Source: Nitrosospira multiformis (lineage in GTDB: Bacteria > Pseudomonadota > Gammaproteobacteria > Burkholderiales > Nitrosomonadaceae). From it: DNA of 58,070 bases. How positions within the stretch are numbered: the stretch's first letter is position 1; every line of letters begins with the position of its first letter. Both the position numbers and the translations under genes were made by a program. Where the stretch lies: contig NZ_FOHI01000013.1 of NCBI RefSeq assembly GCF_900111585.1, forward strand, positions 1 through 58,070. The letters are read 5' to 3'. Below, in pieces: positions 1 to 58,070 of this stretch. The notes beneath the pieces are model-generated. The model saw nothing but the letters and a program-made list of their open reading frames with translations. It had not been told where the DNA came from and did no database searches.

Positions 1-41
1 AACGCTAAAGCAGCTATCACTACCTTGGAAAGATTATTCAT
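1..41 (-). CDS. 5' end of an exported protein gene, cut by window edge
   Basis: Only the first 13-14 codons are inside the window. They read MNNLSKVVIAALA, a typical start of a signal peptide (polar and lysine start, then a hydrophobic run). A good ribosome binding site (AAGGAG) lies 9 bases before the ATG. The function cannot be told from this piece. Confidence 0.5.
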   Translation of the reverse strand, partial: MNNLSKVVIAALA

Positions 42-501
42 TGTTGTATCTCCTTATTATAATCACTGCGTTTTATTAGAAGTTGTTACGTTCGAGCCGC
101 TATAGGCCTTGCCCGTTTTCCATGTCTTTCAAGTCTGAAAAAGCACACTATAGCTTTATATTCTAAGCAAAATATGTGCCAATTATTGTTTTCTCGCCAA
201 AACACTAGCTTATGTGGCTAACCCTGTTTTCCAGGGGCGCGAGTGTAATAAATTTCGACAAATAGTGGGTATATCTGGTCATGCCGTGACCAAAGCAGAA
301 AGAACAAACTGCGGGCTTCCTTCAAAATCTCATATTTATCGTGCCATAAAACCGATGCGGAGATAGACGGCAAGCAGGAGATGTAGCCAGCCCCCCACAG
401 TTTCGCAAGATGGCTCCATTTAGTGACTGTTGCCAGGTTTACCGCCTGGATGGGGCGATGTTCGTGCGGCTCAACAAGGTCATCCGTGTTCAGCAAATAT
501 C

Positions 502-606
502 GAAAACTTGGCCAATATCGACTATATCGGGTCCGCGAATAACAATAGCAACATCCTGCCCGGCGCGCCGCGTATTTATCGCTTGACGGTGGTTGCCAAT
601 TTTTAG
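502..606 (+). pseudogene. C-terminal remnant of a TonB-dependent receptor
   Basis: An open frame with no start codon encodes a 34-residue tail beginning ENLANIDYIGSA and ending with a hydrophobic strand and terminal phenylalanine (LTVVANF). This resembles the last two beta-strands of TonB-dependent outer-membrane receptors, whose final residue is normally aromatic. The same frame can be followed a few codons upstream without recognisable receptor sequence, so only debris of an old gene seems to remain. The match is short, and the call rests on the strand pattern and the terminal F. Confidence 0.4.
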
Positions 607-641
607 ACTAATAAGCTCGACCAAATATTCCTCTCCCCAAC

Positions 642-665
642 CCCTCTCCCACAGGTGGGAGAGGG
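642..665. repeat. Perfect hairpin in C/T-rich intergenic repeat
   Basis: CCCTCTCCCAC and its reverse complement GTGGGAGAGGG flank a 2-base loop, inside the purine/pyrimidine-biased stretch 625-690. Repeats of this composition are scattered between genes in many proteobacteria and are often mis-annotated as protein. I see no coding evidence here. Confidence 0.5.
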
Positions 666-878
666 AGCGGGAAGAGAGGGAGTGGCAACCTGAATGGTGA
701 GGATAGGATGAAGGCGTCCAGATTCAGGACGCAGCTCCATCCGGGTTACCAGCATGAAACTGTTTGACTGCATCCTATTTCTTCCTCTCCCATGTTTCCT
801 CTCCGGAGCAGGAGGGGGATAAAGCAAAAAGATCAGAAGGGAAGAGAGATCAAAAAGTAGATTTAGGCCGATAAGAAT

Positions 879-1691
879 TTAAGCTACGCTGCCAGCACTT
901 CGGCGGCGCACGATCATACCTATCAGTCCCAACCCCGCGAGCAGCATGGCGTAGGACTCTGGCTCCGGTATTATGCTCGGGCTTCCGAGGGATGCGGTAG
1001 TATTGAAGCTGAGCGATCCGCTGCCGGGACCAGCGGCAAAGATGCCGAGAACCAGAGTTCCTGATTGCGAATCAGGAGAATTTTCGTAGTACGAACTCAG
1101 GGAAAACGACGCGTTGGAATTAGAATTAAAATTTCCGTTTTCGTTAGAGCCACTAAAATATGCGGAAGCATAGACCGAGGCTGAAGTGGAATTCCAATAA
1201 TCGAACGTTTCTCCCCCCATTATATTTAGGGTATAGGGTATCGTTACAGTAAGCACCCCGGGACCATCGAAAGAAAAATTTTCACTTCGACTTCCAGAGG
1301 ATGAAGCGCTTGGATTGTCCCAGTATGGATATCCGTTATCGCCTCCCATGGATTGTGCATTTGCCGAAAAATTTAGCGGCGAAGCTGATGCATTGGCAAA
1401 TGTGGTCGCTGTTGCCTGCGCATTTGCGGCTAAAGTAGATGTCCAGTCGTAGATCGACCTTGTATTGTATTCACTTCCCTCACCCGGAACGTACGCGGAT
1501 GAGCTTAAGCTGGTGTATTCGTCGGAAAACGTTACAGTAGGCACGTTGCCATCTACGCCTGTGACCGAAACCTGGAGTTGACTCCAGTCGAGTGAGGCAG
1601 CAGCTGTTCCATCTGCAGCGTACGCAGACTGAGCAAGTGCGAAACCGGTTGAGCAACTTATTAATATAAGACCGCATCTAATCGAGTTCAT
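879..1691 (-). CDS. PEP-CTERM sorting-domain exported protein
   Basis: This 270-residue protein has an N-terminal signal peptide (about residues 1-25, ending in SAYA) and a C-terminal PEP-CTERM signal: PEPESYAMLLAGLGLIG followed by a basic tail (MIVRRR). Proteins with this tail are exported and then processed by the exosortase EpsH/XrtA system, usually together with exopolysaccharide. The middle is rich in Ser, Asn, Gly and Tyr with no recognisable catalytic domain and looks like beta-strand structural sequence. It is transcribed alone. No exosortase is present in the window. The PEP-CTERM call is firm; the role is unknown. Confidence 0.9.
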   Translation of the reverse strand: MNSIRCGLILISCSTGFALAQSAYAADGTAAASLDWSQLQVSVTGVDGNVPTVTFSDEYTSLSSSAYVPGEGSEYNTRSIYDWTSTLAANAQATATTFANASASPLNFSANAQSMGGDNGYPYWDNPSASSSGSRSENFSFDGPGVLTVTIPYTLNIMGGETFDYWNSTSASVYASAYFSGSNENGNFNSNSNASFSLSSYYENSPDSQSGTLVLGIFAAGPGSGSLSFNTTASLGSPSIIPEPESYAMLLAGLGLIGMIVRRRSAGSVA

Positions 1692-1989
1692 GATAACCCC
1701 CTTGAATATGAAGAGACAGATGCGTCTGCATCTGCTTCAGCCGGATAGCTGAAGCAAAACTATAAGGGGCAGGTTCCCGATTTTTCCGTACAGTTGTGAA
1801 CTGACAAGAAGGCTAAATAGGCGTACGCTGATAGCCGCGTCTTTTGGGCTTTTAACCACCCTTTATTGCAAAAGACGAAGCGCCTGTTCACAGTGTACTT
1901 ATTCCTGAGCTTGAGCAAAGGCTCAGACGGCCGAGATAGTCAAGACAGGTGGATGGATTGTCGCAGGCACTTGTCTTATGGGAAACGCA

Positions 1990-2190
1990 CTAACAGCATC
2001 GCGTCACTTTGCCATTGCCACCATACCTTGCTTCCTGGCGCTCACGGAAGAATTCCTCGTATGACATGACGGGCCGGTCGGGATGCGCATGGTGCATGTG
2101 TGCGACGTAAGTGCTGTATTCGGGCATGCCTACCATCAGCCGCATGCCCTTCCCGAGATAACGCAATCCACTCACAATTCTGGTTAACAT
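1990..2190 (-). CDS. ybdD: YbdD/YjiX family small protein
   Basis: The 66-residue protein carries the family signature: [18 protein letters not shown], then [17 protein letters not shown] and a C-terminal CC. YbdD/YjiX proteins (DUF466) are about 65 residues long and are nearly always encoded directly after a CstA-type carbon-starvation transporter, which is true here: cstA ends 61 bases upstream on the same strand. A strong AGGAGG site precedes the ATG by 9 bases. It is presumably co-transcribed with cstA; in enterobacteria the partner protein is needed for full transporter activity. Confidence 0.92.
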
Positions 2191-2251
2191 CGTTTGCCCC
2201 TCCTGGATAATTTTTCCGAAATTTTCCCGAAATCACCTTCACGTTCTATCA

Positions 2252-4324
2252 TTACGTCCTCGATACGACTTCAACCGGCAATAACTCGAATGGCGCTTCC
2301 CTGGCGGTAGGAGTGCCGAGCGCGCGAGCGCGCAAGGCCGTGCGGATGCCGAATGCCAGCATGCTGATGAGCACCAGCATGAACAATGCCGCCAACGACG
2401 CGTTGATGTAATCGTTGAAAATCACTTGCTGCATCTGCCCGATGGATTTGGCTGGCGCAAGCACCGTGCCTTCCGTGACGGCTTCCTTGTATTTGTTTGC
2501 ATGCGCCAGAAAACCGATGCGTGGATTGGCATCGAATATCTTCTGCCAGGCGGCGGTTAGGGTGCAGACAAAAACCCAGATGGCAGGAAGAATTGTCACC
2601 CACGCGAAACGATCCTGCTTCATCTTGAACAGGACACAACTGCACAATACCAAGGCAATGCCTGCCAGCATCTGGTTGGAGATGCCAAATAGCGGCCACA
2701 GGGTATTGATGCCACCCAGAGGATCAACCACTCCTTGATAGAGAAAGTAACCCCAACCCGCAACACAGACAGAAGTGGCAATCAGATTGGCGGTTATGGA
2801 ATCGGTGCGCTTCATGAAAGGAATGAATGAGCCCAGCAGATCCTGCAGCATGAAGCGTCCGGCGCGGGTACCCGCATCGACCGCGGTGAGGATGAAAAGC
2901 GCCTCGAACAGAATGGCGAAGTGGTACCAGAAGGCCATCATCGTCTGCCCGCCCAGCACATCGGAGAGAATTTGCGCCATACCCACCGCCAGGGTGGGCG
3001 CGCCGCCAGTGCGGGAAATGACGGTATGCTCCCCCACATCCCGTGCCGTTTGCGTGATCATCTCGGGCGTGACATGGAAACCCCATTGAGATATGGTTTG
3101 GGCTGCCGATTCCGCTGTGGTTCCGATGATTGCTGACGGGCTGTTCATGGCGAAGTAAACCCCAGGCTCGATGGTGGAGGCGGCGACCAGCGCCATGATG
3201 GCGACAAACGATTCCATCAGCATGGCGCCATACCCAATGAAGCGGGCATCGCGCTCATTGCGGATCATCTTGGGCGTGGTCCCGGAGGATATGAGGGAAT
3301 GAAAGCCGGATATTGCTCCGCACGCTACCGTAATGAACAGGAAGGGAAACAGACTGCCTGACCAGACCGGCCCGGAGCCGTCCACGAACTGTGTCAATGC
3401 CGGCATCTTCAGCTCTGGTGAGATGATGAGGACGCCGATTGCCAAACTGACTACGGTACCAATTTTGAGGAATGTCGAGAGATAATCACGCGGCGCCAGC
3501 AACAGCCATACCGGCATCACGGAGGCAATGAATCCGTAGCCGATCAGAAGCCATGTGAGCTGCTCCCCTGTCAGCGTGAACAGCGCGGCGAGCGAGGGAA
3601 TCTCCTGCACATACTGGCCGCCGACAATCGAGAGTATCAACAGCACAAAGCCGATCAGTGACACTTCGACAATGGAACCGGGGCGTATGTAGCGTGCATA
3701 AACTCCCATGAAGAGCGCAATGGGAATGGTGGCGGCGACGGTAAAGGTTCCCCAGGGCGATTCCGCCAGCGCCTTGACCACGATCAGGGCGAGCACCGCA
3801 AGGAGAACCAGCATGATAAAGAATGTGCCGAAGAGAGCGATCATGCCCGGCAACTGCCCCATCTCGGACTTGATGAGATCGCCGAGCGAGCGACCATCGC
3901 GCCGGGTGGAAATGAACAGCACGATGAAGTCCTGCACTGCGCCGGCGAGCACCACGCCTGCGAGGAGCCAGAGCATGCTGGGCAGATAGCCCATCTGCGC
4001 AGCCAATATCGGTCCGACCAGAGGGCCAGCACCGGCAATGGCGGCGAAATGATGGCCGAACAGCACGTATTTGTTGGTTGGCACATAATCCAGCCCGTCG
4101 TTGTGCTTATAAGCCGGTGTCATGCGAGTGGGGTCGAGCCCGAGCACTTTACTGGCGATGAACCGGCTGTAGAAGCGGTAGCCGATAGTGAAGACACAGA
4201 CTGTCGCGACGACGATCCAGAGGGCGCCGACCGGTTCGCCACGATTCAGGGCGACGACTGCCAACGCGAACGCACCAGTGGCGGCAAATGCAAACCAGCC
4301 GAATTTGCGGATAAAAGTATTCAT
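2252..4324 (-). CDS. cstA: Carbon starvation protein A (CstA/BtsT-type pyruvate/peptide transporter)
   Basis: This 690-residue inner-membrane protein has many hydrophobic segments spread over the whole length, starting at residues 10-27 and 33-53. It has the CstA block GHHFAAIAGAGPLVGPILAAQ near residue 90, followed by a conserved stretch around VQDFIVLFISTRRDGRSLG. Full length fits the family (about 690-720). Known members import pyruvate or peptides, using an ion gradient. It is the first gene of a cstA-ybdD pair. In a presumed autotroph such a transporter would scavenge organic carbon; that is inference. Confidence 0.95.
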   Translation of the reverse strand: MNTFIRKFGWFAFAATGAFALAVVALNRGEPVGALWIVVATVCVFTIGYRFYSRFIASKVLGLDPTRMTPAYKHNDGLDYVPTNKYVLFGHHFAAIAGAGPLVGPILAAQMGYLPSMLWLLAGVVLAGAVQDFIVLFISTRRDGRSLGDLIKSEMGQLPGMIALFGTFFIMLVLLAVLALIVVKALAESPWGTFTVAATIPIALFMGVYARYIRPGSIVEVSLIGFVLLILSIVGGQYVQEIPSLAALFTLTGEQLTWLLIGYGFIASVMPVWLLLAPRDYLSTFLKIGTVVSLAIGVLIISPELKMPALTQFVDGSGPVWSGSLFPFLFITVACGAISGFHSLISSGTTPKMIRNERDARFIGYGAMLMESFVAIMALVAASTIEPGVYFAMNSPSAIIGTTAESAAQTISQWGFHVTPEMITQTARDVGEHTVISRTGGAPTLAVGMAQILSDVLGGQTMMAFWYHFAILFEALFILTAVDAGTRAGRFMLQDLLGSFIPFMKRTDSITANLIATSVCVAGWGYFLYQGVVDPLGGINTLWPLFGISNQMLAGIALVLCSCVLFKMKQDRFAWVTILPAIWVFVCTLTAAWQKIFDANPRIGFLAHANKYKEAVTEGTVLAPAKSIGQMQQVIFNDYINASLAALFMLVLISMLAFGIRTALRARALGTPTAREAPFELLPVEVVSRT

Positions 4325-4477
4325 TTTTTTCCCGATTTCCGAATCCTGAGTGAAGAAATTGAAGCTGATACCGCGCTATGCATTTCCCGAGATCGCGATC
4401 TGCTCGAAGAATGGGGGTTTACGCGCAGGTTGGAACCCTATCCTGGAATGTCCATAGGAAACTAAAACAATATCGGG

Positions 4478-5044
4478 CTAGCGGAATGGACGACTCAGAA
4501 AAGGGGAACCGGCAAGTCCGAAGCGCCAGGGGACATCCTTTGCTTTGGAAATCCCTATACGAGGGCCTGTTACAACTGGAACAGGATCAAGGGGAGGGGT
4601 AAGCTGAAACGGAGGAGTATCGATGGGCATTCCGCTATGCTCGTGTGTGATGCCCAGCGCCTGGCATACCCGGCCGGGGCCGGAACACAGAAGTCTCTCA
4701 TCGCTCAGCCCTCGCCGCTTACGCATGATATCCAGGCCGGCAAGCGGTTCGAGCGCGCGAATCAATACGCCAGCTCCATGTCCTGCGGGACGGCAGACAA
4801 AATTCAGACACCAGTGAATGCCATACGAGCGATAGATGTAGGCATGGCAGGGAGGACCGAACATCACCTGGTTACGCCTGGTAGGACCCGAAAAGCTGTG
4901 CGAGGCGGGATCATCGTGATCATACGCTTCTGTCTCTACGATCCGTCCGCCAACTCCGTTTATAAGCAAGGTGGCGCCTATGAGGGAGCGCGCAACGTCA
5001 ACGGAAGAGGTTGAAAAATCGATAGATGGCTGAATCATGCTCAT
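4478..5044 (-). CDS. mpg: 3-methyladenine DNA glycosylase (AAG/MPG family)
   Basis: The 188-residue protein matches the AAG fold family, which flips out and excises alkylated purines (3-methyladenine, hypoxanthine) for base-excision repair. Visible motifs are [27 protein letters not shown] (with the catalytic-region Glu and the base-contacting His), [19 protein letters not shown] and CLNFVC, and late in the protein [18 protein letters not shown]. Length is normal for bacterial members. It stands alone between cstA and a divergent transporter gene. Two further DNA glycosylases occur in this window. Confidence 0.93.
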
Positions 5045-5228
5045 GGCACAGATTTTATACAGAGCGCCTCAAAAAACCAACTGCCTGCGCCTTGCAGTGA
5101 CTTGCTATGCCGGGCCTTACCCTATATGGCTGTTTGCTGCTTTATTCTGCTGCTTCATTCAATAAGCAGATAGGATATTTATCCTGCCAGGTTTTCGGTA
5201 GACCTTTTGAAGATTAAACTTAAACTGA

Positions 5229-6164
5229 ATGTTGATTGACGAAACTTCAAGAAAGAAAAGGGAGGGGGAAATACCCGCGTCCGTGCTCATGATTGCCGCA
5301 ACCTTGCTTTTTGCCACCATGAGCATGTGTGTCAAACTTGCTTCGGCAGAATATGGTACGGGTGAAATGGTGTTTTATCGAGGCCTCATTGGAGCAATGA
5401 TCGTGTCTATGCTAGCGCGAAGGCGTGGCATCACGCTTCGCACCTCCGTTCCGGCGTTGCATTTGTGGCGAAGTCTGACGGGTGTGTGCGCACTGGGGCT
5501 CTGGTTTTACGCCATAGAAGCGTTGCCACTTTCTACCGCCGTAACACTGAATTATACGGCTCCCATCTGGATGGCTGTCCTGCTCATCGGCGGCTCAGTT
5601 TTTCTGAAGCGGGGACGAGCCGATACGCGGCTGATCGGTCCAGTTTTTGCCGGGTTCGCGGGCGCCATCTGTATTCTTCGGCCTGCGATCCAGAATGATC
5701 AGACATGGGGGGGAGTCGTAGGCCTGTTCTCCGGCCTGCTCACGGCAATGGCATACCTCCAGGTGGCTGCACTCGGCAGAGCAGGTGAGCCGGATACGCG
5801 CGTCGTATTTTTTTTCTCCATTGCCAGCATGGGAGGGGGAGCCCTGGTAACATTCCTTGGGGATGGATGGCATGCTCACACGCTGCATGGCTTGGGGTTG
5901 CTGCTGGCCGTGGGCTTGCTTGCGACATTGGCGCAGTTACTGCTTACCCGCGCCTATGCCATCGGAAAACTGCTCGTCAATGGCAGCCTTCAATACCTCG
6001 GCATTGCCTGGTCCTACCTGTATGGGGTATTGCTATTCGGCGACCGGATTACCGGCGTGTCACTGCTTGGGATGGGACTGATCGCGCTGGCGGGAATTGC
6101 GGCCACAGCATTACGTGAACCCCTTGCTTCTCCTGGCGAAATGGAAACGCCAGAAAGACTTTGA
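5229..6164 (+). CDS. EamA/DMT-superfamily transporter
   Basis: The 311-residue integral membrane protein has about ten hydrophobic segments arranged as two EamA repeats. The first contains LIAATLLFATMSMCVK-like and FYRGLIGAMIVSML segments and ALPLSTAVTLNYTAPIW; the second contains YAIGKLLVNGSLQYLGIAWSY. This places it in the drug/metabolite transporter superfamily, whose members export amino acids, nucleotides or other metabolites. The substrate cannot be predicted. The ATG at 5229 has only a weak ribosome binding site, but the first segment starts soon after. It is transcribed alone. Confidence 0.88.
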   Translation: MLIDETSRKKREGEIPASVLMIAATLLFATMSMCVKLASAEYGTGEMVFYRGLIGAMIVSMLARRRGITLRTSVPALHLWRSLTGVCALGLWFYAIEALPLSTAVTLNYTAPIWMAVLLIGGSVFLKRGRADTRLIGPVFAGFAGAICILRPAIQNDQTWGGVVGLFSGLLTAMAYLQVAALGRAGEPDTRVVFFFSIASMGGGALVTFLGDGWHAHTLHGLGLLLAVGLLATLAQLLLTRAYAIGKLLVNGSLQYLGIAWSYLYGVLLFGDRITGVSLLGMGLIALAGIAATALREPLASPGEMETPERL

Positions 6165-6287
6165 AACGGATATTGAAAGGGATTCTGAATGGGCAGGCAG
6201 ACTCATGGACGGGGGCACTGCCAAGGATGGGGCTGAAAGAAGGAGTTGCCGCGGTAAACGTTCAATAACCGCGGCAACATTCCTCGA

Positions 6288-6668
6288 TCAGTTCGGTCCG
6301 ATCGGTCCACCTTGTTCATACTTCGGATCCTTCAGAGGTCTTCCCTCTTTGTCCACGGGGAAGTTCGGGACATGGCCTTCCGGACTGGGTGAGCGTGGAT
6401 CCTTGGCGCGATCCACTCTTTTCTCCTGGTCTACATAACCTGAATCCATCGGTTCTTCAAGGGTGTCGTATGGAGCCGGCCCTCCGGTAGGTCCTTTTTG
6501 CGAACCTTGTCCGGTGTAACCGCTTTGACCACCAGAACTTCCTTGGCCAGAACTCGCCCCGGTACCTTGTTGAGCATACGCCACACCTGCAATGCTGAAA
6601 ACCACTGCGCCCGTCAGCGCCAATATCGACGCCAGTCCTCGGTTAATTGATGTCGAAGATGATTTCAT
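6288..6668 (-). CDS. Small exported Gly/Ser/Gln-rich protein
   Basis: The start at 6668 is chosen because AAGAAGGA lies 6 bases upstream and because a clear signal peptide follows (MKSSSTSINRGL, then a hydrophobic run ending AGVAYA). The mature protein of about 95 residues begins with a Gln-, Gly- and Ser-rich low-complexity stretch and ends in a polar tail rich in Pro, Asp and Lys. There are no cysteines or known domain. It is probably periplasmic or secreted; the function is unknown. Confidence 0.7.
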   Translation of the reverse strand: MKSSSTSINRGLASILALTGAVVFSIAGVAYAQQGTGASSGQGSSGGQSGYTGQGSQKGPTGGPAPYDTLEEPMDSGYVDQEKRVDRAKDPRSPSPEGHVPNFPVDKEGRPLKDPKYEQGGPIGPN

Positions 6669-6714
6669 AGTTATTCCTTCTTGTCGATCCAGCGATATTG
6701 CTGTGTCTGAAAGA

Positions 6715-6924
6715 TTACGTAGCACGCACTCGCAGGTCAGTGCGGTAACACACGAAGCTGCCCTTTGGGGTGCAATCCGGTTTCGGATCCATCCCTGGAG
6801 GGAGATATATTACCTCGCTATTATTAAAAGCCCTGCGCAAATACTGCAATACTGCATCAGCTTCGAAAAAGACGAGCGCGGTGGCCAGTCCCGGTGATTT
6901 TGTTAATAATGTCGAATTTCTCAT
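6715..6924 (-). CDS. Small hypothetical protein
   Basis: The 69-residue frame starts at the second of two ATGs, which sits 6 bases after an AAGAGG site; an ATG at 6930 abuts the site and is less likely. The product (MRNSTLLTKSPGLATALV...) contains a short Pro-rich centre (YLPPGMDPKPD) and two cysteines. No domain is recognised. The support is the ribosome binding site and position just upstream of, and co-directional with, the small exported protein gene. Confidence 0.4.
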   Translation of the reverse strand: MRNSTLLTKSPGLATALVFFEADAVLQYLRRAFNNSEVIYLPPGMDPKPDCTPKGSFVCYRTDLRVRAT

Positions 6925-7068
6925 GGTCATCCTCTTGTTAAAGTAGCAAAATTGCGGTAATTCAGATAAGGTCTTCTTCGTAATTGTTCAGTACGTTCTC
7001 ACGCGCATACTGATGGGTGCGGCTGGGTCGGCTCCAGGCTTATCCATGCCATTACAGTTTTCAGCCCA

Positions 7069-8358
7069 TTGACAGCAAATACCATTCCTCAATATTGCCT
7101 CCTGATTGTCCTGATGAGCGCCCCCGCTGCCTGGGCGCAGGCGCTTATTCTCGATACAACGGATAGTCCCAAAATCAAAAGCCAGGATGGCAATTTTGAA
7201 ATGGTTTTCGGCGCACGGGCTCATCTCGATGTACATGCCTTCGATAACGATAAAGCCCATTCCTCCTATCCACCGTTCGGGAGCCAGATACCCGGCAGCT
7301 TTCCCGATAGCGGCTTTAACTTCCGGCGGGGGTATACGGACGTAACAGGTAAGATCTATGATCTGGGTTTCAAATTCCAGAACGACTTTGCCGCCGGCAC
7401 TTTTCCCGGCAGTCTGCGGGAGGCCTGGGTTTCGGCAAAGCTTGGCCCGGGTTTGTTGACGGTCGGACAGTTCAAGGCTTATCGTGGCATGGAGGAATTG
7501 ACAAGTTCAAATGAAGTTACCATGATGGAGCGTCCTTCGACTTCATCCACGGGCATTTACAGCGGACGGCAATGGCTGATGGGGGTGGGTTACAAGGGAA
7601 TCTTCCGCGAGCAGATCGGTTACGCTGCGGATATCATGAGTTTGACGCATACCGGTATGCCCATTTCAGGCTCGAGCTATGGAGGGCGCTTGTTCTGGGT
7701 ACCATTTGCGAACGAAGGTAACATTCTTCACTTCGGATTCTCCTATAGTTTGGATACCTCCAGTAGCGAGTCCCTTGCAGCAAAGTTTGTGGATATTTAC
7801 GGCGGCCGTCGCGGAATTACTAAATCTCTCGGGGTTGCTGGCAAAAGTTCGGGTTTATCCGGCCATAGCAGCCAATCGACCTTTGGCCTGGAGGCCGCGT
7901 ATGCGCTCGGGCCGGTGACCTTGCAGGGGGAGTACGTGAATTCGACGCTCGACGATACGCATCTTGTATCAGGCAAGCAAAAAGATTCGACGATACAATC
8001 CTATTACGTGCAGGGGAGCTGGTTTGTGACCGGCGAGAAAACCGTTTACCGGAAAGAGCGCGGGGCTTTGGGCAAACCAAAGCCCAAAGGAAAATGGGGC
8101 GCTCTCGAACTTGCCATACGCTACGATTTCGCTGAAAACCTGGCTCAGAGCCTGATCGCTGACCCCTGTGGCACCGGAACTTCGAAATGCCAGGTAGAGG
8201 TCATTACATTGGGCGCCAACTGGTATGTTCGCCAGGGTTTGCGCTTCATGCTCAATTATTATCTGACGGAAGCCTCAATCGGGAACAGCGGTCCGGGCAC
8301 ACCCAACCGGAAGGACAGTCCGTCCGTAATTTCATTTCGTACGCAGTTGAGTTTTTGA
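7069..8358 (+). CDS. Outer-membrane porin, phosphate-selective (OprO/OprP) type
   Basis: The 429-residue protein starts at a TTG (no in-frame ATG or GTG precedes the signal peptide, which ends SAPAAWA). The rest has the alternating pattern of a beta-barrel. Family features are SGFNFRRGYTDVTGKIYD, FKFQNDF, REAWVSAKLGPGLLTVGQFK, and a C-terminal strand ending in phenylalanine (VISFRTQLSF), needed for barrel assembly. Members are trimeric anion or phosphate channels; substrate preference here is not known. It is monocistronic. The TTG start without a clear ribosome binding site makes the exact start the weak point. Confidence 0.85.
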   Translation: MTANTIPQYCLLIVLMSAPAAWAQALILDTTDSPKIKSQDGNFEMVFGARAHLDVHAFDNDKAHSSYPPFGSQIPGSFPDSGFNFRRGYTDVTGKIYDLGFKFQNDFAAGTFPGSLREAWVSAKLGPGLLTVGQFKAYRGMEELTSSNEVTMMERPSTSSTGIYSGRQWLMGVGYKGIFREQIGYAADIMSLTHTGMPISGSSYGGRLFWVPFANEGNILHFGFSYSLDTSSSESLAAKFVDIYGGRRGITKSLGVAGKSSGLSGHSSQSTFGLEAAYALGPVTLQGEYVNSTLDDTHLVSGKQKDSTIQSYYVQGSWFVTGEKTVYRKERGALGKPKPKGKWGALELAIRYDFAENLAQSLIADPCGTGTSKCQVEVITLGANWYVRQGLRFMLNYYLTEASIGNSGPGTPNRKDSPSVISFRTQLSF

Positions 8359-8515
8359 CCAGCAGAAGTTTTGAGTCGGGGCTCGCGGCTTCGAACGAGC
8401 ATACTGCCGGAGCCCTGTAAATCTTCACGAGGCTTGTCCGGGGGATGAACCCTCTACATTCCTTGCCAGCCTCGCTGGAGCGCGATGGAGCGCCTAAGGG
8501 GCCTACATGGGGGGT

Positions 8516-9082
8516 CTACATGCGCTCGATATATTCACCGCTATCGGTATTGACCTTGATTCTTTCCCCCTGCAGGACGAATGGCGGGACCATGACTACC
8601 AGTCCCGTTTCCGTCGTGGCCGGTTTGTAGGAACTGGTGGCGGTGGCGCCTTTCAGGTTGGGTTCGGTGTCGGTGATGGTGAGCACCACGCTGGCAGGAA
8701 GTTGCACGCCGATCGCCCGATCGTTGTGGAAGTTGACTTGGATATCCGTATTCGGCAGCAGATACTCGTACTGGCCTTCGAGGAAATCACGCGACAAGCT
8801 CAACTGCTCATAGTTTTCCTTATCCATGAAGATATAATTGTCGCCTTCCTGGTAGAGAAAGGTCATTTCCCGCGGCTCGACGAAAGCACGCTCCACCTTG
8901 TCCTCGGTTCGGATACGCTGGTTGGTCTTTGTACCTGCTTCGATATCTTTCATTTCCACCTGCATGAAAGCCCCGCCGCGGCCGCCAACATGGACGTGGT
9001 AACATTTCAGTACGCGCCAGATTCGCTTGTCCCATTCAATCAGATTACCGACGCGAATTTCGGTAGCAAGAACTTTAGCCAT
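8516..9082 (-). CDS. efp: Translation elongation factor P with arginine at the tip loop
   Basis: The 188-residue protein covers the three EF-P domains: KOW-like N-domain (MAKVLATEIRVGNLIEW), OB domain and C-terminal OB domain (YKPATTETGLVVMVPPFV, ending TDSGEYIERM). EF-P rescues ribosomes stalled on consecutive prolines. The start at 9082 gives the normal length and has AAGGAAA upstream. The loop that carries the modified residue reads GGRGGAF, so Arg35 stands where E. coli has Lys34, as in EF-Ps that are rhamnosylated by EarP. No modification enzyme (EarP, EpmA) is in the window. It is divergent from the uracil-DNA glycosylase gene with a very short gap. Confidence 0.95.
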   Translation of the reverse strand: MAKVLATEIRVGNLIEWDKRIWRVLKCYHVHVGGRGGAFMQVEMKDIEAGTKTNQRIRTEDKVERAFVEPREMTFLYQEGDNYIFMDKENYEQLSLSRDFLEGQYEYLLPNTDIQVNFHNDRAIGVQLPASVVLTITDTEPNLKGATATSSYKPATTETGLVVMVPPFVLQGERIKVNTDSGEYIERM

Positions 9083-9100
9083 ATTTTTTGGTGATTTCCT

Positions 9101-9820
9101 TTGAATCAAGAAGCGCGCATCTTACTACAAAAAACCCCCGATAATTCTCCCCCGGTTGAGTTTTCAGCAGGCTGCCGCCGCTGCCCCCGGTTGGCCGGAT
9201 TTCTGGATGAGGTAAAAGCGCGCCACCCCGATTATTATGCCCGGCCAGTGCCTGCTTTTGGCGATCCCAAGCCCAGGCTTCTGATCATCGGCCTAGCGCC
9301 GGGAATGCACGGCGCGAACCGAACAGGAAGGCCTTTTACAGGCGATTTTGCCGGTGTTCTCCTGTATGGAACGCTCTTCAAGTTCGATTTTGCCAACCAT
9401 GCAGGCTCTGCTTCCATCAATGACAATTTGGAATTGATGCAATGCCGCATCACCAATGCGGTCAAATGTCTTCCGCCGGAGAACAAGCCGGAGGCAAGCG
9501 AGATCAGGCAGTGCAATAGCTATCTCGCACATGAGATTTCGGCCTTTGCTGAAGGAGGCGGTAGCGCGCTGCTGGCTCTTGGCGCCGTTGCTCATCAGGC
9601 TGTGCTGATGGCATTGGGGCTCAAGCCGAAGGCCCATGCCTTCCGTCATGGCGCCGTTCATGCGCTTGCCGGAAACTTCGGGTCTGATGACTTGAAACGC
9701 ACCGGGTTGACTCTATATGACAGCTATCATTGCAGTCGTTACAATACTCAGACCCATCGCCTGACTATAGAAATGTTCGAAGAGGTGTTTGCAAAAATCC
9801 GCTCCGACCTGGTTTCATAG
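9101..9820 (+). CDS. Uracil-DNA glycosylase, family 5 (UDGb)
   Basis: The 239-residue protein has CRRCPRL near the N-terminus (iron-sulfur-type cysteines) and, at residues 64-82, GLAPGMHGANRTGRPFTGD, the family-5 active-site motif (GLAPAxHGxNRTGR/xFTGD). In place of the Asp/Asn water-activating residue of other families UDGb has this hydrophobic/small motif, and it removes uracil, hypoxanthine and other deaminated bases. A C-terminal motif with His (DSYHCSRYN) corresponds to motif 2. The start is a TTG only 18 bases from the efp start; no internal ATG is available near the N-terminus, so the start is uncertain. Confidence 0.88.
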   Translation: MNQEARILLQKTPDNSPPVEFSAGCRRCPRLAGFLDEVKARHPDYYARPVPAFGDPKPRLLIIGLAPGMHGANRTGRPFTGDFAGVLLYGTLFKFDFANHAGSASINDNLELMQCRITNAVKCLPPENKPEASEIRQCNSYLAHEISAFAEGGGSALLALGAVAHQAVLMALGLKPKAHAFRHGAVHALAGNFGSDDLKRTGLTLYDSYHCSRYNTQTHRLTIEMFEEVFAKIRSDLVS

Positions 9821-9852
9821 CGGACGTCACAGCGGAAAACTGGAGATCAACC

Positions 9853-10041
9853 ATGCCCTATGTCAATATCCGTATTGCCGGCTCGCTCAGTCGCGAGCAG
9901 AAGAAACAGATTGCTCAGGAAATAACCGATACACTGGAGCGCATCGCTCATAAGCCCAAGTCCTATACGTATATCGCTTTCGATGAAATGCCTCATGAAA
10001 GCTGGGCCATTGCAGGCACCCTGTTGGGTGAGGAGGACTGA
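9853..10041 (+). CDS. 4-oxalocrotonate tautomerase family protein
   Basis: This 62-residue protein starts [12 protein letters not shown]: the proline after the initiator Met is the catalytic general base of the tautomerase superfamily, exposed after Met removal. Length matches the 4-OT family (about 62), which forms hexamers. The ATG at 9853 is chosen because longer in-frame starts would bury this proline and overlap the preceding gene. The physiological substrate is unknown. It directly precedes uvrC with a 5-base gap and may be co-transcribed. Confidence 0.88.
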
Positions 10042-10046
10042 TCGCC

Positions 10047-11867
10047 TTGCAGGCAGAACCGGCTTTCGATGCCAAGGCGTTTTGTGCTGGCCTTCCATCC
10101 CAGCCTGGAGTCTATCGCATGATGAACTCAGCTGGGCAGGTAATTTATGTCGGCAAGGCGATTGATCTCAAGAAGCGTGTTTCTTCCTATTTTCAGAAGA
10201 ATGGCCTGGCTCCCCGCACGCAACTCATGGTCTCCCAGATCGCGGGAATCGAGACCACTGTTACGCGATCTGAAGCAGAGGCCCTGTTACTCGAAAACAA
10301 TTTAATAAAGAGCCTAAATCCTCGCTATAACATCCTGTTCAGGGATGATAAATCATATCCCTATGTAATCTTGAGCGGGCACAGGTTTCCCCGACTTGGA
10401 TTTCATCGCGGTCCGCTCGACAAGAAACACCATTATTTTGGTCCCTTCCCGAATGCGGGAATGGTACGAGAGAGCATCCAGTTGCTGCAAAAGGTATTCC
10501 GGATTCGCACTTGCGAAGACAGTGTTTTCAGTAATCGTACACGCCCCTGCCTGCTCTACCAGATCAAACGCTGTAGCGGACCCTGCGTCGATCTGGTCAG
10601 CGAAGAAGCCTACGCGGAAGACGCAAGGGATGCGGAGCTTTTTCTCCAGGGCAAGCAAACGGAGGTTTTGAAAAGCATTACGGGAAAAATGCACGACGCT
10701 GCCGATGCACAGGAATACGAGCAAGCAGCGCTGTTTCGCGACCAGATTCAGTCTCTGCGAAAGATTTGCGAAAAGCAATTCGTGGATAGCGGGCGAGCGC
10801 TGGACGCCGATATCGTGGCCTGCGTGGCAGAGAACAACGGCGGTGGCCGGGTGTGCGTCAACCTTGCCATGGTCAGGGGAGGACGCCATCTCGGGGACAA
10901 GAGTTTTTTTCCGCAAAACGCGGAAGGATATGATCTCGCCGCGGTGGTGGAAGCATTCCTGGCCCAGCACTACCTCAATCGCAGCGTTCCGGACCTGATC
11001 ATCGTGGGAGAGAGAGTTCCGCGGGAATCTCTCCAGGCTCTGCTCACGCAGCAGGCTGACCATAAAGTGATCATCAATGTGAATCCGATAGGCAGCAGGC
11101 GCGTGTGGCTGGATATGGCGACAGAAAACGCCACCCTTGCGCTGGAACAAATGCTGAGCCGCCAGGCGAGCCAGGAGGAGCGGCTGCAAGCCTTGCAGCA
11201 GGCTCTGGATATGACCGGGTTGAGCCGGATTGAATGTTTCGATATCAGTCATACAATGGGTGAAGCGACCATCGCTTCCTGCGTGGTTTATGACAACTTC
11301 GCCATGCGTAATAGCGAGTACCGCCGCTACAATATTACTGATATCACACCGGGAGATGATTATGCCGCTATGCGCGATGTTCTCTCACGGCGCTACCATA
11401 AAATTGCGGAAGGTGAGGGCAATCTACCCGACCTGATCCTGATCGACGGGGGAAGAGGGCAGATTAACGCTGCTCACGAGGTCATGGTAGAGCTGGGGTT
11501 GAACGATGCCAACCTGGTAGGCGTGGCAAAAGGCGAGGAGCGCAAGCCGGGACTGGAGCAATTGGTTTTCCCAGGGGTGAAAAAACCACTACAATTATCA
11601 AAGGATCATTCCGGATTGCATCTCATCCAGCAGATTCGGGATGAAGCGCATCGCTTTGCAATTTACGGCCATCGCGCAAAACTTGGCAAGGCCCGCGTCA
11701 GTTCAAGTCTGGAGCAGATCGCCGGTATCGGCGCCAAGCGCCGGCAAAGTCTGCTGGCAAGGTTTGGCGGCCTGAAAGGGGTGCGCACTGCGAGCATCGA
11801 AGAATTGCAGCAAGCTGACGGCATCAGCCGCGCGCTGGCAGAGAAAATTTACAGGGAACTGCATTGA
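10047..11867 (+). CDS. uvrC: Excinuclease ABC subunit C
   Basis: The 606-residue UvrC makes both incisions in nucleotide-excision repair as part of UvrABC. Domains in order: GIY-YIG nuclease (about residues 12-95, [19 protein letters not shown]), cysteine cluster and UVR segment (about 165-235, [13 protein letters not shown]), RNase H-like C-terminal nuclease (about 390-545, [20 protein letters not shown] and [11 protein letters not shown]) and tandem HhH at the end ([18 protein letters not shown]). The start is a TTG with AGGAGG 10 bases upstream, overlapping the end of the tautomerase gene. Length is normal. Confidence 0.97.
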
Positions 11868-11948
11868 ATCTTATCCAGCCTGCAGGCTCAGTGGCCTACA
11901 GCGGGACGCTTTCCAGATTCGTTTTTTAATGGCATATTCCCGACCCTT

Positions 11949-12521
11949 ATGCCTTTTAATCTGCCCAACGTACTTACTTGGCTGCGCATCGTGGCGATTC
12001 CGCTGTTCGTGGGTATATTCTATTTTCCCTCGACCTGGTTATCGCACGCCGACCAGAACCTGATCGCAACCATTATCTTTACTGGCGCCGCCATTACCGA
12101 TTGGCTGGACGGTTATCTTGCGCGCGTGCTGCGGCAGACCTCGGCCTTCGGTGCGTTCCTCGACCCCGTTGCTGACAAGCTCATGGTCGCTGCCGCGCTC
12201 ATCGTGTTGGTTTACCTGAGCAGGCTGGATGCGCTGATCGCTTTCATCATCATAGGGCGGGAAATCACTATTTCGGCCTTGCGCGAATGGATGGCCCAGA
12301 TCGGCAAAGGCAAGAGCGTGGCTGTTTCCTTTCTGGGAAAATTGAAAACCGTATCGCAAATGGCGGCCATTCCGCTGCTGCTATATGACGAAAAAATAGA
12401 TGAAAGCTTCGATCCACATGAGATAGGCACCTGGCTGATCTATCTTGCGGCAATACTGACGTTGTGGTCGATGGCCTATTATCTCAAGATCGCGATTCCG
12501 CAGGTGGTAAAGCACGGCTGA
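11949..12521 (+). CDS. pgsA: CDP-diacylglycerol-glycerol-3-phosphate 3-phosphatidyltransferase
   Basis: The 190-residue membrane enzyme makes phosphatidylglycerophosphate, the committed step to phosphatidylglycerol and cardiolipin. The CDP-alcohol phosphotransferase motif is split as TDWLDGYLARVLRQTSAFGAFLD with the metal-binding aspartates (DG...AR...G...D...D pattern) near residues 56-80. Several hydrophobic helices follow. The N-terminus MPFNLPNVLTWLRI is typical. It follows uvrC by 81 bases on the same strand, as in many proteobacteria. Confidence 0.96.
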   Translation: MPFNLPNVLTWLRIVAIPLFVGIFYFPSTWLSHADQNLIATIIFTGAAITDWLDGYLARVLRQTSAFGAFLDPVADKLMVAAALIVLVYLSRLDALIAFIIIGREITISALREWMAQIGKGKSVAVSFLGKLKTVSQMAAIPLLLYDEKIDESFDPHEIGTWLIYLAAILTLWSMAYYLKIAIPQVVKHG

Positions 12522-12549
12522 GCAAGCCGGGGCAAAGGAAGGAGAAAAA

Positions 12550-12825
12550 ATGCAATCACTGTACAATCCGGACATCTACCCCGATGAGATTCGGGAAATG
12601 ATATGCGAGTCGGGAGAAACGGGAATCGGGATTGCCAACCGGTGGATGACAGGATGGCCGAAGAGAGTGGTGAAACTGCTGGTCGAGGATATGTACGAGG
12701 GCGCGTTTCAGTATCAGCTCTTGCAGGAACAGGATGTGATGGCAAGAGCATCAAACCTGAGTCATCTCGCGCCGATGGAAATCATCGTGATGTCGGGCCT
12801 GAATCCGGAGCCACCAGAGGTGTAG
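12550..12825 (+). CDS. Hypothetical protein
   Basis: The 91-residue acidic, soluble protein has a strong ribosome binding site (AAGGAAGGAG) 6 bases before ATG and follows pgsA closely. Sequence such as YPDEIREMICESGETGIGIANRWMTGWP looks like a folded, conserved protein, but I do not recognise a family. It may be part of the uvrC-pgsA transcription unit. Confidence 0.65.
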   Translation: MQSLYNPDIYPDEIREMICESGETGIGIANRWMTGWPKRVVKLLVEDMYEGAFQYQLLQEQDVMARASNLSHLAPMEIIVMSGLNPEPPEV

Positions 12826-13004
12826 ACACTCCGAAGGTGCAGATAGATGGGGGGAGGAATTGTGCATGATGTTTGTTCCACAGGTGCAGGAAGTTTGACT
12901 GGCAAAAATAAGAGCTGACCCGGCGATAGGAGTATTTGTTTCTCCATCTATCCGGCGTTGAATCCAGATTACCTTCTCAAAGCCGTCATTTCCCTACGCA
13001 ACAC

Positions 13005-13062
13005 TTTCCACATGCAATATTCGCTCAAGTCTTTTTCCACATGCAATATTCGCTCAAGTCTT
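13005..13062. repeat. 29-bp tandem repeat, two copies
   Basis: Two perfect 29-bp units starting TTTCCACATGCAATATTCGC lie head to tail about 35 bp upstream of the tRNA-Gly promoter. With the promoter, they are the content of the gene-free stretch 12,826-13,141. The distance between units is near three helical turns, which would suit a regulator binding twice, but replication slippage explains it equally well. Confidence 0.85.
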
Positions 13063-13098
13063 TTTACCTTTAGGTAGATACCTTTGAGGGTTACTTTC

Positions 13099-13126
13099 TT
13101 GACAAAGATAGCGCCGCCCTTATAAT
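13099..13126 (+). promoter_or_regulatory. Consensus sigma-70 promoter for the tRNA genes
   Basis: TTGACA (13,099-13,104) and TATAAT (13,121-13,126) are both perfect consensus hexamers, separated by 16 bp. Transcription would start near 13,133, about 9 bases before tRNA-Gly. This is the best promoter in the window and fits a stable-RNA gene; tRNA-Cys, 147 bases downstream, may be in the same transcript. Confidence 0.85.
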
Positions 13127-13141
13127 GGCAGGCTGTTTTTC

Positions 13142-13216
13142 GCGGGAATAGCTCAGTGGTAGAGCACAACCTTGCCAAGGTTGGGGTCGCGAGTTCGAGC
13201 CTCGTTTCCCGCTCCA
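13142..13216 (+). tRNA. tRNA-Gly(GCC)
   Basis: The cloverleaf is intact: acceptor stem GCGGGAA with TTCCCGC, D-arm AGCTCAGTGGTAGAGC, anticodon loop with GCC, T-arm GTTCGAGCC, discriminator T and an encoded CCA. Confidence 0.97.
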
Positions 13217-13363
13217 GTTACTGGGAAAATGGATCATTGCCGTGGTCTCTATCGGATTTGACTTGAGGGACTCAGGCTAAAAATATCCGTTTTCCCTTTT
13301 TGCTTTTTGTTCTCGCACCCCAATGGTGCCAAAGTAGCAATACAGTCGCCGTAGGTCTAGTAA

Positions 13364-13437
13364 GGCGGGGTGGCAGAGTGGTTATGCAGCGGCCTGCAAA
13401 GCCGTGGACGCCGGTTCGATTCCGACCCCCGCCTCCA
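13364..13437 (+). tRNA. tRNA-Cys(GCA), island integration target
   Basis: The cloverleaf has acceptor GGCGGGG paired with CCCCGCC, a GCA anticodon in CTGCAAA, T-loop GGTTCGATTCC, and an encoded CCA. Bases from the anticodon loop to CCA (13,394-13,437) recur perfectly at 20,508-20,551, so this gene is the attachment site of the adjoining element and its 3' half was restored by the integrating DNA. Confidence 0.97.
13394..13437 (+). repeat. attL: 44-bp direct repeat (3' half of tRNA-Cys)
   Basis: This block is identical over 44 bp to 20,508-20,551. It starts in the anticodon loop and ends with CCA, a usual crossover region for tyrosine recombinases that use tRNA genes. Together the two copies delimit an element of about 7.1 kb. 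Confidence 0.93.
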
Positions 13438-13484
13438 GCATTCATGCGGTTCTTGATTGGTTCCGCGGTTATTTTTGCTATAGC

Positions 13485-13508
13485 GTATAGTAAATATATA
13501 GCAATCAG
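13485..13508. repeat. 24-bp direct repeat, left copy (possible integrase arm site)
   Basis: This AT-rich 24-bp block (starts GTATAGTAAATATATAGC) recurs exactly at 20,404-20,427. It lies 48 bp inside attL and covers the stop codon of the integrase remnant. The mirrored position near attR suggests an integrase arm-type site. Confidence 0.8.
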
Positions 13509-13935
13509 CCAAACGCCTTCTTCACCGCATCCTGTTTCAGCTGATCCGCGAAATGTGCATATCTCTTCGTGGACGCCAAAGATTTGTGCCGCAGTAGCTT
13601 CCCGGTAAGATATAAATCCACCCCATTCTGACCAACCATGATCCATAAGCATGTCTCAGATCATGGAACCTCAAATCATCCCTGCCTATCTCAGCAAGCG
13701 CTCTCCTGAAGTAACGCGAGATCATTCTGTGGCTGATCGCTATGGGTAGCATATTCGGTTTAAGAGCAAAGTTCTGAGGGATCGGCACAATCTCGATGCT
13801 GACTCCAGCCTTTTGTTCGAAAGCAAGCCACAGCCCATTTTTTATAGCATAGGTTTGCTATAAGCTTGAGCATCGAGAGTCTGCGATTGATTGTGCCTGG
13901 GGATAGTAACTTGCGGTGCTTCTTAGCGTACTCTT
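13505..13935 (-). pseudogene. Tyrosine-recombinase integrase remnant with frameshifts
   Basis: The C-terminal half of a phage integrase is readable in two frames. One frame holds the catalytic box LRFHDLRHAYGSWLV (Arg/His residues). After a one-base loss near 13,625 the reading moves to another frame, NGVDLYLTGKLLRHKS...RYAHFADQL, where RYAHF carries the catalytic tyrosine. Upstream, a second shift near 13,850 joins an N-terminal piece (SPGTINRRLSMLKLIANL). The homology stops at about 13,940, where unrelated phage sequence begins. It points toward tRNA-Cys, as an island integrase should. It cannot be active as it stands. Confidence 0.85.
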
Positions 13936-13957
13936 CGGCTACTAGATGAATCTCTGA

Positions 13958-14548
13958 AATGGCTCGTCAGCCAGCGCAAATGCTGATGACATATCCTCCG
14001 CTTCCGGTGCAACTACCGTAACAGGCTCGGTCTCTGTTGCAAATGGTAACGATACTTCAGCAGCGTCAGGTACCACCACCATTGTCGGATCATCGGCTAC
14101 CACAAATGCAGATGATGTCTGCTCGGCAACTGGAACCGTAGAAGAGCCGGAGGTAATCGGCACGGTAGCGGTAACGAATGCTGACGATACATCTGCGGCA
14201 AGCGGCACAACCACTATCGTCGGTTCCGTTGCTTACCTGAATCGCAATGATGCTTCCAGCGCAGAAGGATTGGTCAATAACGGCACGCTTGTGGAATCCG
14301 CTCTCACAACCGGCACTGTTCAAGCCATTCGCATCAAGAAGCCTGGAATTCCGGTTAATACACCGGAGTGGCTTAGAAACATGATCGAGATACTGGTTGG
14401 CCGACGCAATAACAAGATCGAAATCCCAAAGCATGAAACGCTCACGTTTTCCTCCACCCCGACTCAGGCGGAATGCGAGGCGCTGTATGAGTACACCAAC
14501 CGCGTCCGGTCGGCGTTGGATTCTTTAATCACGAGGTTCGACAGTTGA
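13958..14548 (+). pseudogene. 5'-truncated phage tail/fibre protein with Ala/Thr/Gly repeats
   Basis: An open frame without a start codon (preceded by a stop at 13,955) encodes 196 residues. The first 110 are imperfect repeats of about 20-22 residues with the core NADDTSAASGTTTIVGS, a pattern of tandem beta-domain proteins in phage tails. The last 85 residues are non-repetitive (ending RVRSALDSLITRFDS). The upstream break coincides with the broken integrase end, so a deletion joined the two. The terminal TGA overlaps the start of the next reading frame. Confidence 0.65.
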
Positions 14549-15155
14549 AAGAACAGCTTATCGCGATACTGCGAAGCAACATGGGTATGCCGCTTAATCC
14601 AGAATTGGCCGCGGATATTCTCCTTGCCGCAGATCAAATCCCCACTCTTGTTTCCTTCGATGTGCTGGACCGGATCAAGCCGGAACAGCACGGGGAGTTT
14701 ACTTTTGCTCATGAGAAGCTTGAGGACATCCTCGAGGAGATGAGGCCACTTCACGAAATGCATTGGGCAGAGACTGGGAAACATAGGCATGGCATCGCAT
14801 CGCATTCAATCCTGATTACGAAACCTTTTTTAGGTATGAGCGGGCCGGCCGTGCCTTGGTATTCACGCTGCGGAAGGATGGGCAGTTGCTCGGGAATTTC
14901 TCAGTATATGTGCATAACTCAATGCACAGTCAAACCTTGCTTTGTCGAGAGGATACCCTTTTCCTTTGTCCCGAGGCGCGCAAGGGACGGACAGCCGCAA
15001 GATTCATATCATATGCAGAAAACGCATTACGAGAAATTGGGGTTCGGGAAATTTCGGTATCAGTAAAAACAGTAAATAAAGCCGGGAGATTTTTCAGGAT
15101 GATCGGCTATCGCCATGTAGAGGATGGGTTAACCAAATTATTGGGAGATAAATGA
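14545..15155 (+). pseudogene. GNAT-family acetyltransferase, frameshifted by a 5-bp duplication
   Basis: The first part (TTG start at 14,545 overlapping the previous stop) reads to EMHWAETGKHRHGIA. Continuation in another frame, FNPDYETFFRYERAGRALVFTLRKDGQLLGNFSVYV ... RFISYAENALREIGV...GYRHVEDGL, has the GNAT acetyl-CoA pattern. Between them ATCGC is tandemly repeated (14,794-14,803); removing one copy restores one frame of about 202 codons. Such acetyltransferase-like proteins occur next to phage structural genes. The gene is inactivated unless decoding slips. Confidence 0.75.
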
Positions 15156-15216
15156 TTGTTAATACACGGCAGGCTACGCCACACTCTGCCGTGATGAGAT
15201 TAGAAAATATTTAAGA

Positions 15217-15330
15217 TCATTTTCCAGATCCAGATTCTTTTGGAGGACCCTTTGGTTCGTGATCTTTTACCTGACGTACAGGTGGGGGCGGTGGAGGTGA
15301 GGGTGGCGACAGTTTATCTTTATTTGTCAT
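15217..15330 (-). CDS. Polyproline micro-protein (37 aa)
   Basis: The product begins MTNKDKLSPPS, continues with a run of six prolines, then VRQVKDHEPKGPPKE, and ends in GSGK. Its ATG overlaps the stop region of the upstream polyproline gene (ATGACAAATAA), suggesting translational coupling. The pattern of polar head, proline run, R-Q, charged tail is shared with the neighbour, so the two are probably paralogues. Translation of such a run needs EF-P. The function is unknown. Confidence 0.6.
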   Translation of the reverse strand: MTNKDKLSPPSPPPPPPVRQVKDHEPKGPPKESGSGK

Positions 15331-15457
15331 CTTTCTTATTCCAAGGTTTTATCGTTTTAGGGTTAACAACTTCAACACCTTCGCGAATCTGTCGCGGAGG
15401 TGGAGGCGGGGGAGGTGGTTTGCTCTGAGAAGTTGGTTTTTTTGTTTCATTTGACAT
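15320..15457 (-). CDS. Polyproline micro-protein (45 aa)
   Basis: Starts MSNETKKPTSQSK, then eight consecutive prolines, RQIREGVEVVNPKTIKPW and a KKDDK end. GAGGA lies 6-7 bases before the ATG. It lies 31 bases after the end of the membrane protein gene (15,489) and overlaps the next polyproline gene, so the three look like one operon. There is no signal peptide or hydrophobic segment. Confidence 0.6.
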   Translation of the reverse strand: MSNETKKPTSQSKPPPPPPPPRQIREGVEVVNPKTIKPWNKKDDK

Positions 15458-15488
15458 AGTCTGTCCTCGCGTTACAAACAATCTGCGT

Positions 15489-16031
15489 TTAGAGGGCTTC
15501 GCCGAGGCTCCCAAAAGAAAATACTAAAAATGTGCCAACAGTGCATATAGCTGTGATGATCAGCATACCATTTGTCTTATGAAGATAAACTGAACGAATA
15601 TCATTACATACTGTATTTGCTGCGGAACAGCAAATGTAGTGAGTTCTCAGGTAATCGGTAAAGTGCTCTGCCGCTAACTGCTCACCGTTCTCGCATGTCT
15701 TATAGAATTCAATAAGAGATTGACGGTAATCTTCATTGACTTGAGCAGAAGGAAGAAATGAATAGGTGTGATTCCACCACGAACGAACGAAGTAGCAAAT
15801 AGTCACCATTAATAACGCAAATGAAACAACAATCAGTACCCAGAATGAGTACATGAGGCCAGAAAAGGTGTGATATTTATAATTTTGTAGTAAAAAAGCC
15901 TGCGCTCCACACAATGTGACAATTAATGTCATAGGCATTTGAAGGCGAGCACTAAGTTTTTCACGCATGTCTATTTCGTGAAAGTACAGCCTCTCGTAGA
16001 GTTGAAAAAGCTCTTCTTTTGTTTTCATCAC
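15489..16031 (-). CDS. Hypothetical membrane protein with three hydrophobic segments
   Basis: The 180-residue protein has an amphipathic N-terminal helix (FHEIDMREKLSARLQ), two adjacent membrane segments (about residues 33-50 and 62-83) and one at the C-terminus (about 155-175), with a soluble middle containing several cysteines. It is the first gene of a putative operon with two polyproline micro-proteins. I do not recognise a named family. The arrangement of N-terminal helix, membrane hairpin and distal segment recalls small membrane effectors found in phage-borne accessory cargo, but this is only analogy. Confidence 0.65.
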   Translation of the reverse strand: MMKTKEELFQLYERLYFHEIDMREKLSARLQMPMTLIVTLCGAQAFLLQNYKYHTFSGLMYSFWVLIVVSFALLMVTICYFVRSWWNHTYSFLPSAQVNEDYRQSLIEFYKTCENGEQLAAEHFTDYLRTHYICCSAANTVCNDIRSVYLHKTNGMLIITAICTVGTFLVFSFGSLGEAL

Positions 16032-16069
16032 TGAAACGACCGTCTTGGCGGTTGGTTTTTGTTACTCTC

Positions 16070-16093
16070 AGCCCGCTGATTGCGGGCTTTTTT
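16070..16093 (+). terminator. Intrinsic terminator
   Basis: GCCCGC, loop TGATT, GCGGGC, then six T. It lies before any recognised + strand gene and ends the 5' flank of the divergent membrane-protein operon, probably a relic of a lost upstream phage gene. Confidence 0.7.
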
Positions 16094-16199
16094 ATGGAGA
16101 AAAAATGCGTGAAAAAATAGTTTTCTTTGTGGCTCGACTTCTCGGCGTATCAATCAAGCGCAGGGAAAAGCATCATGGATGTAAATGGCCCTCAGACAA

Positions 16200-16475
16200 T
16201 CAAAGATTATTCTTGAGCCAATCAGAACATGGTTTATCAAAGCCTATCCAAGCCGCACCCGCACCTACTGGAATCTCTATCACAAGAAGCTCGTCATTAG
16301 AGTCGATAAACTGTGCAAGATAATTCACGATATCTATAGCTTTGGAATTGGAATTGACGAGCCAGGTGGAGTCCAAGCAGTGCCACCATACATCAAAGCC
16401 TTCAAGCGCCTTTATTAAATCAGTGTAACTTTGTCCTTTTTTATTTAAATCATAGCCAACCATATATGTCGCCAT
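16200..16475 (-). CDS. SinR-family / Cas2-like small protein
   Basis: The 91-residue protein begins MATYMVGYDLNKKGQSYTDL, continues with VWWHCLDSTWLV and DSNDELLVIEIP, and ends WIGFDKPCSDWLKNNL. This is the pattern of the proteins annotated SinR family, which adopt the ferredoxin-like fold of Cas2 and VapD. No cas1 or CRISPR repeats are near, so it is not a CRISPR adaptation gene. Members are common in accessory islands; a role as a nuclease or toxin is possible by analogy only. It is transcribed toward the membrane-protein operon. Confidence 0.75.
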   Translation of the reverse strand: MATYMVGYDLNKKGQSYTDLIKALEGFDVWWHCLDSTWLVNSNSKAIDIVNYLAQFIDSNDELLVIEIPVGAGAAWIGFDKPCSDWLKNNL

Positions 16476-16591
16476 GGTTCCCTCTTGTTTAGGTTTTTTA
16501 CAATTTTTATCCTTGGATAATTTCCTACGGCGTTCAAAACGAATTCTTTAACTACATAGCGACCTGAAGCATAACTAGTAGTTAAACGTCT

Positions 16592-16642
16592 CCCCTTATG
16601 AGTCTGATACAATTTGTCAGGCTCATCTGTGGGGGATTTTTA
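16592..16642 (+). terminator. Long hairpin with T tail
   Basis: ATGAGTCTGA pairs with TCAGGCTCAT (one G-T pair) around an 9-base loop, with CCCC/GGGG outside and ATTTTTA after it. It lies in the otherwise empty stretch 16,476-16,843, in which I see no other gene or repeat. Confidence 0.55.
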
Positions 16643-16843
16643 TGCGCCGCCTATTTATTTGCACAATTATCGCCAATTGATCTGGTCCGCAAGACGCTTT
16701 GCGTCTGCCAGTCCTGAGAAGTCGCAGATTTAGACTATATTTGAGGAATGGCACCATAAGAGGCGGCTGCTATAGGGTGGAAAAAGTGAGGGTTTCCAAG
16801 CAGTCAAAATGCTAGGATTTTTAACACGAAGCGGGGGGCAATC

Positions 16844-17164
16844 ATGGAATATAAATTTGGATCAACCACTTTTTCGCAGCTCATATGGCTAAAATCTGGA
16901 TCTTTGTTTAAGAATCCGGCGCGGCTAGAGCTAGAAATGACCAATACGGGCTCCCTAGGTGTAGAGGTATGCAGAGAGGACGGCACCGTAGTGGGTAAAG
17001 CGCAAGTGACGAATGTGCATGGTTGGCAAACGTTTAATTTCGTATCTGGTGGTATGTTTGGGCCTGGTATTCCTAACGGGGACTATAAGATAAAGCTGAC
17101 AAACTTGTCCGGGGGCAATCGCATACTTCGCTCAGGGACCCTATCGTACGACCAGAGACAATGA
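16844..17164 (+). CDS. Hypothetical beta-rich protein
   Basis: The 106-residue protein has a run of G (GCGGGGGGC) 7 bases before its ATG. Sequence such as ARLELEMTNTGSLGVEVCREDGTVVGKAQV and GIPNGDYKIKLTNLSGGNRIL suggests a small beta-sandwich. There is no signal peptide. It ends before a tandem repeat and terminator and precedes a phage structural gene. No family is recognised. Confidence 0.6.
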   Translation: MEYKFGSTTFSQLIWLKSGSLFKNPARLELEMTNTGSLGVEVCREDGTVVGKAQVTNVHGWQTFNFVSGGMFGPGIPNGDYKIKLTNLSGGNRILRSGTLSYDQRQ

Positions 17165-17212
17165 GGGATCGCTTTTGTTCTAAGCAAACACGGACAGCTC
17201 GACTAGCATCCC

Positions 17213-17248
17213 CTCTATATATTGCGGATACTCTATATATTGCGGATA
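17213..17248. repeat. 18-bp perfect tandem repeat, two copies
   Basis: CTCTATATATTGCGGATA occurs twice head to tail between the hypothetical gene and the terminator at 17,284. It could be a slippage product or a paired binding site. Confidence 0.9.
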
Positions 17249-17283
17249 AACTGATTCCTTAAACCCTACATGTGTTCACTCCG

Positions 17284-17307
17284 AAACCCGCTCCGGCGGG
17301 TTTTTTT
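17284..17307 (+). terminator. Intrinsic terminator
   Basis: AAACCCGC, loop TCCG, GCGGGTTT followed by more T. It ends transcription from 16,844 and lies 22 bases before the next gene. Confidence 0.85.
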
Positions 17308-17329
17308 ATGCCTAAAAAAGGAGAAGTAA

Positions 17330-18112
17330 ATGTTTGTTAAAAACCGAAATGACAGATGGAATAGATTGAGTGGCGATGTCAGTTTTATCAATCCCAATAT
17401 CTGCTTCTGCGCACCTGACATACCTGATCCTGACCCGCAAGTGGGTGCCGCCATGAAGGCCAATGCCGACATATCTAAGGAAATGGCCCAGGTTGCACGA
17501 GATACGTTGGCTTGGAATAAGGAGCGCGCCGCGAAGCAAGATCCGCTGATCGAGAAGGTGGTGCAGCAGCAGATCGGTTCTGCGGACACGAATGCAGATC
17601 GAGCTACAGAACAATGGCAGCACTATCTTGATCTCTTCCAGCCAGTTGAAAAGCGCATGGTCGAGGAGGCAAATAACTTCGATTCCGCGGAACGCAAAGA
17701 GAGGATGGCGGCGGAAGCCGCAGCAGATACGACTCGCGCTCACCAAGCAATGCAGGATCAGCAGGCGCGAATGATGGGCAGACTGGGAATCAACCCCAAT
17801 TCTGGCCGGTTTGCCGCGCTGAATAACGAGATGGGTTTGGCTCAAGCAAAAGATACTGCTGGCACGATAAATAAAGCTCGGCGCGATACTGAGATGCAAG
17901 GAATAGCGTTACGAACCGGGGCGGCATAGTTCGGGCGCGACATGCCAAATACAGGAATCGCTGCTGACTCATTGGTGCTAAGCGGGGGCGGCCAAGCGGT
18001 GGGTAATATGGGTCGAGGCGTTGATATGAATAATGCTGGCCTGAGTTCAGCCGCGCAGTGGTTTGGTGGCGCGCAGGCAGGAAATAGCTTAGCCATAGCC
18101 ATCTCTAGTTAA
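17330..18112 (+). pseudogene. Phage virion-associated protein interrupted by an in-frame amber codon
   Basis: The frame has AAAGGAGAAG before its ATG and encodes a Cys motif (NICFCAPDIPDPDP) and then a helical, Ala/Gln-rich region (KANADISKEMAQVARDTL ... MGRLGINPNSGRF), the style of phage tail-tube-length or injection proteins. A TAG at 17,927-17,929 stops it after 199 codons, but the same frame continues with related composition (FGRDMPNTGIAADSLVLSGGGQ ... SAAQWFGGAQAGNSLA) to TAA at 18,110. A CAG-to-TAG change would explain this, giving an original 260-residue protein. Confidence 0.7.
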
Positions 18113-18435
18113 GCGGTTTAAGTTTTCCGCTCGCCACTCTGCGAAAGTGGTGGGCCGATTCGTGCGGGTTCGCAGACCGGAACCAGGACCGGCGAGCCCG
18201 AAGGCTCCCCACACGAACCACCCATAGAAGGTGATTGCCATGCTACGGACGTAAAAAACCGCTCAAGATGGCGGTTCATCCGCCTAGTTCTTCGAGCTGC
18301 GACACCCGGCCTCTGAATTTGCAGAGGTAAAGGGAGATTAATCTAAAGGGAGGGAAGGGAGGGGAATGTCAAGGGAATAAAATAAGAGATGCTTGACGAG
18401 AGCGGTAGTTTTAAACTGATGAGTTCGGAGGTGAT
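18113..18435. other. Gene-free stretch with hairpins
   Basis: The stretch contains several short inverted repeats (for example CCGCTCAAGATGGCGG at about 18,259-18,274) and a purine-rich segment 18,330-18,370. No open frame with a ribosome binding site was found. It separates phage debris from the next gene and may hold its promoter. Confidence 0.4.
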
Positions 18436-18954
18436 ATGGAAAATATTAAAAAAAGTACGTTCGAGTTGTGCGTTGAGCTTATTAGGGCTCTTGCGTGGCC
18501 CGTTATTGCCGCAGCATTATTAATCTCCTTTTGGCAACCATTAAGAGAAACCGCCAATCTTCTTCCTTCAATCCTTCATCGTTCTGACGCGATCACGATC
18601 GCGGGACTTTCCCTGAAAGTAAGTCATGAGTTACGCCACGAAGCTCCTCCAGATGTTCAAGCTAAGCTCAGGAGACTTTCTCCATCTGGAATCGAAGCGT
18701 TGTTGAATCATGGGGAAAATACAAAAATGATATATGAAGGCAAATCGGAAGAAAAACGAGCTGAAGAAAGATGGGGTGAACTGGTAGCAAACGAACTAGC
18801 TTATAAGGAGTCTTATGATGATGGCGCGCGCTTCTTTGTGGCGTTAACGCCTGTCGGCGTAAAGGCACGCAGTTATCTAGTATCTATAATTTCAGAATTT
18901 ATAAAGGGCCTTGCAGACGCTAGCGCGCAAGAAGCCGCAGCAAAGGACGAATAG
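18436..18954 (+). CDS. Hypothetical single-pass membrane protein
   Basis: The 172-residue protein has one membrane segment near the N-terminus (about residues 14-32, IRALAWPVIAAALLISFW) followed by a soluble region with a charged helix (GKSEEKRAEERWGELVANE). GGAGG lies 5 bases before the ATG. No family is recognised. It is island cargo in the tRNA-Cys element. Confidence 0.65.
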   Translation: MENIKKSTFELCVELIRALAWPVIAAALLISFWQPLRETANLLPSILHRSDAITIAGLSLKVSHELRHEAPPDVQAKLRRLSPSGIEALLNHGENTKMIYEGKSEEKRAEERWGELVANELAYKESYDDGARFFVALTPVGVKARSYLVSIISEFIKGLADASAQEAAAKDE

Positions 18955-19012
18955 AAAACCTGTCGAAATAAGGTAATGATCGGCCTCTCCGCATACCCCT
19001 TAGTCAGGCAAT

Positions 19013-19109
19013 AAAAAACCCGCATGGTTAGCGGGTTCGAAGTTAATAATTCTCAGCTTATCTAAATACTTCTATCAGTGCTTCCGGAAAATGCAAGGAA
19101 AGTTTCCGC
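19013..19109 (-). ncRNA. Repeat family B, copy 1 (putative small RNA)
   Basis: This block matches 21,713-21,803: a CCCGC...GCGGG hairpin bordered by A's, then conserved TTCTCAG, AATACT and TATCAGTGCTTCCGGAAAA segments. Read on the minus strand, the hairpin comes last and is followed by T6, which makes a 3' terminator, so a transcript of about 90 nt is plausible. Confidence 0.45.
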
Positions 19110-19198
19110 TAATTCACCAGACTGTTAAATGCGTATCGGATACAATTTGCGGATGAGCTAGCCCGAAACAAGCTGTCACAACAAAGACAGAATCTACA

Positions 19199-20173
19199 GT
19201 GACAGCTAACCTCAAAACGTTATGTATCCAAACAATCATGCCGCCACTTTGGTATGGAATCGCTGCACTGTGCATCTCTACCCTTGCGTTATTCATTGCA
19301 ATCAAGAATTACCGGCGTAAGGCAGGTCTTCTCATTCGCGGTGGCTTTTCGATCGCGTCTGGCATAGATTGCAACGACAAGTACGTCAGTAACGTCCTAC
19401 TGGAGAACTTAAAAGACCGTCCCGTTACAGTTTTCTCTATCTATCTCCGCATTGGCCATAACTACTATTTGGAAGTGGAGAACTTCGAGGAAACTCCACT
19501 CCTACTTAGGGCGTATGAGACGTATCAGAAGGAATACGGGCCGATTCAATTCTATGGCATCAATTTTAACCGGATGAACCTAAGCAGTCTGCTCGATGAT
19601 GACAGCGTAAAGAAGCGGCTCGTGCTTTCCACGTCCGACGGTAAATACATAATTCCATCCGGCATCCCTAGGTGGAACCCTATATCTGATTTTTTTCGTA
19701 ACCACATGACTGCCGTTGTTCGACCTGTCCATATTACTTATAACGGTAAGTACGTGGGGGAGAATATCAAATATGTTATTGAGATTTGCGGTGAAAATGA
19801 GGAAACAGAAGTTTTGCTCATCCACCCCAATGACTTTAACATCAAAAAATTCCGCAATTTTTCTCTTACTCGTGAGTCACTTGAAAGCGTCGCTTTGCTA
19901 AATGATCACCTAGAAGAACAAATAAGGAATGGCAGACTCATTTGCAAGAGTTTCAAAGTTCACGATGTAAATGAATGGCGGCAAAGAGTAACTGAGTTCT
20001 ACACTGCCCAAACAATTGATGCGCGGTATTACGGACTCTTAAGGTACCATATCGTTGGACGATTATTAACCCTATACTCAGACCGAAAACTAAAGGCAGA
20101 GAATGCAAAACGACGCTTCCGTATACGGCCAGTAGCTAGCACTGCACTCACACCTAATGATACCGATGAATAA
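19199..20173 (+). CDS. Hypothetical protein with N-terminal membrane anchor
   Basis: The 324-residue protein starts at GTG and has one clear membrane segment (about residues 13-37). The rest is a soluble domain with mixed strands (IKNYRRKAGLLIRGGF, VFSIYLRIGHNYYLEVENF, VVRPVHITYNGKYVGENIKYV) and a basic C-terminus. I do not recognise the family. Its length and island position make it the largest intact cargo gene of the tRNA-Cys element. Confidence 0.65.
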   Translation: MTANLKTLCIQTIMPPLWYGIAALCISTLALFIAIKNYRRKAGLLIRGGFSIASGIDCNDKYVSNVLLENLKDRPVTVFSIYLRIGHNYYLEVENFEETPLLLRAYETYQKEYGPIQFYGINFNRMNLSSLLDDDSVKKRLVLSTSDGKYIIPSGIPRWNPISDFFRNHMTAVVRPVHITYNGKYVGENIKYVIEICGENEETEVLLIHPNDFNIKKFRNFSLTRESLESVALLNDHLEEQIRNGRLICKSFKVHDVNEWRQRVTEFYTAQTIDARYYGLLRYHIVGRLLTLYSDRKLKAENAKRRFRIRPVASTALTPNDTDE

Positions 20174-20507
20174 TTCATATCATCTCCTACCACACTCGAT
20201 CACCCCAACTTCTAAATCGAGCAACGTGCAAAGCAGACCAGCAGCTTTCAGCTAGGCTTCCAACATAGCCACTGTTCGCTCATGCATATGTCCAACGCAT
20301 CATAAACTTTCCACCTGATCTCAATTACCACCGCATCCCTGCACTTCAAATAAAGCTGGGAATACAGCTGCGGCGAGTGTGATGGTTATTAAATGACAAT
20401 GAAGTATAGTAAATATATAGCAATCAGGTAGCAAAATGGCCGTTTTAGTCGATCTTGGTCATTCGTAAGTTATTGAATATATGGATATTAAACAACCCTG
20501 CCACGCA
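20174..20507. other. Gene-free right end of the tRNA-Cys element
   Basis: No gene is seen. It contains the right copy of the 24-bp repeat and runs into the attR block. Confidence 0.5.
20404..20427. repeat. 24-bp direct repeat, right copy
   Basis: Exact copy of 13,485-13,508, placed 80 bp before the attR block, in the same orientation. Confidence 0.8.
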
Positions 20508-20551
20508 CTGCAAAGCCGTGGACGCCGGTTCGATTCCGACCCCCGCCTCCA
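20508..20551 (+). repeat. attR: 44-bp copy of the tRNA-Cys 3' half
   Basis: Identical to 13,394-13,437. The sequence upstream is not tRNA-like, so this is the displaced 3' end of the original gene, or the left end of the next element inserted in tandem. Confidence 0.93.
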
Positions 20552-20612
20552 TTAAAATCAATAAGTTATAAAAATTCTGGATATAGGAATGGCGAAACGT
20601 TTCGCCAAGTTA

Positions 20613-20897
20613 TTACTTCTGCGCCTTTGAGTATCCAGAATTAAGGATCGGGGAAACCTTTTCACCCACTCTTGACCGCACGTATTTTGCGGTCATTGAC
20701 TCTGTAGTGTGTCCAAGCAGCTTCTTGGCATTTGCCATACTTTCCATATCGGAAGCGCTCTTTGCTCGCAAGTCGCGAAACTGGAACTGTTCATGTTTAA
20801 TTCCAAGTTTCTCGGCTCTCTTCTCTGCTTTGTCCCTTGCGATCTTGAATTGACTGCGGAAATAGCCGAAGTGTTGACAGATAGGTTTGATATTGTA
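20613..20897 (-). pseudogene. C-terminal integrase fragment of a second element
   Basis: A frame without a start codon reads YFRSQFKIARDKAEKRA, then FQFRDLRAKSASDM, KKLLGHTTESMTAKYVR and GEKVSPILNSGYSKAQK. It holds the DLR box, the GHTTE helix and the catalytic Tyr of a tyrosine recombinase. A stop lies in frame upstream at 20,898, so the N-terminal three quarters are missing. It sits 61 bp past the attR block in the same orientation as the first integrase remnant, which indicates a second element inserted in tandem at the same tRNA. Confidence 0.82.
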
Positions 20898-20940
20898 CTA
20901 ACGTACACCAGAGTATCAGTATGGGTATTCCGGCAGACAT

Positions 20941-21066
20941 AAAAAGGCCCGGCGAAGGCCGGGCCAGGAGTGAGTTTGCCACAATCGCTTTCCTGTTTTG
21001 GGAGGGAGAAGCGAGTGAGTAGATTAACAATATGAGGAGAGTTTTACCGTTAAATACTTAACGTAT
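20941..21066 (-). ncRNA. Repeat family A, copy A1 (putative small RNA)
   Basis: Read on the minus strand: a palindrome (CGTTAAGTATTTAACG), an AT-rich stretch with CATATTGTTAATCTACTCACTCG, an imperfect hairpin (TCGCTT...AAGCGA), then ATTGTGG and a GGCCCGGC/GCCGGGCC hairpin followed by TTTTT. Four further copies occur at 37,181, 37,707, 48,658 and 54,010. The order promoter-like region, hairpin, terminator suggests a transcript of about 95 nt. Confidence 0.5.
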
Positions 21067-21474
21067 GGAAATAAAAAGCTCTCCGAAGAGAGTAATTCAT
21101 TAGAGGGCAGAGGAAACATCAGTCGCCGTCATCCGAATTACAGCGATTTAAACTGCTGCTTCCCCGCAATATTAAGATGGTAAAGGGAAGGCAATAGTTC
21201 AAGGCCGGGGAGACTCAATAAAAAAGCTCGGCGGTGAGTCGGGCTAAAAAGGAAGGAGTGCCTCTCATCAGAAGACCCAAGCCCAGAAGAGGGGAGGGCT
21301 TGGGGTGGTTCCGGATAATGCATCACATTATCCTGTTCCACGTGACAATAATAACATCTTTCCATTAAGGGCAATAGTAAATAAGAATCGTTTACATTTT
21401 TCTTCAGAACTAACCAATCCTTTCAGAGAGAGAAGCGCAATAAAAAAGGGCAGGCGATGCAGGAGTGGAAAATG
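21067..21474. other. Gene-free stretch
   Basis: The stretch has no convincing gene. A hairpin AGCCC...GGGCT lies near 21,283-21,303 and a palindromic segment (GATAATGCATCACATTATC) at 21,315-21,333. Confidence 0.4.
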
Positions 21475-21557
21475 AAAACCCAGGCCCCCATAAACATAAA
21501 CGGGGAGTGAACTTCGGGGCCTGGGCGGTAGATTGGAGGTAACAGCATGATTATCTT
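21475..21557 (-). ncRNA. Repeat family C, copy 1 (putative small RNA)
   Basis: CCCAGGCCCC and GGGGCCTGGG form a long stem enclosing CATAAACATAAACGGGGAG. The following GGTAGATTGGAGGTAAC and GGCTATCTTA-like end are shared with 37,542-37,631. On the minus strand the stem is last and is followed by TTTTCATTTT, a terminator layout. Confidence 0.45.
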
Positions 21558-21712
21558 ATGCTCCGGTTTCTCCTCTCCTTCCATGACTCTTCCTTTTTAG
21601 TATTCTTGTCCTCAAATTTAAGACGAAGTAATACTATTGTTTTCCAGCGCCCGCCCTTGATGAGGAATGTTGGCGATGGCTATCCAAGAAGAGCAAGTGA
21701 TGCACAGGTAAC

Positions 21713-21803
21713 AAAAAGCCCGCCGGAGCGGGTTTTAAAGTGAGCAATTCTCAGTCTATAGAATACTCCTGTCAGCGCTTTCTGGAAAAAAACAGGTTTT
21801 CCC
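21713..21803 (-). ncRNA. Repeat family B, copy 2 (putative small RNA)
   Basis: Matches 19,013-19,109 in the order terminator-like GCCCGC/GCGGG hairpin, TTCTCAG, AATACT, GTCAGCGCTTTCTGGAAAA. The hairpin differs in sequence between copies while still pairing. Confidence 0.45.
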
Positions 21804-21878
21804 TTTCTACTCTTTATTTGGAACCAGCAAACCTAGCAGAAAATTTAAGGTTTCTAAGTAATAGCTGGAGCATGTTAT

Positions 21879-22271
21879 ATGAAATCCTTGAAGATTCATT
21901 TAGACCGCGATAGCTTTCGGCCATTTCTGATACTGCTCGACAAACATCGCCTTCCCTACATTGTGATTGATCATCGGCCAGATGCGCTTATATCTTCTCT
22001 GTTCCTAGACATTCCAAAGTCAGCGGAGATACTCGACCATCTTTCACGGCTGATAACAGAGTTTATATCTCGAAAAAATAAAAAAACTGTTATTGTCATG
22101 AATGACAGACGAAGAATTGGTGCTTCGGGTCTGTCAGAACAAGAAATAGCTCTCCTTCTCACGCATGCCGAGCGGATTAAGATAACGGGGCCAGAGATAG
22201 TGAAGCGCTTTATTACCGCTTCGGAAGATGCTACCTTAAAGCGACGAAAGCAACGTTTCTATAGTGGGTAG
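21879..22271 (+). CDS. Hypothetical protein
   Basis: The 130-residue basic protein begins MKSLKIHLDRDSFRPFLIL and contains LDIPKSAEILDHLSRLITEF and a Lys/Arg-rich end. GGAG lies 8-9 bases before the ATG. No family is recognised. It is in the second decayed element at tRNA-Cys. Confidence 0.55.
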   Translation: MKSLKIHLDRDSFRPFLILLDKHRLPYIVIDHRPDALISSLFLDIPKSAEILDHLSRLITEFISRKNKKTVIVMNDRRRIGASGLSEQEIALLLTHAERIKITGPEIVKRFITASEDATLKRRKQRFYSG

Positions 22272-22276
22272 GGGCA

Positions 22277-22437
22277 GATCTGCATCAAACCCAACTCCTC
22301 CAACTCCCGTATCCGCTTCCTTAAGGGTGTCTCCATCGGAGATACCAACGACAGTGGCGAAAAAAGTAGGAGGAGCATTCAGCGGATATGTGTAGACGTC
22401 TGCACTCAAGCGCGAATCAACTCCGCCTATACATTTG
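22277..22437 (-). pseudogene. Fragment with an SNase-like start
   Basis: A frame without a usable start reads SRLSADVYTYPLNAPPTFF and then ATVVGISDGDTL. VxGISDGDT is typical of the first strand of staphylococcal-nuclease-like domains, but the rest of that domain does not follow. A second frame over its end reads LRKRIRELEELGL, a coiled-coil-like piece that recurs at about 49,030. The stretch is debris; the nuclease link is weak. Confidence 0.25.
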
Positions 22438-22494
22438 AAAGCCTAGCAGTCCAATGCAAGAGGCGATAAAGACCGCCCCACCTCGCAGATGCTC

Positions 22495-22845
22495 TTACTT
22501 CCGCATATCATAAATCTCGTCCCCCACAACCATCTTAACATCGTAAAATGATTTCCCTTTAGAAGTGATTTTCCTGGTAAGAATTATGGCTGTCGGTCTA
22601 GAGACATATTGATACCCATATTCCGCACAAGTAAGGGATGTATTGTCGTCAAACACGATCACGCGACCGTGGTCACACCCTTCGAACGTGTCATTACCTT
22701 TTTCGTCGTCATACCACCGGTTTATAGTTTTGCTTGCAGTAATTGTATAACCGACCAAATCATTAAGATCATCCGCAAGTTTGGCGTATGTCGGTAGTAC
22801 TGCAAGGGAAAATATGAGGATAAATACAAGCGAGAATATTTTCAT
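22495..22845 (-). CDS. Exported hypothetical protein
   Basis: The 116-residue protein has a signal peptide (residues 1-21, KIFSLVFILIFSLAVLPTYA) and a mature part with two Cys (CDHG, LTCAEY) that could form a disulfide. Motifs such as GYTITASKTI and GRVIVFDDNTSL indicate a small beta-domain. AGGAG precedes the start by about 12 bases. The family is not recognised. Confidence 0.65.
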   Translation of the reverse strand: MKIFSLVFILIFSLAVLPTYAKLADDLNDLVGYTITASKTINRWYDDEKGNDTFEGCDHGRVIVFDDNTSLTCAEYGYQYVSRPTAIILTRKITSKGKSFYDVKMVVGDEIYDMRK

Positions 22846-22930
22846 GTACGATTCTTTCTCCTGCAGTGATTTCTACTACGCGCTACCTCTTCGATGAGTG
22901 GGTTGGTAGGGTATCTGGCCAGCGGATTGC

Positions 22931-23275
22931 TCACTCCTCAACCTCTTCCCCGAACTTGTCAGCAACGAAGTAGCGCATGGCGGCGACTAGGGGAGTTTCA
23001 CCTACCGCGAATAGGCCATCCTGCTTTAGTTCCTTCGGTATTTCTGCGTACCACGAACCATCAATTCTGGGCAAAATGCCTATCTTCTCCCTCTTAATAA
23101 TCGGCCCACCTTGTGACCAGTCAGTGGAGGGGGAATATTCTTCCCATGCGGTGAGGCTGATCTCTTGGCACTTGGTCATCACGGGCACATATCGTCTTGC
23201 TGACACAATCTTGCCTTCAGCCTTCGCCACAAAGAAATCCAGTTCTGAACCTGTAAGATCAGAAACTTTTTTCAT
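22931..23275 (-). CDS. NinX-like phage protein (DUF2591)
   Basis: The 114-residue protein starts with KVSDLTGSELDFFVAKAEG and ends with PLVAAMRYFVADKFGEEVEE, the head and tail pattern of P22 NinX/DUF2591 proteins (ELxxWVAxAxG at the start; PLRAAMRxFV at the end). The centre contains YSPSTDWSQGGPIIKREKI. These are early phage genes of unknown function. It marks this stretch as prophage-derived. Confidence 0.8.
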   Translation of the reverse strand: MKKVSDLTGSELDFFVAKAEGKIVSARRYVPVMTKCQEISLTAWEEYSPSTDWSQGGPIIKREKIGILPRIDGSWYAEIPKELKQDGLFAVGETPLVAAMRYFVADKFGEEVEE

Positions 23276-24037
23276 AATGAAGTCCCTCTGTTAGCGTCCT
23301 TTCAACACTCTATCCCACCTGCATTCTCATCCATAGCGTTCGATCCGGAATCTTCATCTCGTGCTCACTTAACTATCAATAATCCAAGATTCAACAGAGA
23401 AAAAACCACGTAACCCGATTCTGCACATACGTATTAATGTGCCGATCTGCCACTGATCGTTCGGTGTAGGACAAGTTGATCGATTGGTTGCGCATATTTT
23501 TGCGTCGGCCCTTGAGCACGACCATGATCCCGACGCGCTAAGCAATTCATCAGATTATGCAATCGCACTGCCATATTCAGTAGATGTAGTGGTTGACGTG
23601 CAGGAGCAGCCGTGCCAATTCCAGTGCCATGCCGTCCTCTATCGAGGCTTCATTGCACGGGTAACTGATTCTGCAGGAAGAGTTCACGCTCTGTGGAATG
23701 CACTTGCTTTATCAACTTCCTCTGGATCGTAACCTCCCATCAGCTTGCATTCAACCGAGTCCATGTCAGATCCGAGCTTCTTTTTGCCCGTGTCGTTAAC
23801 AACCTTCTGCCAATTGCTCGTGCGAAGAAACAGGAATCATTGCAACAACTTGACTAACCTAAACTATGTATGCTTCCGAACAGAGCCAATGTGTTTTCCA
23901 AGCTAGGATAAATCATTCTCTGCTTTTAACTTTAACAAATTGAGATAAGAAACCCTCATTTTCATGACGCGGGGGAGTTTCCCGGTGGCTTGTCAGAGGG
24001 AAGTTCTAAAAAGTATTTGATAATTTGGAGGCATGGC
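23276..24037. other. Mostly gene-free boundary of the second element
   Basis: Apart from a doubtful small frame at 23,484-23,732 nothing is recognised. Base composition returns to that of the chromosome before 24,038. Confidence 0.35.
23484..23732 (+). CDS. Doubtful small protein
   Basis: An 82-residue frame with a TTG start reads SVDVVVDVQEQPCQF and RGFIARVTDSAGRVHALWNALA. Amino-acid use is protein-like but there is no ribosome binding site and no known family. It may be a fragment of a phage gene. Confidence 0.25.
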   Translation: MVAHIFASALEHDHDPDALSNSSDYAIALPYSVDVVVDVQEQPCQFQCHAVLYRGFIARVTDSAGRVHALWNALALSTSSGS

Positions 24038-24478
24038 ATGGTTGCAGATAAAGAGCGAGGAAAAAGCGGTGACAGGCGCGGTTTTGCTTCAATGGATGCA
24101 AACAAGCAGCGTGAAATCGCCAGTAAAGGCGGTAAGGCGGCCCATTTGAAAGGTACTGCCCATGAGTTCGATTCCGAGGAAGCGCGCGAGGCAGGCCGGA
24201 AAGGGGGCAGGGCGGCTCATTTGAAGGGCACGGCGCACGAGTTTGATTCGAAAGAGGCGCGCGAGGCAGGCAGGAAGGGTGGCAAGGCCGCACACGAGAA
24301 GGGTACAGCGCATGAGTTTGATTCCCAGGAGGCGCGCGAAGCAGGACGCAAAGGCGGGGAATCACGTGGAAAAGGTGGTTCACAGGCTGAGCCCGAGAAG
24401 GAGGCCCCATACTCGTTGCGGAGTGGAAAATCCGGGCAGCACGACAAGGGTGACAGCTCAAATCACACTGGCCGGTAG
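24038..24478 (+). CDS. KGG-repeat stress protein (Con-10/GsiB type)
   Basis: The start at 24,038 follows GGAGG by 6 bases. The 146-residue hydrophilic protein has three near-identical repeats of about 25 residues, each KGTAHEFDSEEAREAGRKGG, after a related first unit (REIASKGGKAAHL). The KGG motif marks the stress-induced Con-10/GsiB-like family of disordered proteins, linked to desiccation and general stress. It contains no cysteine. It is transcribed alone and opposite the DUF72 gene. Confidence 0.88.
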   Translation: MVADKERGKSGDRRGFASMDANKQREIASKGGKAAHLKGTAHEFDSEEAREAGRKGGRAAHLKGTAHEFDSKEAREAGRKGGKAAHEKGTAHEFDSQEAREAGRKGGESRGKGGSQAEPEKEAPYSLRSGKSGQHDKGDSSNHTGR

Positions 24479-24627
24479 AATCTTCTACACCGTTGCTTGA
24501 GTGGGACGGTGGTTTCCGTACCTGCCTTCAGCGGGCTACCCTTCGGCGGGCTGTTATCCTTTCATTATTATTTCAATTCGCGCCCTCTCCCCGCGGGGAG
24601 GGGTTGCTCGTGAGACTCATTTCGTGG

Positions 24628-25488
24628 CTAAAGCTTGGAGATCAACGATTGCGCGTCGAAAGGCGCTCTTACTTTGATATCGTTATCGAAGTAACAGTAG
24701 ATATCGCGAGGTATACGCGGCGGCTGATGCAGTGAGATGAGATGCGCGTCGTCGGGTTGTAAACCCATTCGCCAGAGGCGAATTCGTTGCGCCCAACGTA
24801 CCAATGCCTCATCGGTATATCCGCTCGCATAAATTTCCTGATCACCATGCAGGCGGAGATAGAGGAAATCTGCCGTTACATCTTCACGGTAGGGCCATTT
24901 TCTTGCAGTATCTGCGATGACCAGGGCGATATTGTGTGTGCGCAGGAGCTCTACGAAGGTTTTATCGAGGAAGCTGTCGTGCCGTATTTCAACGGCATAC
25001 CTTAAAGGGCGTTTTGCGTCGATTGCCAGGCGTGCGCGCCCTGTCATGCGTTTGTCCCGGCGACGGGCCAGCTGCAGAGCCTGCTCGGTGTCTCGCGGCA
25101 GGAGGTCGAAAAACCCGCTCATTCTGTCCTGATCATAGCGAAAATTGGGTGGAAATTGCCACAAGATGGGACCGAGTTTTTCCCGGAGATTGAATATTCC
25201 CGAAGCGAAGAAATTGGCGAGTGGAAGGTCGATGTCTCTCAGGCGCCGGATATGCGTGATGTAGCGCGATCCTTTAACGCTGAAAATAAACCCGGGAGGC
25301 GTATCGTCGTACCAGTGCTGAAAGCTGTTCGGTGTCTGCAGAGAGTAGAAAGTTCCGTTTATCTCGATGGTCGGCAATATCCTGGCAGCATATTCAAGCT
25401 CGCTGTGCTGGGGAAGCCCGGGGGGATAGAATACGCCGCGCCAGGGCGGATAACGCCAGCCGGAAATGCCGATACGCGTCTCGCTCAC
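24628..25488 (-). CDS. DUF72 (YecE-like) protein
   Basis: The 286-residue protein begins RIGISGWRYPPWRGVFYPPGL and contains LEYAARILPTIEINGTFYSLQTP, FSVKGSRYITHIRRLRD, and LGPILWQFPPNFRYD, which are the DUF72 blocks on a TIM-barrel-like fold. The biochemical function of the family is unknown. It starts 5 bases after the cupin gene stop, so the two are probably one operon. Confidence 0.92.
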   Translation of the reverse strand: MSETRIGISGWRYPPWRGVFYPPGLPQHSELEYAARILPTIEINGTFYSLQTPNSFQHWYDDTPPGFIFSVKGSRYITHIRRLRDIDLPLANFFASGIFNLREKLGPILWQFPPNFRYDQDRMSGFFDLLPRDTEQALQLARRRDKRMTGRARLAIDAKRPLRYAVEIRHDSFLDKTFVELLRTHNIALVIADTARKWPYREDVTADFLYLRLHGDQEIYASGYTDEALVRWAQRIRLWRMGLQPDDAHLISLHQPPRIPRDIYCYFDNDIKVRAPFDAQSLISKL

Positions 25489-25493
25489 CCGCT

Positions 25494-25835
25494 CTAACTC
25501 CGTCCACGCGACAGTTCTTCCCCTTCAGCCGTATATGCAGGGGGAACATAAAAGTTGAGTGTTTGGAGCAGATCTTCTCCTGTATTGCGGATTTCATGCT
25601 CGTCGCCACGCTCGATAAGCAAAAGGGAACCTTCACCCAGGCGATAGCGCTTATCGTTTATGGTTGCAATACCCATTCCCGAAACGACATACAGCCACTG
25701 GTCAGCACCGCGATGACGATTATGCGGGCCTCCTTCTGCCTGCCCTGGAAGTAAAACCATTTCCGCCGCCTGCGAACTCGGATTACCGAGAACGAGGCGA
25801 AAACCGATTTCGAACTGCAGGTTTTTCCGTTTCAT
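25494..25835 (-). CDS. Cupin domain protein
   Basis: The 113-residue protein has the single-cupin pattern: GGPHNRHRGADQWLYVVSG (metal-binding His residues and motif-1 Glu replaced by Asp/Gln) and LLLIERGDEHEIRNTG (motif 2 His). Such small cupins bind a metal and act as sensors or isomerases; the substrate is unknown. Upstream of DUF72, downstream of UdgX, all on one strand. Confidence 0.88.
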   Translation of the reverse strand: MKRKNLQFEIGFRLVLGNPSSQAAEMVLLPGQAEGGPHNRHRGADQWLYVVSGMGIATINDKRYRLGEGSLLLIERGDEHEIRNTGEDLLQTLNFYVPPAYTAEGEELSRGRS

Positions 25836-25980
25836 CCATTTCTCCTATCTCATCCGTTATAGAAATTTGACAGCAGAAAAACAACGCCGTTTCGCGAGAA
25901 GGGGCACTAGGGAAGATAAAGAGAGACAGGGAAGGATTAAGCAGAATGGCCAACCGAACAGGGCCATTGCCTAGTGTAAT

Positions 25981-26610
25981 TCAACCAAGAAAGGGCTTTG
26001 CCAGATTGAGATCGTTCACGAAGTGCTCGTACTCTTCGTCCTTGTTTTCCTCAGGCACACGCAGCAGGAACGAGGGGTGGACCGTAATCAGCAGTGATAC
26101 CCCCGTTGCGTATTCGAGCAATTTTCCCCGGTTGACTTTGATCGGAGTGGCGCGGCCCAGCAATGAGCGGGCCGCTGTAGCGCCCAAGGCAATGATCAGA
26201 CGGGGCGCTATCAGTTCAATTTCCCGCTGCAGCCAGGCGTGGCACGCTACAATTTCCGCATCTATCGGTTTCTTGTGCATGCGTCGCTTGCCACGCAGTT
26301 CGAATTTGAAGTGCTTGACCGCATTGGTAACATAGACTTCTTCTCGCGATATACCGACTGCTGTCAGCGCGTGCGATAGAATCGATCCAGCCGGTCCGAC
26401 GAATGGATGGCCTGTAGTATCTTCACGGTCTCCAGGCTGCTCACCGACGAGCATGATCGATGCGTGCGAGGGACCTTCTCCGAAGACAGTCTGCGTGGCA
26501 TGTTCCCAGAGGTGACAGGCGCGGCAGTTCGTGGCTGCTTTACGCAGGGAAGCGATGGTATTTCCAGCGTGTTCAGCAGGATGTGAAGTATCCGGTGGCG
26601 GCGTTTTCAT
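25981..26610 (-). CDS. UdgX-type uracil-DNA glycosylase
   Basis: The 209-residue protein has family-4-like motifs with iron-sulfur cysteines (CRACHL), motif A GEQPGDREDTTGHPFVGPAG at 56-75, and the UdgX-specific insertion GKRRMHKKP, in which His112 corresponds to the His that forms a covalent bond with DNA after uracil excision in UdgX. Motif B is HPSFLLR. Length is normal. It is the downstream gene of the sensory cluster on the same strand. Confidence 0.92.
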   Translation of the reverse strand: MKTPPPDTSHPAEHAGNTIASLRKAATNCRACHLWEHATQTVFGEGPSHASIMLVGEQPGDREDTTGHPFVGPAGSILSHALTAVGISREEVYVTNAVKHFKFELRGKRRMHKKPIDAEIVACHAWLQREIELIAPRLIIALGATAARSLLGRATPIKVNRGKLLEYATGVSLLITVHPSFLLRVPEENKDEEYEHFVNDLNLAKPFLG

Positions 26611-26660
26611 CTGCTGAAGAATGGACGGGAGATGGGGAGTCGGAAGTCGGGGATGTTACC

Positions 26661-28373
26661 TTAACCTTCAGTACTGAACTCTTCGTTTTTATCTACATCG
26701 GGAGCGGCCTTGGAAGCTTCATCGGCAATGAGTTCAAACCAGAACACACTGCCGACATCGACAGTGCTTTCCACACCGATTGATCCGCCCATGAGTTCAA
26801 CTAGTTGTTTCGTCACTACCAGGCCAATGCCTGTACCTTCCACAGACCCCGCTTCCTGTCCGAGCCGGTTGAATTGCTGAAAAAGCTGTGTCAGTTTTTC
26901 CGGCGGCAATCCCGTCCCCGTATCGCGCACACTTACCCGCAGACGCCCGGGTTTTATCATGGAGCAACTCACTTCGACCATGCCACCCTCGCGGTTGTAT
27001 TTGATTGCGTTGGAAAGAAGATTGATCAGAACCTGCTTCACCCGCGTTCGGTCTGCCCGAACGAAGAAGCCCATGTCCGATGATGGCGGAAAGATCAGTT
27101 GTATGTTTTGCTCCTGGGCCTGCGGTTCGACCATGGTCCGGGACTCAACCATTACCTCTCCGATGCACATCGGTTCCTGCGCAACAACCAGTTTGCCGGA
27201 TTCGATTGCGGCGAGATCAAGGATTTTGTTTATCAGTTCAAGCAGATACCATCCTGCAGAATTGATCTCCTTGAGCATGGTCATTTGCGTGAATGTCGGC
27301 GGCGGAGAACTCGATTCCATCAATTGGGCAAAACCAAGCATGACATTCAGTGGTGAGCGTAATTCGTGGCTCATGCTGGAAAGAAAATCTGATTTGGCCA
27401 GATTGGCTTTTTCCGCCTCTGTCTTGGCTTTGATCAGTTCTTCTTCGATCAGCTTGCGGTGGTTGATATCGCACCGCAACTCTTCGTTCACCCGCGCCAG
27501 TTCATCGGTGCGCTTGGCCACGAGCTCTTCGAGACGAAAACGATGCTGCTTCAACTCCTCTTCTGCCTGTTTGCTTTCAGTGATATCAACCAGGATACCC
27601 TGCAGAAACAGCGAGCGTCCCGATTCATCCCGCACGACATTCGCCTCGTCGCGGAACCACAAGACCCTTTCATCCTGCGTGAGCAAACGGTACTCACAGC
27701 GTAGAGGCGCACCCGTTGCGCGGCTTTTTGCCCGTTCCTCGAGTGCGTGCGACCGGTCGTCCGGATGAATCTGTGCAAGCAGGATAGTCGGATCGTTCAA
27801 CCACTGTTCTGCTGAAAAACCAAGCATATTGATACGCGAGCTGACGTAGAGGAAACGGTTGCTCCCATCCAGTGCAGCAATATAAACGATTGCCGGAATG
27901 GTTTCGACCAGGGAGCGATATTTGGCCTCCGCCTGAGCGAGTTTCTCTTCCGCCTGCTTTTTTTCCAGCCGTATCCGCCGGTCGCTCAGTACGCGCTGGA
28001 TAACGGCAGGCAATAATTCAAGGTATTGGTGCTCCAGGTCCTTGATCAGGTAATCCTTCGCCCCGCGCTTCATTGCTTCTACCGCAATGGCGGCATTGTC
28101 CGTACCTGTCAGCATCATGACCGGAATGAAAACATCGCCACTCTCGTCGGTCAGCGCTGCCAGAAACTCAAGACCATTCACATCCGGCAAGTGGTAATCA
28201 AGCAGGACGCAGTCCGGCTTTTGCTCATGGGCAAGTTGCAATCCCTCCCGGCCTGATTCGGCTTCGGAAAGCACGAATTCGTAGTCCGGGTCCCGGGCAA
28301 GAGCACGTCGACACGCCATACGATCCACGGCATCGTCTTCGACGAGTAGAACGCGAATCAGGGGTTTGGTCAT
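26661..28373 (-). CDS. Receiver-PAS-histidine kinase
   Basis: The 570-residue cytoplasmic protein has an N-terminal receiver (residues 5-128, acceptor Asp59 in CVLLDYHLPD), a PAS domain (about 150-270, ending FLQGILVDITESKQ), a coiled coil, HisKA with His336 (LSSMSHELRSPLN) and a HATPase domain with N, G1 and G2 boxes (LINLLSNAIKYNREGG, VRDTGTGL, GTGIGLVVTKQL). No membrane segment is present. It likely relays a signal within the three-gene cluster that begins at 30,757. Confidence 0.92.
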   Translation of the reverse strand: MTKPLIRVLLVEDDAVDRMACRRALARDPDYEFVLSEAESGREGLQLAHEQKPDCVLLDYHLPDVNGLEFLAALTDESGDVFIPVMMLTGTDNAAIAVEAMKRGAKDYLIKDLEHQYLELLPAVIQRVLSDRRIRLEKKQAEEKLAQAEAKYRSLVETIPAIVYIAALDGSNRFLYVSSRINMLGFSAEQWLNDPTILLAQIHPDDRSHALEERAKSRATGAPLRCEYRLLTQDERVLWFRDEANVVRDESGRSLFLQGILVDITESKQAEEELKQHRFRLEELVAKRTDELARVNEELRCDINHRKLIEEELIKAKTEAEKANLAKSDFLSSMSHELRSPLNVMLGFAQLMESSSPPPTFTQMTMLKEINSAGWYLLELINKILDLAAIESGKLVVAQEPMCIGEVMVESRTMVEPQAQEQNIQLIFPPSSDMGFFVRADRTRVKQVLINLLSNAIKYNREGGMVEVSCSMIKPGRLRVSVRDTGTGLPPEKLTQLFQQFNRLGQEAGSVEGTGIGLVVTKQLVELMGGSIGVESTVDVGSVFWFELIADEASKAAPDVDKNEEFSTEG

Positions 28374-28418
28374 AAGTGGATGAGCTTTCGTAAAATCAGG
28401 GAGTTGATTGAACCTTTA

Positions 28419-28832
28419 TCATGGCATCTCGCTGATGGTCCAGTAAGCATCGATGGAACGCATGACTTCGACGAATTGACGATAATCCACGGGCTTGGCC
28501 ATATACCCCGCCACGCCCAAGTCGAAGCTGTTTATCTTATCCTGCTGTTCCTCTGACGTAGTCAGAACTACTATGGGAATACGCTTCAGCTTGTCATCAT
28601 TTTTGACCGCTTTCAGGAATTCGGTACCGTTCATAATGGGCATGTTCAAGTCTAGCAAAATGATGCAGGGTTTTTCGCTTGCCGGATCCTGGAGATAATG
28701 AACAGCCTCCTCACCATTTTCCCGGTGGACGAGCGGGTTCGTTACGTGAATCTCTTTTAGAGCACGAACGACCGTCATTTTATCTACTTGATCATCTTCT
28801 ACCAGGAGAATGGGTCTATTAGTTATTTTCAC
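28419..28832 (-). CDS. Single-domain response regulator (Rcp1 type)
   Basis: The 137-residue receiver has the acidic pair (VEDDQVDK), acceptor Asp61 (CIILLDLNMPIMNG), Thr switch (IVVLTTSEEQQD) and Lys (YMAKPVDY). The extended linker between strand 3 and helix 3 is typical of Rcp1-like regulators that partner phytochrome-type kinases. It starts at GTG overlapping the stop of the upstream kinase gene by 4 bases, showing translational coupling. Confidence 0.94.
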   Translation of the reverse strand: MKITNRPILLVEDDQVDKMTVVRALKEIHVTNPLVHRENGEEAVHYLQDPASEKPCIILLDLNMPIMNGTEFLKAVKNDDKLKRIPIVVLTTSEEQQDKINSFDLGVAGYMAKPVDYRQFVEVMRSIDAYWTISEMP

Positions 28833-30757
28833 GCTGCTGTTCCTTTGGTTGAATTTGCGACTGCTACTGTTTTAGGGAGAGTAAAGAAAAAAGTTGTACC
28901 CTCACCGGGGGTGGATTCCACCCAGATACTGCCACCATACATTTCCACGATCTTTTTTACCAGAGTGAGTCCAACACCGGTGCTTTCTACCCGGTCTCTT
29001 GGTGCAAGCGTCTGGAAAAGCTGAAAGATCTTTTCAAAATGGCGTGATTCGATACCAGGGCCATTGTCACTGACGCTGAACCTCCAATGTTCACCCTCCG
29101 CAATGCAGCCAATACGGATTCTGCATTGAGGCTTATCCATGTATTTGATGGCATTCGAAAGCAGATTCTGAAATATCTGTTGGATGCGCGTTGGCTCTAT
29201 CACTATGCTTGGTAATGCATTTTCGACGGTAATGGTAACATTTGGCGAAGGGGCAATGAAATCTATTACATCGCGCAGGACTTCATCGATCTTTACCTCC
29301 ACAGGGGCTTCTCTGACCCGCCCCACACGTGAATATTGCAGGATACCGTCGATCAGGTTTCCCATACGATGGACTCTGCTGACAAGGAGGCGCATATGCT
29401 CCCTGCCTTCATCATCGAACTTATCGAGGTAGTCAGTAGAGAGCCAGTCTGCAAGTGCGCCGATCGCGCGCAACGGTGCCTTCAAATCGTGCGATACCAC
29501 GTATGCGAAACTTTTCAGCTCTTCATTGGCACTTTCCAGGTCGGCCATCAGTATCGCTTTCTGTTCCTCTGCGTGTTTACGTTCACTGATGTCACGCAGA
29601 ATGACGACGAACATTCGATGCTCCTGGCCATGCATCTCAGTCACAGAAATATCTAGGGGAAACGTTGCGCAATTTTTGCGCAACCCGATAACTTCATTCG
29701 TTTTTCCGGGGACCTGCAGTTTCGTGTTTTCCTGGTAATTTTTAAAATAATCTGTCAGTTGACCGTGTTCAGGCCGGGGGAACAGGAATCCGATATTTTG
29801 TCCGATCAACTCACTTTCCGAATAACCGAAGATCCGTTCCATTGCCGGGTTCCCGGTTTTGATCACGCCCTCTTCGTTAATGGAGACCACACCCACAATC
29901 AGGTTATTTATCAAGGCGCGTGTATTGGCTTCGCTGGCGCGAACCTGGCCAATCGTCTCTACCAGGCTGTCGCGCATTTCCCGCACCGCCCCCATCAGTT
30001 GGCCGATTTCGTCATTCGATGGAGGAACCTCGATTTCCTGCCTCAGGTTTCCTGCCGCCACATCGCGGGAGATTCGTACCACATTCTCAAGAGGCTGAAA
30101 AATCGCGCGGATGAACATCAGGCTGAACACCACTGCCAGCACCAGGGCGACGACTATCGAAGCGATGAGAATGGCACGGATTGTCTCGTACCGCCTTTGT
30201 TCGTCATCATATTCTCTTTTCGCTTCATTGATCTGGAGCAAAACAAGGGCATCTATGCTTTCGCCTACAGGCAAATACATTGGCCGGATTTTTTCCACAA
30301 GTATCCTGTTTGCTTCACCAATCTTATTGGCTCGCAAGGCCGCTGTTGCCGGCAACAGCCCCTCGGTCACATATTTCCGGTGGTCGGCAGCAAATTGGGC
30401 CGCAAGCTTTTTTTCCACCGGGGTCAAGCGAGTGACAATATACTCTTCCCAGGTTCTGCTGATTTCCGCAATATTCTTCTCAACCATTGCGGTCTTGTTC
30501 CTGATGATCTCGGGCGTCGGCATTACCAGAGCAGATGTAATGGCAAGCCGGGTTTGCAGCAAAAGTGACTCAATATATCCAACCTGACTCAGTGGGATGG
30601 CCCTGTCATGGTAGACGGTCCTCAGGCCGTCTATCGCATGGCTCATACCGAACAAACCAATCATTCCCATTCCCAGCAAAAAGGCGATCAGATAGGACAG
30701 GGTAAAGATCAGGCGGGATTTGATCGTCAGGTTTTTAAATGTCAGCTTTTTGAACAT
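28829..30757 (-). CDS. Membrane sensor histidine kinase (4HB-HAMP-PAS-kinase)
   Basis: The 642-residue protein has membrane segments at about 14-38 and 194-217, flanking a four-helix-bundle periplasmic sensor, then HAMP (218-270), PAS (278-395), HisKA with His423 (SFAYVVSHDLKAPLRAI) and HATPase (NLLSNAIKYMDK, VSDNGPGIESRHF, GVGLTLVKKIV). The kinase part resembles Cph1-type kinases. It is the first gene of an operon with the response regulator and the hybrid kinase. Confidence 0.93.
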   Translation of the reverse strand: MFKKLTFKNLTIKSRLIFTLSYLIAFLLGMGMIGLFGMSHAIDGLRTVYHDRAIPLSQVGYIESLLLQTRLAITSALVMPTPEIIRNKTAMVEKNIAEISRTWEEYIVTRLTPVEKKLAAQFAADHRKYVTEGLLPATAALRANKIGEANRILVEKIRPMYLPVGESIDALVLLQINEAKREYDDEQRRYETIRAILIASIVVALVLAVVFSLMFIRAIFQPLENVVRISRDVAAGNLRQEIEVPPSNDEIGQLMGAVREMRDSLVETIGQVRASEANTRALINNLIVGVVSINEEGVIKTGNPAMERIFGYSESELIGQNIGFLFPRPEHGQLTDYFKNYQENTKLQVPGKTNEVIGLRKNCATFPLDISVTEMHGQEHRMFVVILRDISERKHAEEQKAILMADLESANEELKSFAYVVSHDLKAPLRAIGALADWLSTDYLDKFDDEGREHMRLLVSRVHRMGNLIDGILQYSRVGRVREAPVEVKIDEVLRDVIDFIAPSPNVTITVENALPSIVIEPTRIQQIFQNLLSNAIKYMDKPQCRIRIGCIAEGEHWRFSVSDNGPGIESRHFEKIFQLFQTLAPRDRVESTGVGLTLVKKIVEMYGGSIWVESTPGEGTTFFFTLPKTVAVANSTKGTAA

Positions 30758-31159
30758 ATGACCTGCAAGGATTCGAAAAGGGGATACCCGAAGCTTTCTA
30801 TTGCACAGGGAGTTACAAATATACCCCTATGAACCTCAAGTGAAAAATATCTTTTAATCCGACAAACCCTGTTCACGACTCATCCAGGAAAAGAAGACAA
30901 TGTTGGTTGAACTCACCGGTCGGGAGCAGAAAATTTATGATCCAAATATGTGGATCAGCAGATGTTATGAGCGTCCTGCAGGCGTTCATCGGGTACTCGC
31001 ACAACCAACCGGCCTATTCCTATTGAGAGACTCTCCTTGATATGTACTATATTTAGATAGCGTTCCCGGATTGCTAATCCGGCCCGCTGATTCTCGTTTT
31101 TCCGGCTAATCTGCCCGGGTTGCAATACCTGGAATTCCATAATAAGGAGGATAAATATC
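30758..31159. other. Divergent intergenic region
   Basis: Lies between the start of the kinase gene and the CHRD protein gene. It should hold promoters for both. AAGGAGG before 31,160 is the ribosome binding site of the latter. Confidence 0.5.
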
Positions 31160-31780
31160 ATGAAACCGAGCGCCTTAATCGCAGGATGTCTGCTTGCCGC
31201 AATTGTGTCGGGGCCAGCAGTCGCGCAGCAGGCAATTTTTACCGCCGAGCTCCTCGGATCGAACGAACGGCCGGATCCCAATAATTCTACCGGGACAGGT
31301 ATGGCGACCGTTACGATTGATCCGGCTCAGGGAACGATGCATGTTCACGAGACTTTCAGTGGTCTTTCGGCAAATACGACAATTTCCCACATCCATTGCT
31401 GTGCTGGTCCAGATGGCACCGCCGCCCCCGCCACCACCGTACCCTCTTTCCCAGGGTTTCCAGTTGGGGTGACTGCCGGCACTTATGATCAAACCTTCAA
31501 TATGCTGGAAGCCTCAAGCTATAACCCGGCATTCATTTCGGCTAATGGTGGGACGGCCGCAAGTGCATTTGACGCGTTCGTAGCCGGATTGAATAACGGA
31601 ACCGCCTACGCCAACATCCATTCAGAGATGTTCCCAGCGGGGGAGATCCGTGGCACGCTAGTGCCAGTGCCCGAACCGGAAACCTACGCAATGCTGCTGG
31701 CCGGTTTAGCGATGGTGAGCATGATGTCGCGGCGGCGGCGTCTTTTTTCCCGCGAAGATAGCGGTGTCAGGATAAGCTGA
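31160..31780 (+). CDS. CHRD-domain PEP-CTERM protein
   Basis: The 206-residue exported protein has a signal peptide (1-22, ending AVAQ), a CHRD domain (about 25-165, TAELLGSNERPDPNNSTG, HIHCCAGPDG, NGTAYANIHSEMFPAGEIRG) and a C-terminal PEP-CTERM tail (PEPETYAMLLAGLAMVSMM with SRRRR). CHRD is a beta-rich domain with conserved histidines, first seen in chordin. Exosortase processing is expected. It is monocistronic. Confidence 0.93.
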   Translation: MKPSALIAGCLLAAIVSGPAVAQQAIFTAELLGSNERPDPNNSTGTGMATVTIDPAQGTMHVHETFSGLSANTTISHIHCCAGPDGTAAPATTVPSFPGFPVGVTAGTYDQTFNMLEASSYNPAFISANGGTAASAFDAFVAGLNNGTAYANIHSEMFPAGEIRGTLVPVPEPETYAMLLAGLAMVSMMSRRRRLFSREDSGVRIS

Positions 31781-32235
31781 ACATCTGCTGTCGAGTAATT
31801 TCTGCATGGAATGATTTTGACAGCTGGCTGTAAACGGACTTTCTTTGTTTCCAAGGGAAGGGAACCTGCTGATCCTCAAGGATTGCTTGGATAGCGCTCG
31901 GAGCCGGAATCGAAGGGCACAGCTGCCGTTTTTTCTCGTTTATTAAATTCGCCGGTTGGGGATTGTGCGTAACCCCTAACTCATTCGGCTGCTCTTCGAG
32001 CAAAGAGTCAAGAGAACAGGATTTTTCTACTCACTGTTCAAAAGCAATTGCACAAAAACAATCAGTTTTCGTTCTCTTTTACCTATTGCGACAATCTGCT
32101 CCGAGCCTTGAGTTATTTCATGCGCTCTCGCTGATCTGGCTGACCGCCAATCAGTCAAATAGAAATAGCATATGGAGCGGGTAACTCTATAATAGGGCTG
32201 CACGCTGGTACGAATATTTCGCCCAGCGTGCAATC
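31781..32235. other. Gene-free stretch
   Basis: No convincing gene or repeat is seen here. It lies between convergent genes, so it holds the two transcript ends. Confidence 0.4.
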
Positions 32236-32439
32236 TTACGCCGCTTGAATGTTTGATGCTTGCTTGCCCTTTGGGCCTTGCGTAACCTCAAACGTTACTT
32301 TTTGTCCCTCTTGGAGCGTTTTGAAGCCGGACATGTTGATTGCGGAGAAGTGGGCAAATAAATCTTCACTGCCGTCAACAGGGGTAATAAAACCAAATCC
32401 TTTTGCCTCATTGAACCATTTTACTGTGCCAGTTGCCAT
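32236..32439 (-). CDS. Cold-shock protein (CspA family)
   Basis: The 67-residue protein has the RNA-binding motifs KGFGFITP (RNP1) and DLFAHF (RNP2) and the ending [10 protein letters not shown]. Cold-shock proteins melt RNA structures. It closely resembles the product of 52,485-52,688 (about 10 differences). A leader of about 130 nt is partly conserved between the two genes, suggesting post-transcriptional control. Confidence 0.97.
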
Positions 32440-33000
32440 TTTTACTTCCTATATATCAGTTAAAAAGAGACCTCATCTTCAGGTCTGACCGCATTTTGAC
32501 AATCCCTGAATGAGAAATATGTTCGCTACCGTACCGAAAAATCCATGCGCTCCGTTAGATCGTACATTTTTTGGATCATTAGCGAGAGAGCAAATCTTTC
32601 TCGATGCCATAATTTTGATCAGTGCAGGAAACCTAAGCTGGGACTCAAGCTCCAGCAGTTATCAACAGACCTATCCACGCCAATTAGGGAAAACTTCCAT
32701 TAGCGGTATTCGCCGAAGCTCGGCCAAGTGCTCATCAGGGCTTGAGCGAGACTGTAGTGCATCGAGTATCAGATATCCTGCACGGCAAATCATCATGAAG
32801 GGAATCAAATACCTGAATGTACCTAATGCACGATGGAATATATGAAAAGAGAAATCCCATTTATCCGCATCGGATGAATTATTGCTTGTTTTCGTGGTTT
32901 TGTTCGATATCGGTTCGCAACGAAACTGTTTCCGGGTTGCTCCCGGAACTGGCGAAAACTGATCGGAAACTGTCCCAGCAATTTTCTCAGGAGAACAGAT
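32440..33000. other. Csp leader and promoter region
   Basis: The first part (32,440-32,580) matches the leader of the second csp gene in blocks: TTCCTATA, CTGACC, TTGACAATC/TTGTCAATC, ATATGTTCGCT, and TGCG. No other gene is seen. Confidence 0.55.
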
Positions 33001-34020
33001 ATGAAACCAGAAGACAACGCCAGCGCCACACGGCGCCAGTTTGTGGGCGGCATGACAACCGGCCTTGCCGCAGCATTTGTCTACCCGGCCTTCGCACAGC
33101 AAGGGCAGCAAGCAAGCCCTCCGGGCTCCCTACAAGGGCCCAGCCAATCCCGTAAACAGGATCCGAGAACGCAATATCCTATTCCCCCTTTCCCTCCGCA
33201 AAAACAGGAGCCTCCCGGCCTTGTAAGCAAGATGATACCGCGGCCCGATCACGGCGAAACAACCTACAAGGGTTCGGGTCGGCTAGGGGGTAGAAAGGCG
33301 CTTGTGACCGGTGGAGATTCGGGCATTGGGCGCGCCGCCGCCATCGCGTTTGCGCGTGAGGGGGCCGATGTCGCGATCAATTATCTCCCTGTTGAGGAGT
33401 CCGACGCTCGTGAGGTCGTGGAAATCATCCGGGCGGAAGGGCGGAAGGCGGTCGCGATTCCTGGCGATATCAGGGACGAGAATTTTTGCTCCAGGCTTGT
33501 CGCCAACGCCGTCCGGGAGCTGGACGGACTGGATATCCTTGTCAACAATGCGGCCATGGCTGTCGCCCAGCCCTCTATCGTTGATCTTACGACGGAACAG
33601 TTCGATTCGACCTTCAAATGCAACGTCTATGCCATGTTCTGGATTACCCGGGCCGCCCTGCCGCATCTTGAGCCCGGAGCGGCGATCATCAACACAAGTT
33701 CTGTTGAGGCTTACACTCCATCCGATGCGTTTCTCGACTACGCGCAGACAAAGGCATGCAATATTGCTTTCACGAAATCGCTGGCGAAGCAGGTCGCCAA
33801 CAAGGGTATCCGGGTGAATGCGGTGGCGCCGGGACCGTTCTGGACGCCGTTGCAGACGGCTGGATGGGCGGATCTCAGCAGGTTGGGCAAGGAGACTCCG
33901 CTTGGGCGTCCCGGCCAACCGGTGGAACTCGCTCCCCTTTATGTCTTTCTCGCGTCGCAGGAATCAAGCTACGCAACCGGACAGGTGTACGGTGCTTCGG
34001 GCGGGGAAGGGCAGCCCTAA
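33001..34020 (+). CDS. SDR-family oxidoreductase with Tat signal
   Basis: The 339-residue protein has a twin-arginine signal ([17 protein letters not shown], residues 10-27), a Pro/Gln-rich linker, and an SDR domain: [12 protein letters not shown] (nucleotide binding), NNAAMA, and the catalytic Tyr in YAQTK. It resembles YghA/glucose-1-dehydrogenase-like SDRs, often exported with this type of leader. The substrate is unknown. AGGAGA lies just before ATG. Confidence 0.92.
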
Positions 34021-34274
34021 TGATGTCTAAAACCTCAAGGTTTCTTATGTCGACACCAGGTGATGATGGGCTGTAAATTTTCAGGTGTAGAACTCTCCCC
34101 ACTACCCGACCCCATATCCCAGATATCTGTTGCCCTTTTAATGGTTTTGCTTACACTTGCCTCATTATTGCGCGCCGAGCCTTTATCGGAAAATAAAAGA
34201 GAGTTACAGGTAGATACCTGTAACTCCTCAATCTGGTGGTGTTTATGATGGAATTGAACCGATGATCAGGGAGA

Positions 34275-34574
34275 TTATGAGTCCTTGGCAAGGGTGGCAG
34301 CTGTCCATGCCCGGAGTCGGAACTTATGCCCTCCCCAAGAGTTGCCCGCTCGTAACCGCTGCGAACGAAGGTAATCTCTTCGCCAGTGCGCGTTCTGCTC
34401 CTGCAGCGCTCGCAATTGCTGTTGTTCCAGCAGCATCTGTTCGTACCTTGCATGTCCGGCGCGCTGCAAATCCTGAAAACCGTTGTACTTATGTTCGATG
34501 CCAGAATGCTGTGCTTGAACTCCTGATGAGAGTGCGAAAAAGCCTCCTGTCAGGAGCGCCATCGCAAGTTTCAT
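34275..34574 (-). CDS. Exported small basic protein
   Basis: The start at 34,574 has GGAGG 6-7 bases upstream. The 99-residue protein has a signal peptide (MKLAMALLTGGFFALSSGVQA) and a mature Gln/Arg-rich part (YEQMLLEQQQLRALQEQ, WRRDYLRSQRLR) likely to be helical. No family is recognised. Confidence 0.65.
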   Translation of the reverse strand: MKLAMALLTGGFFALSSGVQAQHSGIEHKYNGFQDLQRAGHARYEQMLLEQQQLRALQEQNAHWRRDYLRSQRLRAGNSWGGHKFRLRAWTAATLAKDS

Positions 34575-34835
34575 TTTTTCCTCCAAGGATGTGAACGCGA
34601 GATAATTTACGATTGCATGATTGCATTCTAGGCCTTGGTCAGGTGGAAATAAATTGTACTTAAGTACATGTTCTCTGAATAAAAACACTATCACTTTCGC
34701 TTGGGGGATTTAGGGATTCGAGGAATTGATTGCTGCCAGAAGAGAAGGGTTCATCACACGGTGAGGGAAGTGCGATGAACCCCGGAATATAAGAGAAGAA
34801 GATGATATGGGTTTGGAAATGAACGATATGATGGG

Positions 34836-36554
34836 CTAAAGTGTTTTGAGATATTCCAGCAGCGCTTTTTTCTCTTCAGCCGAAAGCTTTGTCCCAAATT
34901 CGTGACCGCAACGACTGTTTCCGGAATTTCGATCACTGCAATCCGTAGTTTCCAACGTGTAGTCGAATTTATTCTGCTCGGCGGCCAGTCCTATATTGAC
35001 GATATCGTAAGCCGGGCCAATCTTGAACGAGCTGATTCTTTCAGCTGCGGGCTTCAGCAACTCTGCCAATGTCGGAACCGATCCGTTATGAAGATAGGGA
35101 GCAGCAGCCCAGATACCCTCGAGGACGCGTGATTCATATGGATAGGATGGCTTGGCCTCGACCGGGCGCGCAATGAAAGCCTCTCGAAGAGATTCTGTCT
35201 CTGGCGGGAAGGGAGGTTGGGCGCTCTTCGCTCCAACTTCCTCTTCAGTTTTCATGAGCACGGGAACATAGTGCTGGAGGATAGAGCCGAGAACAGATGT
35301 TCCCAGGACATTGAAGGCCGTATCCACGGGTTTGAGCGGGCTGGCGAGAAATGGAATCTTCGCACCTTCAAGTACACCTGTCTTAACAGTCCGTGCAAGT
35401 ATTTCATATTCTTTGGAATCCGTACCGACATCCATGAGGGGCGTAGCCCAGGTTTTGCGATCCTGAAACCGTGTTTGCCCTGGTTTAATGCCATGGCAAT
35501 CCGCGCAACCACCTTGCTCAGTCTTGCGGGCGAAGATTTCCTTGCCTTTATCAGCCAATGCCTGATCTATCTTCCATGGCCATTTGGGAGGGCTGATTTT
35601 TTTTACCAGATCTTCCAATGCCTCCAGACCCTGAAATTCAGCCGAATTGTTGGCCAGGTAATCAACCCCCAGTAGACGCCATTTATCCTTTTTAGGGTGG
35701 AAAACTCCAAATACGCCGTAAACTTCACCGAGATTTCGGGAGAGGGCGAGAATATCATTGCCATTGCTGGCGAAACCGGGCCATTGTGTCTTATCCTGGA
35801 TCGAGGCATTCCAGAGGAATGGGTAGCGTACCGGTGCGACGGCTGGTTGGATGTTTTCGGGAATCATATACGTCGGTGGAGAACCGATATCGAGGCCGGC
35901 CAGTCGGTTGAAGATCATCGATACCGCATCAAGCCGCGCCGGGCCCCAAGGTTTTGCCGGAAGTGCGCGCTCGATTAACGTATGGTAGGGTAAATACCAC
36001 GCTTTCACCGCTTTCTGCAGCTTTTCCTTGTCCTTCGAGGTTGCTGACGGGCCAAGGACGGCGCGGGCAAAATCCGTGAACGCTTGCTTGTCCGTCAAAA
36101 CGGCTTTCACCGCGGCATCGAGATCAGCCAGAAAACTCTGGAAATCGACGATTCCAGGGCCGCCGTCAATCAAGTATGCGGTACCGTTGACCTCAATTTG
36201 ACGCGTATGACAAGCGGAGCAGTTCATGCCAATTTCCTGTCCTTCGCTTCCACTTGCAACGGTGAATCCCACGGGTAATCCGGCGGGTTTGCTGGCCTTA
36301 TTGGGGAGATAGCCATACCGGCTCAGGCTTTCCGCCATGAACGGCTGGCCGTCTGGTTGCTTCAAGGCGGATATCCAGCGCAGCGGCATGATACGAGACC
36401 CCTGATCGCGACTATAGAAATCCTTTCGGGCTGAAGCTGTCCACTCTGCCCCCTGATCAATAATTACTTGTTCGGCTGCCGAAGAAATCGAGGGCACGAG
36501 CAAGGCTAGTGTGGACAGGAGGCTTCCAATCCAGGATAGGAACTTGATTTTCAA
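34836..36554 (-). CDS. Di-haem cytochrome c, RoxA/cytochrome-c-peroxidase-like
   Basis: The 572-residue periplasmic protein has a signal peptide (1-26) and two haem-binding motifs, CSACH (112-116) and CADCH (350-354). A C-terminal segment LEGIWAAAPYLHNGSVPTLAELL matches RoxA-like proteins and di-haem peroxidases. RoxA itself is a rubber oxygenase, but many members have unknown substrates, and an electron-transfer or peroxidase role is equally possible. The gene stands alone. Confidence 0.85.
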   Translation of the reverse strand: MKIKFLSWIGSLLSTLALLVPSISSAAEQVIIDQGAEWTASARKDFYSRDQGSRIMPLRWISALKQPDGQPFMAESLSRYGYLPNKASKPAGLPVGFTVASGSEGQEIGMNCSACHTRQIEVNGTAYLIDGGPGIVDFQSFLADLDAAVKAVLTDKQAFTDFARAVLGPSATSKDKEKLQKAVKAWYLPYHTLIERALPAKPWGPARLDAVSMIFNRLAGLDIGSPPTYMIPENIQPAVAPVRYPFLWNASIQDKTQWPGFASNGNDILALSRNLGEVYGVFGVFHPKKDKWRLLGVDYLANNSAEFQGLEALEDLVKKISPPKWPWKIDQALADKGKEIFARKTEQGGCADCHGIKPGQTRFQDRKTWATPLMDVGTDSKEYEILARTVKTGVLEGAKIPFLASPLKPVDTAFNVLGTSVLGSILQHYVPVLMKTEEEVGAKSAQPPFPPETESLREAFIARPVEAKPSYPYESRVLEGIWAAAPYLHNGSVPTLAELLKPAAERISSFKIGPAYDIVNIGLAAEQNKFDYTLETTDCSDRNSGNSRCGHEFGTKLSAEEKKALLEYLKTL

Positions 36555-37316
36555 TTTTTATCTCCCTTTAGATTAATGAACGATATGTTTTGAGGCTGTC
36601 GTACCCTTGCTACCCGTATTGCATAATGGTCTTGCTGGTTGAGCGATAAAATGTGCCGAAACGGCCGTTACTGGATCAACGGCCATCAATCCTTCGCAAC
36701 ACGAACCTGGGTAAAATTGACGAACATTAGAAACATCCTGGCTGCTTGAACTGACTGATGTCAGATATCAAATCAGCTGGCGTTTGGTGGTACGTTGCGT
36801 TGCACTTTTTAATTGCTGATTTCGACTCGCCCTTCGCCACGAAGGTACGCGACCTTGTTACCACCTCCTTGCGGAAAGGGAGTGGAAGAACTCATCGCTG
36901 ATGGCTGGCAATACAGCTGCAGCTCTCGGCCTGCTGATCCGAATCAGTGCTGGGGAAGGGTGATAGGAAGTATGGTTGCGTGAAACGGGAGGTGATAAAC
37001 GAAAAAGAAGAGTTTTATCCTCGCTATTCAAGCTTTGAGAGGAAGCTTTATTGGTTTATTCCTATTTTCACGAATAGCACAGGAATATAATCGATTGTAG
37101 GGCTTCTTGACGTATTTATAACCTACCTGATTGTGCATTTCTCGGTTGTAACGCCTATTGAAGCAAAGGTGGAGCAACAAAAAAGCCCGGCTTATGCCGG
37201 GCTAGGGAGAGCGCTTCAAATTCGTTTCCCTGAATGGAGGGAGGGGGAAACGAATAAAAAGTGTAACCGTGTGAATAAAACATTACCGTTAAATAACTAA
37301 CGTAACCCGAAATAAC
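36555..37316. other. Boundary between chromosome and accessory DNA
   Basis: There is no gene. It holds the presumptive cytochrome promoter on the left and family A copy A2 at 37,181-37,313. Confidence 0.45.
37181..37313 (-). ncRNA. Repeat family A, copy A2 (putative small RNA)
   Basis: Minus strand: AGTTATTTAACGG palindrome half, CGTTTCCC hairpin with a perfect 10-bp stem (TTCGTTTCCC / GGGAAACGAA), then GCCCGGC/GCCGGGC and T6. The stem keeps pairing although four positions differ from A1, including a C-G to T-A change. Confidence 0.5.
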
Positions 37317-37514
37317 TTAGTTAGGCAATTTGGGGCGATAATCTTGATGCGGCTTCGCTCTTCCTACTGAGCTCTCAAGAACTTGGAGGACTTCTTGTCG
37401 AGTAGCTTGGTCTAGGCTTCCTATCAAATCAATCAAAGCCCGTTGCGATTCTTCTAGCTCGTCATTCCATAACTTCAAGACGTCATTAATCAGTTGATTA
37501 TTTTCCACTGGCAT
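37317..37514 (-). CDS. Small hypothetical protein
   Basis: The 65-residue acidic, helical product starts MPVENNQLINDVLKLWNDEL and ends SVGRAKPHQDYRPKLPN. The ATG at 37,514 or a GTG at 37,520 may be used; the ribosome binding site is weak. It sits between two family-A repeats. No family is recognised. Confidence 0.45.
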   Translation of the reverse strand: MPVENNQLINDVLKLWNDELEESQRALIDLIGSLDQATRQEVLQVLESSVGRAKPHQDYRPKLPN

Positions 37515-37541
37515 TCGCACTTCATTTCAGGATTGGGAAGT

Positions 37542-37631
37542 AAAAACCCCAGGCTCCATAAACGGTGAAAACGGGGTGTGACTTCGAGGCCTGGGACGCT
37601 AGATTGGGGGTAACTATGCATGGCTATCTTA
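37542..37631 (-). ncRNA. Repeat family C, copy 2 (putative small RNA)
   Basis: Same architecture as 21,475-21,557: CCCAGGC/GCCTGGG stem, inner CATAAACG, then GCTAGATTGGGGGTAAC and GGCTATCTTAG. Confidence 0.45.
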
Positions 37632-37706
37632 GCTCTGTGACAGAGCATCAATCAGTTAATAAAAGTAGATTTAATATTGCTTATTGATTAAATGGAAGAG
37701 AAGCAA

Positions 37707-37834
37707 CAAAAAGGCCCGACGAACGTCGGGCCGGGAGGAGTTTACTGCCATCGCTTCCCTGTTTTGGGAGGGAGAAGCGAGTGGATAGCTTAACAATACA
37801 ACGAAAGCTCTACCGTTAAATACTTAACATATGG
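37707..37834 (-). ncRNA. Repeat family A, copy A3 (putative small RNA)
   Basis: Nearly the same as A1, with a changed but still paired terminator stem (GGCCCGACGT/ACGTCGGGCC instead of GGCCCGGC/GCCGGGCC). It directly borders the LPD38 fragment. Confidence 0.5.
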
Positions 37835-38187
37835 AGAGAGAAGGTTCGTTTCCTGCAATGTGGATAGCTGAAGCGATCAATATCATCACGAGCGGAAACA
37901 AATACGTGCCTGGAATCTTGAATCCCACTGCTGATCAGATTGATTATCTCTGGGGTCAGGCGACAGGTGGAGTAGGGCGCGAGGCAAGCAAGCTGAATCA
38001 GACGAGCAGATCTACCGATCGATGGATTCAAGGCCGAGAACCCGGAGTATCGGCTGATTACGGCTGCGAAAGCGAGGAAAGCGACAAAAAGAACAACTGT
38101 GAAGAGTTCGAGCAAGGCAGTTATCTGCCTGCCAATAGTGCGCTTGCGATTCGTGTTGAATCGAAGGAGAGGTCAGCTGTGAGATGA
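37831..38187 (+). pseudogene. Fragment of a phage polyvalent protein (LPD38-like)
   Basis: The readable core is AMWIAEAINIITSGNKYVPG followed by NPTADQIDYLWGQATGGVGREASK, typical of LPD38 domains of large phage and plasmid polyvalent proteins. The downstream frame is degenerate and the start is inside a repeat. It is a piece of a larger phage protein cut by rearrangement. Confidence 0.6.
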
Positions 38188-38356
38188 TGATGCGGCTGCG
38201 GTGAATGGATGCAACTATAAGCAAATCAATAAGCGAGACGGTATGTTAAAATGCTTTTCGCATTGATTTTGCTGTACCGCCTTTTGTACCGTCCATGTAG
38301 TAAAAAATTAGTACAACGTGGCATAGACTGACGCACTTTATTCAATAAAATCAATT

Positions 38357-38445
38357 GCCCGGATGGTGAAATTGGTAGACACAAGGGACTTAAAATCCCT
38401 CGGGCTTAACCGCCCGTGCCGGTTCGATTCCGGCTCCGGGCACCA
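38357..38445 (+). tRNA. tRNA-Leu(UAA), island integration target
   Basis: Acceptor GCCCGGA with CCGGGC, anticodon loop CTTAAAA (TAA), a long variable arm typical of class II, T-loop GGTTCGATTCC and encoded CCA. The P4-type integrase gene lies 163 bases downstream. Confidence 0.97.
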
Positions 38446-38448
38446 ATT
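38432..38448 (+). repeat. Putative attL of the tRNA-Leu element
   Basis: GGCTCCGGGCACCAATT at the 3' end of tRNA-Leu matches GGCTCCGGCACCAATT at 50,286-50,301 with one base missing. Short and imperfect, so support comes mainly from the arm-like motifs near each end. Confidence 0.55.
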
Positions 38449-38458
38449 CAGTATTTCA

Positions 38459-38608
38459 GACGGTATCAGTTGATACTAAAAGATAAATAAAAACTGATAC
38501 TTGTAGAAATATTAGTGTCTTGACGTATCAAAGTATCGCTTGACATACCGTCAATCTTAGCGGTATCTTTGTCGGTATATTAAATACCGTCAGTTTTAGA
38601 TACCGTCA
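38459..38608. promoter_or_regulatory. Repeated GACGGTAT motifs before the integrase gene
   Basis: TGACGGTAT or its reverse complement occurs at 38,459, 38,545, 38,584 and 38,600, with weaker copies at 38,561 and 38,571. The last overlaps the integrase ATG. The same motif lies twice at 50,201-50,223. These are likely integrase arm sites that also control int. Confidence 0.6.
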
Positions 38609-39807
38609 TGCCCCTTACCGATGTGGCTGTGCGCAATGCCAAGCCTACTGACAAACCATACAAGTTAACGGATGGTGAGGGGCTCTACATGCTGGTCAAT
38701 AGCGCGGGTAAGTACTGGCGCTTTGACTACCGCTATCTTGGAAAGCGCAAGACGCTGGCGCTAGGTGTTTATCCTGATGTTTCTCTGGCTGATGCAAGGA
38801 ATCGACGCAGTAATGCTCGCAAGCTTATTGCGAACGGTGATGATCCGGGCGCAATAAAGCAAGCGGAGAAGCAACGAGCCAAGCAGCTTTCGCTTAATAC
38901 GTTTGAGGCTGTGGCGCGGGAGTGGCACGAAAAGCAATCGGTTAAGTGGTCGCCGAAGAATTCAGCCAGAATTTTGAGCTTGCTTGTGCGCGATATTTTC
39001 CCATCAATCGGCAAGACTCCAATAGCTGAGGTAACCGCAGGAAGCCTTCTTGCTACCGTTCAGAAGATCGAGAAGCGGGGCAATATCGAAACAGCACATC
39101 GAGCAATGCAAACCTGCGGCCAAATATTCCGGTATGCAATAGCCACTGGCCGAGCACAGGCAGACCTAAGCCTGGTTCTGAAAGGCGCTTTAATCCCCGT
39201 AAAAGAAAAGCATCATCCAAGCATTACCGACCCGAAGAAGATAAAACACCTTTTGCTAGCCCTGGATGGGTATAGCGGATCCTTCATTACGCAGCAGGCC
39301 CTAAAGCTTGCTCCGTTGCTTTTTGTGCGCCCTGGGGAGCTTCGTCATGCTGAATGGTCAGAGATTAATTTCGATACGGCTGAGTGGCGTATAGCGGCGG
39401 GCAAAATGAAAATGAAGGCAGTACATCTTGTGCCTTTGCCCAGACAGGCTCTATCCATACTGGAGGAGCTGCGTCCGCTTACAGGACAGGGCAGGTATGT
39501 TTTCCCGGGCGTCAGAAGCTGGTCCAGGCCGATGAGCGAAAACACCGTGAACGCCGCTCTGCGGCGCTTGGGATACGAGAAAGACGAAATGACTGGGCAT
39601 GGGTTCAGGAGCATGGCTTCAACGATTTTGCACGAGCAGGGATGGCCGCATGAGGCAATCGAGAGACAGCTCGCCCACGCCGAACGAAACAAAGTAAGCG
39701 CAGCATACAACTACGCAGAGCACTTACCGAAACGAAGGGAGATGATGCAAGCCTGGGCTGATTATTTGGACAGGCTTAAAACTGAAGGAATTAACACCGT
39801 GACCTGA
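38608..39807 (+). CDS. P4-type tyrosine integrase
   Basis: The 399-residue enzyme has the P4 N-terminal domain (MPLTDVAVRNAKPTDKPY, LTDGEGLYMLV), a core-binding region, and a catalytic domain with Arg in RPGELRHAEW, HGFR (His/Arg pair) and Tyr in AAYNYAEH. Length and all key residues are intact. It integrates elements at tRNA 3' ends, here tRNA-Leu. No ribosome binding site precedes ATG. Confidence 0.95.
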   Translation: MPLTDVAVRNAKPTDKPYKLTDGEGLYMLVNSAGKYWRFDYRYLGKRKTLALGVYPDVSLADARNRRSNARKLIANGDDPGAIKQAEKQRAKQLSLNTFEAVAREWHEKQSVKWSPKNSARILSLLVRDIFPSIGKTPIAEVTAGSLLATVQKIEKRGNIETAHRAMQTCGQIFRYAIATGRAQADLSLVLKGALIPVKEKHHPSITDPKKIKHLLLALDGYSGSFITQQALKLAPLLFVRPGELRHAEWSEINFDTAEWRIAAGKMKMKAVHLVPLPRQALSILEELRPLTGQGRYVFPGVRSWSRPMSENTVNAALRRLGYEKDEMTGHGFRSMASTILHEQGWPHEAIERQLAHAERNKVSAAYNYAEHLPKRREMMQAWADYLDRLKTEGINTVT

Positions 39808-39827
39808 CGGACTTCAGGCAATAAAGC

Positions 39828-39861
39828 GGGATGTAAAGTGTTGCGAGCACTATTACATCCC
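39828..39861. repeat. Inverted repeat after integrase
   Basis: GGGATGTAA and TTACATCCC form a 9-bp stem around AGTG...CACT. There is no T tail, so it may be an operator or an mRNA 3' structure. Confidence 0.5.
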
Positions 39862-39896
39862 TAACCACAACGCAACCTGAAAAGGAGGTACGCATC

Positions 39897-40613
39897 ATGG
39901 CTAACGCCAATTCTACACTATCCAGTGACGCTGCAATCCGCTTGCTGACTTACGCTGGGTGCCGCTGCAATTACTATCGAGGTACTGAAACCGATCTAGT
40001 TGAGGCGGGGATTGTAAAGTCAGAATGGCTGCCCGGGCTACACGGCAACACAAAAACATGTACACGCATCGGATTGGTTGAAGGCGAAATGAAGCTTTTA
40101 CCTTGTGGGGTGCTAGCAACAAGATTCCAGAAGAATAACGGAATCATTCACATATTCAAGGCGAGCAAAAGCACATTCCGGGTTGAGGTAAGGAAACCGC
40201 AAGAAGAAATAGACCGGGAAGAAGCGCGGGAAATCGAAGAGCGGAAGCGGCAGAATTTGAGGGACAAAGTAGAAAGGATGCACGCCGAGAAGAAGCGGGC
40301 ATTAGAAAAGGCTCCGAAAAACCCTGGCGATTTTCTAAAGGACAGGTCCTGGAAAGTTAAGGACTTCTCGGAAATCGTTCACAACCTGTTCAGAAGGGCT
40401 GAAAACGGTTTCCATTACGCTCCTGAGGTTGTTGAAGAGGCGCAAGATTTGATAGCAGACCTTGTTTCCCTTGCTGCAAATGGAAGGGTTTGCTTCGATC
40501 CGATAAGGCAAAAATATTTCCTTGATGACATCGAGGAAAAAGCTGAGAAAGCACACCCTGAATTCTCAGCATTCATGAAGGCAACTCTTGCTGTAGGAAA
40601 AGCTGCCTTATAG
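39897..40613 (+). CDS. Phage/satellite hypothetical protein
   Basis: The 238-residue protein has AAGGAGGT before its ATG. The N-terminal 100 residues include cysteines (AGCRCNYY); the middle is a charged coiled coil (EEIDREEAREIEERKRQNLRD); the C-terminus is mixed. No family is recognised. It is the first gene after int, in the early region. Confidence 0.65.
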   Translation: MANANSTLSSDAAIRLLTYAGCRCNYYRGTETDLVEAGIVKSEWLPGLHGNTKTCTRIGLVEGEMKLLPCGVLATRFQKNNGIIHIFKASKSTFRVEVRKPQEEIDREEAREIEERKRQNLRDKVERMHAEKKRALEKAPKNPGDFLKDRSWKVKDFSEIVHNLFRRAENGFHYAPEVVEEAQDLIADLVSLAANGRVCFDPIRQKYFLDDIEEKAEKAHPEFSAFMKATLAVGKAAL

Positions 40614-40631
40614 CAAGTTAACCCACCCCTA

Positions 40632-40664
40632 GCCCGGCGGGTATCTGCTCGTCGGGCAATTTTT
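40632..40664 (+). terminator. Putative terminator
   Basis: GCCCG and CGGGC flank a GC-rich loop, followed by AATTTTT. It sits between two co-directional genes, so it may attenuate rather than stop. Confidence 0.45.
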
Positions 40665-40676
40665 AAAGGAAAGAAA

Positions 40677-41099
40677 ATGAGCAATGAAACCGAATCAAAT
40701 GAAAGCTTTTTCGCTCGCTATCGAGCAAACAACACTGCTAACGAAAAAGAGTGGGAGGAATTCAACATGCGGCTGATGGAGCAGTTCTGCGCAGATTTCT
40801 GGAAGGCCGGAAATCCTGCTGATGTTCCTGATTGGATCATGAATGAGATTGCAACGGCGTTTATTGGAAGCCTGATTGAAAAAACATCATTGAATAACTC
40901 ATTCCCTTTGCCGTGGAGTCCTGCCGACCGCGTGTTTACGAAAGCCGAAGAGCGAAGGATGAATATCTATCAGGAAATAACCAGGGAGTTGATACGCAAT
41001 GGGGGGAAGGTCGAGGGTGTGATAAGAGAGGTCGCTGAGAAGCACGGCGTTTCCTACGAGACGGCACGGCTTGCTTATTACAAATACAAGCCCAAGTAA
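40677..41099 (+). CDS. Hypothetical protein with C-terminal HTH-like segment
   Basis: The 140-residue protein has GGAAAG before ATG. Its C-terminus, REVAEKHGVSYETARLAYYKYK, looks like a helix-turn-helix. Possibly a regulator of the element; no family is recognised. Confidence 0.6.
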   Translation: MSNETESNESFFARYRANNTANEKEWEEFNMRLMEQFCADFWKAGNPADVPDWIMNEIATAFIGSLIEKTSLNNSFPLPWSPADRVFTKAEERRMNIYQEITRELIRNGGKVEGVIREVAEKHGVSYETARLAYYKYKPK

Positions 41100-41260
41100 C
41101 CTTTTCTAAATTTTCTTTCAAAATTTAGAAAGAATTCTTGTTTATCAGCAACTTATATTATGAAATCATATCGCTGTGTATCGCACAGGCTTAAACAATA
41201 CAGCGAGGTCACATAGGCAAATTTTCGAACAATGCTTTTTATATAGAAGGAGAAAAGAAG

Positions 41261-41470
41261 GTGGAAGCAAGCTACACAATCCCGCAATTCTGCGATGCCT
41301 ATCACTTTAGCCGTGTTCACTACTACACCCTTAAACAACAGGGATTGACTCCCAGGGAATTACGTTTAGGGCGGCGAGTAGTTATAACACGACGTGCGGC
41401 TGAGGAGTGGGAAGATCGGATGAGCTCAATTCAACAACAAAACAAAAAGGAAAATGCAACCAATGAATAA
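41261..41470 (+). CDS. Excisionase-like HTH protein
   Basis: The 69-residue protein starts at GTG after AAGGAG. YTIPQFCDAYHFSRVHYYTL resembles a winged-helix DNA-binding start, as in excisionases. It overlaps the AlpA gene start and is probably co-translated with it. Confidence 0.65.
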   Translation: MEASYTIPQFCDAYHFSRVHYYTLKQQGLTPRELRLGRRVVITRRAAEEWEDRMSSIQQQNKKENATNE

Positions 41471-41678
41471 CAATCTGCCGATCGGCGGTTATATCCGTGA
41501 ATCTGACTTAATCCCTGCCATTGTGCCTTTTTCTCATGCGACTCTTTGGCGTAAGGTCAAATCGGGCGAATTCCCTCGGCCGGTGAAGTTGTCGGCGCGA
41601 ATTACGGCATGGGAAGTTAAGGCCGTGCGCGCTTGGCTTGATTCAAAAACTCAAGAAGGAAATAAAAATGACCAATGA
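41463..41678 (+). CDS. alpA: AlpA-family regulator
   Basis: The 71-residue protein (ATG 41,463; an ATG at 41,454 is possible) has the AlpA pattern: YIRESDLIPAIVPFSHATLWRKVKSGEFPRPVKLS then ITAWEVKAVRAWL. AlpA proteins activate excision or transcription in P4-like satellites and PICIs. Its presence after int fits a satellite. Confidence 0.9.
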   Translation: MNNNLPIGGYIRESDLIPAIVPFSHATLWRKVKSGEFPRPVKLSARITAWEVKAVRAWLDSKTQEGNKNDQ

Positions 41679-41967
41679 CAACAAAATAAAAGGCGCTGCC
41701 CCCGACCAAGAGAACGCGCCTTCCAAATGCTTCAAGCAAGAGAATACCAAGGAATCGCGCATTTTGAAAGAGCTAAGCTCCGGGCGTACTTTAAACAGGT
41801 TTGAAGCTGAGCGTCTTGGAGATCATTGCTTACACTCGACCATCGCAACCCTTCGGCGCAAAGGATATTCGTTTTACGACCAATGGGAGCATGTGCCAAC
41901 CCGCTTTAAAAAAGAAACGCGGGTAAAACGGTACTCCTACGTCGGGATGAGGCGTGAGCAAGTCTAA
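41668..41967 (+). CDS. HTH protein (HTH_39-like)
   Basis: The 99-residue protein starts within the end of alpA (11-base overlap) after AAGAAGGA. RILKELSSGRTLNRFEAERLGDHCLHSTIATLRRKGY and KETRVKRY match the small phage HTH type annotated helix-turn-helix 39. It probably binds DNA. Confidence 0.8.
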   Translation: MTNDNKIKGAAPDQENAPSKCFKQENTKESRILKELSSGRTLNRFEAERLGDHCLHSTIATLRRKGYSFYDQWEHVPTRFKKETRVKRYSYVGMRREQV

Positions 41968-42436
41968 GAGGCTCGCACTCAAGGATGCGCAGCAAAAAAG
42001 AGGATCCGGTCCGTTCATTCCCCTGACCTTTGATGTGCTGCGTAGCGCTGAGTTTGCATCCTTGAGCTCTTACGCGACAAAATTACTATTTGACCTACTC
42101 CAGCAGTACAACTTAAGAAACAATGGCGATCTAGGGATGAGTTTTGAGCACGTCATGAAGCCTAGGGGCTGGAGGAGCAAAGAAACGTTCAACAATGCGC
42201 GTAGAGAACTTCTTGAGAAGGGCTTTATTATCATCACCAGACAAGGCGGCCTGCGAGAGTGTTCGTTATATGCCGTCACGTTCTTCGCAATAGATGAATG
42301 CGACGGCAAGTTAGATGTGTCGGCGACGCGCTCCCCGCTTAATCTGTGGCGGAAACATTCTCCTTTAAAAATTAAGTCGTCCAGTACGCCTGCCGTACCA
42401 TATACCCCCTCTGTAAGTACGCCTGCCGTACAATAG
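41954..42436 (+). CDS. Replication-type winged-helix protein with iterons in its 3' end
   Basis: The 160-residue protein starts at GTG, overlapping the preceding gene. FASLSSYATKLLFDLLQQYN and EHVMKPRGWRSKETFNNARRELLEKGFI are a helix-turn-helix region like that of small Rep or primase-like phage proteins. The last residues read TPAVPYTPSVSTPAVQ, coded by two 15-bp iterons. A role in replication of the satellite is inferred from this arrangement. Confidence 0.6.
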   Translation: MSKSKRLALKDAQQKRGSGPFIPLTFDVLRSAEFASLSSYATKLLFDLLQQYNLRNNGDLGMSFEHVMKPRGWRSKETFNNARRELLEKGFIIITRQGGLRECSLYAVTFFAIDECDGKLDVSATRSPLNLWRKHSPLKIKSSSTPAVPYTPSVSTPAVQ

Positions 42437-42518
42437 GAATAGCAAATTAGCCCGTTTAGGTACGCCTACCGTACTTAAATGGGCCTTTTTATGCCATTTA
42501 TTTGTACGCCTACCGTAC
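42384..42518. repeat. Four 15-bp iterons GTACGCCTRCCGTAC
   Basis: Copies start at 42,384, 42,417, 42,460 and 42,504. Each has palindromic arms GTACG/CGTAC around CCTGC or CCTAC. Spacings of 33, 43 and 44 bp are near three and four helical turns, so proteins would bind on one face. The first two lie inside the preceding gene. Likely an origin or operator. Confidence 0.8.
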
Positions 42519-42575
42519 ACCTTCTAAGAGTTGCCATCTGTATAGAAAAAAATGAGGCGGTTAGGCTTTTACCTG

Positions 42576-42640
42576 GTTCATAAAATTATGAACAGTCACG
42601 GTGACGTCACGCGTTACGTAACGTTACTGAAACGTTACGT
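42576..42640. promoter_or_regulatory. Cluster of palindromes
   Basis: GTTCATAA-AA-TTATGAAC, GTCACGGTGAC, GTGACGTCAC, CGTTACGTAACG, GTAACGTTAC and AACGTTACGT overlap within 65 bp. With the iterons they fill 42,437-42,834 upstream of the capsid gene and could be an origin core or a late-gene control site. Confidence 0.6.
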
Positions 42641-42834
42641 CCCTTGCAAATTCTGCCAACGGCAAATATTGCCGGAGGTTCCTCCCAGTTGTTGCCTCCC
42701 AATTTGCTAGTAAATACTCGTTCGGATTTTCATTTGTAAGTCCATGTAAATAGAAGTTTTATCTTTAGCGGGTTATATCAGTAGCATAGTCCTTGTGGTA
42801 TAAATACTTCTAGGTCAATTACTTAGGAGCATTT

Positions 42835-44064
42835 ATGATCCACCACATCAAGGAGCAACGTGCCCTGGCTGTCGCAGAAATGCGCGGCATGGTCGAAAAA
42901 GTGCAAGCCGAAAAACGGAATCTTTCTGCTGATGAAGCAAAGATATTCGACAGCCTGAAAGCAAAGATTACCTCTTTAGAGGAAGAAGAAACCCGCGCAA
43001 CCTTCCTGGCAGAAGCTGAGCGGCGCATGAGCGGCACCCCGGTTGATAAGGGCCTGGCCAATCTGGAATCGAACGTTTCAATCGTAGAGGTTCTGCGCGC
43101 ACAAATGGAAGGCCGTGCATTAAGCGGCGCTGCCGCCGAATATTCTGCTGAGTGTGAACGGCGCAACGGTCGCAAGGCATCGGGCGTCTATGTGCCGCTT
43201 TCAGCCCTGGAGTCACGCGCTGCCAACACGACTACCACCGCAGGGCAAATCGTTCCTACCGAGCACCGGCCAGATTTGTATATCGAACCTTTCCGCAATT
43301 CACTTCTGGCGCGCAAGATGGGCGCACGCTTGCTGCCCGGGCTGGTTGGCAACGTCAGTATGCCGAAATATAAAACCGGAATGACAAGCGGCTGGGTCGC
43401 AGAGGATTCGGCGCTGACTACCAGCGGCATGACGTTTGAAAGCGTTACCCTGACACCGAAACACTGCGGCGGGATTGGCGAAATCTCAAGGCAATTATTG
43501 CAACAGAGTTCGCCTGCCGTGGAAGAATTGATCCGGAACGATCTGTCGTATCTGTTGGCGCAGGCGATCGATACCGCCCTGATAAAAGGCGGTGGCACCA
43601 ATGAACCGAAAGGCGTGCTCGCCACCACCGGAACCCAAACGGGCAATCTGGCGACAATGACATGGGCCAATGTCCTTGCGATGCTGGAAAAGCTGGAAAT
43701 CTCCAACGCTACCGCAGTTAACTGGCTGACCTCGCCGAAGGTAAAGACCAAGTTTTCCAAGACGCTAAAGGAGACCGGACTGCCTGGCTATCTTCTGGAA
43801 GGCGGCAGTGTGGCAGGCTTGCCTCTGTTTTCCACTAATCAGGCACCGGAAAAAACCGGCACCCCGAACACCGGGATAGCGATCCTGGGCGATTGGTCAC
43901 AAGTGATGCTGGGGGTCTGGTCAGAGATCGACCTACTCTTGAATCCATTTGCCGAGACTCCTTACTCGAAAGGCAATGTGCTCTTGAGAGCAATGTGTTC
44001 CGTAGATATTGCAATTCGGCACCCCGAGGCGTTTGTAATAGCGCAAGACATTTCGCTGGCTTAA
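42835..44064 (+). CDS. HK97-type major capsid protein
   Basis: The 409-residue protein has an N-terminal coiled-coil delta domain (about 1-105, KEQRALAVAEMRGMVEK) that is removed by the prohead protease, then the HK97 fold: SMPKYKTGMTSGWVAEDSALT, LTPKHCGGIGEISRQLL and KGGGTNEPKGVL. GGAG precedes ATG by 6 bases. It is followed by protease and portal genes. This order is the reverse of HK97, where portal comes first. Confidence 0.95.
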   Translation: MIHHIKEQRALAVAEMRGMVEKVQAEKRNLSADEAKIFDSLKAKITSLEEEETRATFLAEAERRMSGTPVDKGLANLESNVSIVEVLRAQMEGRALSGAAAEYSAECERRNGRKASGVYVPLSALESRAANTTTTAGQIVPTEHRPDLYIEPFRNSLLARKMGARLLPGLVGNVSMPKYKTGMTSGWVAEDSALTTSGMTFESVTLTPKHCGGIGEISRQLLQQSSPAVEELIRNDLSYLLAQAIDTALIKGGGTNEPKGVLATTGTQTGNLATMTWANVLAMLEKLEISNATAVNWLTSPKVKTKFSKTLKETGLPGYLLEGGSVAGLPLFSTNQAPEKTGTPNTGIAILGDWSQVMLGVWSEIDLLLNPFAETPYSKGNVLLRAMCSVDIAIRHPEAFVIAQDISLA

Positions 44065-44077
44065 ACGGAGGCGCGCA

Positions 44078-44674
44078 GTGACTACCCAAGCCTTCGAAAT
44101 ACGTTCGGGAGGGGAACTACGCGCAGTCTCTCCCGGCAAGCTTGCGGGCTACGCGGCAGTATTCAATTCTCAAAGCCAGGACCTGGGAGGCTTTGTCGAG
44201 CGCATCCTGCCTGGCGCCTTCAAACGCTCACTGACGAAACCCGACAACATTAGAGCCCTTCTGGAACACGATCCGCAGCGTCTGTTAGGACGAGTGGGAG
44301 CGCGCACCCTTACCCTTCAGGAAGACAAGAAAGGCCTGTACTTCGAGCTATCCCTGCCGGATACCAGCTATGCCCGTGATCTTGGCGTGTTGGTTGATCG
44401 CGGGGATATATCGGGTTGCTCCTTCGGTTTCCATGTACCGGATGGAGGCGCTAATTGGGATATGAGATCAGGCCAGTTAACGCGGGACCTGATTGCCATT
44501 GATTTGCACGAAATAACCATCACCGCGAATCCTGCTTATCTCGATACCACTGTTGCCAAGCGCAGCATGGAAGAGTGGAGAGACAGCCAGTTAAAGGGAA
44601 ACATCCGCTGGCTGGAAACGGTGGACGATGATGACGATGATTGGATGGGAAGGCGATGCATCCGACTCTACTAG
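44078..44674 (+). CDS. HK97-family prohead protease
   Basis: The 198-residue protein starts at GTG after GGAGG. GYAAVFNSQSQDLGGFVERI, LEHDPQRLLGRV (active His), and DRGDISGCSFGFHVP (Ser) are S78/U35 prohead protease motifs. It matures the capsid protein encoded upstream. Ends in an Asp-rich stretch overlapping the portal gene. Confidence 0.94.
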   Translation: MTTQAFEIRSGGELRAVSPGKLAGYAAVFNSQSQDLGGFVERILPGAFKRSLTKPDNIRALLEHDPQRLLGRVGARTLTLQEDKKGLYFELSLPDTSYARDLGVLVDRGDISGCSFGFHVPDGGANWDMRSGQLTRDLIAIDLHEITITANPAYLDTTVAKRSMEEWRDSQLKGNIRWLETVDDDDDDWMGRRCIRLY

Positions 44675-45849
44675 ACCGTGCCCTCAATTTCATTGGCCTG
44701 GAGCGGCGCGCGTATAACGCACAGGATCCATCCTGGAGCCATCCCTTGCTGCAAGGCGGGAGTGTAACAACAGCACGGGCTGAAAGCCTATCAGCGGCAT
44801 ACGCCTGTGTTGCTGCCATCAGTGAAACAATAGCATCCCTGCCACTGATCCTTTACCGGCGCACTGACGATGACGGCAGGGAGCGAGCGTCGAATCATCC
44901 TTTATACCGCGTATTGCACGATCAAGCGAACGAGTTCCAGACAGCCCTGGAGTTCCGCGAAATGATGCAAGCCATGACGCTGCTACGAGGCAATGCTCAC
45001 GCTGAAATCATCCGCGACAATGGGGGACAGGTTATCGCGTTGGTTCCACTCCTTCCCGGCACGGTAACTACCCTGCAGCTTGATAATGGTCGTATTGCCT
45101 ACGATGTGACAGACACAAAGGGGCGAGTGCGGCGCCTGCTTAGGCATGAGGTATTACACCTTAAGCACCGCTCCAATAATGGTCTGGTGGGGGTATCGCC
45201 TATAACCGCAAGCCGTGAGACGTTCGAACTTGCGCTATCTGAACGCGAGCACGGCAATTCAACCTATGAGAACGGCACAAAGCTATCGGGAATACTCAAT
45301 TTTAAAAACAGTGTGGGTCCTCAAAAGCTCGAAGAGATTCGAGAAGCCTGGCACAAGAAGTACGCGGGGGGAGGTAACACTGGCAGGGTTGCGGTGCTCC
45401 AGGGCGACGCGGATTACAAACCTCTCTCCATGAGCATGGAAGATGCGCAGTGGATCGAAGCACGTCAATTCTCTGTTGAAGAGATAGCCCGCCTGTTCCG
45501 CGTCCCACCTACCATCATAGGAGACCTCAGACACGGCAACTATTCGAACAGTGTCGAGATGAACCGGGTATTCGTAGTCCACACCCTGCGCAGGCACATG
45601 ACCATGTGGGAGCAGGCTATCAGCTCATCATTGCTCACACCGGCTGGCAGGAGGCTCTACTTTGCTGAGCACAGCGTGGAGGGATTGTTGCGCGGGGATA
45701 GCTCCAACAGAGCGGACTTCTACAGCAAGGGAATAACAGATGGATGGCTCACGGTCGATGAGGTCCGGAAGTTTGAAAACCTTCCCAAGTTAAGCGATGA
45801 GGATGTGAGACGGATCAATGACAGAAATCACCAGCAGCAACAACTCTAG
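44656..45849 (+). CDS. HK97-type portal protein
   Basis: The 397-residue protein starts at ATG 44,656 after GGGAAGG and overlaps the protease gene by 19 bases. AYACVAAISETIASLPL, LLRGNAHAEII, KHRSNNGLVGVSPI, and FSVEEIARLFRVPPTIIGD are portal motifs. Length is normal. It forms the DNA entry ring. Confidence 0.95.
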   Translation: MHPTLLDRALNFIGLERRAYNAQDPSWSHPLLQGGSVTTARAESLSAAYACVAAISETIASLPLILYRRTDDDGRERASNHPLYRVLHDQANEFQTALEFREMMQAMTLLRGNAHAEIIRDNGGQVIALVPLLPGTVTTLQLDNGRIAYDVTDTKGRVRRLLRHEVLHLKHRSNNGLVGVSPITASRETFELALSEREHGNSTYENGTKLSGILNFKNSVGPQKLEEIREAWHKKYAGGGNTGRVAVLQGDADYKPLSMSMEDAQWIEARQFSVEEIARLFRVPPTIIGDLRHGNYSNSVEMNRVFVVHTLRRHMTMWEQAISSSLLTPAGRRLYFAEHSVEGLLRGDSSNRADFYSKGITDGWLTVDEVRKFENLPKLSDEDVRRINDRNHQQQQL

Positions 45850-45866
45850 AGCGGTGCGTCCCCTCC
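45844..45866. repeat. TAGAGCG motif copy 1
   Basis: CTCTAGAGCGGTGCGTCCCC overlaps the portal stop. Related copies are at 45,931, 46,414 and 48,531. Repeats of this type before a small terminase gene may be packaging sites. Confidence 0.45.
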
Positions 45867-45930
45867 GCGTGCATACCCGCGAAATTGAAGGGGGTGGGTG
45901 TCACGCAGAAAAATCACCAGAACGTACAGG

Positions 45931-45989
45931 CCTAGAGCGCGCCGTCCCCCTTCCTTTCATAACTGTAATCAATTTTTCTAAAAATGGCC
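45931..45989 (+). repeat. TAGAGCG motif copy 2 with shared 55-bp leader
   Basis: TAGAGCGCGCCGTCCC, TTTCATAA, and TTTTTCT.AAAAATGGC are repeated at 48,533-48,590. This copy ends at the start codon of terS. A candidate cos or packaging site. Confidence 0.5.
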
Positions 45990-46391
45990 GGCAGAAAATC
46001 CTCAGCTAACCTTTCTATTGTCCCACCTTCAACCGGCAAAGATTCCCGGCTCTCCGCTCCCCGATTTCTCACTACTCGCCAGGCGCAGCTCTGGAGAGAG
46101 ATCACGAATTCCAAGCCTGCGAACTGGTTCACAAGAGACATGCAATCTTTGCTTGTTGGATACGTGAAAGCCATTGCTTCTCACGAAGCGCTCTCCAAGC
46201 GTGTTGAGTCCGGAGAGCTTCAGCTGGAGCTAAAAGACGAAAACCGGCTGTACGCAATGCAAGAGCGCCAAGCCCGGTTAATGCAGTCATTCGCAACCAA
46301 ACTTCGCCTGACGCAGCAATCACGCTGGCAACCAAAAACAGCCTGGGATAAAGGCAGCAAGCCAGACGGGGCAAGACCATGGGACCACTGA
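45984..46391 (+). CDS. P27-type terminase small subunit
   Basis: The 135-residue protein has RFLTTRQAQLWREI, NWFTRDMQSLLVGYVKAIASH and a C-terminal SFATKLRLTQQSRW followed by ARPWD, a typical P27 small-terminase outline. It recognises the packaging site. No large terminase follows, which is abnormal for a phage. No ribosome binding site precedes ATG. Confidence 0.85.
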   Translation: MAGRKSSANLSIVPPSTGKDSRLSAPRFLTTRQAQLWREITNSKPANWFTRDMQSLLVGYVKAIASHEALSKRVESGELQLELKDENRLYAMQERQARLMQSFATKLRLTQQSRWQPKTAWDKGSKPDGARPWDH

Positions 46392-46486
46392 CAAAATCAC
46401 GGCAACCTTTTGCTCTAGAGCGCGCAGGTAGTCAAATTTTTACGCAGCCAGTTCATAAAAACCGTTTTTTTGACGAGGTTGCATAA

Positions 46487-46861
46487 ATGACAGCACTTCA
46501 CGAATATATCTCTCATCACGTAAACAAGCCCTTTGAATGGGGTAAAAACGATTGTTGTACGTTTGCTATTAGCTGGCTTGGGCTGTGTACCAGCCGGGAT
46601 TACCTGACGGAGCACCGGCCCTGGAGATCGGCTAGAGAAGGGATGCGAAAACTAAAAGACCTGGGCGGTCTTTCGGCTTTATTCCAAAAACACTTGAAGC
46701 AGATTAACCCAAATATGGCGCAAGACGGCGACCTGACAATCTACCAGGGCGCAGCGCATCTATTTAGTGGCCGCCACATTGTTTCTGTTGGCGAAGAAGG
46801 ACTGGTTTTTACAGACCGATCCGTTGTTAAGGAGGCTTGGAAATGCCCCCAGCGTTTATAG
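46487..46861 (+). CDS. Phage tail-assembly protein (DUF6950-like)
   Basis: The 124-residue protein begins with a segment (KPFEWGKNDCCTFAISWLG) that carries a Cys/Asp-Cys motif of NlpC/P60-like phage tail proteins of this type, with a His later (SGRHIVSVG). It precedes a tail-tip gene and overlaps it. It could be a peptidoglycan-active tail component. Confidence 0.75.
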   Translation: MTALHEYISHHVNKPFEWGKNDCCTFAISWLGLCTSRDYLTEHRPWRSAREGMRKLKDLGGLSALFQKHLKQINPNMAQDGDLTIYQGAAHLFSGRHIVSVGEEGLVFTDRSVVKEAWKCPQRL

Positions 46862-47895
46862 CTGCAATTCCAGGAATCATTGCTGGCGCCACTTTGGCGG
46901 AAATAGTCACAGTGGCCTCCATTGCCCTTACCGTCGGCACCACGGTATTCGGCGCGGTTCAACAGAAAGCGGCAGCAAAGAAAGCAAAGCGCCGGGCGGC
47001 ACAGGCGAGGGAAGATTTTCTTAATTCGCTCCAAGAGCGCACGATAACCCGCATTGCTACAGATGCTCCGCACCGGTACGTTTACGGCCGCGCAATGGTT
47101 GGGGCGGATATTGTGGCAATTCTGTCCAGCGGTCCAAATGAGGAATTCAAGCACTTGGTCTGCGTTCATGCCGCACATGAGAGCGATGGGATCGAGAAAA
47201 TTTATATCAATGGTAAGGAACTGGGCCCGCTCGATGCCGACGGCTTTGTTACCAGTGGGGAATATTACTCAACCAAGACCGAGAGCGTAACAGAGACATT
47301 CAGTGCGGCTCCGTTCACGCTCGCGCACATGCCGAGCAGCGCGGTCCGGGTGGTAGCGTATGGTACATGGATTTCCGGCGCATTCCGGTTTCCCTCGTCC
47401 GGAGAGGTTCCTTATACCGTATCAGGCAAAACGATTACGGTAACAGCCGCGCCGACCTCGCCATTCCCCTTTGGCGGGACGATGCAGATCACGCATTACA
47501 GTGTGAGCTATCAGTACCAGACAAATACTTCGCAGGTGCGCGTTCAAAAACACCTGGGAGCCCCCGGGGATCCTGCTGATGCTACTTTACTGGCGGAATG
47601 TCCGGACAAGTGGAAATCGACAGCAACGCTCACGGGCTTTACCTACACGGTAATCCGTCTGGATTTGAGGCAACCCGAATTTCAGGGAGGCGTCCCTGAT
47701 ATAAAAGTCCTGATGCGCGGCAAGAAACTGTATGACCCCCGCACGGGTGAGACGAAATGGAGCCAGAATCCAGCGCTTGCCACCTATGACTACCTCACTT
47801 CAGAGATGTGTGGCGTTAACCCCGCGGATATTCCGCTATCCAATATCATCACAGCAGCCAATGTCTGTGATGAGCAAGTTCCGGGACTATGTTAA
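46843..47895 (+). CDS. Tail-tip (J-like) protein, C-terminally truncated
   Basis: The start at 46,843 follows GGAGG. The 350-residue product has a hydrophobic N-terminus (AAIPGIIAGATLAEI...), a KKAKRRAAQ basic segment and domains typical of phage host-specificity J proteins (RYVYGRAMVGADIVAILSSG, EKIYINGKELG, LATYDYLTSEMCGVN). Full-length J proteins continue for several hundred residues. Here the frame ends just after AANVCDEQVPG, at the edge of a 139-bp tandem duplication. Confidence 0.85.
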   Translation: MPPAFIAAIPGIIAGATLAEIVTVASIALTVGTTVFGAVQQKAAAKKAKRRAAQAREDFLNSLQERTITRIATDAPHRYVYGRAMVGADIVAILSSGPNEEFKHLVCVHAAHESDGIEKIYINGKELGPLDADGFVTSGEYYSTKTESVTETFSAAPFTLAHMPSSAVRVVAYGTWISGAFRFPSSGEVPYTVSGKTITVTAAPTSPFPFGGTMQITHYSVSYQYQTNTSQVRVQKHLGAPGDPADATLLAECPDKWKSTATLTGFTYTVIRLDLRQPEFQGGVPDIKVLMRGKKLYDPRTGETKWSQNPALATYDYLTSEMCGVNPADIPLSNIITAANVCDEQVPGLC

Positions 47896-48116
47896 TGAAT
47901 AGAAGCTTTACTGTTAAATGCAAAGACGGTTTACTGACAGCCTTGGCAACCCCATGCCATGTCTCTCAAGCGTTCAATCCAATATCATCACAGCAGCCAA
48001 TGTCTGTGATGAGCAAGTTCCGGGACTATGTTAATGAATAGAAGCTTTACTGTTAAATGCAAAGACGGTTTACTGACAGCCTTGGCAACCCCATGCCATG
48101 TCTCTCAAGCGTTCAA
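47839..48116 (+). repeat. 139-bp perfect tandem duplication
   Basis: Two adjacent identical 139-bp units (47,839-47,977 and 47,978-48,116) with TCCAAT at both ends. Each unit holds the end of the J fragment and the start of the aspartic protease gene, and 139 is not a multiple of 3, so the first copy of the protease start encodes only a short dead end. Confidence 0.92.
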
Positions 48117-48528
48117 TCCAATTAATGGAACTCAGGAATACCCAAGAATTGAGTTTGACGCCCTATGGGATACAGGTTCGACCAAATCAGTAATAACCCA
48201 GCGTGTCGTCCAGGCATGCGGGTTAAAACCTATAAGAAAAGGCTTTACACAAGGTGTTAATGGGATAGGAAAGAGTCATGCTTACGTGATAAATCTCTCT
48301 CTTCCCGACAAGATTACCTTCTATGAACTGACTGTCGTTTCAACGAACCCAGGCAATGTATGGTGGGACGTGCTGATCGGCATGGACATAATTTCAACCG
48401 GCGAGTTATCAATAAAAAATGTTAACTCTAATACTGAATGGTCATTCAGTTATGGGCCTCAACAGAAGGTAGATGCAGCCTCAATGCGTCCAGCTAGGGG
48501 AGGGGGAGTGCAAATCTCTATCTCCTGA
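48028..48528 (+). CDS. Retropepsin-like aspartic protease
   Basis: The 166-residue protein (ATG 48,028 or 48,034) has IEFDALWDTGSTKSVIT, the DTG(S/T) active-site motif, and a later DVLIGMDIISTGEL, typical of retropepsin-like domains. Such bacterial proteins are about 120-170 residues and act as dimers. Its 5' part is duplicated upstream. It is an unexpected gene in a tail operon and could be cargo. Confidence 0.75.
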   Translation: MLMNRSFTVKCKDGLLTALATPCHVSQAFNPINGTQEYPRIEFDALWDTGSTKSVITQRVVQACGLKPIRKGFTQGVNGIGKSHAYVINLSLPDKITFYELTVVSTNPGNVWWDVLIGMDIISTGELSIKNVNSNTEWSFSYGPQQKVDAASMRPARGGGVQISIS

Positions 48529-48530
48529 GG

Positions 48531-48590
48531 CTCCAGAGCGCGCCGTCCCATTCGCTTTCATAAATCTATACAATTTTTTCTGAAAAATGG
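48531..48590 (+). repeat. TAGAGCG motif copy 4 with repeated leader
   Basis: CCAGAGCGCGCCGTCCC followed by TTTCATAA and TTTTTTCTGAAAAATGGC matches the leader of terS at 45,931-45,989. After the ATG only 18 codons follow before a stop. Confidence 0.5.
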
Positions 48591-48600
48591 CTAAGAGATC

Positions 48601-48634
48601 AAACCCGGTGGGCCAGCCCTCGGGGTTTCTCTTT
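48601..48634 (+). terminator. Putative terminator
   Basis: AAACCC and GGGTTT flank GGTGGGCCAGCCCTCG, followed by CTCTTT. It would end the protease transcript. Confidence 0.45.
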
Positions 48635-48657
48635 ACCTGAGGCTCTATAATCGATTT

Positions 48658-48784
48658 ACATATGTTAGGTATTTCATAGTAAACCTTTCCTTATATTGTT
48701 AATCTACTCACTCGCTTATCTCTCCCAAAATAGAAAAGCGATTGCAGTACCCCCGCCCGGCTTATGCCGGGCTTTTTCTTTTTT
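48658..48784 (+). ncRNA. Repeat family A, copy A4 (putative small RNA)
   Basis: In + orientation: AGGTATTTCATAG (degenerate palindrome), TATATTGTTAATCTACTCACTCGC, hairpin CGCTT...AAGCG, GATTGCAGTACC, then GCCCGGCTTATGCCGGGC and a T-rich tail ending the element. Confidence 0.5.
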
Positions 48785-49215
48785 TATTTCTGCTATATTG
48801 AAATTGCAGGGCGGCATATCCCTGCTTCTTTACGCTCCCTTTTAAACCCGCTTCTGCGGGTTTTCTTTTTGCAGAGAGGGGAAGGCTCTACCAGAAGCCC
48901 TACAATCGATTTAAATTAAGGGGTAGGCTCCCTTACTATTAAAAATTGGATTAAACTCAACCTGAGCCTTGCAGTGAAGCGTAGGGTAGGGCAGAGCTGA
49001 ATCTCTTCCATTGTTGCAGAAGAAGAGGGTTTAAGGAAAAGGGTTCGGGAGCTGGAGGAGGAGTTGCAGAAGATTGGTGATACCTGATACTGTACTTTGA
49101 TGCAGTAAGTCTATTAATCTGCCTGTTCAACAATACAAAATTAAAAAACTTAACTAGCTGGGCATGGAATGCTTGTAAGCTTTAAAAATAAAAATATTCC
49201 AATAAGAGGGTTAAA
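48785..49215. other. Gene-free stretch with terminator and coiled-coil fragment
   Basis: A terminator hairpin (AAACCCGC/GCGGGTTT) lies at 48,844-48,870. At 49,011-49,087 a frame without a start reads LRKRVRELEEELQKIGDT before a stop, related to the piece at 22,300. Nothing else is recognised. Confidence 0.5.
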
Positions 49216-49530
49216 ATGAATAACGATAGTTCCGATGTTGTATCTCCACCAAACTTCAGTGCCAATAATTTTATTATGGTGACAGGGTCTCGGGAGCTCG
49301 GTTTAATCTTGGGCCAGTCACGTCATATTTTTGACAGTAAGACTGGTAATCATGTGGGGCAAATAAAAGATTGGCATGCGAGTTACAGCATAAGCCCGGT
49401 CACTGCAAAGCAGTTGTTGAAGGCTTTGGACGATGCTATAAAAAATTATGAAGATAATTTTGGGGCAATCCAAGAGGATAAACTCGAAAGAAAGAAAAGT
49501 CAGGAATCTGGCGAAACTGAAGCGGTCTAA
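49216..49530 (+). CDS. DUF3467-like protein
   Basis: The 104-residue protein contains ELGLILGQSRHIFD, WHASYSISPVTAKQLLKALDDAIKNYEDNFGAI, which follows the DUF3467 outline (SPxxAKxLxxxLxxNIxxYExxFG). The function of the family is unknown. It has a weak AGAGGG ribosome binding site. Confidence 0.6.
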   Translation: MNNDSSDVVSPPNFSANNFIMVTGSRELGLILGQSRHIFDSKTGNHVGQIKDWHASYSISPVTAKQLLKALDDAIKNYEDNFGAIQEDKLERKKSQESGETEAV

Positions 49531-49535
49531 AAAGT

Positions 49536-50126
49536 ATGTATGCCTCTTTGGTTTTATCCAACCAGGCTGTAGGGTTTAGTGCTGAGTATGAGTCAACCGA
49601 AAAAGATATTTTATTCGTCAGCGGCTCTTCCCAATCAGAAGATAATAAAATTACGGAGAATACTGAGGCCTCAAAAATAATAATAACGCTGGAAATATCA
49701 GATTTGGTTATTTCCAGCAAAATCTCATCTGGTCCTATTGAGATATTAAGCAATACTGGAGATATTGGCATGGAAGCCAAGATTGAAAAGATAGAGTCTG
49801 ATATTTCGAATATTGGAAAAAGATTGGATTCTATTGATGCGAGTGTTAAAAACGTTAACGCAACAGTTGATCCTATGAGAGGAATTAAAGCGCATGTATG
49901 GTTCGCCAATGCAATTGCCACGCTAACTTTTGCGGCACTTGGAATTATTGCTAATTTTCTTTGGAATAATATTTCCTCTCTGGATGGGAAGGCTCACGAA
50001 TTAACGAAGGATGTCTCTGCTATTAAAACTGATATTAATTACATCAAATCGGACATCAAAGAACTAAAAGAGAATACTAACTCGAAGTTGGATAAGCTCT
50101 TGGAGAGATCATCCAATAACCAATAA
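49536..50126 (+). CDS. Coiled-coil membrane protein
   Basis: The 196-residue protein follows the previous gene by 5 bases. The C-terminal half has a coiled coil (KIEKIESDISNIGKRLDSI), a membrane segment (about 122-142, FANAIATLTFAALGIIANFLW) and a second coiled coil. The N-terminal part is Ser- and Ile-rich and may be a poor start. Possibly cargo. Confidence 0.55.
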   Translation: MYASLVLSNQAVGFSAEYESTEKDILFVSGSSQSEDNKITENTEASKIIITLEISDLVISSKISSGPIEILSNTGDIGMEAKIEKIESDISNIGKRLDSIDASVKNVNATVDPMRGIKAHVWFANAIATLTFAALGIIANFLWNNISSLDGKAHELTKDVSAIKTDINYIKSDIKELKENTNSKLDKLLERSSNNQ

Positions 50127-50153
50127 TAAGCTTATTCATAATGTCTTATACTT

Positions 50154-50181
50154 AAAAAAACCCGCTTCGGCGGGTTTTTTT
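50154..50181 (+). terminator. Intrinsic terminator
   Basis: CCCGC, loop TTCG, GCGGG with A's before and T7 after, bidirectional. It ends the 49,216-50,126 pair. Confidence 0.9.
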
Positions 50182-50200
50182 GTGATTGAGGTAGAGATAT

Positions 50201-50223
50201 TGAACGGTATTTTTGACGGTATC
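50201..50223. promoter_or_regulatory. Right-end GACGGTAT motifs
   Basis: TGAACGGTAT and TTGACGGTATC, the motif that is repeated in front of the P4 integrase gene, lie 63-85 bp from the putative attR. They could be the integrase arm sites of the right end. Confidence 0.55.
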
Positions 50224-50285
50224 CCGTTAATAATCCTTAATTAAAAGTTAAAATAAACAAATACTTAATTATTATATTCGGATGA

Positions 50286-50301
50286 GGCTCCGGCACCAAT
50301 T
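50286..50301 (+). repeat. Putative attR of the tRNA-Leu element
   Basis: GGCTCCGGCACCAATT differs from the tRNA-Leu end by one lost G. It gives an element of about 11.9 kb. Confidence 0.5.
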
Positions 50302-50370
50302 TTAGCTTATTATTCAGCATCTTACCTAAAGCATAGTGTTCTTGTGGTGGTACTTTCATGGTACCATCTA

Positions 50371-51681
50371 ATGAAACTATTGCTTGGTCGCATTCTCTCT
50401 TTAGACGTCCGCTACACTTACGCACGGGGTAAGGCATTCTATTACCAGCGCAAAATTCCCAAGGATTTACTTCACCGCTATCCCGGTTCAACTCATATCA
50501 AGGTTAATCTAAAGACCAGCGACCCCGCATTAATTACAAAAAGGGTTCGTGACCTCAATAGACAGCACGAGTCAACGTGGGCAGCACTTCGCGGAAACCC
50601 TGATCTACAGCCATTCAGTATCCGAGAAGCAGCGGTGAAGTTCCCCGCAGAGTATGGGCTGAAACCTCAGTCAGCAGCCAATGATGAGCATACCTTTGGT
50701 CGCCTCATAGATGTCTTTGAAGGGAAACATGAAGCGTATGCCCAGGGTGATGAGGAGTTGTACTGTAGTGCGGAGCCTGAGGAATTCCTGGACCCGGTTG
50801 AACTGGAATCACTCCAATTACTGAATGAGGAGCCTAAGTTTCGCCTTAGCGATGCCCTCCAGCTCTACCTTCACGGCCACAAGAATAAAGATAAAAAGAA
50901 GTTCCGAGCGGATACAGAGAGAGCATGGGGAAGACTAATAACGCTAATTGGGGATAAGGAACTTGAACAAGTAACCCGAGCAGATGCAAATGAATTTGTC
51001 TCCAGGGGAATTGCGGAAGGCGTTAAGACTACAACGATAGAACGACACATAAGTATTCTCAGGGCAATATTCAACGTGGCTATCGTAGAAAGGGAGATAG
51101 CTAAAACAAATCCTTTTCTTCGCTTGAGAATCCCAGGTCTAGGGGAGGATTCAAAGACTAGAGAGCCTTTCGATAATGAGCAGTTAGTTACCCTCGTCCA
51201 GGAGTGCAAGAAAGAGGATGATGATATTCGTTGGTTGCTAGCCCTACAGATAGACCTAGGATGCCGCATAGCTGAAGCTGCGGGACTGACATTGGAGGAC
51301 TTACACCTAGATGTTCCCATTCCATACGTCTCCATTCGCCCTCATCCTTGGCGCACCCTTAAGACTAAATCCAGTAAGCGAAATGTACCCCTGGTAGGAG
51401 TTTCCCTATGGGCAGCACAGAGAATTATCCAGGCAGCACAGCCGGGGCAAACTCATGCTTTCCCCCGGTACACCGATAAGAACGAATGCAAGGCTACTCA
51501 CGCTTCCAATACGCTAAATAAGTGGATTGAGTCCCGGTTAGGGGTCAATAAGACAACTCATGAGTTTCGCCACACCATCAGAGACCGCTTGCGTAATGTG
51601 GGGGCACCAAAGGATATTCAGGATGCAGTGGGAGGATGGGGTAAGGAAGATATTGGGGACAAGTACGGATTGCGAACATGA
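50371..51681 (+). CDS. Second tyrosine integrase, C-terminally shortened
   Basis: The protein (436 residues from ATG 50,371; a GTG at 50,344 is possible) has an N-terminal DUF6538-like start (VRYTYARGKAFYYQRKIPKDL), Arg in LGCRIAEAAGL, the His/Arg box THEFRHTIRDRL, and the catalytic Tyr in IGDKYG. The sequence ends three residues later, at an abrupt rise in GC, where related proteins usually have 10-25 more residues. Likely truncated by a junction, activity uncertain. Confidence 0.8.
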   Translation: MKLLLGRILSLDVRYTYARGKAFYYQRKIPKDLLHRYPGSTHIKVNLKTSDPALITKRVRDLNRQHESTWAALRGNPDLQPFSIREAAVKFPAEYGLKPQSAANDEHTFGRLIDVFEGKHEAYAQGDEELYCSAEPEEFLDPVELESLQLLNEEPKFRLSDALQLYLHGHKNKDKKKFRADTERAWGRLITLIGDKELEQVTRADANEFVSRGIAEGVKTTTIERHISILRAIFNVAIVEREIAKTNPFLRLRIPGLGEDSKTREPFDNEQLVTLVQECKKEDDDIRWLLALQIDLGCRIAEAAGLTLEDLHLDVPIPYVSIRPHPWRTLKTKSSKRNVPLVGVSLWAAQRIIQAAQPGQTHAFPRYTDKNECKATHASNTLNKWIESRLGVNKTTHEFRHTIRDRLRNVGAPKDIQDAVGGWGKEDIGDKYGLRT

Positions 51682-52082
51682 AGCTGTCGGACGGGGAGAT
51701 CATCGAGAACTACCTGCTGCCGGCAAGGCGGTTTGTGGAAGGCACGACAGAAAAACGCAAAGGCCGCGATTGGCTTGAGAACTCAGCCGCGACCAATACG
51801 CGGCAGCCTCAAGTCAAGGCGACCAAAGAAAAAAGCTCCGCTCTTGTCGATCGTTCCGGCCTCTACTTGGCCGGTCTGTCGCGAGCGCGAAGCTCTAAGG
51901 GAAGAATATACACCGATACTGATCTAGTCAAGTACCGCAAGGAGAACCCATTTAACCTCAATATCCACTTTTCCCGTTCGGCGGCACCCGCTGCTAATGT
52001 TGCTAAAGTTGCTAACGACGATCCAACATTAGCAGGATTAGCAACATTAGCATTAGCAACGCCTTCCAGAAGCGGGGGGTGA
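51678..52082 (+). CDS. Hypothetical protein, possibly a fragment
   Basis: The 134-residue protein begins at an ATG within the integrase end. Parts such as KLSDGEIIENYLLPARRF and RIYTDTDLVKYRKENPF look conserved. The last 35 residues are Ala/Thr/Leu-rich and are coded by GCTAA/TTAGC repeats. Probably the remains of a mobile-element gene; no family is recognised. Confidence 0.45.
   Translation: MKLSDGEIIENYLLPARRFVEGTTEKRKGRDWLENSAATNTRQPQVKATKEKSSALVDRSGLYLAGLSRARSSKGRIYTDTDLVKYRKENPFNLNIHFSRSAAPAANVAKVANDDPTLAGLATLALATPSRSGG
51993..52060. repeat. Direct and inverted GTTGCTAA repeats
   Basis: Three GCTAA units (GCTAATGTTGCTAAAGTTGC) face four TTAGC units across a 12-bp spacer, making an imperfect inverted repeat of about 68 bp. 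It may be a binding site of a plasmid-like partition or replication protein, next to ParB debris. Confidence 0.6.
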
Positions 52083-52177
52083 CCCCTTTCCGCGACCGCA
52101 TGGAGCGCATCGTGGATACCCTCTACAACTTTCAGGGCCGCTTCAAGCCCCTGCACGGCAGGTTGCAGCACTCATGA
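52079..52177 (+). pseudogene. Short fragment of a mobile-element gene
   Basis: A 32-residue frame (TPFRDRMERIVDTLYNF, ending LQHS) without a credible start overlaps the next fragment by ATGA. Probably the tail end of a gene upstream of parB. Confidence 0.35.
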
Positions 52178-52419
52178 CTGCCTTGAATCTCGACATGGCC
52201 GACTGGCGGGAGCAACAATGGAGAATTACCTCTCGCATGTCCCGAAAGACCGGATCCTTGCGATTGTGGCTGAAGCGGTATCGCCCCCACATGCGCAAAG
52301 CATGAACGGACTCAAGAAAAGTCGATCTGGCGCGGCAAGCGGAACAGGTTTTATCCGGTTTGCGATGGGTGCCGGATAACTTCAAGGCAGTTAAACCGCA
52401 GCAAGAGCAGAAGTCCTGA
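52174..52419 (+). pseudogene. ParB-family C-terminal remnant with frameshifts
   Basis: The pieces LNLDMADW, ENYLSHVPKDRILAIVAEAVSPPHAQ and VDLARQAEQVLSGLRWVPDNF match the C-terminal half of the plasmid/ICE ParB family in order, but in different frames. An extra A in the A-run at 52,315-52,318 causes one shift. The gene is dead. It shows that a plasmid-like or integrative element was here. Confidence 0.65.
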
Positions 52420-52484
52420 TCATCGCAGACCCCCTTCACAGGGGGGCGACAACCGAAGATTTTTGCGCGTGCAAAAATGAAACC

Positions 52485-52688
52485 TTACGCAGTTTGAATG
52501 TTTGATGCCTGCCTGCCCTTTGGCCCTTGGGTAACCTCAAACGTTACTTTTTGACCTTCTTTCAGCGTTTTGAATCCGGACATTCCGATTGCCGAGAAGT
52601 GCGCGAACAAATCCTCGCTGCCGTCATCAGGGGTAATGAAGCCAAAGCCTTTTGAATCGTTGAACCACTTTACTGTGCCAATTGTCAT
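52485..52688 (-). CDS. Cold-shock protein (CspA family), second copy
   Basis: The 67-residue protein begins [25 protein letters not shown]1 and RNP2 (KGFGFI, DLFAHF) are intact. About ten residues differ from the protein at 32,236-32,439. Both genes have a related leader. The gene sits outside the phage modules. Confidence 0.97.
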
Positions 52689-52884
52689 TTTTATTTCCTA
52701 TACATATCAATCAAAAAAATACCCTTGTTGTCACGGCTGACCACATCTTGTCAATCTGTAAGAGAGGAATATGTTCGCTCCGTACCTAAGAAATCGATGC
52801 GTTCAAGATCATCCCTTACTTAAAATCATTTTTGCATATAACTGCCCTCTATCCCTATGCTATGTTTAGCAGATTCTTGGAAAG

Positions 52885-53001
52885 CTAAAAGAAGCCGTGA
52901 TACAGGATCACGGAAATACCGAATATGACAGCTGCAGTACCCAATATGACAACTACATTACCAAATATAGCAGCAACAGTAAGGATAATTTTTCGCTTCA
53001 T
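52885..53001 (-). CDS. 38-aa single-pass membrane peptide
   Basis: The product starts MKRKIILTVAAIFG and is a single hydrophobic helix (residues 5-33) with a basic N-terminus and short polar end (YHGFF). AGGAAAAG lies 8-9 bases before ATG. It is in the region between csp and a phage gene. Similar peptides can be toxins or membrane modulators, but nothing here proves this. Confidence 0.5.
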   Translation of the reverse strand: MKRKIILTVAAIFGNVVVILGTAAVIFGISVILYHGFF

Positions 53002-53372
53002 TACATTACTTTTCCTGGGAAAGGGGAGCGTGCAGGGAGTCGCGATGCCTTTTAAACAGAAGGCCCTTGGGCTACCCCCATTACAGAATGGTTATTATGG
53101 TTGTACTAGGATGATATAGCGCGGAAAAGGCTGAAAACGGACGATAGACGGAATGGCTCGAAATTTCCTTGATCTCTTGCATGGTTTGCGCGATGTATCC
53201 TTCGCATTAGGGCGCGCATTATTCCCTAATCCTTGGAATTTGTCGATATAACTTTTACCGGTAAGCCTCAAGCTCCTGAAAAATTAGTTCAGGTTTTGGA
53301 AGAAGAACTACCCTTACAAAAGGGAATGGGAAATTTCCCGAAATAACCAACCGCAGTTACAGGAGAACGATA
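53002..53372. other. Gene-free stretch
   Basis: No gene, repeat or RNA is recognised. AGGAGA before 53,373 serves the following gene. Confidence 0.4.
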
Positions 53373-53633
53373 ATGAGCAACAACGGTGGACCTGCTTTTC
53401 CTGCTGAATGGACTAACACGGGCGACCAGAACAGGACAGCGCCAAATGGCGTTGTCGTCGCCCCCGGCGAAACTGTACAACTACATGGCATGTCGCTCAG
53501 GGATTGGTTCGCGGGACAAGCCATGCAAGGGCTGATTGCGGACACGGAGTTTCCCCTTGACCACGATGGGCTGGCAAAAGCGGCATACGACATTGCAGAT
53601 GCCATGCTCGAAGCAAGGAAGCAGTCCCGTTAA
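53373..53633 (+). CDS. Phage hypothetical protein
   Basis: The 86-residue protein has GGPAFP near its start, MSLRDWFAGQAMQGL and YDIADAMLEARK at its end, the pattern of small phage proteins often found with early genes. AGGAGA precedes ATG. Function unknown. Confidence 0.75.
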   Translation: MSNNGGPAFPAEWTNTGDQNRTAPNGVVVAPGETVQLHGMSLRDWFAGQAMQGLIADTEFPLDHDGLAKAAYDIADAMLEARKQSR

Positions 53634-53791
53634 ACCTACCTAAGGTATCGCGATCAACGCGAGTTCCTCAACCGCGGCGATCCCTTAGAGCACTGCGGGA
53701 AATCCGGCAGCGACGGTAAAATTAATCGAATGATGCATTAGGCGAACCATAGCCAAAACAAACACTCAATAGAGAGTTACAGAGGGATCTC

Positions 53792-53890
53792 ATGTTACAG
53801 ATGGATCTCCTGTATCAGCAACAGCGACTCGACAACATGCGGCAACAAGGTAATTACAACCATGGAATGCCCCATCCTGGCAGATTCTAG
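53792..53890 (+). CDS. Possible 32-aa peptide
   Basis: ATG follows AGAGGG by 5 bases. The product is Gln- and Arg-rich (QMDLLYQQQRLDNMRQQ) and could be the end of a phage protein or a real small protein. Weak support. Confidence 0.25.
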   Translation: MLQMDLLYQQQRLDNMRQQGNYNHGMPHPGRF

Positions 53891-54009
53891 GCCTGCACGG
53901 AAGTGAACAGGCGAGCTTTAGAGGCCAGAGGGAGGAGTTCCATATCAAAAAAGCCTGCCAAGACATAGGGTTTTTATCCCCACCAACCCGCTTCGGCGGT
54001 TTTTTATTT

Positions 54010-54132
54010 CCATACGTTAAGTATTTAACGGTAGAGCCTTTCTTATATTGTTAACCTGCTCACTCGTTTTTCTCTTCTCAAAGAGGGAGACGAATGCAGT
54101 ATCCACGCCCGGCGTTTGCCGGGCTTTTTTGT
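54010..54132 (+). ncRNA. Repeat family A, copy A5 (putative small RNA)
   Basis: In + orientation: CATACGTTAAGTATTTAACGG, TATATTGTTAACCTGCTCACTCG, an 11-bp stem including G-T pairs (TCGTTTTTCTC / GAGGGAGACGA), ATGCAGTATCC, and GCCCGGCGTTTGCCGGGC followed by T6. It is the clearest copy of the palindromic end. Confidence 0.5.
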
Positions 54133-54325
54133 TGCCGCAATCTGATTCGGTTTTCTTTTTGGATGATGATCTAAACCAAAATACAGGAGGCAGCAAGACT
54201 CTATCTGGAGTTGACGTTTGATGCTGTAAAAGAGCTGAGCAAAGTAGCGGTAGCGGCGGTACCAATAGCTAGACGGCTTTAGTAAGGAGAAAGCGATATA
54301 GGCGCCCATCCTTTGCTTTTTAAAG

Positions 54326-54802
54326 TTATTTCCTGGAACGGCTGGTTATGCTTTTGGTGGGAGAGGAGGGTTTAATTTCTTGATTTTCAGCTTTTTTGAG
54401 GGTGACTTCTAGAACTCTCTCATCTGGAAGATTTATTCTCATGACGTATGTTGAACCATTCCTGTGCAAGGATTGTTTAACACGCACATAGACGCCATTG
54501 AGGTCTTTGGCTAATTGGGACAGTCCAGATTTGAATTTTTCGTAATCGACAATAATTTTGTAAAGACCCGCGAGCGATGCGCCAATAGTAATGGTAGTGA
54601 TAACGCAACCGAGCTCGTATTCAGTTCGGATAACCCCAACGTCTTCCGCATAGGGGCTCCCTGCGAGGCGTGATAGGAATAGCTCAGAGACTTGAGACGC
54701 CACGTATTCCGCTTCCTCAAGGGAAAGAGAGTCGCCTGGGGTGACATTTGTGCAGTAGGTAACAGCCCCAATCTCGTATAGTTCCAAGACTTTTTCCCGC
54801 AA
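54326..54802 (-). CDS. Hypothetical protein with a central hydrophobic segment
   Basis: The 158-residue protein has one hydrophobic segment (about 68-87, CVITTITIGASLAGLYKII) between two soluble parts. The C-terminal part is basic. GGGA lies before the ATG. No family recognised. Confidence 0.55.
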   Translation of the reverse strand: MREKVLELYEIGAVTYCTNVTPGDSLSLEEAEYVASQVSELFLSRLAGSPYAEDVGVIRTEYELGCVITTITIGASLAGLYKIIVDYEKFKSGLSQLAKDLNGVYVRVKQSLHRNGSTYVMRINLPDERVLEVTLKKAENQEIKPSSPTKSITSRSRK

Positions 54803-54885
54803 TCGATTGTAGTTTTAAGAAATGCTTATAAAAGAAAAGTATAGATGTGGGACCAAAATTTGGAGAGAAATCTGTTGAGCATAAA

Positions 54886-55113
54886 TTAAAGCCCCGTCTG
54901 TTTTGGAGACTCAGAATCGCCAAATTTGTCGGCACAGGCTTCATCAATCGCTCGTGCAGCAAGATCACTGCCAATACCCTTCATATGCTGAAGAATACAG
55001 TCATTATAGTTAGTAGCTTCTGGTACACGATGGTTATTGGATTCCGTCTGGCGATTACAAGAAGCAATTTGAGTAAGTAATAATAAGAGGACTATGGGAG
55101 TCAGCGATCTCAT
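54886..55113 (-). CDS. Small lipoprotein
   Basis: The 75-residue protein has a lipoprotein signal (TPIVLLLLLTQIASC, lipobox Cys19) and a mature domain with two Cys (YNDCILQHMKGIGSDLAARAIDEACADKF), a pattern seen in small exported proteins of unknown role. Confidence 0.7.
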   Translation of the reverse strand: MRSLTPIVLLLLLTQIASCNRQTESNNHRVPEATNYNDCILQHMKGIGSDLAARAIDEACADKFGDSESPKQTGL

Positions 55114-55635
55114 TATTTATCCTTGTGTTGCTTCGGTTTTATCGTCTGACGAACAGAGTTTGAATTAAACACTTCTTCATTCAGCCATATTATAGCTATG
55201 GATAGGGTTGCAGGTATGATTGTTGAATCAATTTCAAGTGTTTGACATAACTTGGTTCCATAAACAGTAATGGAATTATGGAGTTTCAGCCTGAGAGCGC
55301 AGGAGATTGCCAGGCGATCATGATGAAATAGGCGGTCTTTCGATCAGAATTCTTTTGCAGAATTATTAAAAATTTTGTTTTGAGGCTAAAGTTGCACAAA
55401 AAGTTGACGTTGATCAACCAAAACCAGCATAACCTGCTATCGGTATCACATCCCCAGCATCGTTTGCGCAGGTTATACACCCCCGCTGGATATCTCCCGA
55501 GCTGGTGTATTCTGCTGTAGGAAAATTTCTTACACAGAAATGCTGTCATTTTCTACACCCAAATCGGACAACCTCCGGTTTTTTCTCCCCTTCCAAACCT
55601 CCACAATGCAGCCATTCACTGTGATGGAGGTAAAA
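55114..55635. promoter_or_regulatory. flhDC control region
   Basis: The long region before flhD contains an FNR/CRP-like box (55,404-55,417) and a dyad near 55,515-55,537 (CTGTAGGAAAATTTC). No gene is seen. Long regulated leaders are usual for flhDC. Confidence 0.6.
55404..55417. promoter_or_regulatory. FNR/NnrR-type box upstream of flhD
   Basis: TTGACGTTGATCAA fits TTGAY-N4-RTCAA. It lies about 220 bp upstream of the flhD start and overlaps the palindrome GTTGATCAAC. Confidence 0.5.
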
Positions 55636-55953
55636 ATGCAAACCAACGAACTGACAGCGGAAATCAAGGACTTTAATCTGACTTATCTCATGCTGGCCCA
55701 GCAAATGGTAATCGCCGACAAGGATATGGCGATTTTCAGGCTGGGGATAAGCAAGGACATCGCCGATATCCTGGAAGTGCTGACTCCAGGGCAGATACTC
55801 AAGCTGGCAAACTCCAACATGATGCTGTGCCGGATACGTTTCGACGACAATTTGGTCTTCGGCATGCTTGCCAATTACACCAAAGACAAATTGATGGCGC
55901 AATCCCATACGGCAATCCTGCTTGCAGGACAGCCGGTTGAAGAAATTTCATAA
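55636..55953 (+). CDS. flhD: Flagellar transcriptional regulator FlhD
   Basis: The start at 55,636 follows GGAGG by 5 bases and gives 105 residues, the usual length. EIKDFNLTYLMLAQQMVIADKDMAIFRLGIS is a conserved FlhD segment. With FlhC it forms the FlhD4C2 activator of flagellar class 2 genes. Confidence 0.96.
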   Translation: MQTNELTAEIKDFNLTYLMLAQQMVIADKDMAIFRLGISKDIADILEVLTPGQILKLANSNMMLCRIRFDDNLVFGMLANYTKDKLMAQSHTAILLAGQPVEEIS

Positions 55954-56035
55954 GTATTTCCTGAAATATTTGCCGAGAATTTCCTGGGGAAGCGAGCTTC
56001 TCGGGTTTGAGGACAAGGAGAAGGGGGAATCAGTT

Positions 56036-56581
56036 ATGCGCAAGAAAAGCATTGTGTCGGAAGCCAACGAAATAAAGACAGCGATCGAGTTGATTCGCCT
56101 GGGTGCGCGTCTTCAGTTACTGGAGTCTGAAACCACCCTGAGCCGCGAGCGGCTGATCAAACTTTATAAGGAACTGAAAGGCGTTTCCCCCCCCAAGGGA
56201 ATGCTGCCGTTTTCCACCGATTGGTTTCTTACGTGGCAGCCCAATATACATTCCTCCGTATTCGCTGACATTTACCGCTATCTGATTGCTCATGGCGACT
56301 GCCGGGGAATCAGCGCAATCATCAAGAGCTATAAGCTTTATCTGGAGCACTGCAAGGTCTGCGAGATGGAGCCGATACTCAGCCTGACGCGGGCATGGAC
56401 GCTGGTGCGCTTCTTTGAAAGCAAATTGATGCAGACCACTGCATGCAATCAATGCGGGGGGCATTTCGTGGTGCACGCGAACGATCTCCATCACCGCTAC
56501 GTTTGCGGGCTGTGCCATATGCCTTCCCGAGCCGGCAAAACCAACAAGGCGCGGACAGCGATGGTGGCAGAAGCAGCTTAA
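56036..56581 (+). CDS. flhC: Flagellar transcriptional regulator FlhC
   Basis: The 181-residue protein starts after AAGGGGG and has zinc-binding cysteines CNQC and CGLC (about 137-160), needed for FlhDC. The N-terminus (EANEIKTAIELIRLGARLQLLE) is typical. It follows flhD by 82 bases. Confidence 0.96.
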   Translation: MRKKSIVSEANEIKTAIELIRLGARLQLLESETTLSRERLIKLYKELKGVSPPKGMLPFSTDWFLTWQPNIHSSVFADIYRYLIAHGDCRGISAIIKSYKLYLEHCKVCEMEPILSLTRAWTLVRFFESKLMQTTACNQCGGHFVVHANDLHHRYVCGLCHMPSRAGKTNKARTAMVAEAA

Positions 56582-56948
56582 GCTGTAGCACCTAGCGCTC
56601 CCATACTCGCGCAGCTCCTTTTTTTCCGCGCGGAGGACATTGTTCTCCGCCAGCGTCCAATTTCTTTCTCTCCTGAGCCGGAATTCTTTCCGGCTGTTTT
56701 TTGCTTTTTTCCGCTTACTTTCCGGGAAGCAATCAACACACGTGTCGATGGACTAAAGTCCGCCGGGTTTGACCCGTTATAGAGAACACATCCAGGATTT
56801 TGCTGCGTTACCGCAGTTTTGCCGTAGAAGAGCCGTGATGAGGCGGAGAGGCAACATTGCTTGAGCCAGGCGCTCTGGACTACCGGTGTGCTTCTAAAAT
56901 TACCTATTCCAGCAGTGCAATAGTCAATACAGGAAATATCAGAAAAAG
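56582..56948. other. flhC-motA intergenic region
   Basis: Contains the terminator at 56,676 and presumably the FlhDC-dependent motA promoter. No gene seen. Confidence 0.5.
56676..56710 (+). terminator. Intrinsic terminator after flhDC
   Basis: AGCCGGAA, loop TTCT, TTCCGGCT, then GTTTTTTGCTTTTTT. It separates flhDC from motAB. Confidence 0.85.
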
Positions 56949-57809
56949 ATGTTGGTCATTATTGGATCTCTCATCGTGCTGGGGTCGGTGTTCGGTGGTT
57001 TTGCTTTGACTGGCGGACACTTGGCTGCACTGTTTCAACCGGTCGAGCTTCTCATGATCGGGGGTGCGGCAATGGGCGCATTTACCCTGGGCAATACGAA
57101 AAAAGCCCTCAAGGCCACCTTCAAGTCACTTCCCAAGGTTGTGCAACCTCCCCGGTACACCAAAGCCTTGTATATGGACCTGATGGCGCTGCTCTATGAT
57201 CTTCTGGTCAAGGTTCGCAAGGAAGGATTGATGTCGATCGAGCCTGATGTCGACGATCCCAATGAAAGCGCGATTTTTGCCAATTATCCCGATATTCTTG
57301 CCGAGCCCGTTGCGCTCGAGTTCTTGACCGACTACCTTCGTCTCATGGTGGCAGGCAATCTCAACGCGTTCGAGCTGGAAAATCTGATGGACAACGAAAT
57401 AGAGACTCATCACCAGGAAGGCGAAATTCCCGTGCATTGCATAAGTCGGTTGGCAGACAGCATGCCGGCATTCGGCATCGTTGCGGCGGTAATGGGGGTG
57501 ATTCATACCATGGCATCCGTGGGACTGCCCCCCTCGGAACTGGGTGTGCTTGTCGCTCAAGCGCTCGTGGGAACTTTCCTCGGTATTCTTCTCGGGTATG
57601 GGTTTGTCGGGCCCTTTGCCTCGATACTGGAACAGAGGCTCAATGAATCGACGAAGATACTGCAATGCATCCGGGTCACCTTGCTGGCAAGCATCAATGG
57701 TTATACTCCTGCACTGGCAGTCGAATTTGGACGAAAGGTGCTCTACTCGACGGAGCGGCCCAGTTTCTCTGAACTGGAAAGCCATGTCAGACGGGCAAAA
57801 GACAAATAA
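56949..57809 (+). CDS. motA: Flagellar stator protein MotA
   Basis: The 286-residue protein has four membrane segments (about 2-22, 30-50, 170-190, 200-220). GGAAMGAFTLGN, MPAFGIVAAVMGVIHTM and GTFLGILLGYGFVGPF are MotA motifs. It forms the proton channel with MotB. It is intact and full length. Confidence 0.97.
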   Translation: MLVIIGSLIVLGSVFGGFALTGGHLAALFQPVELLMIGGAAMGAFTLGNTKKALKATFKSLPKVVQPPRYTKALYMDLMALLYDLLVKVRKEGLMSIEPDVDDPNESAIFANYPDILAEPVALEFLTDYLRLMVAGNLNAFELENLMDNEIETHHQEGEIPVHCISRLADSMPAFGIVAAVMGVIHTMASVGLPPSELGVLVAQALVGTFLGILLGYGFVGPFASILEQRLNESTKILQCIRVTLLASINGYTPALAVEFGRKVLYSTERPSFSELESHVRRAKDK

Positions 57810-57830
57810 GAAAGGGGAAAGAGGTCAGTC

Positions 57831-57998
57831 GTGGCCCAGACGCAGCATCGTATCGTCATAAAGAAGGTAAGGAGGCAAAGCCAGGGGCACGGAGGCCAGT
57901 GGAAGATTGCCTATGCAGATTTTGTAACTGCGATGATGGCGTTCTTTCTGCTTATGTGGCTGCTCGGTTCCGCGATGTCACCGGCAAATGTAAATTGA
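57831..57998 (+). pseudogene. motB: motB 5' end, interrupted after about 53 codons
   Basis: The GTG start, 21 bases after motA, is followed by [19 protein letters not shown] and [15 protein letters not shown], the MotB membrane helix with its proton-binding Asp (YAD). The frame ends at TGA in AATTGATACAG, where MotB homology has stopped. The periplasmic OmpA-like domain is missing from the window. An insertion at about 57,989 explains this. Confidence 0.8.
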
Positions 57999-58070
57999 TA
58001 CAGGGTGGCAAGTGAGAATTGATACACCTCGACATAGGGATAATTGCCGCTTTTTGAGCGGCGATGTTTT
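57989..58070. mobile_element. Putative end of an insertion sequence (IS21-like)
   Basis: TGTAAATTGATACAGGGTGG begins where MotB ends. Repeated AATTGATACA segments at 57,993 and 58,018 resemble the multiple terminal repeats of IS21-type elements. No transposase lies in the remaining 80 bp, so the identity is uncertain. Confidence 0.55.

Follow-up and report, generated by a model that had tools for sequence, protein, structure and literature searches.

An 11.9-kb island at a tRNA-Leu(taa) gene of Nitrosospira multiformis is a phage satellite in an ammonia-oxidising soil bacterium, with its own virus-head genes. We analysed it within a window of 58,070 nucleotides, the whole stretch of DNA considered here. 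The island fairly probably comes from a capsid-forming lineage of cf-PICI gene order that has lost HNH-TerS-TerL, is tied to one helper family (P003-like Nitrosospira phages) and acts through the tail initiator. Satellites steal or remodel phage heads and borrow phage tails. The truncated tail-tip protein J (mini-J) and the protease encoded here suggest that a satellite may rewire its helper's tail as well as borrowing it. The island has the following features.

38357..38445, + strand: tRNA-Leu(taa), whose 3' end forms attL (attL core GGCTCCGGGCACCAAT at 38432-38447)
38608..39807, + strand: tyrosine integrase (domain matches Arm-DNA-bind_3 / Phage_int_M)
39897..40613, + strand: orf2 (MANANST.. 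family), which adjoins int in several related satellites too
40677..41099, + strand: orf3, possible HTH protein (weak match; homologues in L089 and L158)
41261..41470, + strand: excisionase-like protein (phrog_66 E 0.0038, weak)
41454..41678, + strand: AlpA-like regulator (PF05930 E 9.5e-7)
41638..41967, + strand: HTH_39 winged-helix protein (PF14090)
41954..42436, + strand: Rep-like protein (homologues 67-88% identical in the same place in L024, L089 and L091)
42384..42518, + strand: four 15-bp iteron-like repeats, GTACGCCT[AG]CCGTAC
42835..44064, + strand: HK97-fold major capsid protein (PF05065 E 1.6e-36, phrog_617 E 4.6e-72)
44078..44674, + strand: prohead serine protease, S78 (PF04586 E 1.7e-44)
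44641..45849, + strand: portal protein (PF04860 E 4.4e-104)
45846..45863, + strand: putative cos copy, degenerate, differing from the 18-base core at 3 positions
45897..45983, + strand: putative cos site upstream of TerS, with core CTAGAGCGCGCCGTCCCC at 45932-45949 identical to the core of prophage P003 (G003:C16)
45984..46391, + strand: small terminase, TerS (phrog_12559 E 3.8e-23; 58% identical to prophage P003 TerS)
46487..46861, + strand: DUF6950 protein, tail-tip K-like (PF22262 E 1.9e-25; phages P003 and P004 have a homologue immediately ahead of J)
46843..47895 (ORF 46837-47895), + strand: mini-J, 350 aa from the N terminus of tail-tip protein J (~1,060 aa in phage), with the last residues ..AANVCDEQVPGLC
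47838..48115, + strand: 139-bp exact tandem duplication spanning the mini-J/retropepsin junction and leaving one intact copy of each gene
48028..48528, + strand: retropepsin-like aspartyl protease with active-site motif WDTG (PF13975 E 4.2e-7)
48497..48600, + strand: another putative cos copy, whose core, at 48533, has 2 mismatches, and after it the opening codons of an otherwise lost TerS (ATGGCTAAGAGATC..)
49216..49530, + strand: DUF3467-like cargo ORF (PF11950 E 4.9e-6)
49536..50126, + strand: coiled-coil cargo ORF of no clear family
50286..50300, + strand: attR core GGCTCCGGCACCAAT, without one G of attL

We examined the ends of the island and the genes next to the integrase. Two copies of the core CTCCGG(G)CACCA are present in the window, at 38434 and 50288, and relative L160 has the attR flank CGGATGAGGCTCCGG at its attP; L160 is a closed circle of ~11.1 kb, a form that points to mobility. 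From the two core copies and the recurring flank, we take the attR of the island to be real; the one-base loss from its core could impair excision. The integrase is 96% identical to that of satellite L066, which sits at this tRNA in a different Nitrosospira genome, and the combination of integrase and tRNA-gene attachment is a cf-PICI feature. The original prediction had described an integrase at tRNA-Leu, an AlpA followed by an HTH protein, and iterons, all of which we recovered; its excisionase has the weak match listed above. The Rep-like protein gave no family match, and its label comes from its position, its homologues and the iterons.

The capsid, protease and portal named in the same prediction are borne out by their family matches, and they stand in the capsid-first order that is a further cf-PICI feature. 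Relatives of these three proteins, 57-87% identical and again capsid-first, are found in three other Nitrosospira genomes. In a portal tree built from 61 of 66 rows (50 capsid-first rows and 11 others, including prophages P003 and P004), the capsid-first rows form one clade (100/99) separate from the 11 others, several of which are long branches; cf-PICIs named in the literature are absent from the rows. Inside this clade, the window and 10 other rows form a subclade (100/100) in which no cf-PICI-type terminase was matched and outside of which the terminase-bearing rows branch. Tail genes follow the portal in 10 of the 11 subclade rows, either K–mini-J–retropepsin or a tape measure; the remaining row, L025, has no tail gene match. 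Across 51 capsid-first contigs including the window, the slot after the portal holds an own terminase in 36, a tail cassette in 10 and neither in 5.

These relationships bear on the alternative raised in the original prediction, namely that the island is a deleted, decaying prophage. The presence of TerS, K and part of J, yet no match for TerL, tail tube or lysis genes, would fit such a remnant, as would the damaged attR core. However, the capsid-first order is opposed to it, as is a portal that falls in a clade apart from P003/P004 (27-31% portal identity) rather than branching inside normal prophages, and the order of the cassette after the portal recurs in L157, L159, L166, L167 and L170. 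Relatives with both ends known do not continue into a tail operon either: L163 (int..portal-HNH-TerS-TerL) and L156 (int..portal-tape measure) have a 17-bp tRNA-Ala repeat at both ends, 11.0-11.3 kb apart, and L160 is circular. Probing the 50 capsid-first relatives with P003 tail proteins never revealed more than one cassette, in contigs mostly of 4-16 kb where remote tail genes are invisible and whose ends limit the check (L023, for instance, stops 688 bp after TerL). Decay had been proposed as well, and we found limited damage only, consisting of the 1-bp deletion in the attR core, the 139-bp duplication and, past the cos copy at 48533, a TerS start with no gene behind it; the island keeps its main reading frames open. 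We thus regard a deleted prophage as very improbable, and the proposed link to capsid-forming satellites is strengthened by the portal clade and by the bounded or circular relatives.

In cf-PICIs the head genes run capsid-protease-portal. The island resembles them in its integrase at a tRNA gene, its AlpA, this head-gene order and its size of ~12 kb, and its portal is nested among capsid-first elements with their own HNH-TerS-TerL. According to excerpts of PMC10690885, an element counts as a cf-PICI in the strict sense when it brings packaging genes of its own; the group was reportedly described in Alqurainy et al. 2023. Among the ORFs of the island neither TerL nor HNH was matched, the former as originally predicted, and TerS is the one member of the cf-PICI packaging set. 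Judged by its gene content, the island is strictly not a cf-PICI, because it has no TerL and no HNH; in their place it has a helper-type TerS and a helper-type cos, and K, mini-J and retropepsin lie where its relatives have HNH-TerS-TerL. Of the earlier label 'cf-PICI-like', the satellite lineage stands and the packaging part does not. The P27 assignment of TerS likewise finds no backing from Pfam (no match at E<=0.01), and the TerS call comes from the PHROG match. A search of the window genome for a large terminase of P003 type gave nothing at E<=0.001, so this assembly appears to be without a resident helper. A general family search from portal to attR gave no head-tail connector match.

The cos-like motif lies directly 5' of TerS in P003, in P004 and in the satellites having the same TerS. 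In both prophages this is the HNH-TerS gap, and the motif occurs once per 40-kb stretch (E<=0.01). The ends of the linear PAJU2 record fall within the motif itself (..CTAGAC / CGCGCC..), those of the D3 record beside it, and we read the motif as cos from these record ends, not from ends of Nitrosospira phages or satellites. In KPP5665-2 the motif precedes TerS too, with uninformative ends, as that record was opened at the TerS start codon. A search of 23 genomes with the motif pattern gave 12 distinct places, of which 11 belong to loci of the present analysis, and no control matches. Alternatively, the motif could be a late promoter activated by the helper, with packaging by another signal: several satellites have two to five matches, which stand at almost the same distance from the ATG each time, and some of these directly precede the first morphogenesis gene, in addition to the copies at TerS. 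The opening of the PAJU2 and D3 records in or beside the motif and its single occurrence in the HNH-TerS gap speak against a promoter, which we consider improbable. Multiple copies per satellite are unusual for a cos element, and in several satellites they flank the tail cassette.

We compared the distribution of the putative cos site with the content of the slot after the portal. A helper-type cos match (E<=1e-3) is found in 0 of 36 own-terminase contigs, 8 of 10 tail-cassette contigs and 1 of 5 contigs with neither, a contrast that is phylogenetically non-independent, with most of the 36 being distant. Own-terminase contigs with a portal identity of at least 72% have no match either (0/7, three of the seven ending <600 bp past the portal). 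L159 and L160 have no cos match at E<=1e-3, with core matches after the portal only.

Tail genes had been thought absent, but three intact genes after TerS, encoding DUF6950, mini-J and retropepsin, had been overlooked. Mini-J matches phrog_5616 (E 2.3e-32) and phrog_31 (E 2.9e-17) and corresponds to the N-terminal third of J; PDB gives nine matches to it at E<=0.001, every one a structure from a phage tail or tail tip. In lambda and T5, the N-terminal hub region of J meets K, L and the tape measure. The stop point ..CDE-x-x-x-GLC is common to all 14 loci with a mini-J of at least 297 aa (GLCP in L092), and remnants only are found at two further loci (G016:C8 and G011). Among 50 IMG/VR contigs with J, 8 carry a mini-J, 35 a full-length J (910-1646 aa) and 7 a J that runs off the contig; a retropepsin lies <=900 bp downstream in 8/8 mini and 0/35 full-length cases. 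The retropepsin scores 30.9 bits against a PF13975 cut-off of 28.2, WDTG is present in 8/8, and homologues are 44-94% identical to that of the window. The mini-J and retropepsin genes overlap by 7-10 bases in 9 of 12 loci measured and abut within 4 bases in 2, and those of the window are parted by the duplication.

The median dN/dS of mini-J is 0.105 (30 of 66 pairs, those with finite dS), which shows apparent purifying selection. Mini-J bodies are interleaved with phage J, with 4 changes on the best tree and 3-5 in bootstraps; no bootstrap has a single change, and strongly supported branches force 2. Mini-J thus recombines with phage J, and this exchange may have brought phage ancestry, and with it some of the purifying signal, into mini-J. 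Two genomes contain a full-J prophage alongside a mini-J, and in each of them the mini-J variable loop resembles the J of the resident prophage (L066-P003 95%, L072-P004 93%). The L066 mini-J has a frameshift close to the N terminus. This exchange with phage J could also mean that the tail cassette does nothing as protein: recombination would have trapped helper DNA between cos copies, and the satellite would retain such passengers as stretches of shared homology. Cos copies on both sides of the cassette and the duplication at the mini-J/retropepsin junction are in line with passengers; the same truncated end beside a retropepsin over diverged sequence, the low dN/dS, the close gene junctions, and a conserved retropepsin that is missing after full-length J are not. 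We thus give this explanation little probability.

The island probably uses the helper's terminase and reprogrammes the helper's tail tip, a tail function that we infer from gene content. Helper infection or induction would trigger excision by AlpA/Xis, and Rep would replicate the element at its iterons. The satellite capsid, protease and portal, present as genes, would assemble into its own procapsid. The helper large terminase, with TerS from satellite or helper, would cut at the helper-type cos, where the match itself is observed, and fill the satellite heads. Helper tails would be attached, their tip altered by the satellite K, mini-J and retropepsin. Mini-J, keeping the N-terminal hub region without the rest of J, would enter the tail initiator beside or replacing helper J, and the outcome would be chimeric tails or fewer helper tails. 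In sister satellites, a tape-measure protein, another initiator part, occupies the K–mini-J–retropepsin slot, and we judge the tail initiator to be the rather probable target of the cassette. Mini-J is without most of J, including the presumed receptor-binding part; a tail with mini-J only would be expected to fail at adsorption, an argument against simple chimeric tails.

It is also conceivable that K, mini-J and retropepsin form a helper-interference (or host-defence) module, in which a decoy mini-J is dominant-negative and the protease has J or the tape measure as its substrate, leaving fewer helper tails. The retention of the hub part and loss of the rest of J in all 14 mini-J loci would suit a decoy, as would the loop match to the resident prophage in the two testable genomes, which a decoy requires, and inhibition of tail assembly by Tai is a known satellite-borne defence in the parts of PMC11364771 at hand. 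The satellite needs tails for its own use, however, and near full-length tape measures (665-666 aa) in sister satellites L077, L156 and L160 look like tail use, not poisoning. We therefore hold interference to be rather unlikely and prefer action on the tail initiator. A fuller version, to which we give somewhat less than even credence, is that the lineage swapped self-packaging for helper cos and terminase, with an exchangeable tail-initiator cassette rewriting the tail tip and the J loop, taken from the resident helper, as specificity key. The exchangeable cassette would then be a tape measure, or K together with a truncated J matched to the helper and a retropepsin dedicated to it.

Such a subclade of head-forming satellites, with its own terminase traded for helper-type tail parts, candidate helpers (P003/P004-type Nitrosospira prophages), a shared cos-like site and a J-exchanging mini-J plus protease, makes the reason why satellites meddle with tails a testable question. 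Ammonia-oxidising bacteria would gain a defined satellite-helper pair; a limited literature search found none for them, and the print record may hold one.

We compared the island to other satellites that encode phage structural proteins. With DUF6950 and mini-J it departs from the cf-PICI pattern, in which tail genes are not expected, although some cf-PICIs are mapped with putative tmp genes in Extended Data Fig. 10 of PMC12987554. Excerpts of the same paper report that the TMP, TAC and baseplate hub of the Vibrio cholerae satellite PLE enter virions and form chimeric tails, which its authors call previously unobserved. Satellite-encoded tail parts are common to PLE, studied in virions, and to the island, where they are predicted from genes. 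PLE11 virions are built with helper capsid proteins, and the TMP and hub that PLE itself encodes belong to a contractile tail, whereas the island has its own head genes, a truncated J-type hub and a protease; neither a truncated J nor a protease is reported in these excerpts. The Tai inhibitors, as far as excerpts of PMC11364771 go, are satellite-borne genes acting on phage tail assembly as well, but form a separate defence-protein family, whereas mini-J is itself a fragment of the tail protein. SaPIbov5-type satellites, in excerpts of PMC8569155, combine cos packaging with a capsid-protein homologue, as the island may do; the island goes further, with capsid, protease and portal all present along with tail-tip genes. 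A second island type in the window genome (C14, C7), with a capsid gene and no match to the window portal, resembles the SaPIbov5 type.

A tRNA-Leu(taa) gene bounds the island with its 3' end on one side and a repeat of that end closes it on the other; all of its listed genes lie on the plus strand, in the order given here.

38357-38445: tRNA-Leu(taa), with the island starting at its 3' end
Plus strand: integrase, orf2, orf3, excisionase-like protein, AlpA, HTH_39 and Rep-like protein
Plus strand, after the Rep-like gene: four iterons, capsid, S78 protease, portal and small terminase (TerS)
Plus strand, after TerS: DUF6950 (K-like) protein, a fragment of tail-tip protein J, retropepsin and two cargo ORFs
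47838-48115: 139-bp exact tandem duplication across the junction of the J fragment and the retropepsin, each gene keeping one intact copy
50286-50300: repeat of the tRNA-Leu 3' end

The original prediction of a satellite resembling a capsid-forming phage-inducible chromosomal island (cf-PICI) was correct for the genes that it named but overlooked the three that follow TerS. Its assignment of the small terminase to P27 finds no support in Pfam, where TerS has no match at E ≤ 0.01, and we therefore set P27 aside.

We compared the island to other capsid-bearing elements using its portal. A scan of IMG/VR with a portal alignment gave 61 contigs. The capsid gene lies upstream of the portal in 46 of the 48 contigs L154-L201, with the remaining two starting in the protease or portal; the other 13 of the 61 are not capsid-first. 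In a maximum-likelihood portal tree built from 61 of 66 rows (five were too short and were dropped), all 50 capsid-first rows form a single clade (100/99), and several outside rows are long branches. The window (L154) belongs to a 100/100 subclade of eleven rows (L025, L154, L155-L160, L166, L167 and L170), which lies nested within rows from Nitrosospira and similar contigs that carry a terminase. The TerS of L023, a terminase-bearing relative, and the TerL probes have no match in any of these eleven rows, and ten of them, all except L025, carry tail genes after the portal. DUF6950, the J fragment and retropepsin occupy this slot in L154, L157, L159, L166, L167 and L170, the start of J is found there in L155 before the contig ends, and a tape-measure match takes the position in L156, L158 and L160. 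From int to Rep, L158 and the window share 94-100% identity, orf2 excepted (52%), yet tape-measure sequence, spread over two ORFs, follows the portal in L158; the slot has therefore been exchanged. As judged by portal sequence, the island descends from capsid-first, terminase-bearing elements of cf-PICI order, and L024, another Nitrosospira island, may have lost its terminase cassette independently. Unlike a strict cf-PICI, our island has neither TerL nor HNH but contains tail genes, and for these reasons we do not class it as one. Putative tmp genes have been mapped in a sampling of cf-PICIs, according to a published article (PMC12987554).

Among 61 genomes searched, three from the same genus have close capsid matches (58-64% identity). 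In L023, the order is tRNA-Ser, integrase, AlpA, Rep-like, capsid, protease, portal, HNH, TerS and TerL, and the contig stops 688 bp past TerL. L163 has the same gene order and is bounded by 17-bp repeats of a tRNA-Ala end located 11.3 kb apart; two small ORFs and no tail operon are found between its TerL and the bounding repeat. The window's own genome carries two more islands (loci L027-L030), on contig C14 (~343388-353230, one end near tRNA-Met) and contig C7 (~60819-68410, tRNA-Ala). Both have a different HK97 capsid of 376 aa, match neither the portal nor the protease of the window, and resemble satellites having only a capsid homologue. The C14 island also contains the J fragment, retropepsin and TerS. 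Among other Nitrosospira satellites, a phrog_2048 tail protein follows the retropepsin in L069, with similar ORFs in L070, L072 and L090, and L077 combines a 665-aa tape measure with TerS and has no capsid match. In L024, an 812-aa frame (11915-14353) comes after capsid-protease-portal; by eye, it has an HNH-like start and a helicase/restriction-like continuation. The distant capsid-first elements L185, L194 and L200 have one or two ORFs of ~100 aa directly after TerL, which by eye look like putative head-tail connectors.

Directly upstream of TerS, we located a motif consisting of a G-run, ~26 bases, CTAGA[GC]CGCGC and TTTCATAA. It is likewise present 5' of TerS in P003 (G003:C16) and P004 (G004:C24), Nitrosospira prophages of the candidate helper family, and in satellites with the same TerS. 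The window copy at 45932 is the exact 18-base core of P003, the copy at 48533 has two mismatches, and those at 45846 and 46393 are weaker; the satellite sharing a genome with P003 (L066) has the identical core. The strict pattern occurs at 12 distinct sites, distributed over 8 of the 23 Nitrosospira genomes, and 11 of these sites are in the loci studied. The reversed pattern, which served as control, has no match in the 23 genomes, and a chance repeat is thereby ruled out. The many copies had first suggested a late promoter. In Pseudomonas phage PAJU2, whose TerS is 33% identical to that of the window, the linear record ends with CTTCTAGAC and begins with CGCGCCCG, and is thus cut exactly inside the motif. 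Searched over 1,000 bases, the motif model matches PAJU2 (E 3.9e-9), more weakly the D3 junction (E 4.4e-4), and the region before TerS in KPP5665-2 (E 1.2e-7); this last record was opened at the TerS start codon and therefore shows the motif, not an end. The ends of PAJU2 and D3 were reportedly determined on virion DNA. Because of these record ends, we set the late promoter aside and read the motif as cos, a cos-like site common to the satellites and the prophage family of the genus. A helper-type cos match is absent from all 36 capsid-first contigs that encode a terminase of their own and is seen in 8 of the 10 carrying a tail cassette and in 1 of the 5 lacking both, the contrast between the first two groups partly reflecting phylogeny. 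Among terminase-bearing rows with a portal identity of at least 72%, cos is found in 0 of 7, with three contigs stopping <600 bp from the portal. An additional cos-like site at G019:C6:1060196-1060261 (L153) has no TerS match and lies near ORFs that by eye appear lysis-like and tail-like.

The J proteins of P003 and P004 comprise 1,055 and 1,086 aa, respectively, whereas the satellite version (mini-J) ends after ~350 aa at CDE-x-x-x-GLC (GLCP in one case), a truncation conserved in 12 of 12 aligned sequences and in L167 and L170. We classified 50 of 56 J loci from IMG/VR, leaving out six weak matches (L261-L266): 8 are mini (347-358 aa), 35 full (910-1646 aa) and 7 cut by the contig end, with no intermediates. 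Six of the eight mini-J contigs were already in our first locus set. A retropepsin follows all eight mini-J genes and is found within 900 bp of none of the 35 full-length ones. The median dN/dS of satellite mini-J is 0.105 (30 of 66 pairs, those with finite dS). In a tree of the J body, with the loop left out, there are four changes between mini and full forms (3-5 in bootstraps), two of them forced by strongly supported branches. For the gene body, which is interleaved with phage J, descent of all mini-J from one origin is thus unsupported; the truncated end is nonetheless shared. Mini-J and phage J have exchanged sequence, and from this interleaving satellites seem to keep acquiring J sequence from phages with the truncated end unchanged. 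The loop (residues 168-217) matches that of the same-genome prophage in both genomes where this is testable (95 and 93%), and the window loop is 92% identical to that of L217, a full-length IMG/VR J. One genome, G004, harbours both prophage P004 and satellite L072, whose mini-J is open. A moderate AlphaFold model of mini-J (pLDDT 71, pTM 0.58) has nine PDB matches at E ≤ 0.001, all of them chains from the tails or tail tips of DT57C, T5, lambda, T1 and Sf11, with low TM-scores (0.20-0.40 by query); a mini-J profile search against PDB sequences gave no match.

Of 150 genomes searched for the retropepsin, nine carry it, all among the 23 of genus Nitrosospira. Identity to its 26 distant relatives in IMG/VR (L093-L118) is 26-41%, and no J match is found in the nine neighbourhoods viewed (L093-L097 and L100-L103); on these grounds, an ordinary phage gene was set aside. 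A short ORF of ~80-110 aa, in most cases with a GKYLVIKD-like motif, precedes the retropepsin in 9 of 9 neighbourhoods, the two forming a two-gene cassette (GKYLVIKD..VVGVYD in the short ORF). L092 has a second retropepsin copy of this type beside the one at mini-J.

We infer from these data that the satellite assembles its own heads, that helper TerL packages its DNA, and that K, mini-J and retropepsin act on the tail initiator. We favor such a reprogramming of the tail initiator, which would result in chimeric tails or in helper starvation. Chimeric tails have a precedent in PLE satellites, where satellite-made tail parts enter virions, as described in the same article (PMC12987554); the main objection to them is that mini-J misses the rest of J. 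Our literature search returned no published report of a satellite with a truncated tail tip, and among the matches listed for Nitrosomonas/Nitrosospira prophages or satellites nothing bears on the point.

A circular relative comes from a metagenome. L160, which is 11.2 kb long and belongs to the tape-measure type, is a circularly permuted contig: its terminal 117 bases repeat bases 9-125, closing a circle of ~11.1 kb. Its right end connects with int via CGGATGAGGCTCCGGGCACCAAG, an attP containing the 3' end of tRNA-Leu. Excised or packaged DNA of this family thus exists. The window attR has the same flank as this attP, with a core one G shorter. Starting 43 bp past the attR core is a second tyrosine integrase (DUF6538 type, 50344-51681), with an unknown ORF behind it. 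We take this integrase to lie outside the island; together with the next ORF, it is possibly a neighbouring island or remnant. Upstream of the tRNA, 37089-37833 holds diverged inverted copies of pieces of 48631-48916, the segment following the final cos copy of the island, and perhaps represents a remnant of another satellite end. An exact 18-mer of this segment recurs where the C14 island ends, its only other exact copy in the genome.
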